64,000 bases of DNA from Lineus longissimus (taxonomy: Eukaryota > Nemertea > Pilidiophora > Heteronemertea > Lineidae): positions 4,898,001-4,962,000 of the forward strand of contig NC_088312.1 of the NCBI RefSeq assembly GCF_910592395.1, written 5' to 3'. The notes under the pieces are model-generated. The model was not told the DNA's origin. It ran no database searches and was given only the letters and a program-made list of their open reading frames with translations. The number at the start of each line of letters is the position of its first letter. Position 1 is the first letter of the stretch. The translations under genes and the position numbers were made by a program. Positions 1 to 64,000 of this stretch are shown one piece after another.

Positions 1-951
1 ATTGATTTATTATACATTGCTTTTGAAATTTTGCACGCGATTTAAAGTTGTGAACATCAGCTATAGTCGTGCTTAATGAGGTAAAGCCATTGTGCATGGA
101 CACAACTTACAATGTATTTGAATATCAGTCACGCTATACTGTTATAAACTGTTAAGTCATTCTTCAGTTATATTGTGAACAAATGAAACTGCTCGTATAT
201 GATAAAATAAAAACAACGAAAGTTTGCTACAACAATTTTATTAAATCATTCATGGTGAAAATATTATTTCTGCGTTATAAATCATAGTGCATATGTTTTC
301 ATCGATTTTTCTACAGTATATGGTTTGGCGATTCGAATCAATATACCAATTACGGGCCACCGGAAATTGACAACCAGACTCTCGGAAGTTCCTGGCGGTT
401 CAAAATGAAGGGATAAACCGATTTTAGATCGTTGAAAAGGACTTCATTCGCCCCTCAATTCCTCGACCACCCTCAAACGATTCCATTGAGTCTAAACTGT
501 CAATTTCCAGCGGACAGTAACCGGAAATGTTAGTACACTCTATCAAAAAGTCGGAAACTTCGATAGCCGCCACAAGAAAGAGTCGAGGCAAAAATCGGGA
601 ACATCTATTTTGCCATTCCGACGAAAAAGGAATGTACATACATACAAGCGCCAAAAATCTATATTTTTTTGTACAAAATGTTGAGCTTTATATATATCAT
701 TCGAAATATCTATGTTAGTATGGACGGAACGAAATACATGTATTAGTACAACATGCAACAGAAAACAAATGTACTATTATATAGATTATCTCTAATGTAT
801 ACTTGCAGAAAGGATGCCAAAATATCTAAATACATAGTGAAAAATTAATCGTACATAATCCTGCTGTATAATGTTCTCAAGGAACGGTTACAATGAAATG
901 AACCCAGTTATCAGGTCATAAAAAACCAAGACCACGCGCCTGTCAAAACGA
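1..951 (-). other. 3' flank / putative 3' UTR of the giant repeat gene
   Basis: AT-rich DNA without a convincing coding frame on either strand. It lies just downstream of the stop codon of the giant minus-strand gene, so part of it should be that gene's 3' UTR. A minus-strand AATAAA hexamer (tttatt on the plus strand) at 237-242 is a possible polyadenylation signal about 710 bases past the stop. I see no RNA gene or transposon here. Confidence 0.4.
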
Positions 952-3900
952 CTAACGGTTACTAGTCTTCAGCTTCTTCGCCCTCCACACGGGGTTCACT
1001 CGCTTCTCAGAGTTTTCCAACTTAGTGTTGAACTGGGGTCCCTGGGCGCGAAGATTCACCACATCCTTCTCGGCGATACTCACCGGAGCAAGCCTCGGCG
1101 GCGGCTTTCGCTTCGGCTGACCAAACATGGGCGATTTCTTGGACTTCTTCTCCTTCATGATCAGAATGTTGACATCAAGGGGCACGGGAGTTGGGTTCTT
1201 TTTCTTACCTTTCCCAAAGTCCATGACATTTGCCTCACCTTGAAGAGTCACGTGCAGACGCCCTTTCTCAACGTAAGCAGACGACTTTATCGGCTTTGGA
1301 AGACTCCCGGCTTTCCTGTCTTCGCGACCGGTTTTCTTACTGTTTGAATCTTTTGCTGCCTTTTTCGCCTTCTGCTTGGGTTCTGATCCTAAAGGTGGAA
1401 GAGCTTTCTTATTTTGCGGGGAAGGCGAATCGGCAACTCTTTCGTCTCTCGGCGTCAGTTCCTCATCTGTCGTCTGCCATGCGTTCAGAGAATTCACGGA
1501 GTCCATCGTGCGCTCTCTGTCTCCGATCGGTGGGAGAACGTGGTAGTGTGCCCCTCGGAGGTTCAGGGAGCTGTTCGGCCGGCTGTCGTCCCCTGTCGGT
1601 GTGGGTGACCGTTTGAGTGGGGTGCCTGACCTGGATGCAGCCGGCGTAGTCGCCCGAGATAGCGGTGTCCCATTTCGAGACAATGTTCTGTCGGTGGGTG
1701 GCGGAATTTTGTCATCGTTCAATTCCTCCTCTGCTTTATCTTCGAAATCAGACTCGTAGCCATCATTATGAGCTTCGATATTTTCTCTAATATCACCATT
1801 ATCTTGGACTACATCGTTTCCAATGATCACACCATTTGTTTCGGCATCATCATCCTCGTCTTGCGTAATAGCTTCCTCTTCTTTTCGTTTCGAATCGAAA
1901 TCGTCCCAATCGCCAAATGGATCTTCCTTAGATTCTGTAACGTCATGAGTAGATTCCGTTATTTCTTGAGTTTCTACAGTCTCTTTCACTGTGGTTTTCT
2001 CATCAACCTCCAGAGCACTATCCCTACTTTCTGGAGTATCAACGTCCCCCTCAGCAACGGATTCTTGTCTGCTGGTATCATCTCCTTTAGAAACCTTGTC
2101 ATTTTCAACTCCACTATCTTTATCTTCCAAAATGACATGGTCCCCATTCTCACTCTGCACTACTATTGAATCAGCTGGACTAGCTCTATCGTCCACACCA
2201 TCATCGGGCCCGGTTCTGGCAACAACATTGAAATGTTCAGCATCATTGATCTCATCTTCAGCAGCAGCTAAAGCGACATCTTCCCCCAAGTTATCCCCAT
2301 CATCACCTTCTCCACCATCGACCTCCTCTGCCGTTTTGAATTCCACATCTCGCTCTATCTCGTCATCTCTCGTGTCATGACTACGATTACCAACTTCTGC
2401 CCCGTCTACCCCAAATTCCTTTTCCGATTCAACTGGATCCAACTCGACCACAGCTTCTTTTTCAGTTTCATTATCGTCTGCTATCATGTCTACCTTGACC
2501 TCATTATCCTCATTGCTACCCTCAGCTCCCTGGTGATCAACCGCATCTTGAGCAATTGGACCATTGTCGCCATCATGTTCTACTCCCGATCCTGGAGGGC
2601 TTGTTTGATCCTCTGCATTATCGTCCTTCATCCCAGTATCATCTTCCTGTTCGAACTCAACAATATCTTCTGCATTGTTAACATCTTCAGCTTCAGCTTC
2701 ATCTTGGTCAAAAGTTACCGTTTCATCGCCCGCCAGGCTATTGTTGTCTGCTGCAGCCGCATCACTCGCTGCATCAACATCATTTTGGGCAACAGTGACC
2801 GATTCATCCTCGGCTACGCTTTTGTTTTCTGCTACAACAACACCATTTGCAGTATCAATTTCAACATCAGCGTCATCACTTTGTCCTTCTTCTTTCACAG
2901 CGTCGTCGAACTGATCCTCACCTAATACTGCCTGTGATTCAACGTCTTCTGATTGATCGACAACAACATCGGCAACGTCTTCTATTTCAGCCTCAGCAAT
3001 GTTTGGCACCGGGCCAACATCAATCACATTTTCATGGCCTACTTCTTTTTCTTGCTCATCTACTTCCACAGTTATTCGGGTTTGTTCTTCATCGTTCTCC
3101 AGAGTTTCAGCTGAGAAACCATCCTTTTCAACACCTTGAACTGATCCCCCTTCCTCAAGTGTTATGTTCTGGTCTATCTCTGGATCGTCTGCAGGAGAAA
3201 TATCATCCGCTACAATAGCCGTTTCTGCATTGTCATCATCCACTGTTTGTTCTAGATCATTCCCCGGATCGGCAGCTAACGAATCTTCCCTTTTCACGTC
3301 TTCGTTGACATTGCCGGTATCAACGGATCCTTCCTCATCTTGAGCTGTTGTCTGCTCAATCTCTGGTTCAACTGCCGGCGGATTTTCATCATTATCAGTG
3401 GTTCCATTATCGCTTTCTGCAGCATCGCTTTTTTTTGAGGCAGTATCCATACCATCGTCCCGTTCAGTTTCTACATCACTCTCATTGGTCTTTTCAACAT
3501 CAGCAGCTATATCCGCCGATTCTAGTCCTTCTGTCACTTTATCATTTTCTACTTCGTTTTCAAGTTCATCACCGTCTTGAGAATCTCCGGCGGGTCCTGT
3601 GCCAACTGCCGCAACGGAACCAGCACTCTCATGTTCAAGTAAGATAGGAAGTGACTCACCCTCTTCAGATTCTGGAGTATCCTCAGTAGCCTTGACCTCA
3701 ATCTCCTCTGCGTCCTTGACCTTGGACAGGTCCTCCTTCTCCTCCTTAATGAGCGTGACCTCTGCGTTATCACCTGTCTCTGCTACAATGTCACCTGCAT
3801 CGTTGGAATCAGCATTATTGATAACTTCCTGGGAAGTTTCATCCACTGTTTCTCCTTCAGCCAGTGTCTCATTTTCACCAGTTTGTTCACTATTTACATC

Positions 3901-6900
3901 ATTTTCGCCCTCTTTCTTTCCATCTCCTACCACTTCTGCCCCAACCACAGCCGCAGTTTCGTCCTCTGCTTGATGTATTGCATCCTGAGTCAGCTCTACT
4001 ACAGAGTTGCTTAATGTACTTTTCTCCGGCTGAGGCGTTGTATTTTCAACAGTGTCCGTAGCATTGTCACTCTGCTCATTCAGTTCATTAGAACCGTCTT
4101 TTTCTACGCAAGTTTGCTCAATATTCGCCTCCAAAACCGTTTTATCATTACCATCTTTAGTATAAGTTTCATCAGAAACTACCCCACCTTCATTAAGAGT
4201 ACCTTCTAATCCACTGTCGATATTGTTTTCCTCCATCGTAGTATCTCCACTGACGGGCCTGTCATCTTTATCACCGGGCGCAGAAGTTTCCAATCCGCTG
4301 TCACTTTCCTGCGACGTATCCGCCTCACTATTTGTTATCACAGTCACTTCAGCATTATCCACTTGAGCATCTCCCGCCAAAACAGCACTGTTTCGACCAA
4401 TGTCTATTGGGACATCTTGGTCAGTATCCTGTCCCGTATTCTCAATGTTAGTGTCTTTGACCTCATCATCAACAGGTGGTATGATATCCGAATCTTTGGT
4501 GATTTCTTTCACATCCTCACCGTCTAAATCCACTTTATCATGTTCAGCACTCATGTTTATAGTAGTGCGGGTCTCTATATCATTGTTTTCCTCGTTTTCC
4601 GGTGTCATATCAACAGCTTTTTGCACACGCACTCCATCGCCTGCGTTTCCAAACGATTCGTCACTCGATGACAGCGAAAGGCTACCCTCCACAACACTCG
4701 AATCTTTGTGGCCTCCCATGACAACGGGCGATGTGGTTCTACCTCCTGGAGCCCCCGAAACAATATTTTCATTGGCATCGCTATCCTCCGCCTGGTTATT
4801 GTATTCTGGGCCATTTAATCTAACGGTACCGGCAGAAAAGGTTGCACGAGTATTGGTAATTTCAATCGTACTGCTGCATGGATCAATAAATTCCATACTA
4901 ACATTTTCATTATTTTCACCTTCAACATCAACATATTTATCGATAAGTTCACTGGCCTCGTGGTCTAGGATAATAGCATCAACAGTTATTTCATTTTCTG
5001 TAACATTGTCGTTGTTCCAGTCAGGCTCGAGCATTGTTTTCATTTCTGGTGGCCCGGTGTGGTCCACGTCGTCACCAGGACAACTCTTCATCTGGTTTCC
5101 TTCAATGATATCTGTCGCGTTTAGTTCAACATTTTGTCCATCGGTATCCTCAACCTTGGTGTCTCTGAAGTGACTGCCGGCATCTTCAGAGACCAGGATC
5201 TTGTCATGATCGTCGGCGTCAATTGTGTCCTCAACCGTGTAGTCTGCATCCTCAGTGTCCTTAACCTTCTCAAATTTGTCGGTATCCTCCGTGTCCTTTA
5301 CCTTGTCGGTTTTGTGTTCACCCTCTAGGTCCATGTCAACATCGTCTGCGTTCTCTGTGTCCTTGACGTTGTCAACTTTGTCTGCATCCTCTACGCCCGT
5401 GACCTTGACAACACTCTCTGCATAATCTGTGCCCTTAACATTGTCGACATCGTCTGCGATCTCAATGTCCTTGACCTTGTCGACTTCGCCTGCATCATCT
5501 GTGACCTTGATTTCATCTTCAATATTCCTTATTTCAGTATCCGCATCTTCATTTCCGATCGTGCTCTCCGTATATAATGCATCTTTGTCATCAGTGGCAT
5601 GATTGGTGACGACCACCATTGGAATAAGCGTACCACCCCTGACGTGGGTTTCTTCTACAGATTCTTTTCCCTCTTCCGTGAAACCGTGGGAAGTGCTGAC
5701 ACTGTCTGCTGAACTAGCCGAGCCAGCTTCAGCGACCAGACTGGATGATATCTCTGACCTGTCTATGAATGTTTTGTTCTCGGGCGCAATCGCACCATCT
5801 CTTTCTTGGCCTTCGGGTATTTCTTCAGGCATATTGAATTCTCCATACTCTGGGTTGCCTTCGTCATTGTCACGATCCGTCATTACATCACGAGTGCGTC
5901 TTTCTGCAGACGACACACCATAACTTCCCAAGGAACAGCTCTCCAGCGCACTGTCAGTTGTGCTTTCTCCCATGTCATCAATGATGAAGGCCTCATCGTC
6001 TTCATCCTCTATCTCAATCATTGCGGCCCTGGTTGCTGCCTCGACCAACATCTTGACTGTTGCCATGGTTTCATCCATTGCTATGGCGAGTTCACTCCCC
6101 GATGCATCAAGTTCAGTGCGTCCAGAGGTCAAATCGTCATCATTACCAAATCCGCCATCTTGACTTCCTTGAATACCTTCCGGTTCCTCTACGTCTATTT
6201 CTCCCTCATTCAAATCGTTCCCTTTGGCTTCTCTATTCCTTCCAGTATCTTCTTCTCCCTCTTCATAGTGTAGTTCACCAACACTACTCAATTCATCACT
6301 TCCTTCACCATTTGCTTCAACAGACGTGTTTTTATTCTCGAGTAAAGAATTGTCTTGAGTGTTTGCATCTCCTGCGTCAGGGATCACCGCCGTGTTGTTA
6401 TCTCCTAGCAAGTTACTGGCTCTCTTATCCCAGTCAATAACGGCACCGGCTTCTTCATTTCTGAGCATTCTTTCGGTAATGAGAGCTTCATTTATAATGA
6501 CATCGTTTCTTTCTTCTTTGACTGCATCTTTATCAGCCTCAGTGAATAGTTCAGTTTCTACTTCAGCGACGTTCTTAGCGACTGCGCCATTCTCAACTTC
6601 ATCGACGGTGTAATTGTTGACCTTAGTACCCTCATCCTTTCCATCTTCATCGACCACTTCAGTCACTGCATCTTTATCAGCCTCGGTCGCTACTTCATCT
6701 TCAACACCGGTGACATCCTCAGCGACTGCATCATTCTTAACATCGGTGACGACTGCTGTCTTCTCAATTTCAGGGACCACCTCCTTGACTTCATCTATAG
6801 GTACCTCGACTTTAGTGACTTCGTCCTTCTCAACTTCCCCAATGATTGCGTTCTCTACGTCAGTGTCGTCCTCAGTCTCTGCTTCCTTTTTTATTTCATT

Positions 6901-9900
6901 CATTTCTCCAGTGACTGCCTCCTTCGTAGTGTTAGCAACGGATGCTTCCTTCTCAACTTCAGTGACCTCATCCTTCACACCTTTATCGATGTCCTCAGTG
7001 ACTGCATCCTGCTCAGTTTGTGGGACGTCTACATCCTTCTCTGTGTTAGTGACCTCATCCTTCTCAGTGACTGCGTTCTCAACTTCATTGACTTCATCCT
7101 GCCTAGCTTCAGTTACCCCATTCTTCTCACCCTCAGTGACATCGTCAGAAACTGCTTCTTTCTCACTGTCAGCGCAGGCCTCAGGAACTGCATCCTTCTC
7201 AACTTCAATGACTTCATTAACCTCAGCGTTATTGACACCTTTGAATACTGCTACCTTCTCAGCTGCAGTGTCGTCATCGGTCACTTCTTCATTCTCAACT
7301 TCAGTCATAATTTCTTCTTCAACTTCAGTGAGGTCCTTAGTAATTGCATCCTGCTCAGCTTCAGTGTCAGTGACTTCATCCTTCTCAACATCAGTGACCT
7401 TATCGTTTTCGGCTTCAGCAACGTCCCCAGTATCTGTTTCCTTGTCACCTTCAGTGACTTCATCGTTCTCAACATCAGTGACCTTAACGTTGTCAGCTTC
7501 AGCAACGTCCCTAGTATCTCTTTCCTTGTTACCTTCAGTGACTTCATCCTTCTCAAGATCAGTGACCTTATCGTTGTCAGCTTCAGCAACGTCCCCAGTA
7601 TCTGTTTCCTTGTTACCTTCAGTGACTTCATCCTTCTCAACATCAGTGACCTTATCGTTTTCGGCTTCAGGAACGTCCCCAGTATCTCTTTCCTTGTTAC
7701 CTTCAGTGACTTCATCCTTCTCAACATCAGTGACCATATCGTTTTCGGCTTCAGCAACGCCCCCAGTATCTGTTTCCTTGTCACCTTCAGTGACTTCATC
7801 CTTCTCAACATCATTGACTTTATCGTTGTCGGCTTCAGCAACGTCCCTAGTATCTGTTTCCTTGTCAGCTTCAGTCGCCATTTCAGTGATTTCTTCCTTC
7901 TCAACAGCAGTGATGGCTTTCTTCTCGACTTGAGTTGGCGTGTCCTCCTCTTCTTCAGCGACGCCGTCAGTAACTGCTTGATTATGAACATCAGTAGTGA
8001 CTATCTTCTCAACTTCAGTGACTTCACCCTTTTCATCTTTAGTGATGTCCACATTTACTACTTCATTATCTGTGGCTTCCTCAGTGACTTCTTCATTCTC
8101 TACTGCAGGGACTGTATCACTCTCAACTTTAGTGACATCATCCTTCTCAACTTCACTGACCTCCTCAGTAACTAAATCCCCCTCAACTTCAGTGACTGCA
8201 TTATTTTCAACTTCAGCAACTTCATCCTTCCTAACCTCATTGAGACCCTCAGCGACCAAATCGTTCTCAATCTCAGGGGTGACCTCAGTGACTTCATCAT
8301 ACTTATCCTCAGTGACTTCACCCTTTTCAACTGCACTGGCGACCTCCGTGACAGCATTAGCATCACATTTGGTGGTGTTCTCCTTGACAGCATCACCATC
8401 AGCACGAGGTTTCTTCTCATTCACAATTCCAATATCAGGTGTATCTGCGCCCAACGCTTTTTCCTCAACTGGCATTGCGTCTTCACTACTCTCAGATGTG
8501 TCTTCATCGGATGCAAACTCCTCCCCATCCACACTCACGAAAGTTTCCTGTGTTTCAAAATCGCCTTCAGCAATCAGTGAACTAACGCTACTAGTAACTC
8601 TGCTCACCTCCCGAGAAATCTCCTCCTCCACGATTCTGGAGTTCTCACTCAGTTCCTCAGTTGACCTAGTCCGAGTAATTTCGGTCAAATCTTCCTCATC
8701 CGATATCTTTTCCATGCTTTCCTCAGTCATGCTCTTCCGCATATTATCACTTGTCTTCTCAATGCTGGATACACTGGTAGTCTCCGTCACAGTCTCGCCC
8801 AATTCAGTCGATTTCGTGGTCTCTTCTCGTCTAACGACTTTAGAACTCTCTTTCGTTTCTTCAGTTTCAGATACCGTGCAGATCTCTCTTACCTCATCTC
8901 CAACTGAGATAGTCTCTTTTCTTTCTCCTTTCGATGTGATAACCGTAACTTCCTTTGTTTCATCTGTAGTGCTTACTTTACGAACTTTCTTCGTCTCAGC
9001 AATTGCTCTTCCTTCATTTGAGTTATTTGAGTCATTAGTAACAACTTCAGATTCAGCTTCCTTAGCCTTAATTATACATTCCTCCGTATTTCCAGGGTGG
9101 ACTTGATCTCTGGTTTGTTTATCAGCATTAACATACATGTCAACCTCATCCTGAGATACATCATCTTGTGTGGTCTCGACCTCAGCCTCTACCTCTGTTA
9201 TCTCACCTTGAACGGCATCGAGCTCTGTTGCCTCCCCTTGGACGAGCCCTGCATCTGGTATGTCGCCTTGAACGACCCCTGCCTCTGGTATGTCGCCTTG
9301 GACGACCACTGCTTCTGCTATGTCGCCTTGGACGACCCCTGCCTCTGGTATGTCGCCTTGAACGACCCCTGCCTCTGGTATGTCGCCTTGGACGACCACT
9401 GCTTCTGCTATGTCGCCTTGGACGACCCCTGCCTCTGGTATGTCGCCTTGGACGACCACTGCTTCTGCTTCGTCGCCTTGGACGATCCCTGCCTCTGCTA
9501 TGTCGCCTTGGACGACCCCTGCCTCTGGTATGTCGCCTTGGATGGCCTCTGCCTCTGGTATCTCATCTTGGACGGCATCGATCTCTATTGTCTCACCTTG
9601 GTTGGCCGCTGCATCAGGCATCTCATCTTGAACGCCATCGATCTCTGGCATCTCATCTTGGATCTCTGCCTCTTGTTTCTCATCTTGGACGGCGTCGATC
9701 TCTATTGTCTCACCTTGGTCGGCCTCCGCCTCTGGTATCTTGTCTTGAACGGCATCGATCTCTGTTGCCTTGCTTTGGTCTGCCTCTTCCTCTCGTGCAT
9801 CATCTTGGACGGTCTCTGACGCTAGCGTCTCTACTTCAGCGGTCTCTATCTCCGATGTCTCATATTGGACGACCTTTATCTCTGTTTCCTCACATTGGGC

Positions 9901-12900
9901 GGCCTTTATCTCTGGTGTCTCATACTGTACGGCCTCAATCTCCGGTGACTCATCCTCTAAGGTTTCCACCATTGTTGACTCATCTTTGATGGCTTCTTTC
10001 TCTGTTGTCTCATCTTGTTTGTCCTCTTTCTCCGGTGTCTCATCTTGGACATATTCCATCTCTGCTGTTTTGCTTTGGCTGGACTCTATTTCTTGTGATT
10101 CATCTTCGATTGTATCGCACTCTGGCGTCTCCTCTTTGACGGCTTCTTCAACTAGGGCGGCCTCCACTTCAACGTCAGGCACGGACTGATCTTTCCTGAA
10201 ACCGCTATAGACTAGTTCTTTCATTGTCTGCGGATCTCTCACCACAACATCACAGTCGTCAACCCCCAAGGAGATATTAGTCTGACAGTCAACATCACGC
10301 ATTGATACTTTTCCTCTCTGACTCCATCTTTCAAAAGTCAAGTCTTCTGGCAACTCGTGGCCGTCGACTACCTTAACTACGCACTGGACCTGGAGCACGC
10401 CGTCTTCGATATTGTGATAGATGTCAGTGTCGTAGACCTTGTTTTCAGAGAGCTGTGGCAGACTTGCTTTCAGATCTTGCCCGTATTCATTACCAACTGT
10501 GCTCTCAACAGTCAGTTTTTCTGTGGCGGCTTCTAATATCATAATTTGCCTCGGGCTAGATGCCTCTACAACAACGGCTTCAACTTCGTGTTTATCAGCA
10601 ACGGCAGATTCGACTTCAGTTTTAACTTCAGTTTTCTTATCATCATCGATGGTTGCAGCCACTGGCTTGTAATCACTGAATGTTTTCATAGGTTCAGGCA
10701 TGCAGTCAGGAATGGGACCTACAGCTTCTGGTTTGTCTTCCGTAATTGTTGCAACAGCCTCTGTCTTATCATCAGTAATAGTATTCACAGCCTGGGTCCT
10801 GTCATCAGCAAGGATCTCTTCAGCTTCTGTTTTGTCAGCTGTAATGATCACTCCAGCAACGGTCACCTCGTCAGCGATTGACTCTGAGGTTTCTGGCTTA
10901 TCATCAGCAATGGTCTCGACAGCTTCTGTCTTATCATCGGTAATGGCCGCCACTACCTCGGCCTTCTCGTCAGCGATAGTTTCTACAGCTTCTGTCTTGT
11001 GATCAGTACTGATCACCACATCCCCGGTCTCCTTATCAACGATAATCTCCGAAGCTCCTGGCTTATCAGCAGCTATGGTCTCCACAACTTCTGTCTTGTC
11101 ATCGGTAATGGTGTCTACAGTCTCGGTCTCATCATGAGTTACACCTTCTGACGTGGCATCATTGCTGGGCACTACAGCTTCTGTTTTGTCATCGATGAGA
11201 GTCTCTACAGCTTCTTTCTTATCATCAGCCGCAATCTCTGCAGCCTCTGGCTTGGCATCAGAGATAGTTACCATACTATTCGATTCCCTATCAGTGATGG
11301 TCACTGCAGTTTCTTGCTTGTCATTAATGATTGTCTTCAGTGCTCCTGGCTTGTCCTCAGTGATAAACTCCACAGCCTCTGGTGTGCCATCAGCGATGGT
11401 CTCTACAATTTCTGTCGTATCATCGATGATGGTCTCTGGCGCTCCAGACTTCTCATTAGTGAGAATCACCCCAGCTTTTATTTTGTCATCAGTGAAGGTT
11501 ACTACAGCCCTCGTTTTATCATCAATCAAGGGTTTTAGACCTTCTGGCCTGTGACATCTGTTGATCTCTACAGTTTCGTTATTGTCGTCGGTTTTGGTAT
11601 CTAAAGGTTCTGGCTTGTCATAGGCGATAATCTCAACAGTCTCTGGCTTGTCATCGATGGAAGTCTGTAAAGCTTCTGGCTTGTCATCATTGACAGTCTC
11701 TCCAGCTTCTGGGTGGTCTTCGATGGGAGTCTCCATGGGTTCTGGGTTGTCATCAGTGAGAGTTTCTACATCTTCTGGCTTGTCAACGGTGACAGAATCT
11801 GCAGCTTCTGTTTTATCATCAGTCATAGTCTTTACAACCTCTTGTTTGTCATAAGAGGCGGTGGAATCTAAAGCTTCTGGCTTGCCATCGGCGATGGTCT
11901 CTACAGTCTCAGGCTTGTCATCGGTGATGTTCTCCACAGCTTCTGGATTCTCATCGGTGACAGTCTTTGTAGCGTGTGGCTTGTCATTTGTGATAGTCTC
12001 AATAGCGTCTATTTCGTAATCAGTGACGGTTTCTGCAGCCACTGGCTTTTCATCATTAGGTATCTCAGCTGCTTTTGGCTTGTTATCAGTGATCGTGTCC
12101 ACAGCTTCTGGCTTATCATTGGCGGGGGTCTCTTCACCCTCTGGTTGCTCATTAGCGACAGCCTTTACAGCTTCTGATTTGCCATAAGTGATGGTTTCTG
12201 CGGCTCCTGGATCATCATTAGCGATGGTTTCTACTGTTTCTGCGTTGTCATCGGCAACAGTCTCTACAGCTTCTGGTTTATCATCGGTGGCCGTATTTAC
12301 ATCCTCTGGCTTGTTGTCAGTAATGGTTTCTATAACGTCTGGCTCGTCATCAGTGAAAGTCTTTACAGCGTCTGTCTTGTCACCGGTAACAGTCTCAACA
12401 TCCTCTGACTTGTTATGATTGATAGTCTCTACATCGTTTGCCTTGTCATCAGTGAGTGGCTCTACCACTTCTGGCTTGTCATCGATGAACCACAATGCAT
12501 CTTCGGTTGTGTCATCAGTGATAGTCTCTACAGCTTCCGGCTTGTCATCAGTGAGAGTCTCTACAGCTTCTAGCTTGTCATCGGTGAGCGTCTCTACAGC
12601 TTCTGGCTTGTCATCAATGACAGTCTCTACAGCTTTTGCCTTGTCATCAGCTACAATCTTTGCAGCTTCTTCATTATCTGCAGTGTTGGTCACTACAGCT
12701 TCTAGCTTGTCATCGGTAAGAGTCTCTACAGCTTCTGGCTTGTCATCAATGACAGTCTCTACTGCTTTTGCCTTGTCATCAGCGACGATCTCTGCATCCT
12801 CTTCATCGTCAGCAGTGATGGTCACTACAGCTTCTAGCTTGTCATCGGTGAGAGTTTCTATAGCTTCCGGCTTGTCATCAATGACAGTCTCTACTGCTTT

Positions 12901-15900
12901 TGCCTTGTCATCAGCTAAAATCTTTGCAGCTTCTTCATCGTCAGCAGTGATAGTCTCTACAGCTTCTAGCTTGTCATCGGTGAGAGTTTCTACAGCTTCT
13001 GGCTTGTCATCAATGACAGTCTCTACAGCTTTTGCCTTGTCATCAGCTACAATCTTTGCAGCTTCTTCATTATCTGCAGTGTTGGTCACTACAACTTCTA
13101 GCTTGTCATCGGTAAGAGTCTCTACAGCTTCTGGCTTGTCATCAATGACAGTCTCTACAGCTTTTGCCTTGTCATCAGCGACGATCTCTGCATCCTCTTC
13201 ATCGTCAGCAGTGATGGTCACTACAGCTTCTAGCTTGTCATCGGTGAGAGTTTCTACAGCTTCCGGCTTGTCATCAATGACAGTCTCTACAGCTTTTGCC
13301 TTGTCATCAGCTACAATCTTTGCAGCTTCTTCATCGTCAGCAGTGATAGTCTCTACAGCTTCTAGCTTGTCATCGGTGAGAGTTTCTACAGCTTCTGGCT
13401 TGTCATCAATGACAGTCTCTACTGCTTTTGCCTTGTCATCAGCGATGATCTCTGCAGCCTCTTCATTGTCAGCAGTGATGGTCACTACAGCTTCTAGCTT
13501 GTCATCGATGAGATTCTCTACAGCCTCTGGCTTGTCATCAGTGATATTCTCTTCAGCTTCTGGTTTGTCATCGATGCCAATCTCTACAGCTTCTGGTCTG
13601 TCATCAGTAATGATCTTGACAGTTTCTGGCTTGTCATCGCTGACAAACACAACTGCCCCTGTTTTGTCATCAGAAATGATCTCGACAGATTCTGGCTTGT
13701 CATCGATGGCAGTCGCCACATCCTCTGACTTGTTATCATTGATCGTCTCTGCATCGTTTGGTTTGTCGTCTGTGAGTGGCTCAACCACATCTGGCTTTTC
13801 ACCGGTGGACATCACTACGTCCACTGTTGAGTCATCAGCTTCTGGCTGGTCATTAATAGGAGTCTCTACAGGTTCTGGATTGTCATCAGTGAGAGTTTCT
13901 ACAGCTACGAGTTTGTTGTCGGTGGTAGACTCCACAGCAACTGACTTCTCATCGGTTACAGTTTCTACAACTTCTGGTTTGTCATAGGCTGCAGTTTCTA
14001 CAGCCTCTGGTTTGTCATCGGCTACAGTTTCTACAGCTTCGGACTTGTCATCACTGACGGTCTCAACAGCCACTGGCTTGTCATCAGTAGACCTTCCTAC
14101 ATCCTCTGTTCTGTGATCAGTAAGAGTCTCTATGGTTTCTGAGTTGTCATCGATGAGAGTCTCTACAGCTTCGGACTTGTCATCACTGACGGTCTCTACA
14201 GCCTCTGGCTTGTCATCAGTGACATTCTCAACATATTCTGGCTTCTTTCCAGTAATGGTCTCTGCAGCAACTGGTTTACAATCGGTGATGGTCTCCGCTG
14301 CATCGGACTTGTTATCAGTAATGGTCTCTTCAGCCTCTGGCTTGTGATCGATGATGCTCTCCACACCCTCAGTCTCTCCAACGCCTGGCTTGTCTTCGTT
14401 GATCTCTTCGGTTTTTGGCTTGTCTTTGATAATGGTGTTCTCAGTCTTGGCATCAACAGATGGTACTTTACTGACTTCAACTTCAGGTACGTCATTGGAG
14501 ATGACTTCCAGCTCCTCTGTCTCTTCAGCGGTGATCTCAATTCCTGGTGCCTCACCAGGATCTGCTTCTTCGACCTTTTTATTAGTGCCATCCTTAATTA
14601 CCGATGCTTCATGCAGAACTGTTTCTTCTGAGTTCTCCGTAACATCCTCAGTTTCTTTTGTCTCAGTAGGAACAGCTTCTTTGCCAATATTTTCAGTGGT
14701 GACCTCAATTGCTGGTGTCTCACGAGTAACAGCTTCTTCGCCAGTCCCTTCAGTGGTGACCTCAGTTGCTGCTGTCTCAGTAGGAAAAGCTTCTTCGCCT
14801 GTCTTTTCAGTGGTGACCTCAATTGCTGGTGTCTCACGAGGAACAGCTTCTTCGCCAGTCTTTTCAGTGGTGACCTCAATTGCTGCTGTCTCAGTAGGAA
14901 CAGCTTCTATGCCTGTCTTTTCAGTGGTGACCTCAATTGCTGGTGTCTCACTTGGAACTGCTTCTTCGCCTGTATTTTCAGTGGTGACCTCAATTGCTGC
15001 TGTCTCAGTAGGAACAGCTTCTTTGCCTGTCTTTTCAGTGGTGACCTCAATTGCTGGTGTCTCACTTGGAACTGCTTCTTCGCCTGTGTTTTCAGTGGTG
15101 ATCTCAATTGCTGCTGTCTCAGTAGGAACAGCTTCTTTGCCTGTCTTTTCAGTGGTGACCTCAATTGCTGGTGTCTCACTTGGAACTGCTTCTTCGCCTG
15201 TATTTTCAGTGGTGACCTCAATTGCTGCTGTCTCAGTAGGAACAGCTTCTTTGCCTGTCTTTTCAGTGGTGACCTCAATTGCTGGTGTCTCACTTGGAAC
15301 TGCTTCTTCGCCTGTATTTTCAGTGATGACCTCAATTGCTGCTGTATCAGAAGGAACAGCTTCTATGCCTGTCTTTTCAGTGGTAACCTCAATTGCTGAT
15401 GTCTCACTTGGAAATGCTTCTTCACCCGTCTTCGCTGTAGCGACCTTGATTGCGGATGTCTCACTGGGAACCTCTGCATTGACTGTCTTTTCAGTGGTAA
15501 CATCGACCGCGGTAGTCTCACTTTGAACCTTTTCATCATCCGTCTTCTCAGTAGTGGCATTAACTTCGGGTGTCTCATTGGGAATTATCTCGTCGTCTGC
15601 CTTCTCAGTGGTGATCACGATTGCTGGTGACTCAATGGAAACTGCTTCTTCGTCAGTCTTTTCATTGGTAACCTCAATTTCGGGTGTCTCACTTGGAACT
15701 TCTTCTTTGTCTGTCTCATCAGTGGTAATCACAGATTCCGGTGTCTTACTCGGAACTACCTCTTTGTCAGTCGTTTGATGGATTATGCCAATCTCTGGTG
15801 TCTCACTGGGAACGGCTTCTTCGTCACTCTTTTCTGTTTTGACCTTAATTTCCTGTGCCTCAGTTGGGACTGCTTCTTCCGTCTTCTCAGTGGTGACCAC

Positions 15901-18900
15901 GATATCTGCCGCCCTACTTGAAACCACTTCTTCGTCTGTCTTCTCGGTGGTGACCTTAATATCAGGTTCTTCTTCGTCTGTCTTCTTGATGGTGATGCCA
16001 ATTTCAGGTGTCACACATCGAACTGCTCCTGTCTTCTCAGTGATAACTTCATGTTCTGGTGTCTCAGTCGCTACTGCTTCATTGCCTGTCTTCTCGGTGG
16101 TGACCTCAATTTCAGGTGTCTCACATAGATCTGTCTCTTCTGTCTTCTCAGTGATAACTTCATGTTCTGGTGTTTCACTCGCTACTGCTTCATTCTCTGT
16201 CTTCTCGGTGGTGACCTCAATTTCAGGTGTCTCGCATAGAACTGTCTCTTCTGTCTTCTCAGTGATAACTTCATGTTCTGATGTTTCACTCACTACTGCT
16301 TCATTCTCTGTCTTCTCGGAGGTGACCTCAATTTCAGGTGTCTCGCATAGAACTGTCTCTTCTGTCTTCTCAGTGATAACTTCATGTTCTGGTGTTTCAC
16401 TCGTTACTGCTTCATTGCCTGTCTTCTGGGAGGTGACCTCAATTTCAGTTGTCTCACATAGAACTGTTTCTTCTGTCTTCTCAGTGATAACTTCATGTTC
16501 TGATGTTTCACTCACTACTGCTTCATTCTCTGTCTTCTCGGAGGTGACCTCAATTTCAGGTGACTCGCATAGAACTGTCTCTTCTGTCTTCTCAGTGATA
16601 ACTTCATGTTCTGGTGTTTCACTCGTTACTGCTTCATTGCCTGTCTTCTGGGAGGTGTCCTCAATTTCAGTTGTCTCACATAGAACTGTTTCTTCTGTCT
16701 TCTCAGTGATAACTTCATGTTCTGGTGTTTCACTCGCTACTGCTGCATTTCCTGTCTTCTCGGAGGTGACCTCACTTTCAGGTGTCTCGCATAGAACTGT
16801 CTCTTCTGTCTTCTCAGTGATAACTTCATGTTCTGATGTTTCACTCGCTACTGCTTCATTCTCTGTCTTCTCGGTGGTGACCTCAATTTCAGGTGTCTCG
16901 CATAGAACTGTCTCTTCTGTCTTCTCAGTGATAAGTTCATGTTCTGGTGTTTCACTCGTCACTGCTTCATTCTCTGTCTTCTCGGACGTGACCTCAATTT
17001 CAGGTGTCTCGCATAGAACTGTCTCTTCTGTCTTCTCAGTGATAAGTTCATGTTCTGGTGTTTCACTCGCTACTGCTTCATTTCCTGTCTTCTCGGTGGT
17101 GACCTCAATTTCAGGTGTCTCGCATAGAACTGTCTCTTCTGTCTTCTCAGTGATAACTTCATGTTCTGGTGTTTCACTCGTTACTGCTTCGTTCTCTGTC
17201 TTCTCAGAGGTGACCTCAATTTCAGGTGTCTCGCATAGAACTGTCTCTTCTGTCTTCTCGGTGATAAGTTCATGTTCTGGTGTTTCACTCGCTGCTGCTT
17301 CATTGCCTGTCTTCTCGGTGGTGACCTCAATTTCAGGTGTCTCACATCGAACTGTCTCTTCTGTCTTCTCAGTGATAAGTTCATGTTCTGGTGTTTCACT
17401 CGCTACTGCTTCATTGCCTGTCTTCTCGGTGGTGGCCTCAATTTCAGGTGTCTCGCATAGAACTGTCTCTTCTGTCTTCTCAGTGATAACTTCATGTTCT
17501 GGTGTTTCACTCGCTACTGCTTCATTCTCTGTTTTCTCGGTGGTGACCTCAATTTCAAGTGTCTCGCATGGAACTGTCTCTTCTGTCTTCTCAGTGATAA
17601 GTTCATGTTCTGGTGTTTCACTCGCTACTGCTTCATTTCCTGTCTTCTCGGTGGTGACCTCAATTTCAGGTGTCTCGCATAGAACTGTCTCTTCTGTCTT
17701 CTCAGTGATAACTTCATGTTCTGGTGTTTCACTCGCTACTGCTTCATTCTCTGTCTTCTCGGAGGTGACCTCAATTTCAGGTGTCTCGCATAGAACTGTC
17801 TCTTCTGTCTTCTCAGTGATAACTTCATGTTCTGGTGTTTCACTCGCTACTGCTTCATTCTCTGTTTTCTCGGAGGTGACCTCAATTTCAGGTGTCTCGC
17901 ATAGAACTGTCTCTTCTGTCTTCTCAGTGATAACTTCATGTTCTGGTGTTTCACTCGCTACTGCTTCATTCTCTGTCTTCTCGGAGGTGACCTCAATTTC
18001 AGGTGTCTCGCATAGAATTGTCTCTTCTGTCTTCTCAGTGATAACTTCATGTTCTGGTGTTTCACTCACTACTGCTTCATTCTCTGTTTTCTCGGTGGTG
18101 ACCTCAATTTCAGGTGTATCGCATAGAATTGTCTCTTCTGTCTTCTCAGTGATAACTTCATGTTCTGGTGTTTCACTCGTTACTGCTTCATTCTCTGTCT
18201 TCTCGGAGGTGACCTCAATTTCAGGTGTCTCGCATAGAACTGTCTCTTTTGTCTTCTCAGTGATAAGTTCATGTTTTGGTGTCTCACTCTCTACTGCTTC
18301 ATTGCCTGTCTTCTCGGTGGTGATCTGAGTTTCAGGTGTCTCACATAGAACTGCTTCTTCTGCCTTCTCAGTGATAACGTCATATTCTAGTGTCTCATTG
18401 GCTACGGCTTCTTTGTCTGTCTTCTCTGTTGTGACCTCAATTCCAGGTGTCTCGCATAGAACTGTCTCTTCTGTCTTCTCGGTGGTGACTTCAATTTCAG
18501 GTGTCTTACATAGAACTGCTGCTTCTGTCTTCTCAGCGATAACCTCACATGGTGTCTCACTGGCTACTGCATCTGTCTCTGTCTTCTCCGAGGTGTCCTC
18601 AATTTCAGTTGTCTCACATGTATTTGCTTCTTCTGTCTTCTCAGGGATAACTTCATGTTCTGGTGTTTCACTCGCTACTGCTTCATTGCCTGTCTTCGCG
18701 GTGGTGATCTGAGTTTCAGGTGTCTCGCATAGAACTGCTTCTTCTGCCTTCTCAGTGATAACGTCATATTCTAGTGTCTCACTGGCTACTGCTTCTTTGT
18801 CTGTCTTCTCTGTTGTGACCTCAATTCCAGGTTTCTCACATTCTGTTTCTTCTGTGGTGGCGTCAATTTCTTGCTCCTTCCTCAACTTTTTTGCTCTAGC

Positions 18901-20205
18901 CGTCGTTGTTACACTTGCTGACCTTTGACTCTGTCCATGCAGACCCGCTCTCTCAGTTGATCTGTGCCGCGACGTAGATCGGACTTCCTGTCTTCGCTCC
19001 TCTTCTGTCACCTTATGGACGTCTCTGATATCCTCAGTTGACTTTATATTAGTTACCTCCCTCTCTGTATCTGACAGTCTTTCCCTACTTTCTTCCCTTC
19101 TAACCTTCTTGATATTTTCTTTGGTTTTCTCGAGGCTAGTGAGGCTCGTCGTCTCAATTCCCGGGTGCCCTTCAGCAAGGTCATCATCTCGAAACTCCCT
19201 GGTAACTTTTTCGTCCTTCTGCGTTGTCCTGGATGCCTCTTTTGTTTCCTCTTTGGTAGTGACCTCGCTTGTTTCCTTGACCTCCCCTGTCAGCTGATCA
19301 TCCTCGCCTCCAGCTGTCTCCAGGTTAGATCTTGACTCGTCTGCTTTTCCTGAACCGTTGTCTACATCACCTGCATCTTGTCCAGCGTCTAACCCGACAT
19401 TGCATGTTCCGTCCATCTCCTGAGCCCCATGCCCTTCCTCTGTCGCTGACCCAGTTCTGTTCTCTTCCTTTCCTTCTAGTCCATTTCCAAGACGTCTGTC
19501 ATCAAATCCGTCCAATAACTTGTCAAACTCGTCCAGTATATTCTCATCCGTTGTTCCTGCTTCATTCATGTTTGCCATTGGACCTGCAGCAGTCCCGTTC
19601 ACTGTCCCATTCAAAGCTGGAGCAGCTCTGGTCTCAGAGTGAGCAGCATCCTGGACGGAGTTCCCAACGTGTTCAGATATGGCTTTCGAATTAGCATTCT
19701 CGACATCATGCCCATTTGTGGTAGGCGGGTTTCGAGCTGACGTCTGTGGAATGTTCTGTTGTTGCAATATGTCCTGTTGTTCATCATTACCACAGTCGTG
19801 GCCTCCAACACAGTTTTCATTTATGATGGCGTCCCTTTCGACAGCTTCATGCGAACGGTCGGCTGGCAGGCTGTTGCTTGCCCTCCTCTGAGTAGCTTGT
19901 TTTGTATCGTCACCATTCTGGTGTAAACCATTTTCAAATAACTCGCGTCTGCTCCTTACTAGCTTCTGTTCCTTCATTTTGACCAAATCGTCTGCTTCAG
20001 CTTCTGGAACTCTCTTTGGGCCATTATACCACAGATGGTCCTTCTCAGAGTTGACCTTCACGCCCTTGAAGACTCCCGCACCATCTCGAGTCGCCGCAAC
20101 ATTTGCTGTGATGTCACGATTGATCTTTGCGGAACCGTTGACATCATCTGCCTCCTTGTTCTTTACACTCCCCTCATTTCCATACATCGTCTGCCTTTCG
20201 GCCAT
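952..20205 (-). CDS. Giant acidic tandem-repeat protein, single 19.25 kb coding exon, unknown function
   Basis: An uninterrupted frame of 6,417 codons. The ATG at 20205 has a good context (AAGATGG) and an in-frame TAA eight codons upstream, so the start is well supported; the stop is TAG at 952. A minus-strand splice acceptor (TTTTTTACAG) ending at 20278 puts at least one non-coding exon upstream. The protein is dominated by Glu, Asp, Thr, Val, Ala and Lys and is almost free of aromatics, so it should be largely disordered. Order from the N-terminus: mixed, partly basic region (1 to about 570); 37-residue repeats (about 576-1400); 38-residue repeats (about 1595-1840); 11-residue repeats (about 1940-3190); a unique core (about 3250-3340); 10-residue repeats (about 3545-3660); 28-residue repeats (about 4110-4280); irregular Glu/Asp/Val-rich sequence; a basic Pro/Lys-rich C-terminus (last 250 residues). 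No signal peptide, membrane segment or known domain is visible. A structural or scaffold role is only a guess. Confidence 0.85.
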   Translation of the reverse strand: MAERQTMYGNEGSVKNKEADDVNGSAKINRDITANVAATRDGAGVFKGVKVNSEKDHLWYNGPKRVPEAEADDLVKMKEQKLVRSRRELFENGLHQNGDDTKQATQRRASNSLPADRSHEAVERDAIINENCVGGHDCGNDEQQDILQQQNIPQTSARNPPTTNGHDVENANSKAISEHVGNSVQDAAHSETRAAPALNGTVNGTAAGPMANMNEAGTTDENILDEFDKLLDGFDDRRLGNGLEGKEENRTGSATEEGHGAQEMDGTCNVGLDAGQDAGDVDNGSGKADESRSNLETAGGEDDQLTGEVKETSEVTTKEETKEASRTTQKDEKVTREFRDDDLAEGHPGIETTSLTSLEKTKENIKKVRREESRERLSDTEREVTNIKSTEDIRDVHKVTEEERRQEVRSTSRHRSTERAGLHGQSQRSASVTTTARAKKLRKEQEIDATTEETECEKPGIEVTTEKTDKEAVASETLEYDVITEKAEEAVLCETPETQITTAKTGNEAVASETPEHEVIPEKTEEANTCETTEIEDTSEKTETDAVASETPCEVIAEKTEAAVLCKTPEIEVTTEKTEETVLCETPGIEVTTEKTDKEAVANETLEYDVITEKAEEAVLCETPETQITTEKTGNEAVESETPKHELITEKTKETVLCETPEIEVTSEKTENEAVTSETPEHEVITEKTEETILCDTPEIEVTTEKTENEAVVSETPEHEVITEKTEETILCETPEIEVTSEKTENEAVASETPEHEVITEKTEETVLCETPEIEVTSEKTENEAVASETPEHEVITEKTEETVLCETPEIEVTSEKTENEAVASETPEHEVITEKTEETVLCETPEIEVTTEKTGNEAVASETPEHELITEKTEETVPCETLEIEVTTEKTENEAVASETPEHEVITEKTEETVLCETPEIEATTEKTGNEAVASETPEHELITEKTEETVRCETPEIEVTTEKTGNEAAASETPEHELITEKTEETVLCETPEIEVTSEKTENEAVTSETPEHEVITEKTEETVLCETPEIEVTTEKTGNEAVASETPEHELITEKTEETVLCETPEIEVTSEKTENEAVTSETPEHELITEKTEETVLCETPEIEVTTEKTENEAVASETSEHEVITEKTEETVLCETPESEVTSEKTGNAAVASETPEHEVITEKTEETVLCETTEIEDTSQKTGNEAVTSETPEHEVITEKTEETVLCESPEIEVTSEKTENEAVVSETSEHEVITEKTEETVLCETTEIEVTSQKTGNEAVTSETPEHEVITEKTEETVLCETPEIEVTSEKTENEAVVSETSEHEVITEKTEETVLCETPEIEVTTEKTENEAVASETPEHEVITEKTEETDLCETPEIEVTTEKTGNEAVATETPEHEVITEKTGAVRCVTPEIGITIKKTDEEEPDIKVTTEKTDEEVVSSRAADIVVTTEKTEEAVPTEAQEIKVKTEKSDEEAVPSETPEIGIIHQTTDKEVVPSKTPESVITTDETDKEEVPSETPEIEVTNEKTDEEAVSIESPAIVITTEKADDEIIPNETPEVNATTEKTDDEKVQSETTAVDVTTEKTVNAEVPSETSAIKVATAKTGEEAFPSETSAIEVTTEKTGIEAVPSDTAAIEVITENTGEEAVPSETPAIEVTTEKTGKEAVPTETAAIEVTTENTGEEAVPSETPAIEVTTEKTGKEAVPTETAAIEITTENTGEEAVPSETPAIEVTTEKTGKEAVPTETAAIEVTTENTGEEAVPSETPAIEVTTEKTGIEAVPTETAAIEVTTEKTGEEAVPRETPAIEVTTEKTGEEAFPTETAATEVTTEGTGEEAVTRETPAIEVTTENIGKEAVPTETKETEDVTENSEETVLHEASVIKDGTNKKVEEADPGEAPGIEITAEETEELEVISNDVPEVEVSKVPSVDAKTENTIIKDKPKTEEINEDKPGVGETEGVESIIDHKPEAEETITDNKSDAAETITDCKPVAAETITGKKPEYVENVTDDKPEAVETVSDDKSEAVETLIDDNSETIETLTDHRTEDVGRSTDDKPVAVETVSDDKSEAVETVADDKPEAVETAAYDKPEVVETVTDEKSVAVESTTDNKLVAVETLTDDNPEPVETPINDQPEADDSTVDVVMSTGEKPDVVEPLTDDKPNDAETINDNKSEDVATAIDDKPESVEIISDDKTGAVVFVSDDKPETVKIITDDRPEAVEIGIDDKPEAEENITDDKPEAVENLIDDKLEAVVTITADNEEAAEIIADDKAKAVETVIDDKPEAVETLTDDKLEAVETITADDEEAAKIVADDKAKAVETVIDDKPEAVETLTDDKLEAVVTITADDEEDAEIVADDKAKAVETVIDDKPEAVETLTDDKLEVVVTNTADNEEAAKIVADDKAKAVETVIDDKPEAVETLTDDKLEAVETITADDEEAAKILADDKAKAVETVIDDKPEAIETLTDDKLEAVVTITADDEEDAEIVADDKAKAVETVIDDKPEAVETLTDDKLEAVVTNTADNEEAAKIVADDKAKAVETVIDDKPEAVETLTDDKLEAVETLTDDKPEAVETITDDTTEDALWFIDDKPEVVEPLTDDKANDVETINHNKSEDVETVTGDKTDAVKTFTDDEPDVIETITDNKPEDVNTATDDKPEAVETVADDNAETVETIANDDPGAAETITYGKSEAVKAVANEQPEGEETPANDKPEAVDTITDNKPKAAEIPNDEKPVAAETVTDYEIDAIETITNDKPHATKTVTDENPEAVENITDDKPETVETIADGKPEALDSTASYDKQEVVKTMTDDKTEAADSVTVDKPEDVETLTDDNPEPMETPIEDHPEAGETVNDDKPEALQTSIDDKPETVEIIAYDKPEPLDTKTDDNNETVEINRCHRPEGLKPLIDDKTRAVVTFTDDKIKAGVILTNEKSGAPETIIDDTTEIVETIADGTPEAVEFITEDKPGALKTIINDKQETAVTITDRESNSMVTISDAKPEAAEIAADDKKEAVETLIDDKTEAVVPSNDATSEGVTHDETETVDTITDDKTEVVETIAADKPGASEIIVDKETGDVVISTDHKTEAVETIADEKAEVVAAITDDKTEAVETIADDKPETSESIADEVTVAGVIITADKTEAEEILADDRTQAVNTITDDKTEAVATITEDKPEAVGPIPDCMPEPMKTFSDYKPVAATIDDDKKTEVKTEVESAVADKHEVEAVVVEASSPRQIMILEAATEKLTVESTVGNEYGQDLKASLPQLSENKVYDTDIYHNIEDGVLQVQCVVKVVDGHELPEDLTFERWSQRGKVSMRDVDCQTNISLGVDDCDVVVRDPQTMKELVYSGFRKDQSVPDVEVEAALVEEAVKEETPECDTIEDESQEIESSQSKTAEMEYVQDETPEKEDKQDETTEKEAIKDESTMVETLEDESPEIEAVQYETPEIKAAQCEETEIKVVQYETSEIETAEVETLASETVQDDAREEEADQSKATEIDAVQDKIPEAEADQGETIEIDAVQDEKQEAEIQDEMPEIDGVQDEMPDAAANQGETIEIDAVQDEIPEAEAIQGDIPEAGVVQGDIAEAGIVQGDEAEAVVVQGDIPEAGVVQGDIAEAVVVQGDIPEAGVVQGDIPEAGVVQGDIAEAVVVQGDIPEAGVVQGDIPDAGLVQGEATELDAVQGEITEVEAEVETTQDDVSQDEVDMYVNADKQTRDQVHPGNTEECIIKAKEAESEVVTNDSNNSNEGRAIAETKKVRKVSTTDETKEVTVITSKGERKETISVGDEVREICTVSETEETKESSKVVRREETTKSTELGETVTETTSVSSIEKTSDNMRKSMTEESMEKISDEEDLTEITRTRSTEELSENSRIVEEEISREVSRVTSSVSSLIAEGDFETQETFVSVDGEEFASDEDTSESSEDAMPVEEKALGADTPDIGIVNEKKPRADGDAVKENTTKCDANAVTEVASAVEKGEVTEDKYDEVTEVTPEIENDLVAEGLNEVRKDEVAEVENNAVTEVEGDLVTEEVSEVEKDDVTKVESDTVPAVENEEVTEEATDNEVVNVDITKDEKGEVTEVEKIVTTDVHNQAVTDGVAEEEEDTPTQVEKKAITAVEKEEITEMATEADKETDTRDVAEADNDKVNDVEKDEVTEGDKETDTGGVAEAENDMVTDVEKDEVTEGNKERDTGDVPEAENDKVTDVEKDEVTEGNKETDTGDVAEADNDKVTDLEKDEVTEGNKERDTRDVAEADNVKVTDVENDEVTEGDKETDTGDVAEAENDKVTDVEKDEVTDTEAEQDAITKDLTEVEEEIMTEVENEEVTDDDTAAEKVAVFKGVNNAEVNEVIEVEKDAVPEACADSEKEAVSDDVTEGEKNGVTEARQDEVNEVENAVTEKDEVTNTEKDVDVPQTEQDAVTEDIDKGVKDEVTEVEKEASVANTTKEAVTGEMNEIKKEAETEDDTDVENAIIGEVEKDEVTKVEVPIDEVKEVVPEIEKTAVVTDVKNDAVAEDVTGVEDEVATEADKDAVTEVVDEDGKDEGTKVNNYTVDEVENGAVAKNVAEVETELFTEADKDAVKEERNDVIINEALITERMLRNEEAGAVIDWDKRASNLLGDNNTAVIPDAGDANTQDNSLLENKNTSVEANGEGSDELSSVGELHYEEGEEDTGRNREAKGNDLNEGEIDVEEPEGIQGSQDGGFGNDDDLTSGRTELDASGSELAIAMDETMATVKMLVEAATRAAMIEIEDEDDEAFIIDDMGESTTDSALESCSLGSYGVSSAERRTRDVMTDRDNDEGNPEYGEFNMPEEIPEGQERDGAIAPENKTFIDRSEISSSLVAEAGSASSADSVSTSHGFTEEGKESVEETHVRGGTLIPMVVVTNHATDDKDALYTESTIGNEDADTEIRNIEDEIKVTDDAGEVDKVKDIEIADDVDNVKGTDYAESVVKVTGVEDADKVDNVKDTENADDVDMDLEGEHKTDKVKDTEDTDKFEKVKDTEDADYTVEDTIDADDHDKILVSEDAGSHFRDTKVEDTDGQNVELNATDIIEGNQMKSCPGDDVDHTGPPEMKTMLEPDWNNDNVTENEITVDAIILDHEASELIDKYVDVEGENNENVSMEFIDPCSSTIEITNTRATFSAGTVRLNGPEYNNQAEDSDANENIVSGAPGGRTTSPVVMGGHKDSSVVEGSLSLSSSDESFGNAGDGVRVQKAVDMTPENEENNDIETRTTINMSAEHDKVDLDGEDVKEITKDSDIIPPVDDEVKDTNIENTGQDTDQDVPIDIGRNSAVLAGDAQVDNAEVTVITNSEADTSQESDSGLETSAPGDKDDRPVSGDTTMEENNIDSGLEGTLNEGGVVSDETYTKDGNDKTVLEANIEQTCVEKDGSNELNEQSDNATDTVENTTPQPEKSTLSNSVVELTQDAIHQAEDETAAVVGAEVVGDGKKEGENDVNSEQTGENETLAEGETVDETSQEVINNADSNDAGDIVAETGDNAEVTLIKEEKEDLSKVKDAEEIEVKATEDTPESEEGESLPILLEHESAGSVAAVGTGPAGDSQDGDELENEVENDKVTEGLESADIAADVEKTNESDVETERDDGMDTASKKSDAAESDNGTTDNDENPPAVEPEIEQTTAQDEEGSVDTGNVNEDVKREDSLAADPGNDLEQTVDDDNAETAIVADDISPADDPEIDQNITLEEGGSVQGVEKDGFSAETLENDEEQTRITVEVDEQEKEVGHENVIDVGPVPNIAEAEIEDVADVVVDQSEDVESQAVLGEDQFDDAVKEEGQSDDADVEIDTANGVVVAENKSVAEDESVTVAQNDVDAASDAAAADNNSLAGDETVTFDQDEAEAEDVNNAEDIVEFEQEDDTGMKDDNAEDQTSPPGSGVEHDGDNGPIAQDAVDHQGAEGSNEDNEVKVDMIADDNETEKEAVVELDPVESEKEFGVDGAEVGNRSHDTRDDEIERDVEFKTAEEVDGGEGDDGDNLGEDVALAAAEDEINDAEHFNVVARTGPDDGVDDRASPADSIVVQSENGDHVILEDKDSGVENDKVSKGDDTSRQESVAEGDVDTPESRDSALEVDEKTTVKETVETQEITESTHDVTESKEDPFGDWDDFDSKRKEEEAITQDEDDDAETNGVIIGNDVVQDNGDIRENIEAHNDGYESDFEDKAEEELNDDKIPPPTDRTLSRNGTPLSRATTPAASRSGTPLKRSPTPTGDDSRPNSSLNLRGAHYHVLPPIGDRERTMDSVNSLNAWQTTDEELTPRDERVADSPSPQNKKALPPLGSEPKQKAKKAAKDSNSKKTGREDRKAGSLPKPIKSSAYVEKGRLHVTLQGEANVMDFGKGKKKNPTPVPLDVNILIMKEKKSKKSPMFGQPKRKPPPRLAPVSIAEKDVVNLRAQGPQFNTKLENSEKRVNPVWRAKKLKTSNR
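7370..7875 (-). repeat. 84-bp in-frame tandem array (28-residue units)
   Basis: Six copies at exact 84-base spacing: the word gacttcatc recurs at 7372, 7456, 7540, 7624, 7708 and 7792. Each unit reads roughly TDVEKDEVTEGNKETDTGDV plus EAEND/EADND. Copies differ by a few substitutions and no frame-breaking indels. Confidence 0.9.
9235..9560 (-). repeat. 30-bp in-frame tandem array (10-residue units)
   Basis: About ten near-identical 30-base units encoding GDIPEAGVVQ or the variant GDIAEAVVVQ, partly alternating. Flanking units down to about 9,850 are more diverged (EITEVEAEV, ETIEIDAVQDE). Unlike the other arrays this block is Gly/Val/Ile-rich rather than Thr/Lys-rich. Confidence 0.9.
10190..10450 (-). 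other. Unique, non-repetitive core segment of the giant protein
   Basis: Residues about 3250-3340, close to the midpoint of the protein. This is the only stretch inside the repeat-rich body with ordinary composition: it contains Trp, Phe, Tyr, Cys and His, and reads in part YHNIEDGVLQVQCVVKVVDG and FERWSQRGKVSMRDVDCQTN. The alternation of hydrophobic and polar residues suggests a small folded domain or binding segment. I cannot assign it to a family. It would be the best query for finding homologues, because the repeats give uninformative hits. Confidence 0.55.
10640..14390 (-). repeat. 33-bp in-frame repeat region (11-residue DDKxEAVETxT units)
   Basis: Roughly 110 consecutive 11-residue units of the type DDKPEAVETLT, highly variable at the ends of the block (for example DNKSEDVETVT, DDNPEPVETPI) and homogenised in the centre (12.5-13.5 kb). 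Nearly all substitutions keep the Asp-Asp-Lys / Glu-Ala-Val pattern. Isolated single-codon length changes occur, but no frameshift. Confidence 0.85.
12540..13500 (-). repeat. 132-bp higher-order array inside the 33-bp repeat region
   Basis: Seven copies of a 44-residue (4 x 11) higher-order unit: the word gcttttgcc occurs at 12632, 12764, 12896, 13028, 13160, 13292 and 13424, exactly 132 bases apart. The four 11-mers are DDKLEAVETIT, ADDEEAAKIVA, DDKAKAVETVI and DDKPEAVETLT. Sharing of variants (for example EEDAEIVA versus EEAAKIVA, ADNEE versus ADDEE) among non-adjacent copies suggests gene conversion or unequal exchange. Confidence 0.9.
14690..15430 (-). repeat. 114-bp in-frame tandem array (38-residue units)
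   Basis: Units of 38 residues made of two 19-mers, KEAVPTETAAIEVTTENTG and EEAVPSETPAIEVTTEKTG. The word cctcaattgctggtg recurs at 14931, 15045, 15159 and 15273. More diverged 19-mers flank the core on both sides, up to about 15,900. This block is clearly related to the 37-residue array but lacks its cysteine. Confidence 0.9.
16000..18480 (-). repeat. 111-bp in-frame tandem array (37-residue, cysteine-bearing units)
   Basis: The word atgttctgg, or a one- or two-base variant, recurs at 16051 and then every 111 bases to 18271: 21 consecutive units with no length change over 2.2 kb. Each unit is a 19-mer (SETPEHEVITEKTEETVLC) plus an 18-mer (ETPEIEVTSEKTENEAVA). Almost every unit has one cysteine at the same position, so cysteines fall every 37 residues. 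More degenerate units continue to about 18,840. Confidence 0.92.
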
Positions 20206-20277
20206 CTTTGCTTCAGGAATGGAGTTTTATTCAAAAAGGATCGATTCTGGGTTGGGGCGTATCACGATTAAATCATC
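20206..20277 (-). other. 5' UTR part of the giant gene's coding exon
   Basis: Between the acceptor (AG at 20279-20278 on the minus strand, preceded by a pyrimidine tract) and the ATG at 20205. It contains the in-frame TAA that fixes the start. The upstream non-coding exon(s) must lie at higher coordinates. Confidence 0.6.
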
Positions 20278-21367
20278 CTGTAAAAAATGAAAATAAACAA
20301 AGGCTCATGCATGAAATAAATAAATATTTTTTGGTTTGAATTAGTTTCTTTGTTTTGTAATAATGTCAGATGCCATGGCCACGAGGTCTTGTCGCTATTA
20401 TACTGTTACGAGATTATGCCTAGTGATGGTTTAATGTGGCATGAAAGAAAAAAGAAACAGGGAAAAGAGTGTTTCTTTTATTTTCTCAGTCTGAGGAAAA
20501 GTTGTATATACACCTCGGCCTAACGGTATTGACTCAAACCAACAACGAGCGAAGGAAAACCAGCTAATTTCAACAGCTTTTCCCACGTGCTTTGATGGCC
20601 CTTGTCAGGCCTTGGAAACGCGTAAACAAATCTGTAACCCGGAAGGAGGTAAGGCATATCGAGAAAATGAATTCATTAAAATGCAATTGAACATATAATA
20701 GCTCATATATGTTACACTCCGGACGCATTCGCCCAGCCTCCATCTTAAGAATGAGATATTAGGATGACGATACGGACAGCCTCGGGAGTCTGACTTAGAA
20801 AATTTTCAGATAGCCCAAAGTTTTTTTTAGTATGAATGTCGAAGTAAATTTTACTCCCCTGTTTGTTTTCAACATAGCCAAAAAGCAAGGACCTAGATAT
20901 AGATTAAGGTCCTTCCCAACACGGAAGTTGGTGCATCAGTGAAATATTGATTTATTGAGTTAACTTAGCATTAATTGATAAGCGAGCCTTTTTGGTTTTC
21001 CAGACATTAGCAAGAGCATCTGGTAGATCGCATAAGGTATGTTTGAAACTTGTGTTTTAGTAAAGGGGTTTGTGAAAATTTTTATCCAGTCGTATCTTAC
21101 CAAAATCGTACATTTTCGCGGAATTGCGTTTTTTGCTTTAAAGTTTGGATGTTTTTAAAAGCCAACCCGAGATAGGGAGGGTGTTTTAAGGATGAATATA
21201 ATTTCTCAAATCATCTTCTCAGCGTTCGACCAGCGCCGCGCAGCATCAAAGTCTTAGTTCTGTATAGATGCTCAAATACTAAATTATTAATTAGACGAAT
21301 GGAGAAAATATATACAGGGTATGTAGGATATTGTCAATAAAAATTGATTATAAAACTTGTTCTTACC

Positions 21368-21450
21368 TCACAATCCTCACTTGAGAGAAAAAGTCCGAAA
21401 AAAAATTCGAAAATCCGGAGCCGAAATCCTCTCGTCCGCACCCTAATCGC
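21368..21450 (-). other. Candidate non-coding leader exon of the giant gene (3' edge only)
   Basis: Minus-strand sequence ends GATTGTGAG followed by GTAAGAACAAG, a near-perfect donor, about 1.1 kb upstream of the acceptor at 20278. The 5' limit of the exon cannot be seen. This is a splice-signal inference only. Confidence 0.25.
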
Positions 21451-22639
21451 ATCCGAGTGGGAATTAATCAGCGCAATGAATACTTAGTGATCCTTTTAAC
21501 ACTATTTGCTTACCCCCAGGCCATGCCAATATGATGTTTGAGTTTCGCGCGGGCGTATGTACCAAATTCTTTTTTCGGCGTGACATGGACGGAACACGGA
21601 TAGCGATACCCAAACATGCTCCTTGTTCCCATGGTATTTAAAAAATCTGGTCATTTGGTGCATCCGAAATTTCTATTGGGCCTACGAATTTCATATTTTT
21701 CGTTTTTGCCCGAGACAGTTTCGAATAGACAAAACTTATTTTAGCTTTGAGGCCTGTCTCCACATATCACCGCGATTTACGCAAACTGCTTCAGTATGCC
21801 ATGTTTCCCGTTTACCGTGAACCAAATGGCACATAACTTTCGCCCAGAGCCATGGAAACTAAGAATGAGACGACACAGATTATTTAAGCAAGACTATTGA
21901 CTCAACAGACCAATGAAATTATGATGTCCTGGACCTTCCAGCAAATCTCTCAGCGGGTCATCCATGCCCTATTAGCAAAACCAACATACCTCACCCCGAT
22001 CTGTTGATTTGGCGAGTTTTTAACATACTTTTGGCACTTAGGCATTTTATTTGACGTTCCCAGCGTATGAACTTGCGCCTAATACTTGAAATACGCGAAA
22101 TCCTGCTAATTATTGCCGAAAATATCATGGGTTGGTTGGTCTTTTAGGTTTAGCTTTGGAGATAGGCCTATTATAACATATCACTGAGCGCTAATAGCAT
22201 CACCGTTTGCCCTGTGATTTTCAGTTTTCTATACGACTGGTCCCCGGTCGACTGGTCGCACCCGGCAACCTCTCATGTGAGGAGTGGGTGGCTCTCCCTT
22301 AGAGCGTAGCTTTCTATCGGGGCGCGGTCTGCCTACATTTCATTCAATTGTTCAATGATGTCACCACGTTATAGACTGATATTGCAGTCACTAAATTATG
22401 CGATCCTCAGCTAGCACCCCCTATAAAGTCTGGATGGCTCCTTGTCTATTTGATTACTCAACCAGCAGCAATTTCGGCGCAGCTCCAGCTGGTCAAGTCG
22501 GTCTCCTGCGTGACCAAGATGGGTTCTTCGACTTCGCCAATGGATCTTGTCATTCGAGGAGACATTCATATATCCGTTGGATATATTATTTATTACATGG
22601 CCCACCATCAAAGTGGCAACCACACAAAAAGTCCCACAA

Positions 22640-22705
22640 AGTGGACCACTCTCATTGTGCATAGTTACACCTGCCTCCAACTATGAACAATGAGAGTGGT
22701 CCACT
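22640..22705. repeat. Near-perfect inverted repeat (hairpin), 27-nt arms, 12-nt loop
   Basis: Left arm 22640-22666 and right arm 22679-22705 are reverse complements with a single mismatch; the 12-base loop is acacctgcctcc. The arms carry the words gtggaccactctcattgt and acaatgagagtggtccac. It may be a small palindromic element or a transcribed hairpin. It lies about 350 bases upstream of the FAM162-like start codon. Confidence 0.85.
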
Positions 22706-22832
22706 CTGCGTTGAACCTGTCTGATACAGTTGTTGCGTACCCCATGCGCCACACGATCTCAAATGTCGGTGTGGCTCCTAGTCGATTTTACAACCGTGCG
22801 ATGACCAAGGACGTACAATCAACGTTTCGCAC

Positions 22833-22840
22833 TGACGTCA
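22833..22840. promoter_or_regulatory. Perfect CRE palindrome (TGACGTCA) upstream of the FAM162-like gene
   Basis: An exact CREB/ATF consensus octamer 176 bases upstream of the FAM162-like ATG, in the space shared with the divergent giant gene. Position and perfect match make it a plausible promoter element. No TATA box is evident, and the transcription start is not visible. Confidence 0.5.
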
Positions 22841-23015
22841 GATGCTGCCATCTGTGAGGCAAAGATTGTCCCAAGTGTCTGCATTTTAGTGTCCCTTCTC
22901 GCCATGGGAGCCGCCACTGTTCAAATCTGACCTCGAAAAAGGTAAACACAGATTTCGTTGTGTGTGGGGAACACAGCTGAAGTTTCGAATTCTCGCATTT
23001 TACAACTAAAACAAC

Positions 23016-26000
23016 ATGTTTGCAGCAAGTAAATCACTCCTGAGAACTGCCGCAGGCTTCAGGGTAGCTAATAGAGGGATGTCAGCCTCAGTTTTTACTC
23101 GAAAACCGTTGGCAACAATATCCAGGACGGGACAGCGGGGAATGGCAGAGATCACGGAATCCGCTGCAGCTGATGTGAAGAGTGAGTATTGCATGTATTG
23201 TGTACATCGATGCACTGTGTTATGTGTTGACATGGCTTACGCACATGGCAAGACAAGGAGGTCATCTGGGGCAGCGCCATGCAAATTTTTGCAAAGTTTC
23301 AAAATTTGCATCCATCCATGCATGTTTTGTAAGTTATTGCATAATCAGACTATTGTGTTTTGTAATGTATCAATTTTATTTCAAATTTTGAGACGACTCT
23401 TCATCGAACTCGGTCGCAGTGCGTTGGTAGTTTGCCGTCACGATCATTGTCCGCATGCAGTATCGGATCAAAAATCAGAAGCCGAGATGTTACTTGCTGT
23501 TAATCACCGGTATAAAAATCGGCGATAGATGGTACTTTCGATGCTCCCTCTTTATTCTATCCTCAATTTCTTTTAGAAACACATCTCAGCCCAGCGTGTA
23601 AGTATTTTCGAAAGATGTCTTCAGCTAGTTTGACTGGTAGCCTAATTTCATAATGATGATGTGATGTAGGCCTTATGGCAGTAATAATTATGTAATGATA
23701 ACTGTAGCTTTCCACCACTAATTTCATTCTCATGGTCTTTCTTGATGTTCCCAGACTGAAATAGGCACATAACTTTAATTCAGGATTTTGATTTTTTTCC
23801 TAACTGGAAAAAGCACATCAGTCTAACTCAAGATGTAACAGACATTGGCCGGATATGGTAGGTATACTGTCTGCACTGATTTAACCAGCTTATTAATCAC
23901 CTGTCACCCTTCCATTTATTTGATAAACTGCAAATACGACAAGCGCAATTGCAATGATAGTGTCCACCAGACCGAAGTGGGCAGGGAAGAAAATTATCGC
24001 CCCAATACTGCTTGAGATTTACTTTGTTTGTTTTAAATCTCACGGAGATTGAGAGGTCCGCTTGAAGTCTCATTGATTGACAGCTAGCCTTATTATGGTG
24101 TGACTGACTTCCGTCTTGTGAAGTGGTCCAAATGCCAGTCATTCAGTCGTACTTCCACAAAATGAAAAAATCCTGTATCAACTTGTATTTGATTTTGAGA
24201 CCGATGTCTAAACCATGTGTAGAGAAGCCTGGCAAGCGCTTCAAACTCTTCAAACTGCAAGCATCTCTCCCCGGGCTCTGTGAAAAAAACATGCGTTTAA
24301 ACTGTTGGCATAACCTCCATTTTCAATTCCCTGTTGCTTTGCCTTGTTAACCCGAAAGACATGGGATGTTCTATGCCATATCTGTAAGGAATGTCTCCTA
24401 GGTAACGGACACGATGTTTCCAGTTTCTATGGTTTCAGAGATCTAATGAGACTTACTGATCGTTTGTGAACTTCATGAGAAGAGTGTGACAGCAGCAGTT
24501 CAGAGGATTCCTTACCATGTTATCTTTTGAGGTTGAACATTATAAGAGGCCCATAGTTTGTCAGTTATCTTCATGTCTGACTATAACTGGAATTGAAAGG
24601 ACGACCTTAAAATCAGTCTTTCTGCAGGCAGATTATAGATTGTGATCAGACTTGTCCCAGTTCTAGTCACTGACCTTTTAGTGTGTCTGTGTGGTGGAAA
24701 AAAACATGATCTGTCCTATTATCATTTGAAGTCCAATATAATGTGTTGACCTCCTCCTTCCACTTCCACTCGGAAGCAAATATTTGCCCACCACTTTTGA
24801 AATCGCTTGCCTGTCCTACGCCTTACGGCATGGTTGTGGTTCTCAACTAGGATTCTTCAAATTGAATTTGTTGGTTTGGTTTTCAGAAATTTTGATGACC
24901 TCAGCTCATCAACCTGATGTTGTAAATACAAGTTTACAATAGGTACATTTATTTAGGCTATTGTTGGTACTTTCATTCTGAGCAAGAGATCTCAGTTTGA
25001 GATGTTTTCGCTGGGTCAACGAACAGTTTGCGTCAAGCATTTATCGAATTCTAAAAGAGCTTCAAACAAGTATCAGGTTGGGACAGACGCCAATTTATGA
25101 ATTGCAGTTCTTTATCTGTCTCGGTGGCAGTCCCAGCTCTCAGTCAGCTGTGCTGTTTCCATAGAAACACTTTTTTACCATGATGAAATATTTCCATCTC
25201 GTTACGTACAATGTACCTCGAAGAGCAATGCTCATGTCGATGTAGGGATTTCTGAAGTCAAGTGAGCAATGCCAATGTGGACATAGGGACTATTGAAGTA
25301 GGGCGTACTGAATTTTGCTGTCTCACCAGGTTTTGGATTACTGTCTGTCTCCAGGTCATCCTCTAAAGTGCTCTCAACCTGGACTCTCTACCGTTACATT
25401 TTTAAAAAACATATTAACTTAAATGCTCTAAATCTATTGATTGGAAATTTCCTCCAAGGCATCCAGGTTGGTCATCATAACAAAAACATTTCTTTGAAAA
25501 TAGGATGGAGAACTTTGCACACGTTGATGTGAACAATGGTCACGTGATCGATGACATCAGCTGTTGTGATAGCAGACGCCTGCCCTGGGAGTCTGATGTG
25601 ATGGGACCATCTCAGAACTATTTACTTGAAGTAAATATTATTGCACTTTGTGTTGGTCTGTTTACTATGCAAGGTGTAGTGATAAATTCACAGATGGAGC
25701 ATCTCAGAGATCTACTTCTAATTCATTGACAACCTTTCCATAGTTGATTCATTTGACATTTGGGTTTTTATTGCCAGCCAAATCCAGACAACGAGAGCAA
25801 TCAAGATGACAGAACAGGCTATTCCTTGCTGGCATGGCTCATCCCTTGGGTTGCCCATTCAGTGTTGGTCTCCAGGCAACAGATTGGGGCCAAGTGGAGG
25901 ACTGGCTTTTATGCATGTTCTATGCATTTATGTCTGAAAATGATGAGATTGTAGAGTAGAACACTTTGTTGTCAAAAGATTTTAGGCTCTCAATTGTCCA

Positions 26001-27982
26001 AAAGTGTATTTCAGTTTAAAGAAAAACAATTTGCACTGAACATTGCTGAATGGGTCATCGAAAAGTGCCACTTGTGGAGGGCCCTTCACAGTGACGACCT
26101 GACCTGGAACTGGAAGGAAAAACTTGGAACAAAAAACTGAAGAAATGCTCTCACTTTCATGATTTCAGGTCAGGGTGCCAGGTTATCCTTTGTACCCAAT
26201 GAGGACTTCAGCACCTCCTATTATATGTTGAATTGAGACGACCAACTTTTCTGAAAAAAAATTTACAAAATAACCCCAAACTACTCAACTGTGTGCCAGG
26301 GTGTTAAGAAGACGAAGCATGGCTGTTTTTTTACGCATTACAGATTCACCCTGTAAGATTGAGTCTGGTCTGCTCTTTGCTGAGGATATTCACCTTGGAA
26401 ATTTACTTGGAGCACTGATGATATCGGAAACCTACCACCAGGCGTGCTACACAGGTGGTAGCAACACTGCCACTGGGGCAGCAAGAGTTTTTTTCAGGAA
26501 ATGTACTTTTAAAATGTAGACGAATGGATGCTGTCTGTAGCTGCTTTCTGAGGAAGCTTGCCCTTACCAGAATTAACTATGATGTAGACCCTACAATATA
26601 TGTGAATGAAAATATTCATTTTTTGATGAAATATTTTTCATTCTTCTGTAATTGCAGTGAACCGAGTATTGGTGTCTCCTTTCCAGAAGAGGATCTTGGT
26701 CATGAGCAACATGTTTCCCACGATTGCTGAGGTACCCGATAAAGTCTCGTAAGTTTATCTAATCAGTGAGAAAGATGATAGAATGGTCTTCAATCCGTAT
26801 GTACAAAAATCCATGAAATTTAACTAGGACCACAAGTTTGATTGATATACAAGTATACAATCGATCATTTGCTTGGCTGCTTTCATTCTCCTCTTGATAA
26901 CTGCCTCAGGACTAGGATATTGAGCATGTTCTATCACATGATAAATTTGTAGTCTGGTCAGCTCGTCCTGAAATTCTTTGGTGGAACTGCCTGATGGCAA
27001 TGATTCCAAAAAAGAACAGTGATCATGTTGGTGATTGAAATGAATATGCAGGGAACCCTGTCTCTCTGCTGATAGTAAGTCATGGGTCATGTTTATAGTA
27101 TACAGCATTGCAATGAAGCTGACTCACTTGTTAAAAAAAAGTGACCCAGTTTATGCTCCAAGCTGAAACACAATGCAGTATTACTGGCACCTCCCCGCTG
27201 TAATGAAACAGCTGCTGTGTGTTTGAAGTCAATTCATCATCGTGTCAAGTTGGTTTGGAGGTTGATATGAAAAAGTACATAGTTATGTATGAATGTTAAA
27301 GTCTATTGTTGTTAATAATCAGTCCTGGTATAATAACATTGTCCATTTCAATCAAGATTGACCCAGAAACACATCGCCATCATTCAGACTCCTGTATTCC
27401 AGGATGTTGTCTGCTATCAGTAGACTCAATTACATTGTGTGCTATATTGCTTCACGCTCACAATCGCGTGATCAAGTCAGCATGTAACATGGACAGACTG
27501 CTACCTACAATCCATCAGACTACAACCTTTGAAAATTTAGAAAAGATCCGGGTGTGTGATGAGTCTTTTTATGTTAATCGCAGGTAAAAAGAATGCGCTT
27601 TGTCATCAACTTGATGGGTAAGTCAGGGTCTTCGAACGGAGCACCTGAACCCAGCGAGCATGAGACTTACTTTAATGAATTTCTCTCTGAATCAATTGGA
27701 TGGCAAGACTTAGAATTCACCACTTTTGGCTTGTCTCATTACAGATACCAGAAGCTAAAGAAAGCCAAGGAATGGTTCAGGATCCGACTCAACATTGGTA
27801 TGGCCCTAGCCACCCTGATCGGCTGTTTAACCATGATATGGGCTGGCAAGCGTGAACATGACTTTGGCAATTCCGTAGTTCAGGAAAACTATAGGTGGCA
27901 TAAGAAGCACTTCGATGAAAGGCAGGCGGCTGCTGATGCTAAACACGTTGCTGAAGAAAACGCCAAGCCGGCTGCTGCATAA
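23016..27982 (+). CDS. FAM162-like: FAM162/UPF0389-family mitochondrial inner-membrane-type protein (3 exons)
   Basis: Exons 23016-23181, 26658-26748 and 27745-27982 join in phase (1, then 2) to give 164 residues plus stop, close to the roughly 155 of vertebrate FAM162A. The N-terminus (MFAASKSLLRTAAGFRVANR) is rich in Arg, Ser and Ala and lacks acids, like a mitochondrial presequence. Exon 2 carries KRILVMSNMFPTIAEVPDKV, the family's Lys-Arg ... Glu-Val-Pro-Asp segment. Exon 3 carries the Tyr-Gln-Lys-Leu-Lys-Lys-Ala-Lys stretch, a membrane helix (about 101-119, GMALATLIGCLTMIWAGK) and the conserved Trp-His-Lys after it. Donors are gtgagt and gtaagt; acceptors are attgcag and cattacag. Vertebrate FAM162A (HGTD-P) is linked to hypoxia-induced mitochondrial apoptosis; whether this protein does the same is unknown. 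Reading past the first donor gives a spurious 170-codon frame. Confidence 0.87.
23182..26657 (+). other. Intron 1 of the FAM162-like gene (3.5 kb)
   Basis: Bounded by gtgagtatt and ctgtaattgcag. I see no nested gene. Short open frames (for example 25505-25729 and 26301-26519) have no recognisable protein and no coding texture. Confidence 0.7.
26749..27744 (+). other. Intron 2 of the FAM162-like gene (1.0 kb)
   Basis: Bounded by gtaagttta and cattacag. It contains a 94-codon minus-strand open frame (26824-27108) with no recognisable features. Confidence 0.7.
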
Positions 27983-29181
27983 ATGGACACTTAAGATATA
28001 GGATCCTTTGCATACCGGTATAGGCAATTTGTGTATATTTCGTAGCTGCCTTTTTTACATCGGACCTATTGAAATGGTGGGATTTTTGGATCTTTTTGAA
28101 ATCATAGATTCGGAGATCGCTGTCAACAATCAAATGTCAGCTAGACTTCTTGATTATAACTTGTGGACAACTTGATAAAGAATTTGCCTCTTTCCAGATG
28201 AACGCCTCCTATGAAATTTGTCAAGTTGTGGGTTCAACCTCTGTTGGTTTCACTGTCATGGCTGACTAGGTGTCAGAAAGAAAGGGTTGACTGCATGAGC
28301 TATTTTGTGTGCTTCGTTAAAGAGCTCGACCACTTGACTAGGCCAGTAGGGGGGCCGATCTGGAAGGAGGACAATTCCTTAAGCTTAGGACTGTACAAAC
28401 AATGTACATCCATTGTATCAAGTTTCAATATATTGTTAGTTTCTTCGAGACGAAAAATAATGTGTTAAATGTTTGATTTTAAGTTGTGTTCTCAGAAGTT
28501 GCTACATGTATACATATTCGATTTTGCATGAAAAAAAAGAAGATTAATGAGGTAAAGAAATTTCTTTTAAAAAGAAGATTAAAATTGTGTTATGAAATAA
28601 TATTCAACTTCAGTTTGGTTTTAATTTCAAGTTTGACTTGTTAAATTTTGGCATTTCGTAACAAAATGGAATTAAGAGATTATTGTGCATACTGTATTTT
28701 CTCGAGGCAATATTGAATATCATGAGGCATTAAATACTTGTAAAAGTTAACAGGGTTATAAAAACGTATGAACTTGTATTATGAATCATCTGTTTATACA
28801 TAGACATGTGCTTGTATGGAGAGTTGGCTTTGAATTGTAAACAAAAGAGGAAAAGTTATTGATTTTACATGCAGTTGCTGTCTGGAAATTGGAATATTGA
28901 TCCAAGGGAACCAATGGACAGTCTACGGAATTGCTTGAGGCCAGCTGCTTCAGCTGAGGAGGAAAAATGCCATATAGGCCTATATCGTTATTTATCGCTT
29001 CTAAACTGTAAAAAGATTGGAAGTTGAATCTTTACCAAGTTCTTCTGTCACAAGAATTCACAGAGTGATTATCTGTCATGCTTTATTTAGGCAGTGCAGT
29101 GCCATCGCACATTTTGAAGCCAAAGTTATGTCTTTTGTCATGATATTGTCAATCTCGCATGCTGAATGGAAAATTTTCAAG

Positions 29182-29187
29182 AATAAA
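29182..29187 (+). terminator. Possible polyadenylation signal AATAAA of the FAM162-like gene
   Basis: An exact AATAAA followed by a T-rich, GT-containing tract (gtatttatttactgtctgctg), about 1.2 kb past the stop codon. No earlier exact hexamer was noticed in the 3' flank, so a long 3' UTR is plausible but unproven. Confidence 0.3.
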
Positions 29188-29239
29188 ATTGTATTTATTT
29201 ACTGTCTGCTGTCCATCAGTATATTGCCAGTAATTTGAT

Positions 29240-32200
29240 ATACTTTACAATTTATGGTTACAACCAAGTGCTCTGCCTGTAGCGTTCAGTATAAACTGAC
29301 AAAGAGTCTTTTTGAAAAGGTATATATATAGAAATGTACGAATTGCTCATTTATCGAATATGGGTCTTATGAACTTGTGTTGTGTTTGGCTAGGACATGT
29401 TGACATTATTCAAAGTCACAATGTCCATTGATCAGTCTTTAGCTGTGCCCTGGAAGGCAAACTTTGAACATCCCATAGTCATTGTTACTTGGAACTCCCC
29501 TATTTTCCAGCTCTTGAATCCACAATGGTAAAACCTTGAGTCGAAGAAACATTTTACCTCAAAAATGTCTGCATAAATTGACAGAAACTCTGACAAAAGC
29601 ATACGGGTGTTTGTATTTTCAACAGATTCGTTGAAGTATTCGAAATAACATTCACGAACTTGTTTGCTTTGCTATTACCAAAGATTATTGCATTGATAGA
29701 TTTATCTCCCAGTGAGTCCAATTGTCGTGATAATCGGATAAATGTGCAATCTTTTCCATTCAGGTAGGCTCCCATAATGAGATTTTGAAGGGGGCATCTA
29801 AATTTTAAATTTTAAAGGGAGCATTGAACGTGGTTAAACCGCTGAATAGTGCCATACAAATGATTATTATTATTATTATCTAGGCAAAAACGTCCTCATG
29901 AGAAACCTGAGTCAATCGGCATTTAGAAGCCAACTAAAATCTATCAAATGTGTTCTCCAAGGATTTAAAAAAAGGTTTCAGTGTTCAGTGTGTGTAGTAT
30001 TTTTCATCAATGTCAATGCCAACAAATAACCAATCGAAACCCCTTGTCAAAGATAAGATAATCGCTTTAAATGTTTTATGTGCTAAGTTTGTTGCGTTGC
30101 ATTTACATGTGAGTGACTAAAAAACTCTTAATATCAAACTGCTGTGAATTTGGTTGTGAAGGAGGAACATACATGAAGACTGTTTAATCACTGGTAAAAG
30201 ATTTGAATCTTTGCAAAGTTGTTCCAATACCATTATTGTTTACTTACTGTTAGATGTACTTGTTCATTTTCAGGCCTATGTTCTTGTCTGTAAATACAGA
30301 TCCAAATGTAATTGTTCAACTGAAGTTATAAATCAACCAGCAACAATTCCCTTTAACATAAATCTTAAAACAATCTATCTCATTTTGTCAGTTTAAGGCT
30401 TGCTTATCATTTGACACCCTATGTACAGTGGTCATGGCCACCGATATTTGGGCCACCAAGTTTGAGAAAATAATAACAAAAACCCTGTGGCTTTTAATAG
30501 CAAATTGACTCATGGCTGGGGCATAATAACCAACCCAGTTCATTGAAGTCAGTGTGCCAGGATTGACAGCTGGAAAAAACATCCAGAGTATCAAGCTGTC
30601 AGAAAATAGGTTGATAAGTTATTTCCATGTACACGGTGTGTGATTTCCAACCATTCTGAGGTCTATGGTGATGGGTGAAGGTAAACATACCTGCCAGGGA
30701 AATTTGTTGTTTCTCTTGCAAGTACACCACGGATTGTCTCGGCTCCTCATTTCTGAACTGTACTCACAATTTCTGTACATTATAGGCGTACTCTCGTCCC
30801 TGAGAACAATAGCAGGTTTGGTGCATTTTCGGGTTTTTCAAAATTTCAGGCATATACATATCACTTGAATTCTTGTAATTTGATCCAGAACAGTATTACT
30901 CTGGAAGATTGAAGCTCCCCTTATTCATTTCTGCACACACCTCAAAATACAAAAAATGCACCAAGTCCGCTATTGCACTAAGGGGCTCAATTTGCCTCTC
31001 TGGTCAAGGTTGTTCAATGTCTATCATCAGTTTTTTTCAGTTTAATCCAAAAAGACTAAACTTATGAGAAAATCATCAGAAAAGTGGATGTTCCCCAGAT
31101 CCCAATTCAGCTCATCATTGTTAGCATAAGAAGGCTTGTTTGAAGAGCTTCATATGAGTGCCAATGTCCTGCAGACTTTCTTACATTTGATTTGGTCCTC
31201 ATTTGGCGAAATTGAAAAAACCTGTTTTTGTAAAAATTTCATTTATTCAAGATGTGTAAAGATAGTACTTGTATTTTGTACATAATGTGTGCTACCAACG
31301 AAATATCGAAATGACAGGGTATTAACATTAACCCTTTCTCTGCAAAAGCCTTTTTTTGGCCAGCACCAGCCTGTGCTAAGCAGTGGATAACTATGCTGAA
31401 CTGTGCTCAATTTTATCTGAACAGGCAAATAATATCTAAAAGTGTTGCCACATATAGTATTTGGATCAAACTCACATTTCCCGAGTGTGTGTGGCACGCT
31501 TGGAGAGGTTGCGGCCAAGTGCTGGTGAATTAAAATCATATTAGTGTGACATGACGTACTATGCACATCACCTGCAGTGAAAGGGTTAAAAATGATGTTG
31601 ATGTTTTTCCTTTTTCCTTACTATTCTAGAGTAAATACAGTTAAAAAACTAATATTGAGTGATAATCTGTGCGTGGAATAGAAATTGTTGTGTGTCAAGA
31701 TTTTTGAAGTCTTGACATTTGATGTAGTCTGTAGATTGATCAGAATTCTTTATTTTAACCCTCTTCCTGCAAAGCAGGTGAACCTCCCTCTTGCCAAATT
31801 TCAAAGTGTAGAGTTTAATTTTACCTCTGTGTGCTTTGTTTTCATTGGATTATTTTAAATTAATGCTAGGGAATGAATGTAAGGGAGAAATTATACACAC
31901 CATAATATTCCTTCATAGTACTCTGTCTAGAAAAAAATTTCTCAACTGACTCGAATTAAAGGGCTTGTCCATGTACTACTGTTACAAACTTAAGAGAGAA
32001 ACTTGAAGTTGCAGTGCTGGCTTCACAATGTGTAGTTGATCGTTTACATTTTATCTGTATAAATTACTGGAAGGTCTCTCCTTGTTCAGATATAAGCCTA
32101 CTACCAGAACTTGAACTATTGAACAGTTTAACATACAATGTTGCATTTACATGTAGTAGAGACGCATTTGTATGTTTATGAATCTCTTTCAAATTTGAAA

Positions 32201-34330
32201 TAATTCAATGAAAATCGATATATTTTCTGATGCAGTCATGCAGAGCAGATCGTAAAACTGATGCAGATCCTAAAGCTGTTGTACGTTTAGATAAACTTCA
32301 TGTTAGACTACAATGCAAGGTTGTTGTGTATTTGGTTTGGGAATAAAAACGATTTTGCTTCTGAAACTTTGACTTGCTGACTTTGAATTTGTAAGAGTCC
32401 TAATTTCTTTGGTTTTGGCAGCCTCCCTGTGAATAGAAAGATTCCGGCCAATGTTGATCTGAACCGGATCTATATGACATAGGCCATGCACTGATGTGCA
32501 GAGTGGATATGGATGGACCTTAAACAAGACAAAGTGAGGACTGAACAGCTGATCTTTGATGCCATGCACTTTGTTTTATAGGCCTTTATCTGGCTACAGA
32601 AAACTCTCTTAGGCGCAAGTCATGATTTTTTTATCTTCTCAGCCCTGTTCCCGTTCAGTTCTTAGACCACAATATATTACGATCACATATCAAGTTTTTA
32701 TATTATATTATATATTTTTCAAGCAAATCAAGTAAAAATACACTCATATTACCTTTTTTTGATGTTTTTTTCCCAATCAAAATATTGTTTCAAAATAAGG
32801 GTTGAACATAGGCTCCACCATTTTGGCTGAAACTTGAACTTCCAAAGCAATTAGTCGCTCTTTCAAAACGAAGCAAATGCCAATATCAAGGATGAAAGTC
32901 AGTTCTTTGCTTAACAGAAAACAGACTCGTACCCTTGAAACTGCCATTCACATAATCTTGAATAAGTTCTCATTGCTTCAGCACTTCAAATTCTAGCCAA
33001 AATGGTGGTACCTATGGTCAACCCTTAAAGCCCCACCGCATGCATACCACTGAGTCCTCACTGTTGAAGATGGAGTAATGAGTTCTATCTTAACACTGGA
33101 CTGTTAAGTAGGGACTTTCAGGCAAGTGAGTCCTTCCTCGTAGAGTCCATTTTAACCACGCTCACTGTTAAAGATAGAGTATGAGATAAGTCAAGTTTCA
33201 CATTCCTCTTGCCTTGAACTGGTCACCTTTACGTCACCTGGAAATCGTAACATGAAGACACTTCAAACATTTGCAAAGTGAAACACTTTCAAGGGAAATT
33301 GGATCCGTAATTGCTGACATGTTCAATTCAGTTATGCTGCTAGGCACTTTGTATCTTCTTCCTGGAGGTAGACCTTGATTCCATTGGCACTTTGGACATG
33401 CGTACAAAGCTATATTACATAACGGATCCATTCCATTCAATAGTCTTCTGTTTAATCGGCAGCTGATATTAAATTTTAAAGGGACAACCTAGACATGAGA
33501 AATCTTAGTGTTTCATACAAAATTGCCTTCCAGCAGAACCGAGACTTTAAAACAGGATAATTGAAAAAAAAAAATTAAACAATGTTCTAGATCCGATCTT
33601 GCCCTCAATACGGTTCCGACCAAAGTCCTCCCTGAAACCAAAATCGCCACTGCAGACTTAAAGCCCACCACAATAGGATCAACATGGTCGGAAGGTGCCA
33701 GTGCCACAGCAGCTCAGACACCAGAGCATGTGCTCAGCAAATTCCCACTTTGGGACACCGAGAGACTGGTCACATGGCCATACGATGCATCTATGGGGAT
33801 CAAGGGAGGAACTGCTTGGGTAACAGGGTCAGTTAATCATTTCTTTCATCTAGTTGCGAAATAGTCAAAGGTAGCGACAACTCAGTCGCCGTTTGGGGAC
33901 CCTTGCCCGACTGGTTACGATAGAAGGAAACGCCTATCGCGAAGGAGGTTATTCATTATAGTACGTCAATTAAGTAAGCAGAAGGGAACATGTATGGAGA
34001 GGTACTTCATATAAGTCAATCCGCCAGTTCGATTCAAACCCAAACGAAGACATGAAACTACAGGTACACAAAGTTTTGATAAATTGTATATAATGGACAT
34101 GCAGATATATAGACACATATTGATGGATACCATCGGTATGTGGTCTTGAGAAGCCGGTGTTACATCTGTGGTTGTTTCCCATGTGTCAGTGTTTCCAAAC
34201 AATAGGCAGCTGGAGAGACCACGACTTTTCAATGGGGGGGATACACAGAAAAACTTGTCAATCTATTTTTGAGCGTTCCCAAACAATGAGGGGAAACACT
34301 CAAAAACAGAAACACTCAAAAACATTACAC
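29240..34330. other. Gene-poor intergenic DNA
   Basis: AT-rich sequence with only short unconvincing open frames on both strands. Small local duplications are visible (for example an 'actgtt[g/a]aagat[g/a]gagta' word at about 33,060 and 33,167). I see no exon, RNA gene or intact mobile element. Confidence 0.5.
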
Positions 34331-34334
34331 CGGT

Positions 34335-34545
34335 TCCAATGACCACTCGTACTCTGGAAAGAAGCTGAGATTGCTCTGGGACTCGCGAGACCCCACGGGC
34401 CCGGCTATAAAACACCGGCACCCCGACATGCTCGTCTTCTATGAGAAGGAAAAGGAGGTCCTAATCATCGAGATAGCTGTCAGCTCCGACAGACACGTCC
34501 TAGCACGTGCGGAGGAGAAACGATCGAAGTACTGTGGCTGTGACT
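34335..34545 (+). mobile_element. Non-LTR retrotransposon-like remnant (C-terminal ORF fragment)
   Basis: An open stretch reading LLWDSRDPTGPAIKHRHPDM, then LVFYEKEKEVLIIEIAVSSD, then a charged Ala/Arg/Glu-rich helix. The pattern 'LWD ... RPD(I/M)(V/L)(V/L) ... KEKEV.(L/I)I(D/E)(I/V)AV ... D ... (V/I) ... EK ... KY' is typical of C-terminal parts of invertebrate reverse-transcriptase ORFs. No reverse-transcriptase motif, start codon or end is present here, and the frame runs straight into a minisatellite, so it is a dead fragment. Family assignment is from pattern memory. Confidence 0.5.
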
Positions 34546-36310
34546 ATCTCATCACTCTCATCATGTTGTCAACACGGTGGAGCAGCCAGGACTGATTCAG
34601 CCTGGTTGTGACTTCCTCATCTCTCTCATCATGTTGTCAACACGGTGGAGCAGCCAGGACTGATTCGGCCTGGCTGTGACTGCCTCATTTCTTTCACCAT
34701 GTTGACAACTTGGCAGAGCAGCCAAGACTGATTTGGCCTGGCTGTGACTGTCTCATCTCTCTCACCATAATTATTGTCAACACGGTGGAGCAGCCAGAAC
34801 TGATTCGGCCTGGCTCTGACTGTCCCATCTCTCTCGCCTTATTAACAACTAGGTAGTGCGGCGAAGATTGATGCGGCCTGGCTGTGACTGTCTCATCACT
34901 CGCATCATGTTGTCAACGCGGTGGAGCAGCCAGGACTGATTCGGCCTGGTTGTGACTTCCTCATCTCTCTCATCATGTTGTCAACACGGTGGAGCAGCCA
35001 GGACTGATTCGGCCTGGCTGTGACTTCCTCATCTCTCTCATCATGTTGTCAACACGGTGGAGCAGCCAGGACTGATTCGGCCTGGCTGTGACTGCCTCAT
35101 CTCTTTCACCATGTTGACAACTTGGCAGAGCAGCCAAGACTGATTTGGCCTGGCTGTGACTGTCTCATCTCTCTCACCATAATTATTGTCAACACGGTGG
35201 AGCAGCCAGAACTGATTCGGCCTGGCTCTGACTGTCCCATCTCTCTCGCCTTATTAACAACTAGGTAGTGCGGCGAAGATTGATGCGGCCTGGCTGTGAC
35301 TGTCTCATCACTCGCATCATGTTGTCAACGCGGTGGAGCAGCCAGGACTGATTCGGCCTGGTTGTGACTTCCTCATCTCTCTCATCATGTTGTCAACACG
35401 GTGGAGCAGCCAGGACTGATTCGGCCTGGCTGTGACTTCCTCATCTCTCTCACCATGTTGACAACTTGGCAGAGCAGCCAAGACTAATTTGGCCTGGCTG
35501 TGACTGTCTCATCTCTCTCACCATATTAACAACTAGGCAGTGCGGCGAAGACTGATGCCGCCTGGCTGTGACTGTCTCATCTCTCTCACCATATAGACAA
35601 CTTGGCAGAGCAGCCAAGACTGATTTGGCCTGGCTGTGACTGTCTCTCATCTCTCTCACCATATTAACAACTAGGCAGTGCGGCGAAGATTGATGCGGCC
35701 TGGCTGTGACTGTCTCATCACTCTCATCATGTTGTCAACACGGTGGAGCAGCCAGGACTGATTCGGCCTGGTTGTGACTTCCTCATCTCTCTCATCATGT
35801 TGTCAACACGGTGGAGCAGCCAGGACTGATTCGGCCTGGCTGTGACTGCCTCATCTCTTTCACCATGTTGACAACTTGGCAGAGCAGCCAAGACTGATTT
35901 GGCCTGGCTGTGACTGCATCTCATCTCTCTCACCATAATTATTGTCAACACGGTGGAGCAGCCAGAACTGATTCGGCCTGGCTCAGACTGTCCCATCTCT
36001 CTCGCCTTATTAACAACTAGGCAGTGCGGCGAAGATTGATGCGGCCTGGCTGTGACTGTCTCATCACTCGCATCATGTTGTCAACGCGGTGGAGCAGCCA
36101 GGACTGATTCGGCCTGGTTGTGACTTCCTCATCTCTCTCATCATGTTGTCAACACGGTGGAGCAGCCAGGACTGATTCGGCCTGGCTGTGACTTCCTCAT
36201 CTCTCTCACCATGTTGACAACTTGGCAGAGCAGCCAATGGCTGTGACTGTCTCATCTCTCTCATCATGTTGTCAGCACGATGGAGGAGCCAGGACTGTCA
36301 AACAGTTGTG
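34546..36310. repeat. 67-68 bp minisatellite with higher-order organisation
   Basis: About 26 tandem units of the form 'catgttgtcaacacggtgg / agcagccaggactgattcgg / cctggctgtgact ... cctcatctctctcat'. Distinct variants are 'gttgacaacttggcagagcagcc', 'attaacaactag.cagtgcggcgaag' and 'ataattattgtcaacacgg'. The variants recur in an ordered series: the 'attaacaactaggtagtgcggcg' variant appears near 34,849, again 402 bases (6 units) later near 35,251, and again near 36,007. Minus-strand open frames across it are by-products of the repeat. Confidence 0.9.
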
Positions 36311-36375
36311 TGAGCTCACTAGAGCTTGCACTTACATAATAGTGTAAAACTAAAATTTATATAATATATATATAT

Positions 36376-37785
36376 GTATATAAAACCGTCATCGGATGCG
36401 CATCCGATATGCCACGCGATCCTTTACCGTCAATTCCCTTACCGTCTTCGGATGCGCATCCGATATGCCACGAGATCCTTCACCGTCAATTCCCTTACCG
36501 TCTTCGGATCCGATACGCCACGAGATCCTTCACCGTCAATTCCCTTACCGTCTTCGTAACTGTGACGGTCACGAGAGTGATTTGTCCTTACGGATAGATC
36601 GAGAGTAAGATTATGAATTAACTCACGTTAAAGTTTGAGTTCCGGGGAGGTAGCGTTGTCAGTACGTTGGTTTAGGGGCGCAATAACCTAGCTTATAGCG
36701 AGCAATTAGTACACTAAGATTTCAGTGATTAACATAATAGTTGCAAGTATTTGGCATTTTAGACTCATATTTCGTGCTATAATAACTACGTTGTAAACAT
36801 AATGCTCAAAATTGATTCATGAAAAAGTTGTTAGGGCAATATCAAGCAAGCAGTAATGGAAAAAAGTGTAATTCCATTAACTGAATATTGTTTTTAGACA
36901 CTATAACATTTTAGGCCTACTTTTCCGTAAACCACGAGAACAATGCATGTGAAAAAAACAACACATATAAGTGAGGCGCCGAGTATACAGTAATTGTAAG
37001 GTTTAAGAAAAGCTCGGTCTCTAAAGTCTGGAGGTCCGGAGTCCGTAGTGTGGCGGTCACGAGAGTGGTTTGTCCCTACGGATAGATCGAGAGGGCGGTT
37101 TGGGGTTCCGCCGACGGTGCTCGCATGCATTGGTCGTATCCCCGAAACCTTTACAACGACAACAAAGCTGGTGGCATCCATGACGGTATAGGAATTGACG
37201 GTGAGGTAACAAAAAATCTCGTGGCATCCAATGACGGTATAGGAATTGACGGTGAAGGATCTCGTGGCATATCGGATGCGCATCCGAAGACGGTAAGGGA
37301 ATTGACGGTGAAGGATCTCGTGGCATATCGGATGCGCATCCGATGACGGTAATTGACGGTAAAGGATCTCATGGCATATCGGATGCGCATCCGATGACGG
37401 TAATTGACGGTAAAGGATCTCGTGGCATATCGGATGCGCATCCGAAGACGGTAAGGGAATTGACGGTGAAGGATCTCGTGGCATATCGGATGCGCATCCG
37501 ATGACGGTAATTGACGGTGAAGGATCTCGTGGCATATCGGATCCGAAGACGGTAAGGGAATTGACGGTGAAGGATCTCGTGGCATATCGGATGCGCATCC
37601 GAAGACGGTAAGGGAATTGACGGTGAAGGATCTCGTGGCATATCGGATGCGCATCCGATGACGGTAATTGACGGTAAAGGATCTCATGGCATATCGGATG
37701 CGCATCCGATGACGGTAATTGACGGTGAAGGATCTCGTGGCATATCGGATGCGCATCCGATGACGGTTTTATATATATATATACT
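36376..37785. mobile_element. Foldback element: long inverted arms made of tandem palindrome repeats
   Basis: The left arm (about 36385-36556) and right arm (about 37171-37770) are inverted copies. Each is a tandem array of 50-56 bp units containing the perfect palindrome CGGATGCGCATCCG plus atatgccacgagatcc and ttcaccgtcaattcc (or their reverse complements). The left arm has two full units and one with the shortened palindrome CGGATCCG. The right arm has about nine full units and one shortened. Both outer ends abut (TA)n runs through aaaaccgtc / gacggtttt. A roughly 600-base unique interior has no open frame of note; a motif (ggtcacgagagtg.tttgtcc) is present as a direct copy at about 36,564 and 37,053. 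This resembles non-autonomous foldback transposons. Confidence 0.75.
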
Positions 37786-40700
37786 AAGTACTATAATATC
37801 ATCATCTCCCGCAGAAATTGTCTCTTCTGAAGGCTTCAACGTTAAAGCAACTCAAACGCCATCTTCAGGGTAATGAAGGAACTGACTCCTTCAGCGCGTT
37901 CTACACTATTACCAAAGCCATTCTGATGACTTCGGGAGGTTTCTGTGGGAGTGGGAGTTGAAGGAAGAATGTAATCGACATGACTCATTATGGGTAACTT
38001 TGGTGAGGCAACACATTTGCTTTTTGAGAGGTGGTACTTTCGTGCCTTAAAGCATTGATTGAAACAATACTCTAGAACACAGACCCTAATCACAAGATAA
38101 ATGTACATGTATATCCTAACAGTAACTCTATACTATCATTAATAGTGTCGGTCAGGCATCCGTTCCATTCATTCCGTTAATTCACTGAGGCTAGCAGCTT
38201 ATAGGAGTTGGTCCAAAATGGAATGATTTACTTACCACACGCAAGTGGTGCTCTGCCCGTCCTATTCATATGGTCCTATTGAACGCATTGAGTCTGATGT
38301 TGAATGAACCGCCCATCGTCCTTTCGTTTCATAATAAGGCAGACAGTTCCTACCCGAGTCCTACAATGAGTAAGGATCATCAAAGGATCCCTTTTCATAA
38401 TTATGTAAATGTATTTCTGGTGTAATTCATTATGAAATCAATTCAATCCACCCCATGAAATTTCGACATCCAGCACTGAGAATATACTAGCGAAGCCCGG
38501 TAGCAAGGTTACGCAAACATATGAATATGTTCACGTTTAGTCAAAGATCCAATGGATTATGTTGAAATGTTGTTGCTGTAAGCAAGAGTATGGCCGAAAC
38601 TGGTCCGTGGGGGTTGGAGTGGCCAACTATACTGCCTACTGACAATGTATGACAATTTAGGCAACTTTAGAATTAGAAGGAAAGGTATCGGCGTTTTCGG
38701 CAATGCAATGCTCCCACAGGCCTTGATCAAAGCACGAGGTACAAATCCGAACACAAAGTGGTTTCAAATCACGTAAAAATTGCTACTTACTGAAAACTGT
38801 TTCTCTCCACAAGTTTGATGACTCCCGAAGTTACCATTTGTAAAGATTGAGATGATTTTGGCAGAGGATTACCGAGATAACATTGGATAAAATAGCATCA
38901 GAAATTACTCTGCAATTTTGCCCTGATGCTCGCCGCAAGACAGGGCCTAAGATGTGGGATGTCGGTCATGTGGCAATCCCACAAGGACTATGACATAATA
39001 TGTCTGAAGTTTTTGGCGGAATAATTCGAAAAGTCCTTTCGGACATTCAGTAGCCTTAAGATCATTTCTTTAAGCTGCCCTTGATGCACTATTAATGGAC
39101 ATTTAATCAAGTTCTGCGTAAAGATAGATACGTCTTTCAGAATTATCAAACCAAACTTAAAGATGCTTAAAAATCGTATTTCGCCCAGTGATGCCGTTCA
39201 AACTTGGTAACACTCCATGGCCACACCCGTCTTCCCTTTCATTCCGCCCAAGCCTGCGTTGATTGCACCCACGATTGGCCAGCATGCAGGTGGTGTGGTC
39301 ACATCTCGACCCTCAATGTATTGGCATTGCTAAGCTTTACATACAATGCGCGTTAATATGGGCGGAGGTAACGGAGGCGTTCAGCTTCAGTTCAGTGACA
39401 GAAGAAATGATTGACCTGGTTCAGAAAATTACTTGGGGGGCATCTCAAAGGCCTTCGGCAATGAAGGAAACCAGCATAGTCATAGTCTGTCTTCAAGCTG
39501 CTCATGTCTGCAGAGGACATCCTGTAGCTTTTCAGAGATGCTCTTTTTCAAAACTGAATGGCAAACTCATCCACAAATGTCCTAGTTCCCAACAAAACCC
39601 TTTTGAATATGGTAAATAATGAAGTTCTTTGTAGTTTGTAAAATATGGCATGTTCATCTCAACTTTACCACTCTCCATTCATTAGTGCTGTTCATACAGG
39701 ACAGTTGGACGAGGACCTGTTGTGAGAGAGAAGTGACACATTTGCAGTGAAAGACAGGGGACTCTTCCCCATTCTACACTAGCTGCTAGCAGTGGAAGAC
39801 AGAGGCCCATACCATCGTTTGTGATAAAAGAACTGGGGTTTATACCTCCTGCTCCATCAGACCACAGGTTGTGAAAGGCATTGAATGGTTCCCTTTTCTA
39901 CTACAGTCACAGGTTGTGAAGGACAGAGGATTATTCGTCATGATACACCAGCCATAGGTTGTGAAAGTAAGACAATATACCTCTTACACTGCTCTCAGTA
40001 AAGTCTCAGGAGGTTGCATTGTTCGTCAAAAACATGAAAAATAGGGAGATGCTCTCTCTCCTCATAAAGCAAGGCAAGAATAAATTACATACAATGTTAC
40101 TCATTTATTTGCAGTACACCATCACAACGACCTACATGCATATTTTACATGATCCAGCAAGTGTCATGAGAATTATTTTGATGTCTGGCCATCCTACAAG
40201 CATCATATTAATGATTCCTGACTTTCGACATGGAGTTGTAGTTTCAGCTAAAATGTTTTAGCAGAAGAACGCTACAAACTGCCTTTCTCAATTGTCTCTT
40301 GTGGCTAATGCACTTCCATTCAAAGGCAGAGCACAGCGCCCTGCCTTTTCAGACTCCTTGCTGTACATATAACACCAAGTTGGATTATTGCATAGCAGAA
40401 AGAGGACGAAGCACATAAGGCACATGAAGGACTAGAACATATAGAACTCGAAGGCTTAAATTGAAGAGAGTACCTCTCAATTGACACTTAACTGATAACT
40501 GAAATTGAGATCAGTTCCCAAATATTATTTGTTTTTAAATGTGCCCATCAACACAACAAAAGCCACTCGGAATAATTTACTAACACTAATTTTCATTACT
40601 AGTCATTGCTATTTGACTATCACGAATTCATTGTCAATAGGAATGTTCCAAGTAATAAATATCAGTCCATAGTTTTATCGATTCGCCCTTGCCAGAGCTC

Positions 40701-41506
40701 AAAATGAGGTCATTCTTTTGAGTAAAAGGCCACATATAGCCTTCAATTTTATTCAAACTCTGGACAATAAACTGGGGAAATCACATGCAGCTGCTGTTTA
40801 AGTGAACCATGTTTCTTTTGCTGTTTACAATTGCAGACAGTGAGAGTATGTTATAGAGGGTTAATGCTTTACAAAATTATCATACAATTCTAGAATGCGA
40901 TATAAGAGATTTACAGTATGATACAGAATGTACACTTACTCACAGAATAAGAAAATCCCACAATTTTTGGGATCAAAAATGTTGCAGAAACCCATCAAAT
41001 CTTAGATATGACACCATTGTCTACACAAGCGACAAGAACACTCAGCCATAGGAAGTATTACCTCTTCCACATCTGTTTGTCAAGAGCATGCATGACACAG
41101 CTCACCATGCTGCATATTGTTCTCAGGGACAATCATCCAACACACAATTGTGTGTCACTAATTGTAGCAGAAAGCATTAACAGACCCAACATCTGAAGCA
41201 CCAGTCTACTTCAAAAATAACACAGATTTTGGCATAACATTTCTAGCACACATCCAAGAGTTTTCCTTCTGTCAAGCTCTCATTAAGAGAAATGTCTTTA
41301 CTTTATGACAAATGAATTGCCTCTATCCCATGTAAATTTTTAGTTGTGACAAATTGAAAAAAGTTCTTTGCTTTGTTTTGACAGGGAGGTTCTGGGCAGG
41401 ATCAGCTGGGTCACCTCAATCAATCGCTCCAAAAAGATATAACTGATATGGAAATATACACTAAAATCCACACATGTAAGTATAGTGTCCAACAGAGTCG
41501 GTTCCA
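37786..41506. other. Intergenic DNA and putative 3' UTR of the OCRL/INPP5B gene
   Basis: No convincing exon. A decayed tandem repeat with units of about 60 bases around the word 'acaggttgtgaa' is visible at about 39,690-40,020. A minus-strand AATAAA (plus-strand tttatt near 40,748) could serve the OCRL/INPP5B gene, about 750 bases past its stop. A 118-codon plus-strand frame at 39263 shows no recognisable protein. Confidence 0.4.
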
Positions 41507-44448
41507 TCACGTTCCAAAAGGTGTCACTACGGCATCCTCATTGACCAAGAAATGGTAGAGAAACGTTGCCTTCTTTTTCTCGAGGATTTGTATATTGGTG
41601 GCTCTTTTGTTTGCAACACTAGGATTGTCTCGTTTGTCAGTAGGTGGCGCTCGCAACATCACAGCACTGAACAGTGACGCTGAAAATACAAGAATCACAT
41701 TATAAGATAATGCTTGTACACAATTTAAGATTGGTTCTAACGTCACCAATTTCATAAACAGTATCAACTTTCAAGGACTCAGGCATATGAAATTGGGTTG
41801 ACATTAAGAGGACATTTGGATGTGTTTGAATTGACATCTGACTATGAATTACAAGCACCATCTGTGGTTTCATTGACCTGGCTAGCGTTTCTTCAATATA
41901 CTCATGACATTTGGGAGTGAAAGTGGACTGCAGCTTACCTAAAAACTTTGGTTCCAGATTGTTGTATTGGTTGAATTCTAACAATTTCCTTAGGAATGCA
42001 CAGATATAGTTGAAGGTGTTTCTATGGCATGTTGGAAGCATGGAAACAAGCTGAAACATGACAGAAGAATATGATAATAACCCTTTAAATGAGATAGATT
42101 TATTTAAAGCCAAGTATGTAATAGTTTTTGGTTGCGGGAACAAAAATTGTTACTTTGTGAAATGCTCAAAGCAGAAGAAATCACATTCAAAAGACATGTC
42201 GATAGAGTCACAAGGCATCAAATATGGGGGGTCTGGTCTGCTATCCCATGTATGGGCTTGCATCGGAGTTACACTGTACATGTTTAGTGAATGTGGCAAG
42301 AACATTTTCCCTTACCTGTTTGGATGCAATAAAGCTATGAGAGTTATCTAAACATCTCTGATACAGAGAATAGACGATAACCGGCTCGGGTAGAGCTTCG
42401 ATGAAGATGAGCAGACTCTCAGATACAGAATGAATGCCACCAGCTTGGTCAATGGTCAAGGTCAACAAAGATGATGCAATAGTGTTTTTTCATGTTGGAA
42501 TCACCTTACCAGGGTACTAGCAATATAATGTAACAGCATGAGTGGAAAATCTACTTGAAGGGATTTAGCTATGAGAGTTATCACCAACTTTTAACAAAGT
42601 GAAAAACAATGTGAAACTTTTAGGTATTTTACAAGGATACGGATGTCCTCAGGCACCCCAGTGTCTAAGCTGTCTCTAATCTGTTGTATCTCAGAGTGTA
42701 GGCCCGGTTGCTGGAAGAGGTCTTCCTGTGACATGCCATAGTTGTAGAGATGGTCGACAAGCCGCCAAATCTCCTTGGGAATGTCCAGGGGTTGATCGTG
42801 ATCTGAACTCGCAGGTTCACTCGTGGGGGTGTAGTGAGACTGGAAAATGATAAAGTGTTATTAAGTCATTTAAGAAATTCACAACTGACTTATATGCAGT
42901 TAGGGGACTGTTAGAGGAGATTCCTTATGGCAACTTGGAGTTACCTGGCTCCAGCCCATACATAGCCTCCCTTTAAAGATGTAGAAAAGAGGTTTTACTC
43001 ACAAGGTCAATGAGTTGGGCTGTAGGCACATCTCTGATCACTCCATACATGTGAACCAAGGCCTCAAGTGACGAACCAAAGCAACTTGGCAAGAAGTTAC
43101 CAGAAACAGAAACCTGGTGATCGTGTCAAGGAGTAAATACTTCGCGATGTGATTGAGATAGCAGCACAGACTAGTGATACCTTAACATCAATAGGCTGTG
43201 ATCAATGCAGAGCGTATTTATGCATGACGTTTTATGCTTGAAATGATTTGACTCTATCAAAGTAAGTAAAGAGAATGCTGTTTTGAACTTTATAGACTGT
43301 TCAAATTCATGAGAAATCAGTAATTCAAAGGTTTCAAGTCTGATGAAAGGATACGAAAAAGTCTTTTCCTCCATCCAAGTGGAGGACTAAAATGTCTTCG
43401 ATTTTATCATCCCCGGCATTCAGCTTCGGAGCAGTGTCCTTGTTCACGTAGACTTCAAACTCTACTTCACAACTTTCGCCTGAAGCAGACAGATGATGAG
43501 AAGGTTAAAACATTTAATAGCTGCTGCAGTCCATTGGCTCGGACTCTCAGTGCACAGTCTGGAGGTCTTTGAGTTGAACCCCAGTCTGCCTTGTGGTTCT
43601 CGGCAGGTTTCTGTGTCGAACTTGGCTCCACCCAGGTGTATAAATATGCTCTGGTTAATAATTAGTATTGTCTGTTCATCAGAGGTCTTGGATGGACAGG
43701 GGGTTGAAGTGTATAGTCTACCGGAGTTGATATCAGACTCTAGGCCGAGTCAAGTAAAAGTGACTAAACTGGCCCTCAAACTTTATAAAATACTGTGCAC
43801 TAACAGTCTCAAAGCGCTTTAGAAATTTATTCCCCAGTTTAAACTGGCCTTACCTGGCATGATGAACCTCTTGGGTGGTCTGATGAGAAGCCATGGTTTA
43901 CAGTAAGAGTCATCATCCAGCTTGTTGATAAACTCAAACTGGACTGGCACCTGCCCTGTGTTTGCTATTGTTATATGCTGGCACTGCGGCTCGATAAACA
44001 TCACATCTTTGAAGTGTAACTTGAAAGGAAGTCAACAGATTTTCGAATATTGAAGAAACAATTGACCAAGATTAAGAAAATGGTGACTATCACGTTTTGG
44101 TACATGGAAATATTATGTACCAATCATACCGTCATCCGTGTCTGTCCATAACCTGTTGGAAAAGTATGTCGGTACCACTGGTTTCACCATGTTGCTGCTG
44201 TTTATGACACTGAGGCTTTGCATACAAAATTACCGACTTCTTCTACAGCATGCAGAGAAACTACCACCAAATTCTATCAACATCAGTCTCTTACATTGCA
44301 TAGCCAAGACATTCAGAAGCAGAATTATTTTGCTTACCTCTACTCGGTCCAATGAGACTTGTGGAAGGAACTCGTTTTCTAACCGATCTAGTTTCTTCAT
44401 CACATCCTCGTACACTCGCTTGTACTTTGCAGTGTCAATCACCTTGGC
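41507..44448 (-). other. ASH and RhoGAP-like exons of OCRL/INPP5B (exons 15-22)
   Basis: The ASH domain (for example [37 protein letters not shown]) is followed by a RhoGAP fold. The position of the catalytic arginine finger is Gln (DLFQQPG), as in vertebrate OCRL, so it is a Rac/Cdc42-binding module without GAP activity. The surface used by F&H-motif adaptors in vertebrates lies in this unit. A LIDL clathrin-box-like motif ends exon 18. Confidence 0.88.
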
Positions 44449-47400
44449 CTACGAGTAAACATATGGAGATTTATTACAACTTGAACAGTGCTACGCACTT
44501 GTGACGTAACAATCATGTGTATAGGACCTGGAGCTCAGACAAGAGCATTGTGCAGAAGAAACATGACATCAATTTTTAGGTGGGTTACTTGTGTGCAAGA
44601 ACATTTCAAGCTTAACTGGTGTTCACAATCAGTGCTAACCATGGGATATAAAACATCTGCTTAGTAGTACGATAACAACAGCCAAATCAACCATACTGCA
44701 ACATACTACAGTAGAACCTCTTTATTAAGGACACCCTCGGGACTGACAAGTGCTGTCCTCAATAGAGAGGTGTCCTGATTAGAGAGATTAAATTGAATGG
44801 AAACAACCAATTTGGGACCAAATCTAGTGTCCTTAATAGAGAGGTTGTCCTTAATAGAGAGGTGTCCGCTAAGGGAGGGTCCACTGTATGTGAATTCGGA
44901 ATTGTTACATGGCCGCATGGGGTGATTAACTTACATAAACATTAAATACAGCACTGACAGGCTTGTGGTCACTTATTCTAAGCACGTGATGACTTCTGTA
45001 GGCAACCTGGTCAATTCCATCTCCTTTCCATAAAACACGATCGCACCACGCTGGAGCTCGACATTTCTCACTGAAACAGAAAATAAAGTGCGATTGTAAA
45101 TGTGGCATAAATTGTGACTTCAGAAATGAAAAGACTGAAAGTAATATTGACTTATAGCACAGCAGGAACTTGGACTTTGATGTTAATCATGACACGAGTT
45201 TATGCACATCAGGGTGAATTCTCTGAAGCTTCTAACAATTTTCATAAATGAATATTTCTATGAAGATTAAACTGTGTAGGAAAGTGCAAATACACATCTG
45301 TAATCAATAAATTACCTGGTGTCCCATTTATCTGTTCCAGGGTCGTATTTATAAGTAGGAATGAATTTAATGTCTCCTTCCTTGTAACCTAAAAACACTT
45401 TTTTGGCGTTTATTTGCCGGAACAGTTGATCGTATTTTAGAATTGTCTCAAAGTCCTGCGATTTACACAAATTTTTCACTGTCTCTGCGTCGAGTTCACT
45501 AAGTCTATAGTTCAGATCACCCAGCCAGAATATCATGCTGAAAAGAGCAGAAATGTTAAAAAAATCATACAGTTTCATACATTTTCCAGGATATGCAGGA
45601 CTCTTTAACTTAAAGTGTGATTCATGGGTCACAGAGAGTGAGAGATAAGAGCCACTCGACCCGATGAGTGCAATATCCTCCTCTCCTCAACATCTCATAC
45701 ATTGACCCACATTCACACAATCATTGATGAAAGTCAATAGTATTTAGTGCACCACTGTGATTACAATGAGGCAAGCGACAGAAAGATGCCTTGGGACTAG
45801 ACAGATAAAATGTTTCCCAGATGAGGAAAACAAACAAAGAGAAAGCAGAGAAGATGAACTCTGAACACTGTTGAATACAGCAATACTGAACTGGTCTAAG
45901 TCTACAAGGCCACTCCTTCCATCTATCAACCAATTACTCTACGTCAACAGGGAAGACAGCAAATATTATCGAAGGCACCAGTGATATAAATCGCCCGTTT
46001 TCAAAGCGACCAACTTTTACTTACTCATGTTCAACAATTGACAGCGGTGGATCAAACTTGGCAAAACGCAATCGACTATTGATGTCCCGGAAATCTTGAT
46101 TTCTTCGTTCGTACTCTTCCACATGGGCGGCAAGATGTGAAGATATAAAACACACGGTGGAGTTGTAGATACTGAATCGTACAGCCACACCTCCTTTGTT
46201 ACCCTGAAAATGATTTCAGTCAATTCAAATTATCATCAACCTACACGTATTTGCCACCGCCTGGATCCCAATCTTGGCTTTGGACAAGTTTCAGTGTAAA
46301 TCATGGAGGAAGACAAGATTGGAAAGCTTCTTATTTTAGACCAACCAAGTTTAAATCCTGCCCTTCTTGCTTCCTCTCATCACGAACAGGAAAAGATTGG
46401 GTTTGTAGAAAAAAGGACTTCACAGGCATTTTTGAAAATAACAGCTGCATGACTTACCATGACTCCCATGATTCCAGTGCCGACATATGCCGCATCTATA
46501 TCATTGATGTGTGCGACTAAGTCATCTTTGATGAACACGACCAACATGATACCAACCAGACGGATCAAGCGCACCTGCAATAGGGCATTCAATTGATTAA
46601 CATTTTGAGGCGGATGGTTGTTTTAAGTGCAGAAAACAGTTTTGTCCGACAATGGTTTCAGTGGAAAGCTTAGATTAAAAGAAAAACAACGCAAGTCTAA
46701 AACTATACACACCTTTCTATATTTAGCCTCAGGATGCAACGCACTGCACACTTGTTTAAACCAGTCATCTTGCCGATTGGAGTCGTTGAAGATGAACGCT
46801 TCTTTGCTGAGATCTAACTCTTGGAATCCGATGGCGTATATATCTGGTGGTTCCTCATCGTATGATAACCAAGGTTTGATTGAGACGGACGCAGGCTGTC
46901 CGTTGACATTCCATGTCCCACAGAAAACCCTAGATGAGGAAATTGAAAATTTCTGTGACGTGAAGTTTTACTGAAAACAATATTTAGGAGCATGTTTGGC
47001 TACAGTAGCATCCATCTCATTTCTTATATATATAAAGAAGAGACATTTATCACAATTTGACCTCTCTCAAATACCCAAATAAGCAGAGGACAATCAAGGC
47101 ATGTTACTTCATACGTACTTGAGTTGTTTTTTATGTGTGAACTCCTCGTCCCTGTTGCTCATGTGGACCTGTATATAGACATCTCTGGCAGATCCGACTG
47201 GTTTTGTTGCCACACCGAAGTGTTGCTTGCTAACTGGAAGGTCATTGAGGTCATCTAAACTTCTGTATAAACGAAGAGAAGGACTCAATGAACAATAGCA
47301 CAATCAAATACTGATGTAACCTACAATATTGGAATGTTACAAGGGGAGCCATTTTTTAACAAACATACTGTAACAAAGGGAAATCAGTGATAAAAGCTAA

Positions 47401-50400
47401 CTTACTTTGACAAAGATGACGTAATTGATGAAGTAAACGATGCAGAATCATTATCGGATATTTTCAGATCCCTTCTCCCCCCGCCGTCAGCATCATCCAG
47501 GGTGACCCCGTCCGTGAAGTTATCCTCGAATCCCAGCATCGGATTGCTGCCGTCAGCAGTGCTGTCAACTAGAATGTGTAATGGGACTTCACTAACACCA
47601 GATAAAATAACATTATTGGCTGCATTATTTTTTTGATTTGATGTAACAATGCAACACCTGGATGTTGTTATATACATGTACATATATGGCCACCTCTAAC
47701 AGCATGGATGGCCTTTTATGTGTGTCATTCAAATAATATATATCATATTCATATCACAACATTACACTACATGTACCTCATGAACAGTGTGGGCCAACAA
47801 GGCAAAACACTTACATCATCAGCTTGGAACCTATACCGGTCTGACATGACCATGATTATGATTCTGCTTCAGCAAGATTTCAAGATGTTTGGCATGAATG
47901 AAATATTTCAAATACATTTTTGATGTTCAAACACTGGCCACTGAATCAAGGGTCAGAAAGGGGTTAAAAAACATTGTAAAAGTGTTTAGGAAGAAAGGGA
48001 AGCAAAAAGGTCTGTGCAGGACACATGCAGGCATCTGCATTTTCGACAAAACTCAATTGCTTATATTGGGTAACACGTCATCCTGATTGGTTAGCGCAAT
48101 ACTTACAGACAACTGGGCATGCATCTGCTTGGCCTGCATCTACGATGTGACCCCAAGGCCAATCTGTGGGGAGGGCAGAACAAGGAAAGGTAACATACTG
48201 TTAGTACAAGCCAGTCATTCTTAGGACAAGTTAGTACTTTCACATCTGATGTGTTCAAAGAGGTTGGATCTTTCCCAAAGATATTGAATTTACAAGGACT
48301 CGATCAAGAAAAAACTTCTCAAAAACTAATCTTATTGGTTGCATTCAGTGTGATTCACAACATGCATAGTTTTCATTGTAAATATTATGCATGCATTCAC
48401 ATGCAGAAAAAAGGTCAAAAATATCAATCTAGAAACACTAAAATCAGTTAGTAACATAACAAATACCATTCTGGTGATCCACAAAAACGCCATGCAATCA
48501 TGCAGTGTGTCGGAAAATGCAGCAAATATCTTACGAGTCAAAAGTGCACATTGTAAGATGGAGGAGGAACATACCTGAGTTTGGGTTGAGATTTTGACTT
48601 GGTTGTTGAGGGCCTGCCTGCTTGAGAGGATCGAACATATCAAGTGTACCACTTGAGTTTCTGGGTGCAGGGCTGTACTTGTCCAGCCAAGTGAATTCTG
48701 AGGGTAGACCAAAGCCAGCTGTCTGAGCTTCGACTGAAATGGAATAAATTCATTTGTAGAACATTCAACGTATAAAAAGCTGAACAAGAGTTTCTCAAAA
48801 TCTATTAAAACTCGGAAGGAAGGAATCTCTTACCATCCATTGCTCTCTTCATCTCTGTCATAAATGAATTGGACCTTGTTCCGTAGGGGACCTCAAATAT
48901 CAGCTGTGCTCTCTTGCCAGTGATTTTCACAGGCACATCAGATCCTGAAAATGTAATTTATTTTGTTACTAATTAGAATATAGATCAAGACAATAATAAT
49001 CATGCAGCTTCCTGTTCATGATACCATTCTATTTTAATAGCGATCTAGATTTTAAATCCAAAATTCCCAATTAGGCCAAGGCCTATACAGTAGGCCCTGA
49101 ACAAGCCTATTCAACAATGTTAAATAAATACCAGTTTCGCACCTTTTTTGTAACGAATCCAGTGTGAATCGATATAAATCATGCCTTAAAAGATCTAAAG
49201 AAATCGCCTTGCAGACCCTTTGTACACGTCTCTGCACGGATTTGATTTTTGATGGATTGAAAATATTTCGAGCCAGATCACCTCCAAGTCCAAGGATGCA
49301 AGTCGAAACGAAATATAAATCGAGAAATTTACCTACAAAAACCTGACTGATCCGGTCCAACAAGTTGGTTAAAACATGGTGGATATAGATGTTAGTTTCC
49401 ACGGAAGACATAATGCTAACAGTGTCTTCTCTTCTACTTTTGAAGAGAGACGAAAATGTTTTGTTGCCTCTACTCCAAGGAGACGAAATAAGGAGACGAA
49501 ATAGCACAGTATTTTCTTCTCAGAAGAGATGAAATGGTACTGTATTCCTTTCTCAAGAGAGACAAAATGACACTGAGACGAAATGGTATTGTATGCTCTT
49601 CTCAAGAGAGAAGAAATGGTATTCTCTTTTCAAGAGAGACGAAAAGGTATTGCATTCTCTTCTCAAGAGACGAAAAAGTACTGTACTGAGGGATGAAATG
49701 AAATATGATTCACTTGAAGTCATTGGGTGTTTATCTATAACACCCATTTATTATCAATTACTAACTAGAACGAGATATTCAAGTGATGAGCTCATGAATC
49801 CTAGAACATGTAGAAACAGCTGGACTTCCTATTCGCCAGCAGATGTTAATTGACAAATGTCTGGTATGATAAATGCATAGGTTTATTTATTATTGCCGGT
49901 AACCAGAACATAGCATTGTTACGATTAGGTCAAACTGTTTTAGGGAAGTTTGGTCGGACAGTTTCATAAAAGGTGTTGTCGCCCATATGGGTACAGCAGC
50001 AGCTCGAAATGGGAATGAGTAAGAACTATTCACAAAGAGGCTGTGAATGCTGGAAGCAAAGTTTTTGCAATTGCTTCCATAACTAGATCATGCATTTTTA
50101 ATCTTCATTTTCTCAGGAAGGTTTTAAATGTAACCCATGAATGCGCTTGAATACTGAACGATCCAACAGTACAAACTTAACTTGTGTCCTGAAGCAAACA
50201 CATTCCAACAGGAAAGAGTTAACACTGGGATGGAACTCATCATACCAATACAATACATGTAAAAAATACTGGCATCCTGAATAGAGGTGTAACCCTAGAG
50301 GTCAGCTTATAGAGGTTCTACACAGACCTTACATGAATCATTGTTGCCAATGTGTTCATTGTCCACATCTCTTTACCATCTGACAATGATAGATGAATAT

Positions 50401-53400
50401 AAAATGACGACAGACTGTCTGAGTGATAACAATGGACTGCTCATGAACGCTAGAATATAAGATATCGGACCTCCAGCAGATACAGTAAAATCTATTGCAT
50501 TACTTAGGCCTAGCCCCTTTTTGTTCAGTTTACCATGTTTAAAGTACCAATATGTCATCAACAAAGGTTTCAGTTTTCAGGTCCTTTGAAAATCACGATC
50601 CCAACCCAACCCAAGTGATCTGATCGAATCAGTCTGCGTAGTTCGTTTTCAATGAAATACTGGTTACTCACCAATTGTCCTTGGTGCCGAGGTATCTGCA
50701 TATAAAAGAAGATAGGGATATCAAATAGTGCACTGTTTACATATGGTGTTCAATCAAAGCCACAAGTCGATGTTTACATGACCACTGTCGGCAATAAATA
50801 ACACAGCCAAGGATGACTGCCACTAAATTAGACAACAGACAACCTTGGAGCTTTTTCACTGCAAATCAGGAAATTCAGTTTCTGCAATTACAATATTTCT
50901 GATAGCAGAGAACTTATTACCTCGACTATATAGTCAGGTATAATAGTGAAAGTAGGATTCTACTATCAATCGACCAAGCTGAGAAATAGACTTACCAACG
51001 GCACACTTGAATTCCAAGTTGATTGGCAAGGCCTGCTCAATGCTGAGATCAGTGGGGCTAACACACGGGGAGCGGGTCGTCTTGAACACCAGTAGACTAG
51101 AATGGAAAGAAGAATATACAAATCAAGTAGGGTGGTGAAATATTGATGATTCACTTCAAAATAGGTTCCTCTTTTCCCCTTTTTCCTGACATCAAGCTCT
51201 TACATTCCTAAGGTCAGAGGAATTGAAAGCAACTAAATGTTCTTGGTTCTTCATATCTGGATAATTCCCCCCCCCCACTCTTGGTTCACTTTTTTTTTAC
51301 TGAATTCATCAACAGCTGATTCCAATAAGACGTCAGTCAGAACAATAAGTCCCATACAGCTGACACAATGTCTGACAAAAGAAATGAATCCAATGATGAT
51401 TTTCGAATAATCTCAATATCATTAAACATTGCATTAGATGCATGTAAATATGTCCATCGCTTCAAGTACAAAATGTTTAGCAGACTTCTCTGTAAGATAT
51501 GAGCATGTATTCTAAAACCTCAGATCAGGGTTCTATACTCCAAAACATGTTGGCCAAATTTAGGATACAATTTCAAGTTATATTATATCATGAAAATGTT
51601 TTTTTACATGTATACATGCAGTTCGAGCGGTTTTCATTACATTCAATGTATTGATTGCCCCATACTTGTCCGAACATTTGATAATATCTAGAACGTCACA
51701 TGAGATGCAAATCAATGATGTCAATAACAGGCTTTGGATTACTGACAGAACTGAGCATATGACAACCGGCTAGATTGCGACAATCTCATGCGACTCCAGT
51801 TGCACTCTAAAGATCACATTTTAAAAGTTATCACATTTACCATTATTTTAGTAATACTAACAAATTTCTCAATATTGATTCATTCTAGAATTGCATTAAA
51901 AACGTCCAGAACATCTGCCTGTGGGCAAACATTTTTGTACTTTTTTAACATTGTTCACTTTGGCATACTTGAAGTATATAGCCTACTGCATGTTGTACCA
52001 CATGTACTAACACAAGTCTAAAAGGATTTGCGTGGCATCCTGAATACCATAAATTTTATGCTAGGCCTACTACTAGTATGGTAGGTACATGGTATAATGG
52101 AACAAGACCAGATACAACACATCTTCTTCCTTGTATAGTAGTATATCTATGGGGTATAATACGTCTGGTTGGTCTTTCTTCTATTAGTAGGCCTACAACA
52201 TGATGGAATGGGTAGGCTCATGGCCCAGGCCTTTGTAGTACACGTAGACCAACTTCAGACAACAAAAAAACGAATCGGACTTAACTTGACAAAAAAACTT
52301 GTACTGAACTTGACAAAAACAAATAAACGAGAAGGAAAGAAAGATAGACACTTTACCTTAGTCTCCTGTCAAAAGCACAATTAATCAAAAAAGCGATCAA
52401 TAGAATTGAAAATAACCGACTCACTTGAATCAAAAGGAAAGTAAAAAGCCTACAAATACCATGTCTGTACAAATACCATGTCTGCTTTTAGAAATATCAG
52501 TAGTCATCACAAGCTTGCTAAACCACTGCTACAAGAAAATACTGTCAGCCTGTTGTCCATGGACAACCATGACACAAATGTCTCCCTTATTCACTATCAT
52601 TTTCAAAAAGTAACACTAAATCAGTACTCCAGTCAGTCAAAAACTTTGGATCGGCTTACTGGGACACAGTCCTCTGTCTCTGCAGGTAAACAAACTAAGG
52701 TTCTGGCCAGTATTGACATCTCCAGAATCAATAACAGTAACACACGATGTCAATCATGTCAATAAGTATCTTTATATTGATCTACAGATGGTTTTATAAT
52801 GTGAATGACAGTGGATGCCTTCTGGTTTGAACAAACATCAGATGCATGAAGACATCATTCAATGTCCTTCTTAACAAATCTACAGTGGCCATGGATGATA
52901 GCAGTGTATTTGACCTACGAGGTGTTGCTTGTGTATGCAATAAAGGTTATTTGACTTTTTTTCATCCAAGACTCAATGGTACAATTCATCAAGTTTAGCA
53001 TACCAGATAATCCAATATAAAATGGCCTTACACCATGTCATGTAAAGCGCTACAAATTAAAAGCCTTGAAAGTATTTCTTACCCATATTCTCCCTCTTTG
53101 CCAACAAGAGCCAATACACGGCTTGTCTTCACCCATCCTTCGACAAGGCCAGCCTCAATCGACTGGAGTAAAGGTCAAGGAAACTAGAAGGATATCGACT
53201 ATATGAGGTACCGAGTAAATCACAACAAAACAATTTGAGGAGAATACAGAATATGATAGGACAGGAACAAGCAATGAACTTTATAATCATAATAAGAACT
53301 TATCTGGAGACAAGATGCTGTACTCTAACAAACTGAGATTGCCATCCACATTATCTGATCATCATTCATAGGCCTACTTGATTATATTTCCCAATTTTAT

Positions 53401-53593
53401 CAAGGCACAACAAACAAGTGAAACATTGCTGCATAGTAATTTTTCAACTGGTGTTCTGTATGTTCTGCCACAACAATGATTAAGGTTTCATTGTCAGCTT
53501 AGCGTTATATAATTAATCAGGTATCAAAAAGGATACAGCCACGCATTTTTCCTTGTCCTTTAGCTTCTTCTGAATCACTGGTGTAATATCCAT
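41507..53593 (-). CDS. OCRL/INPP5B: Type II inositol polyphosphate 5-phosphatase, OCRL/INPP5B orthologue (22 exons)
   Basis: Hydrolyses the 5-phosphate of PI(4,5)P2, PI(3,4,5)P3 and soluble inositol phosphates on endosomes, Golgi, clathrin structures and cilia. Coding exons from the start: 53593-53537, 53162-53083, 51096-50996, 50695-50672, 48944-48834, 48733-48575, 48163-48107, 47568-47406, 47262-47119, 46929-46713, 46574-46458, 46203-46025, 45537-45316, 45070-44935, 44448-44338, 44019-43854, 43479-43355, 43113-43003, 42839-42641, 42443-42316, 42050-41939, 41679-41507. All phases agree; the sum is 2,892 nt, or 963 residues, comparable with human INPP5B and OCRL. Domains: PH (1-130), linker, 5-phosphatase (298-590), ASH (630-735), RhoGAP-like (745-963). 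Catalytic motifs [30 protein letters not shown] and SDHKPV are intact, so it should be active. There is no C-terminal CAAX box. It is probably the single pre-duplication co-orthologue of the vertebrate pair, but that needs a tree. Confidence 0.95.
44709..44886. mobile_element. Tc1/mariner-type MITE in an OCRL/INPP5B intron
   Basis: A 178-base element with terminal inverted repeats CAGTAGAACCTC / GAGGGTCCACTG (two mismatches), flanked by TA on both sides (44707-44708 and 44887-44888), the target duplication typical of Tc1/mariner. The interior carries repeated 'gtccttaatagagaggt' words and no coding capacity. It sits between exons 14 and 15. Confidence 0.75.
44935..46929 (-). other. 5-phosphatase catalytic exons of OCRL/INPP5B (exons 10-14)
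   Basis: These exons hold the whole Mg-dependent, AP-endonuclease-like fold. Order of motifs: [42 protein letters not shown] (spanning the exon 11/12 junction), [54 protein letters not shown] and [11 protein letters not shown]. No catalytic residue appears changed. Confidence 0.93.
48575..53593 (-). other. PH-domain exons of OCRL/INPP5B (exons 1-6)
   Basis: Exons 1-6 encode [19 protein letters not shown], the strands around [17 protein letters not shown] and [20 protein letters not shown], a 24-nt micro-exon (50672-50695, TSAPRTI), and [20 protein letters not shown] followed by the C-terminal helix and EFTWLDKY. This matches the divergent PH domain of vertebrate INPP5B/OCRL. The first and longest introns are here. 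Confidence 0.85.
49395..49690. repeat. Intronic minisatellite of 'gagacgaaatggtattgt' units
   Basis: Six to eight degenerate units of roughly 30-45 bases with the words gagacgaaatggtattgtat and tcttctcaagagagacg, in the intron between OCRL/INPP5B exons 4 and 5. The local inverted pair 'cttctcaagag' gives each unit a small hairpin. Open frames through it on the minus strand (LFRLL-type) are repeat artefacts. Confidence 0.75.
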
Positions 53594-54700
53594 CTTGAAT
53601 ACCTGAGAGTGAAAGAATGAAATCAAAACGATAAGAAACATGCCATTTCCATCCCAGTTCACACAACGCACTGCACACCTTGCACAAGGGCAAATGTGTA
53701 AGGGTATGGCCACCACGGCAAAATGGGTCGCATGTCTCACAGAAGATGAGCCTAAAATGACACCAGGACAAAATAGAAGAAATTGATACACTCAGACTTC
53801 ACAACAGGCAGGCAATAGTGAAATGAACAACCAGTCCGTCTCAACCTGTCAAGCTCGAAGCGACATGCGACTCATTTTGCTGTGGTGGGTCACATATGAT
53901 CATATGTATTGTATCTGTAGGCAGCCCTGCACTAGCTACACTACAGTACTGAGGGAGTCGGCCTAGCTCCTCTGTGAATATCATGATGACATCTGACAGG
54001 TCAGCTTAGGGTATCACATAGTACTGCTAATGCTTTTCCTAGCTGTTTCGATTTGGACTACTACATGTAGATGTATCTATGTATGTATTGCATTGTAGGC
54101 TAACAGTAACACTACATGTAATGTATGTAGGCCTGGCTAATGTATGCGCGTGTATATAGAGATGTTTTAAGCATTTCTGGGAGAAAAACAGGCGTCAAAA
54201 AGTGCAAAAATCATCTTTAATGGATGAATAACGATTAAAAGGAGCATGGACACGTATTCTGGAGAAAGAAAAGACATAACTCGACCTTTGAACACCAATT
54301 TTTGTGAGTTTTAGAGGAAAATAAGTTCCGCGAAATAAATATCGGCCATTTTGGAAGTGACCAGAGCTGGGCAATCCAGCCGTCGATAGTACATGTACGC
54401 GATTTGTTAAATCCTGGATGTACACTTCGAGGGATGTCGGAGATCTACTGGAAATAACAGATGACGTCATCATTAGTTCATAACGTGGGAAATACGAATT
54501 ATAGCCTCGATCCTTCGCCCCCCAAAATTCTGTCCTAACTCAAGGCAAATCAGGTCTCTTGTCTTCCTGGATAAGATAATACTGGTATTCCACTTGCGGA
54601 CAACATCAGCTTTATAATCTTACCTCGATGTTGATGGTAGGACTAGCCTGTAGTGAGTGTGTAGGGGTTAGAAGTACACATGTATCCTCCTATGACGTAA
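53594..54700 (-). promoter_or_regulatory. 5' UTR exons and proximal promoter region of OCRL/INPP5B
   Basis: The first coding exon begins nine bases before the ATG, at an acceptor CTTTCACTCTCAG (exon edge 53602). The nearest good upstream donor is CATCGAG|GTAAGATT (exon edge 54626), defining a non-coding first exon of unknown length to its right. A TGACGTAA bZIP/CRE-like site lies at 54693-54700. The 5' end is not visible, so which elements are promoter and which are transcribed is uncertain. Confidence 0.45.
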
Positions 54701-54904
54701 ACAGTGGTTTTAAATATACTCCGCCTCTCGATATATACATGTACTTCTATGTGTCAAATTGATCGACTAATGTATTGTTTAGTACTTAGTACACTCTCTC
54801 CGAAGACAGTCACAACCCTACACGTTGTATATTGTAACTACTATTCAGACCTGGGATATTGTGACAGCTACTGCCATCAGATTGGTTGTGACATGGTCTC
54901 TACA

Positions 54905-55075
54905 GGGAGACATACAGCATATGCTGTCACAACCAGATCTGATAGACTGGAGATGCTGGCACAACCAGACCTGATGATACAGCATATGCTGTCACAACCA
55001 GACCTGATGAGATTGCCGATACTGTCACAGCGAGACCTGGCCAGATATAAAATGCTGTTACACCCAGAGCCAAGG
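54905..55075. repeat. 33-bp tandem repeat, about five units, in the OCRL/INPP5B upstream spacer
   Basis: Units are 'cagcatatgctgtcacaacc' plus 'agacctgatgaga', with increasing divergence to the right. Two units contain the perfect 12-base palindrome CAGCATATGCTG with a CATATG E-box in its centre. The 140-codon plus-strand frame that crosses it is not credible as a gene. Confidence 0.75.
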
Positions 55076-55731
55076 GTAGCACGAGCAGATCCACACCTGA
55101 TAATCCATCTCAAAGCGGACCAATGAGAGCGAGCTCCCATAGCCTTAAGGTGGCGTTTTGTATGTTCGTAGGGCTTGAGAAACCTCCCTAATGGCGACAT
55201 TTACGCCCAATATGGCGATTATGTGTCTCCCTATATTCAAATTGAAAATTGAACTCGATTATGAAGATTTTTAATTGTGTAAATATATAAATACATGTAC
55301 ATAAGTTTCAACATATACTCCAATACTCCTTATTCGCATTAGAAAACGCATTATAAAAAGCGTTACGAGTTTTGCCATAACAACCATATTCATATTTCCC
55401 CATCACCAAATCCACGCTAAATCAAAGTGAATCAAAACTAATAATCTGTTGTGTGTTGGCGCCCACCTCCGAAGTGGTATGTTGTCTCGCACCCTTTAGG
55501 AAGAGCTGCGAACGATGAACTTCATGAGCGTAAATGTGTGTCATCGACGTGTTCTTTGATTCCCCCTGCATCGTACAAACGGCAATTGGCGAGTATGATG
55601 CTTAAATGAATTCGCTCAAGGCCAGTCAGACAAGGATCTCCGATCGGCGTGTTGTCGCCTTAACGAGCTAGCTATCTTTGGGATCCTTGCTCGACTGCTG
55701 ATGTCCGTATTCCTTAAGGCACCATTCCTGC

Positions 55732-57852
55732 TTACATGGTAATGTTAACTGGCACTTTGCCTGGGATCAAGCAGCTATACGAGTTTCTATTCTCGTTCTG
55801 TTTATCGAGGAAGTCCTCGAGGTCTAACATACGGCGCTGGAAGTTTTCGATCGCGTCCTTGTTGCTTTTTCCAGTGAAGAATGGGTTCTCATAATCCTTC
55901 ATTCTGGGCTGCAAATGAGAGAAGCATTACCGTATATTGTACACATAACACTTGTGGGCCAGGGATCTAAGCCATCTAAGGAACCTATGGAGAAGTAACT
56001 GCTGTGGTTGGGGTTAATGTTTCATGCCACCGTGTTCATGCAAGACCCAATACTGAGAACGCCAATTGTGTAGCCAATGTCAGGCCTTATTGTGTAAGAA
56101 ATCATCTATTCCGTTTTTAGCTTTCAGGAACCTGGAATAGCAACCAATTAGTGTTACTTGCCTGTTTGATGTTCTTCTGCGTGTGGGACAACACATATGA
56201 CACCCTATCAACTGCCACACTGTTTTTCGGAAGAGCCTTGATGATAGTCTCCATCGTCACTCTCCCCTTGGCGATGGGTGGATGAACCATCATCGCGGAA
56301 GGACTGTTCGGAATGAACACGTCAAATTCGGCTCTCGGGTAGTTCAAGGCAGCATAGCCAAAAGAACAGTTGTAGATGACCATTGTTGCAAACTGTGCAA
56401 GTTGTCCAAATACGTTGAACGTGGCAGGGACCCCATGCCCTTCACCCCTGTTCCACACTGGCAGCCCATTCACATGCAAGTCTTTCACCATGTTCTGGAG
56501 CTCTACGTCAGCTCGGACTGCTCCGTCCGTCGCATAGAACCGCCCCAAGAACGAGGTTACCCATTTGTGGATGAGCCCGAAGGTCGCCAATGAGTCATGA
56601 CGCCAGTGGTAGTTCGGGAATTTCTCCAACATCTTTCTTTCCCTGAGGTCGAAACCTGGAACCAGGCTCCACATATTGAAGGTCTTGAAGCACTTCTTCA
56701 TGTACGCTGCGGCACCTGCTGATCCAAGAGACATCGTACGATCTGCCAAACCGTCTTCACCAAACAGGTTGTCACGTTCAGTAACGCTGATCGAGACGGC
56801 ATCTTTCAGACTTGGCTTGAGTAATTTGTACAGCGGGTGAAGGGCGTACAAGTTGCGTTCCACGGCAACAGCGATTGCCTCTAGCGTAAAGACCGTCTTG
56901 GTGAGCATGGTGTAGATCTGCTGGTGCTGTGTTGCAGCATTCTTCACCCACATCTTCGCGAATAGCCAGTCCTCTGTGCTGTCCTGTGGTGTGAATATCG
57001 GTATGCTGTCGCATTTTTCTTGGCTGAGTTTGATTGCGATGGGCACTAAGTCATCTTCTTCATTAAGATAGAGGAGTGCCATGGGCGAGGCCAGGTAGCG
57101 CTTGGTACCTTTCTTGCAGTATCGAGGAATGCCAGTGAAGTTAGGGTAGTTCACAAGGTATAGGTTTCCTCTCTGGAAAGAATGATAATGCCATAGATAA
57201 TCAAAATGTGTAGAATAACAGCTAATTGGCAAACCTAGGTAAAAGGCGAAAACATAAAGACACAGACAAAACTCCTGTCTACGTGGTGTTCGAAATAAAT
57301 TCTTAGTATTTAAGGGGAATATCAATTCGACGATTTAGATTCAGAGAGATGCCTAATGCTCAATTCGTACCAGTATTTCTTCCTCTATGGACAATCCCCT
57401 TAGAAGTGACTTGGCCACCAACTCATCAGTGACAGGGAAGTTGTCCGGGAGACATTCGGTGATCCTCTCAATGATCGTTGGGTCAGCTCCCACCAAGAGC
57501 TGGCGACCAAAGTCTGCATCCATGAAAAATTTATCAAACTGGTTCTTGTATGCATCAGCCATCGCAGGGTTGCAATCCTGGGCAAAGGTCAGATAGTCCC
57601 CCAGGGACTCGAAGCTTCGGAAGCGACTGAAAGGTTTACTGGCCAGCAGCTTGGCAGTGCGTGAGCTCAGCCCTTCAAGGAGTGTCGCTTCATCCTGCTT
57701 CAATATCTCTGGCACGTCAGAAGGCCCTTTGCAGACTACTCCTCCGTGGACCATTGAATGCAATAGCCAACCCATATCCTCGCGCCGTTCACTTATTTCG
57801 TATTTGCGTAGCTGGCTAAGGAATGGGGTCTGCTTGGCTTGGCTGATTGCAA
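55732..57852 (-). other. Lipoxygenase-domain exons with missing iron ligands
   Basis: Lipoxygenases bind non-haem iron through two His in the H-x4-H-x4-H helix, a third His, an Asn (or similar) and the C-terminal Ile carboxylate. Here the helix reads QHQQIYTMLTKTVF. Aligned without gaps from WLFAKMWV onwards, the ligand positions are Gln969 and Met974, and the third conserved His position is Val979. The segment normally C-Q-H-A-A-V-N is FGYAALN, so His becomes Tyr1158 while Asn1162 is kept. The protein ends VPVNITM, Met in place of Ile. The fold-defining segments between these sites are well conserved. The alignment was made by eye against the remembered coral sequence. Confidence 0.75.
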
Positions 57853-60800
57853 CTGAAAGTAAAATGGAGAGGTGAGGTCAGCGAAAACGATGATACTGGA
57901 GGAATCCGTACCTCGTGAGACTACTCTGAAATTCACTATGGAGTCTTTCACTCAACCCCCACCGCTTGATTTTTTAACCGATATTTGAGGAAAGTTTCCG
58001 AACTTCACTTACCTGAGCAATCAGGAATAATAGCCTCCTCAGTGATCCAGTTGAAGTACGGGAAATACGACGAAGACTGCTGAGCAGTGTTGAGCACCTG
58101 AACAAAGTCCAACTTCATGTTGGCCAGCGATGCCGTGACATTGTACCACTTCCTTTTTAGGTTGATTTGGATTGCCAGTGGAGCTCCGACGTTCTCTGCT
58201 GAAAAGTGGTAGGTGTCGAGAGTCCCTCTCTCAAACTCGTTGGTGAAGGTTCGTCCGAGTTTCTTCGGCGTCGTTTTGCCAGATTGCCCTGAATTGAAAC
58301 ACATATACTTAAGACATAACTATAGTACTGAATTCGCTTGTGCTCGGTCATTCTACATCCCGGGCCTGTGGTCTCTTAAACACTTTTAAAAAGTTGAAAA
58401 AGGCCTTTCGATAATTAAATGTGACATCTGACAGGACCGTTTACCTAAGAGAACGGATGTGGACTTTAAAATGGCGCACTTGGCAACGTCTACAGAAAGT
58501 TGTGCTTTTTAAGCAGACCTCGCTTACCGTAGAGAGTGATGAAAACATCGGCATCGCTTCCAGCACCGTCAACATCGGCCATCTTGACCACAATCACATA
58601 AACAACAGGTTCGTCAGCCTTTGGTGGATGTTTAGCATTGTATTTATTAGAAGCTTCGCAGAATTGGCTCAGAGCAGATGGATAGGACTTGAAGTCAACA
58701 ATGGAAATCGGGCTAGGAAGCCAAACACTCTCCGGCAGGTTTTTGACGTCGTAGTCTACCTGGGATGCGGCCAGGTGAGTGAGGGGTGTAGTGATGACTA
58801 CATATCCGATGTTCAGCCAGGGAAGGTCCCATTCGATCGCAGTGTTGTAGAGATCCTCCATTTCTGTGTCTAGGGAAGTACTGACTTGGACCTGGAGGTT
58901 GTACCTTACTTCATCCCTCATGACGTCATACTTGAATTTTTTCCGGAGATAGTTAACATTCTTGACGTTTCCTGGTGCTCGCCAGGTTTTCCTGTAAGGT
59001 GGAAATGAAAAGGATGTACAGTCAGAAACATAACTTAGGTGAAGGATCTACACATGTATTTCAGTATTATGATAATGAAATAGATCAGACGTACCACAAC
59101 TGAAGAAAACGCTAGTGTGTCATGAGGACATGTTAATTTACCTCTTGGTGTCGCACATGAAAAATGGCTATCGATATAGTCTGAAACCACCAAGTACATT
59201 TCACCAGGTTGCATTTCATCACAAAGCAGATTGCAGTAATTGAGACATCGATATAACATGATACTTAGTTTTATTTTTTGCGTTTATCATTCGGTTCAGT
59301 CTGCCAAATTTCATGAACATACCATGGTTCACTTTGGTCCTTTTTCGTCAGCCTTGATGTTTCTCCATCCTCTTTCTCTGGAACGTATCTAAATCTGATC
59401 AAGCTGACCTCATTTTCCTCTGACATCATCTTATACGTAGCGTGACAGTAGTAGGTCAACTTGCCGTAACTTTCTGGGCAGCGCCTCAAAGCCGAAACCA
59501 AACTGGAGAAACTGTTACAAGAAAGGAAATTTGAGAAGTTGTAATATCCACGAAACAGTCAAGTCCAGATGCTTTCTTTGGACTTCTTGCTCGTTCTCGT
59601 TCCCGGCCGTCAGTTATAGCCATACAATACAGGGTCACTATAGGGATACCCTAAATTACCATCAGTGCCTACATGTAACTAGAACCCCGGATAGACCCTG
59701 GCCATTCTAAGATTGATTTAACTACTCGCCCCGTCTGCAGAATATCAGTAATTAAAGTTACTCACTTGGCTGGTGAACTCATGGCCCATGCTTTCAGTCG
59801 ACCTTCACCAACGGCCTCAACAAACTGTCCATACGTCTCCAAGTTGTAAAACATGTTCTGATTTCCCGTCTGCATCACCAAATCAAGCGTTTCATTATCA
59901 TCGGGGTCTTGAAGTTTAAGAAAAGCCATCCTGATGTCAGCGGAAGCATCATCAGTCTCCAGAAGATTCCCGTGGCAAACGTTGACCCTGAACATCCGAC
60001 CTTTGCGGAAGAAGTTGTTTTTGGGAAGGTCAGGGCAGTCAAGGATCTCAGCGAAACCAAAACCTCCAGTGCGGTGCATGTCACCATCTTCTGGCGCCTT
60101 TGCAGCTGCTTGGGCCCGCAGCACAAAGAGGGATTCGGTCTTGTTCAGGGCTTGGTTCAGTCTGTTGAAGAAGCCAGCTGCCACCGATGGTGCTGATGTA
60201 TCTGGTTGCTAAAAATGAAAGGAATATGCCAGATAAGACAAGGCCGAAAAAGATTACGCACGGCCCTACCGGTATTACCTATGCATCCTGACCGAACCTC
60301 GTTGCGTTGACATGTTTGGACAATTGGGAAGCGCCACGCCCTTAATTTTTTCGGGTTTGGCAGTTCGTGTACATGCTACTGCCGATCCTCCCCCCAAAAA
60401 TTTGGCCTTACGAAGAGCTAGCAACGACAAAGTAAGAAGTATGTACATGTAAATTGATTTCATTGAAGATAATTACAAAGTAATGCATGTAGTTGATTTT
60501 GGGACAGTTACGATTATGACACGCCTACCTCAAATTGAGTCTCCTTTTTCTCCTCCAATTCGTCACTGCCAAAGAGGTCAGCGAAGAATTCTTCAGCATG
60601 ATTCTTCCAGTCCGACAACGTCCCAGTAACATTGTCACCGCCTTCAGACGCGGTTTCATCCGCGTCTCCTGCTGCTTTCTTGTCATCGTCATCATCTTTC
60701 TCAACAGATTCGGAAAACTTTTCTTTGACATTGTCAAAACCCTCCTTCAAATTATCAGCAGCGTCCGATAATGCTTCCTTGGCGTCATCAACTTTGTCAG

Positions 60801-61586
60801 ATATTGCCTCCTTGGCATCACCAGCGGCATCCGACACCTTTTCTTTGACATCATCAAATCCGTCCCTAACACTTTCTGCTGCGTCTGATAATGCTTCCTT
60901 TGCGTCATCAACTTTGTCAGATATTGCCTCCTTGGCATCACCAGCGGCATCTGAAACATTCTCTTTGGCGCTTTCATAGCTCTCCTTGATATTCTCGGCA
61001 GCGTCTGATACGGCTTCTTTCATGTCATCGACGCGGTCACCAATCCAATCAGTGAAGTTATCGAAGGTGGATTCTGCTTCGGCCTCTTTTGGGGTTTCCT
61101 GTACAGTTGAGGCCATCTCTTCAATAGGTTTTTCAGGGCTTTCAGTCCTCAAACTTAAACATAAGATGAAAAAATTTTTTAATTTCCGTCCATACAAAGA
61201 GACATGCGAGCGCTAATGTTGCAAATGGACCTTCATAGTTGGGGATACAGCATTTCTGGAGATACATGTCAGCAATAGGTTTGAGGTTCATCTCGAAAAT
61301 AAACTGAGGTGTCATAGCTAGATCTACCAGAGGCCTTCTAAGGGTTAATACCATGCCTTGATAGGATATTAAATAGAAAATGTTGTTGTTCTTACTCAAT
61401 GATGGGGTCAGTACCCAGTCCTAAGTAGTCAATGTTATCATCACTTTGCAAAACTGTTTGGTCATTCTCAGTGGCCATCTTATCCTGAATTGTGAATCTC
61501 CCAAACTCAGGGTTCACTTCAAAATGACCAGGTTTACTCCCATGGGGTTGCAGATCAGCAACTGGGCTGGGTTTGTTATCAGACAT
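55732..61586 (-). CDS. LEA-like repeats + catalase-related AOS-like domain + PLAT + lipoxygenase fusion; predicted pseudoenzyme (9 exons)
   Basis: Coding exons from the start: 61586-61396, 61147-60529, 60208-59766, 59502-59323, 58991-58528, 58288-58013, 57852-57371, 57172-56162, 55908-55732. Phases agree throughout; 3,843 nt, 1,280 residues. The ATG (MSDNKPSP) is the first in its exon. After a 270-residue N-terminal extension, the order is catalase-like (about 280-600), PLAT (605-725), lipoxygenase (730-1280), as in octocoral allene oxide synthase-lipoxygenase. Clear family marks include NLVSALRRCPESYGKLTYY, NYLRKKF, DNFPVTDELVAKSL and AIENFQRRMLDLED. In corals the two halves turn arachidonate into 8R-HPETE and then an allene oxide. 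Here the metal-ligand positions are changed in both halves (see the domain entries), so enzymatic activity is unlikely. The last intron uses a GC donor. The open frame and regular splicing argue against a pseudogene. Confidence 0.85.
58013..58700 (-). other. PLAT (lipoxygenase/polycystin beta-barrel) domain
   Basis: From YVIVVKMADVDGAGSDADVF at the end of exon 5 through exon 6 (FTNEFERGTLDTYHFSAENV, IQINLKRKWYN). The Gly-(Ser/Thr)-Asp-Ala start and the Leu-x-x-x-x-x-Phe-x-x-Gly-x-x-Asp pattern are typical. PLAT domains mediate Ca-dependent membrane contact in lipoxygenases. Asp and Glu residues are frequent in the loops, but I cannot tell whether Ca binding is kept. Confidence 0.75.
58528..60208 (-). 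other. Catalase-related (allene-oxide-synthase-like) domain exons with altered haem-site residues
   Basis: Exons 3-5 follow the coral AOS order closely: TGGFGFAEILDCPDLP, NNFFRKGRMFR, ADIRMAFLKLQDPDD, LDLVMQTGNQNMFYN, NLVSALRRCPESYGKL, NYLRKKF. The distal His position four residues before TGG is Asp313 (a His sits two residues later). The distal Asn of 'VMNTG' is Gln383. Where the proximal Arg-x-x-x-Tyr haem ligand should be, the sequence reads SYPSALSQFCEASNKY (about 580-595), with no Arg-x3-Tyr. Haem binding therefore looks unlikely. Alignment by eye. Confidence 0.65.
60600..61060 (-). repeat. LEA/apolipoprotein-like 11-mer helical repeats, including a 120-bp direct duplication
   Basis: Residues about 96-207 consist of 11-residue amphipathic units such as DAAGDAKEAIS and DKVDDAKEALS. 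A 40-residue (11+11+11+7) block is duplicated almost exactly: DNA 60718-60837 and 60838-60957 match at 120-base spacing, with a partial copy beyond. Such 11-mers occur in group 3 LEA proteins, apolipoproteins and synucleins and usually form helices on lipid surfaces. I know of no lipoxygenase with this extension. Confidence 0.8.
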
Positions 61587-61760
61587 AAGATCAAAGTAAC
61601 AAGCCTCTGGTTGATGGAGACTCAAAGTCAAGCTGAACACTAATAGTGTCCGAGAAAACTTTGGGCCAAGAGAAACAAGGACAAAGATGATGGGAAATCA
61701 CTTACATTTAGCCCCAGCTGCAGAAGGACGCTCTTCCTCTGTTCTTGGTTAGACTACTAG
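61587..61760 (-). other. 5' UTR of the lipoxygenase-fusion gene, with a candidate leader-exon donor
   Basis: A minus-strand donor GGGGCTAAAT|GTAAGTG (exon edge 61706) and a plausible acceptor (CACTATTAG, exon edge 61639) suggest a short intron in the leader. The frame upstream of the chosen ATG has only a GTG, which supports MSDNKPSP as the start. Confidence 0.4.
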
Positions 61761-64000
61761 CTTCAACTAGGTGAAGCTCTGTGGTCAAGTAGATGCAGAT
61801 TGCATAACATACAATGCCAACCGAACACATCTCCATAATGCTGGTCAGCCAGCCTAGGGGCCTGTAGGCTTGCACAAACTGGACAGAGAATATTCCATAT
61901 GATAATGATTGAATTATGCACCAGGTGATTTGACAGAATCAGTCATTTTTTATCCACTGGTCTGGTATATACAAGATAATTAAACAATCAAGCTGTTTCA
62001 ACGTGGTCATTTAAAAGACCTGTGGGTCAAAACGTCCATGAGGTATGCATAGACACAAAAGTGTTCACTTTTAAGATTGTATGTGGTCAGCTACAGGCTG
62101 GACAGAGCCAATTTCGGCTTCATACATTGCATTTCTTTTTGCCCAGCAAAAAGGGATATGAATAGGATATTTCTGTCCCAAGGGAAATGAACACAGCGAA
62201 ATGAAACAAGAAAGAAATAACAACAACGTATCTTGGCAATATCATTTAGTTTAATTGTAAATTGAAACTAATTGAGCTTTTTCATTCTCAATTCATTCAT
62301 CAGATTCAGATTCAGATTCAAACAAAAACACGACCATCATTGGCTGTTGGACCAAGTAATTATTTAAGAGTGAACTTGTAAGTAAGAATCCCATCGCAAG
62401 AACGAAGGAAATGTAACATCAGCTGCTGCCAGCATTACTGAGATCTTGATAGCGAAGCTTTTTATTAAAGACTATAAACTTCGTCAATTGAATGGTCATT
62501 TCCTACCTTTCACAAAAATTGAAAGAGGTTGGTGAGTTTAAAACTGGTCAGCAGATAAACCAAGAAAATCTAAATCTATTAACCCTTTTATAAATACAAA
62601 CTATGGTAAAATTATAGATTCACTAAATCTAAATAAGATATTAAAGAAGGACTGTACATAGAGGTAGGGTGAATGGCATGGGAATGTGAAGAGAATAGTA
62701 ACAATCCTATATATAGATGGCACTCTGAGCAGTTTAAGTGATATTCACACCCATTAAGATACTGATACTATCGCTTTGAGTTGAGATTGTTAATGAAAAG
62801 ATGAAATGACCTCGCTCTGAAATCTTGAGCTTTAGAAATGGTATGACCAATTAGTTAACAAAATGATTCTGACATGGTAAAAAAGAAAAAGAAACTTTAA
62901 GCCAATACTAGTATCAAGTGTTATCGGTTCAGTAACAGAAAATGAAGTAAGCCATTCTGAAATGAAGACACTGCCTGACAGCATCAATTCACATTTCAAG
63001 CATTGCTAGAAATTACCACACAGATTAAAACCACAGGTTATTGTACAATAATTATCACAGTTACAGTACAAGTACATGTACATGTACATATAAATTCACT
63101 CTCGAAAACTTGTAATTGAAAATCAAGGAGAAACTACTTGAGAATGTCACACTGCATTACTTGATTATTAAAGGGGGAGTATTGGCAGGAGCTAAGGGGC
63201 TCCCTACGACTATCATGCACTGTAAGTGAACTTGGTCTGACTTAGCCATCAGAATATTCCCGATACGAGTGTGACTAATGCCAATATATTGAGGAAAAGT
63301 AAGAAGTCCTATCAGCAGCTTTATGTAACCTAACTCTGGCCAACCTGGCTCCTGCCTATACCCTCTCCTTTTATAATCATAAGTGGTTTGTTAAGTTGTC
63401 AATTCCCACAAGACCAAATGTAGGATAGCTCTATGCAAAATATTCAATGTGTACATGAAATCAAGAAGCTATCCTGAGTTTGGCAAATTATTCAAATATG
63501 CATCTGGGGCACAATCCATCATTGTTTTTAATTCCATTATCCCTTTAAAATTATGGACATGCCATTTGTTCACAATGTTAAAGGGACAATGAACTGTTCT
63601 TTTTGTTATCTCTTTCACTGACCCCTTAAATGGGCTGACAACATAACAAAACCAAAACATGACCAACTGTTAATGAAAGCAGAACATTTTCGCTGGCGTT
63701 TCATTTCCGTGGATTTTGCGAATAACAACAGTTTTCTATACAAAAGTTGTCAACACCCGGTAAAACCATTCTTAGTGAAGCTGCACCCTAATAGTGCAAC
63801 ATATGGAGCGTGCACACTAGGGTATAATCTTAAGATTGGCAAAAAATTCAAATATGCATTTGGGGCTCGTTCCATCAGCTGCAACTGGTTAATGCAGGCA
63901 GACTCATTTGCACTTTTGCCTAAACAAATACTGGCAAGAATAAAAAAAGACGAGTCTTTTTTTAGTACTTGGTTATACATGTAGTCTACATGACGTACTC
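61761..64000. other. Upstream/intergenic DNA with short dispersed duplications
   Basis: No exon recognised. A block of about 35-40 bases is present as two diverged direct copies, centred near 63,500 and 63,855 ('ttcaaatatgcatctggggc' and 'ttcaaatatgcatttggggc'). A short tacatg run lies near 63,070-63,090. The promoter of the lipoxygenase-fusion gene should lie at the left end; no clear core element is visible. Confidence 0.45.

Follow-up and report, generated by a model that had tools for sequence, protein, structure and literature searches.

On balance, the AOS-LOX-like gene lying on the minus strand of the Lineus longissimus (Nemertea) window, i.e. the whole stretch of 64,000 nucleotides that was analysed, appears to encode a non-catalytic descendant of a fusion enzyme between a catalase-related AOS (cAOS) and a lipoxygenase (LOX), kept for another role. 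From the replacement of three His ligands of the iron we infer, with high confidence, that the LOX chemistry is dead, and judging from alignments the heme chemistry is probably dead as well. The preliminary description treated the LOX domain alone, and missed that it belongs to a cAOS-LOX fusion, in which it forms one half and the other, the heme half, likewise seems disabled. Its proposal of a maintained pseudoenzyme is still the best reading, given the predicted LOX fold, the 1209 stop-free codons, the GT-AG or GC-AG introns and the third-position GC of the LOX part (0.62, introns 0.35-0.43), but its ligand count, its view of the conservation and the missed fusion had to be amended.

Gene model and domain architecture

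Joining at splice sites yields eight exons, all on the minus strand, running from 61116 to 55732 and forming one open frame of 1209 codons, exon 1 supplying the start codon, taken as its first in-frame ATG. Exon 1 (60529..61116, aa 1-196 counted from that ATG) encodes acidic helical 11-mer repeats. The catalase-related AOS-like domain begins in exon 2 (59766..60208, aa 197-344), continues through exon 3 (59323..59511, aa 344-407) and ends in exon 4 (58528..58991, aa 407-562), where PLAT begins, the latter extending into exon 5 (58013..58288, aa 562-654). The LOX catalytic domain begins in exon 6 (57371..57852, aa 654-814, with Met687 inside), its core with the former iron site is found in exon 7 (56162..57172, aa 815-1151), and exon 8 (55732..55908, aa 1152-1209 and the stop) provides the LOX C-terminus, with a Met as last residue at the terminal-Ile position. 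The span originally described, 55732-57852, corresponds to exons 6-8 only, the gene extending to 61116. Six of the seven introns are GT-AG and the last one, following exon 7, is GC-AG (donor GCAAGT). Across the 1209 codons and eight exons no stops, frameshifts or broken splice sites, i.e. signs of a pseudogene, were found, in agreement with the earlier statement that the frame is open over all exons.

Residues 169-1205 of the 1209 are collinear with the coral AOS-LOX 3dy5 (HMMER, E 7.6e-142, 31% identity), and Pfam places PLAT at 538-645 (48.6 bits, cut-off 23) and LOX (PF00305) at 756-1204, also above cut-off. Catalase-related AOS, PLAT and LOX are found in one predicted chain, linked across exons 5-6 by frame and homology, in the same order as in the Plexaura homomalla fusion (PDB 3dy5, 1u5u, 2fnq) and with the C-terminus at the same place. 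The Lineus protein differs from the coral one in having none of the three His iron ligands, neither the distal Asn137 nor the proximal Arg349-x3-Tyr353 motif, and in carrying about 168 additional, helical residues at its N-terminus. According to PMC8124189, soft corals and a cyanobacterium have catalase-related AOS fusions, and no report of a nemertean or other spiralian AOS-LOX was found among the papers listed from the open-access collection searched, for nemerteans as judged by title, subscription journals being mostly outside that scope.

NCBI models the locus as two proteins, P0005 and P0006, both named AOS-LOX-like. P0005 (655 aa) equals residues 1-653 of our model followed by a GK read from intron 5 and a stop, whereas P0006 (523 aa), which may derive from the same assembly, is identical to residues 687-1209. 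Taken at face value, these would be two separate genes or isoforms, a 655-aa protein with helices, AOS-like domain and PLAT ending in intron 5, and a 523-aa LOX. The GK end of the former and the Met687 start of the latter agree with such an arrangement, as does the absence of a full-length model among the matches of protein searches whose length ranges would have admitted one. We nevertheless judge it unlikely: the 160 bp intron 5 has a GT donor and an AG acceptor and keeps the frame, the coral homology runs across the exon 5-6 junction and upstream of Met687, and the P0006 start falls mid-exon. Frame, splice sites and homology favour a single 1209-aa protein. The P0005 end, two codons into intron 5 (58005-58013), could also be that of a real truncated isoform devoid of the LOX domain, possibly occurring alongside the full-length one.

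As regards the remainder of the window, 955-20226 of the minus strand is taken up by one open frame of 6,424 codons (6,417 when counted from the first Met), which is repetitive by eye and has a high content of Glu, Thr, Asp and Val, and 42244-46967, also on the minus strand, contains exons of the inositol 5-phosphatase type (Exo_endo_phos2 above cut-off) plus a RhoGAP piece below cut-off, in a gene which we take to resemble OCRL/INPP5B. A LOX duplicate elsewhere in the window was discarded, since outside the gene nothing matched LOX or AOS with an E value of 1 or lower.

The former iron site and the LOX domain

Residue numbers given here equal those of the preliminary description minus 71, its Gln969, Met974, Val979, Tyr1158 and Asn1162 being Q898, M903, V908, Y1087 and N1091, respectively; all coordinates of this section refer to the minus strand. 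Concerning the ligands, Met903 (56906..56908), Val908 (56891..56893) and Tyr1087 (56354..56356) replace the iron ligands corresponding to H757, H762 and H943 of the coral enzyme, and the Asn ligand position (coral N947), the fourth ligand position of lipoxygenases, where Asn, His or Ser occurs, is kept as Asn1091 (56342..56344). Alignments to the coral AOS-LOX and to 14 LOX references agree on this assignment, as originally made; among the references the three columns hold His in 14/14, 12/14 and 13/14 cases and the fourth Asn in 14/14. The reference set comprises 12 of the 16 non-Lineus search matches plus two coral proteins, selected by similarity to the Lineus protein, with P0002, P0004, P0010 and P0013 excluded as related copies (relatedness presumed). 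Nine members are animal LOXs and five are others (P0014-P0018, presumably bacterial), and two of the set carry ligand changes themselves. Compared with animal LOXs such as 5-LOX, 15-LOX-2, 12-LOX and coral 11R-LOX, the Lineus protein differs in having no His at any of the three His ligand positions.

We take the second and third His of the H-x4-H-x4-H motif to be the iron ligands in the coral and soybean enzymes. The same two are the ligands in mammalian LOX according to the excerpt of PMC11593649, which also gives the C-terminal iron ligand of LOX as a carboxylate. The replacement of this motif by Gln, Met and Val was correctly described in that all three residues have changed, but the first, Gln898 (56921..56923), takes the place of a conserved His that is no ligand, and 3/14 references have a non-His in this column. 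The chain ends in Met1209 (55735..55737) at the Ile position, as reported earlier; the 12 references whose C-terminal residue was at hand have Ile (10), Leu (1) or Val (1). Since the ligand is the carboxylate, the change from Ile to Met need not abolish it. Hence, of the proposed loss of four out of five ligands, the three His are certainly gone and the terminal Met may still serve. No other His lies in register with the iron site, His897 adjoining the non-ligand Gln898. Sequencing error was rejected as unlikely, because every His codon is three substitutions away from the M903 codon and two from that of V908.

Ligand positions vary in other LOXs as well. P0007, a 5-LOX-like protein of 669 aa from the shark Pristiophorus japonicus, carries Gln at the second His ligand position, Tyr at the third, as in Lineus, and Leu at its C-terminus, and may be a further inactive LOX; cod P0001 has Asn at the second His ligand position.

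The LOX fold is confidently predicted to be retained: in the structure model of P0006, residues 1-38 of which mostly show pLDDT <50 and whose structural alignments served to judge the fold alone, the C-terminus falls exactly where that of coral does. The domain is, on the other hand, less conserved than the "well conserved" of the preliminary description. It keeps 64 of the 87 positions invariant among nine animal LOXs, columns gapped in any compared row having been removed, and the losses are scattered over the domain; as a control, each of the nine keeps 87 of the 89-97 positions invariant among the other eight, where 87 is fixed by construction. Its end branch is 2.18 versus 0.15-0.67 in the nine, at least three times theirs, though the tree program marks the placement of so long a row as unsure. 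The fast end branch together with the 64/87 figure indicates that constraint has been relaxed or altered.

Such a pattern of fast evolution and scattered losses would also be expected of a dispensable enzyme recently released from selection and becoming a pseudogene, its site residues having drifted with no frame-breaking mutation fixed yet; that both catalytic sites are affected and that the NCBI annotation splits the locus would fit as well. We simulated neutral change by substitutions only, starting from the present sequence, with 100 runs per setting. At 26% change, which is the changed fraction of the invariant positions and here substitutes for the true divergence, the mean number of stops was 16.5 in the whole frame and 8.2 in the LOX part, with 0/100 runs open in each. 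Runs remaining open at 10% amino acid change were 0/100 for the whole frame and 2/100 for the LOX part, and at 5% they were 1/100 and 14/100, so that the LOX part may conceivably have been freed from constraint very recently. As a whole we hold decay to be improbable, in view of the stops expected at 26% change, the GT-AG or GC-AG splice sites, the exact C-terminal length, the three changes separating M903 from a His codon, and third codon positions of the LOX part that are unlike introns: third-position GC is 0.616 in the LOX part, 0.555 in residues 201-654 and 0.44 in the first 200 codons, the last value being close to the 0.35-0.43 of the introns.

In the protein database searched for orthologues, close matches were the two Lineus half-models only, and the remaining 16 were vertebrate LOXs and the five LOX-like proteins P0014-P0018, 25-35% identical. 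Missing orthologues or paralogues mean little there, because even the coral fusion, itself a query row, failed to appear. A non-catalytic protein kept for another role would share with pseudoenzymes in general a predicted fold that is kept, lost catalytic residues and an open frame, but would differ from them in the apparent inactivation of the two halves of a two-step fusion enzyme alike. Under the phrases tried, no report of an inactive lipoxygenase was found in the open-access collection searched.

The heme site of the AOS-like domain

In all four alignments that contain the coral sequence, the column of the distal heme residue Asn137 of coral cAOS is occupied by Gln309 (59870..59872, minus strand, as are all coordinates given for this domain), and the other four rows of a five-row alignment (Lineus, coral and three bacterial relatives, L001-L003) have Asn. 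On the proximal side, where we take Arg349 and Tyr353 to be the heme residues of the coral enzyme, the region of the Arg349-x3-Tyr353 motif (residues 480-540) holds no Arg, hence Arg349 is without counterpart. The five-row alignment sets Leu514 to Cys518 (58658..58672) in the column of the motif and other alignments differ, the Tyr353 column being Ser515 in A1, Glu519 in A4, Cys518 in A7 and Tyr510 in A5.

As to the distal Thr66-His67, residues 201-270 contain no Thr-His pair. The corresponding columns vary between Gln229-Ala230 (A1), Thr220-Glu221 (A4 and A5, which are alignments of trimmed pieces, Thr220 standing at the domain start), gaps (A7) and Gly238-Asp239 (HMMER). The likeliest counterpart, dependent on the alignment, is Gly238-Asp239-Met240-His241 (60074..60085), and in a fifth alignment (A8) two bacterial rows have their distal His in the column of His241. 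Individually, then, the loss of Thr66 or of His67 is open to doubt, but as far as the alignments tell the pair is absent. The domain-only HMMER match to coral spans G70 to S344, just inside both heme-contacting segments, and the P0005 structure model (mean pLDDT 39.6) is too poor for site geometry. A seven-row alignment was excluded, LOX domains having been misaligned onto the heme domain. Taken together, loss of the heme site is probable.

It could be argued that the two sites have acquired a new chemistry, Met, Tyr, Asn and the C-terminal carboxylate holding a different metal and Cys518 acting as thiolate heme ligand. Asn1091 and the carboxylate do remain, a Cys occupies the Tyr353 column of the five-row alignment, and one alignment matches His241 with the distal His of the two bacterial relatives. 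This is nonetheless very unlikely to be the case, considering that Arg349 has no counterpart, that other alignments bring Ser515, Glu519 or Tyr510 to the Tyr353 position, and that the lost iron ligands have no in-register His to replace them.

Relatives of the heme domain were obtained from a second genome scan (two loci) and a plasmid search (one), a first genome scan giving none. One of these bacterial rows, L003, is also without the proximal Tyr. In this Bacteroidia MAG (L003:655-3933), a LOX-like gene and, 12 bases downstream of it on the same strand, a catalase-related AOS-like gene form an unfused pair; the LOX-like protein has 724 aa and scores 25.6 bits in Pfam (cut-off 23.6), and the AOS-like protein is 38% identical to coral, versus 30% for the Lineus domain.

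The helical extension and a proposed role

At its end (about aa 169-190), exon 1 resembles the N-terminal sequence of coral AOS-LOX (43% identity in a stretch of 21 residues, E 0.64 alone), and this part is also aligned to coral in the full-length HMMER match, which makes about the first 168 residues an extension. These consist of acidic amphipathic 11-residue repeats, and their DNA includes a tandem repeat with a 120-base (40-aa) period at 60710..61032 of the minus strand (60830-61032 against 60710-60912, overlapping, 79% identical). Between copies dN/dS is about 0.2 (0.08/0.44 over 41 codons; 0.15/0.75 over 65 overlapping codons), a value that gene conversion may affect and that is uninformative on the LOX part. 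The 11-residue amphipathic periodicity is shared with apolipoprotein A1/A4/E and apolipophorin-III (PF01442, PF07464), with a weak HMM match (41.4 bits for PF01442, curated cut-off 90); Lineus differs from repeats of this type in scoring below the curated cut-offs, in being strongly acidic and in showing no signal peptide by eye. Matches of the exon-1 repeats to the giant 6,424-codon frame (E 0.35 and 0.65) were taken as low-complexity noise.

If the protein is indeed a non-catalytic descendant of the fusion enzyme, it could not hold catalytic iron, so that no lipid hydroperoxide would be made, and it would probably also be unable to use one. It may have been retained for the lipid or partner binding of which its folded domains are still capable: most likely, PLAT and the long acidic amphipathic helix would anchor the protein on a lipid surface or on a partner, and the LOX fold would bind and hold polyunsaturated lipid without oxidising it, or scaffold other proteins. 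The function would presumably be that of a lipid holder, a scaffold or a regulator. Thr575 and Thr613 occupy the positions of W413 and W449, the membrane-inserting Trp residues of the coral PLAT, and this would speak against such a role.

More tentatively, both halves of a whole two-step oxylipin enzyme may have been converted together into a metal-free lipid-binding protein with a new helical arm, which was kept, the fusion being present in Bilateria; we see this as possible, if somewhat doubtful. If true, it would provide a natural iron-free LOX fold, in which the lipid binding and allostery of LOX and PLAT are separable from oxidation, and would document the joint loss of both activities in one fusion enzyme. 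It would also extend the cAOS-LOX fusion beyond corals to a spiralian and have a bearing on the age of the fusion, perhaps older than the split between corals and bilaterians.
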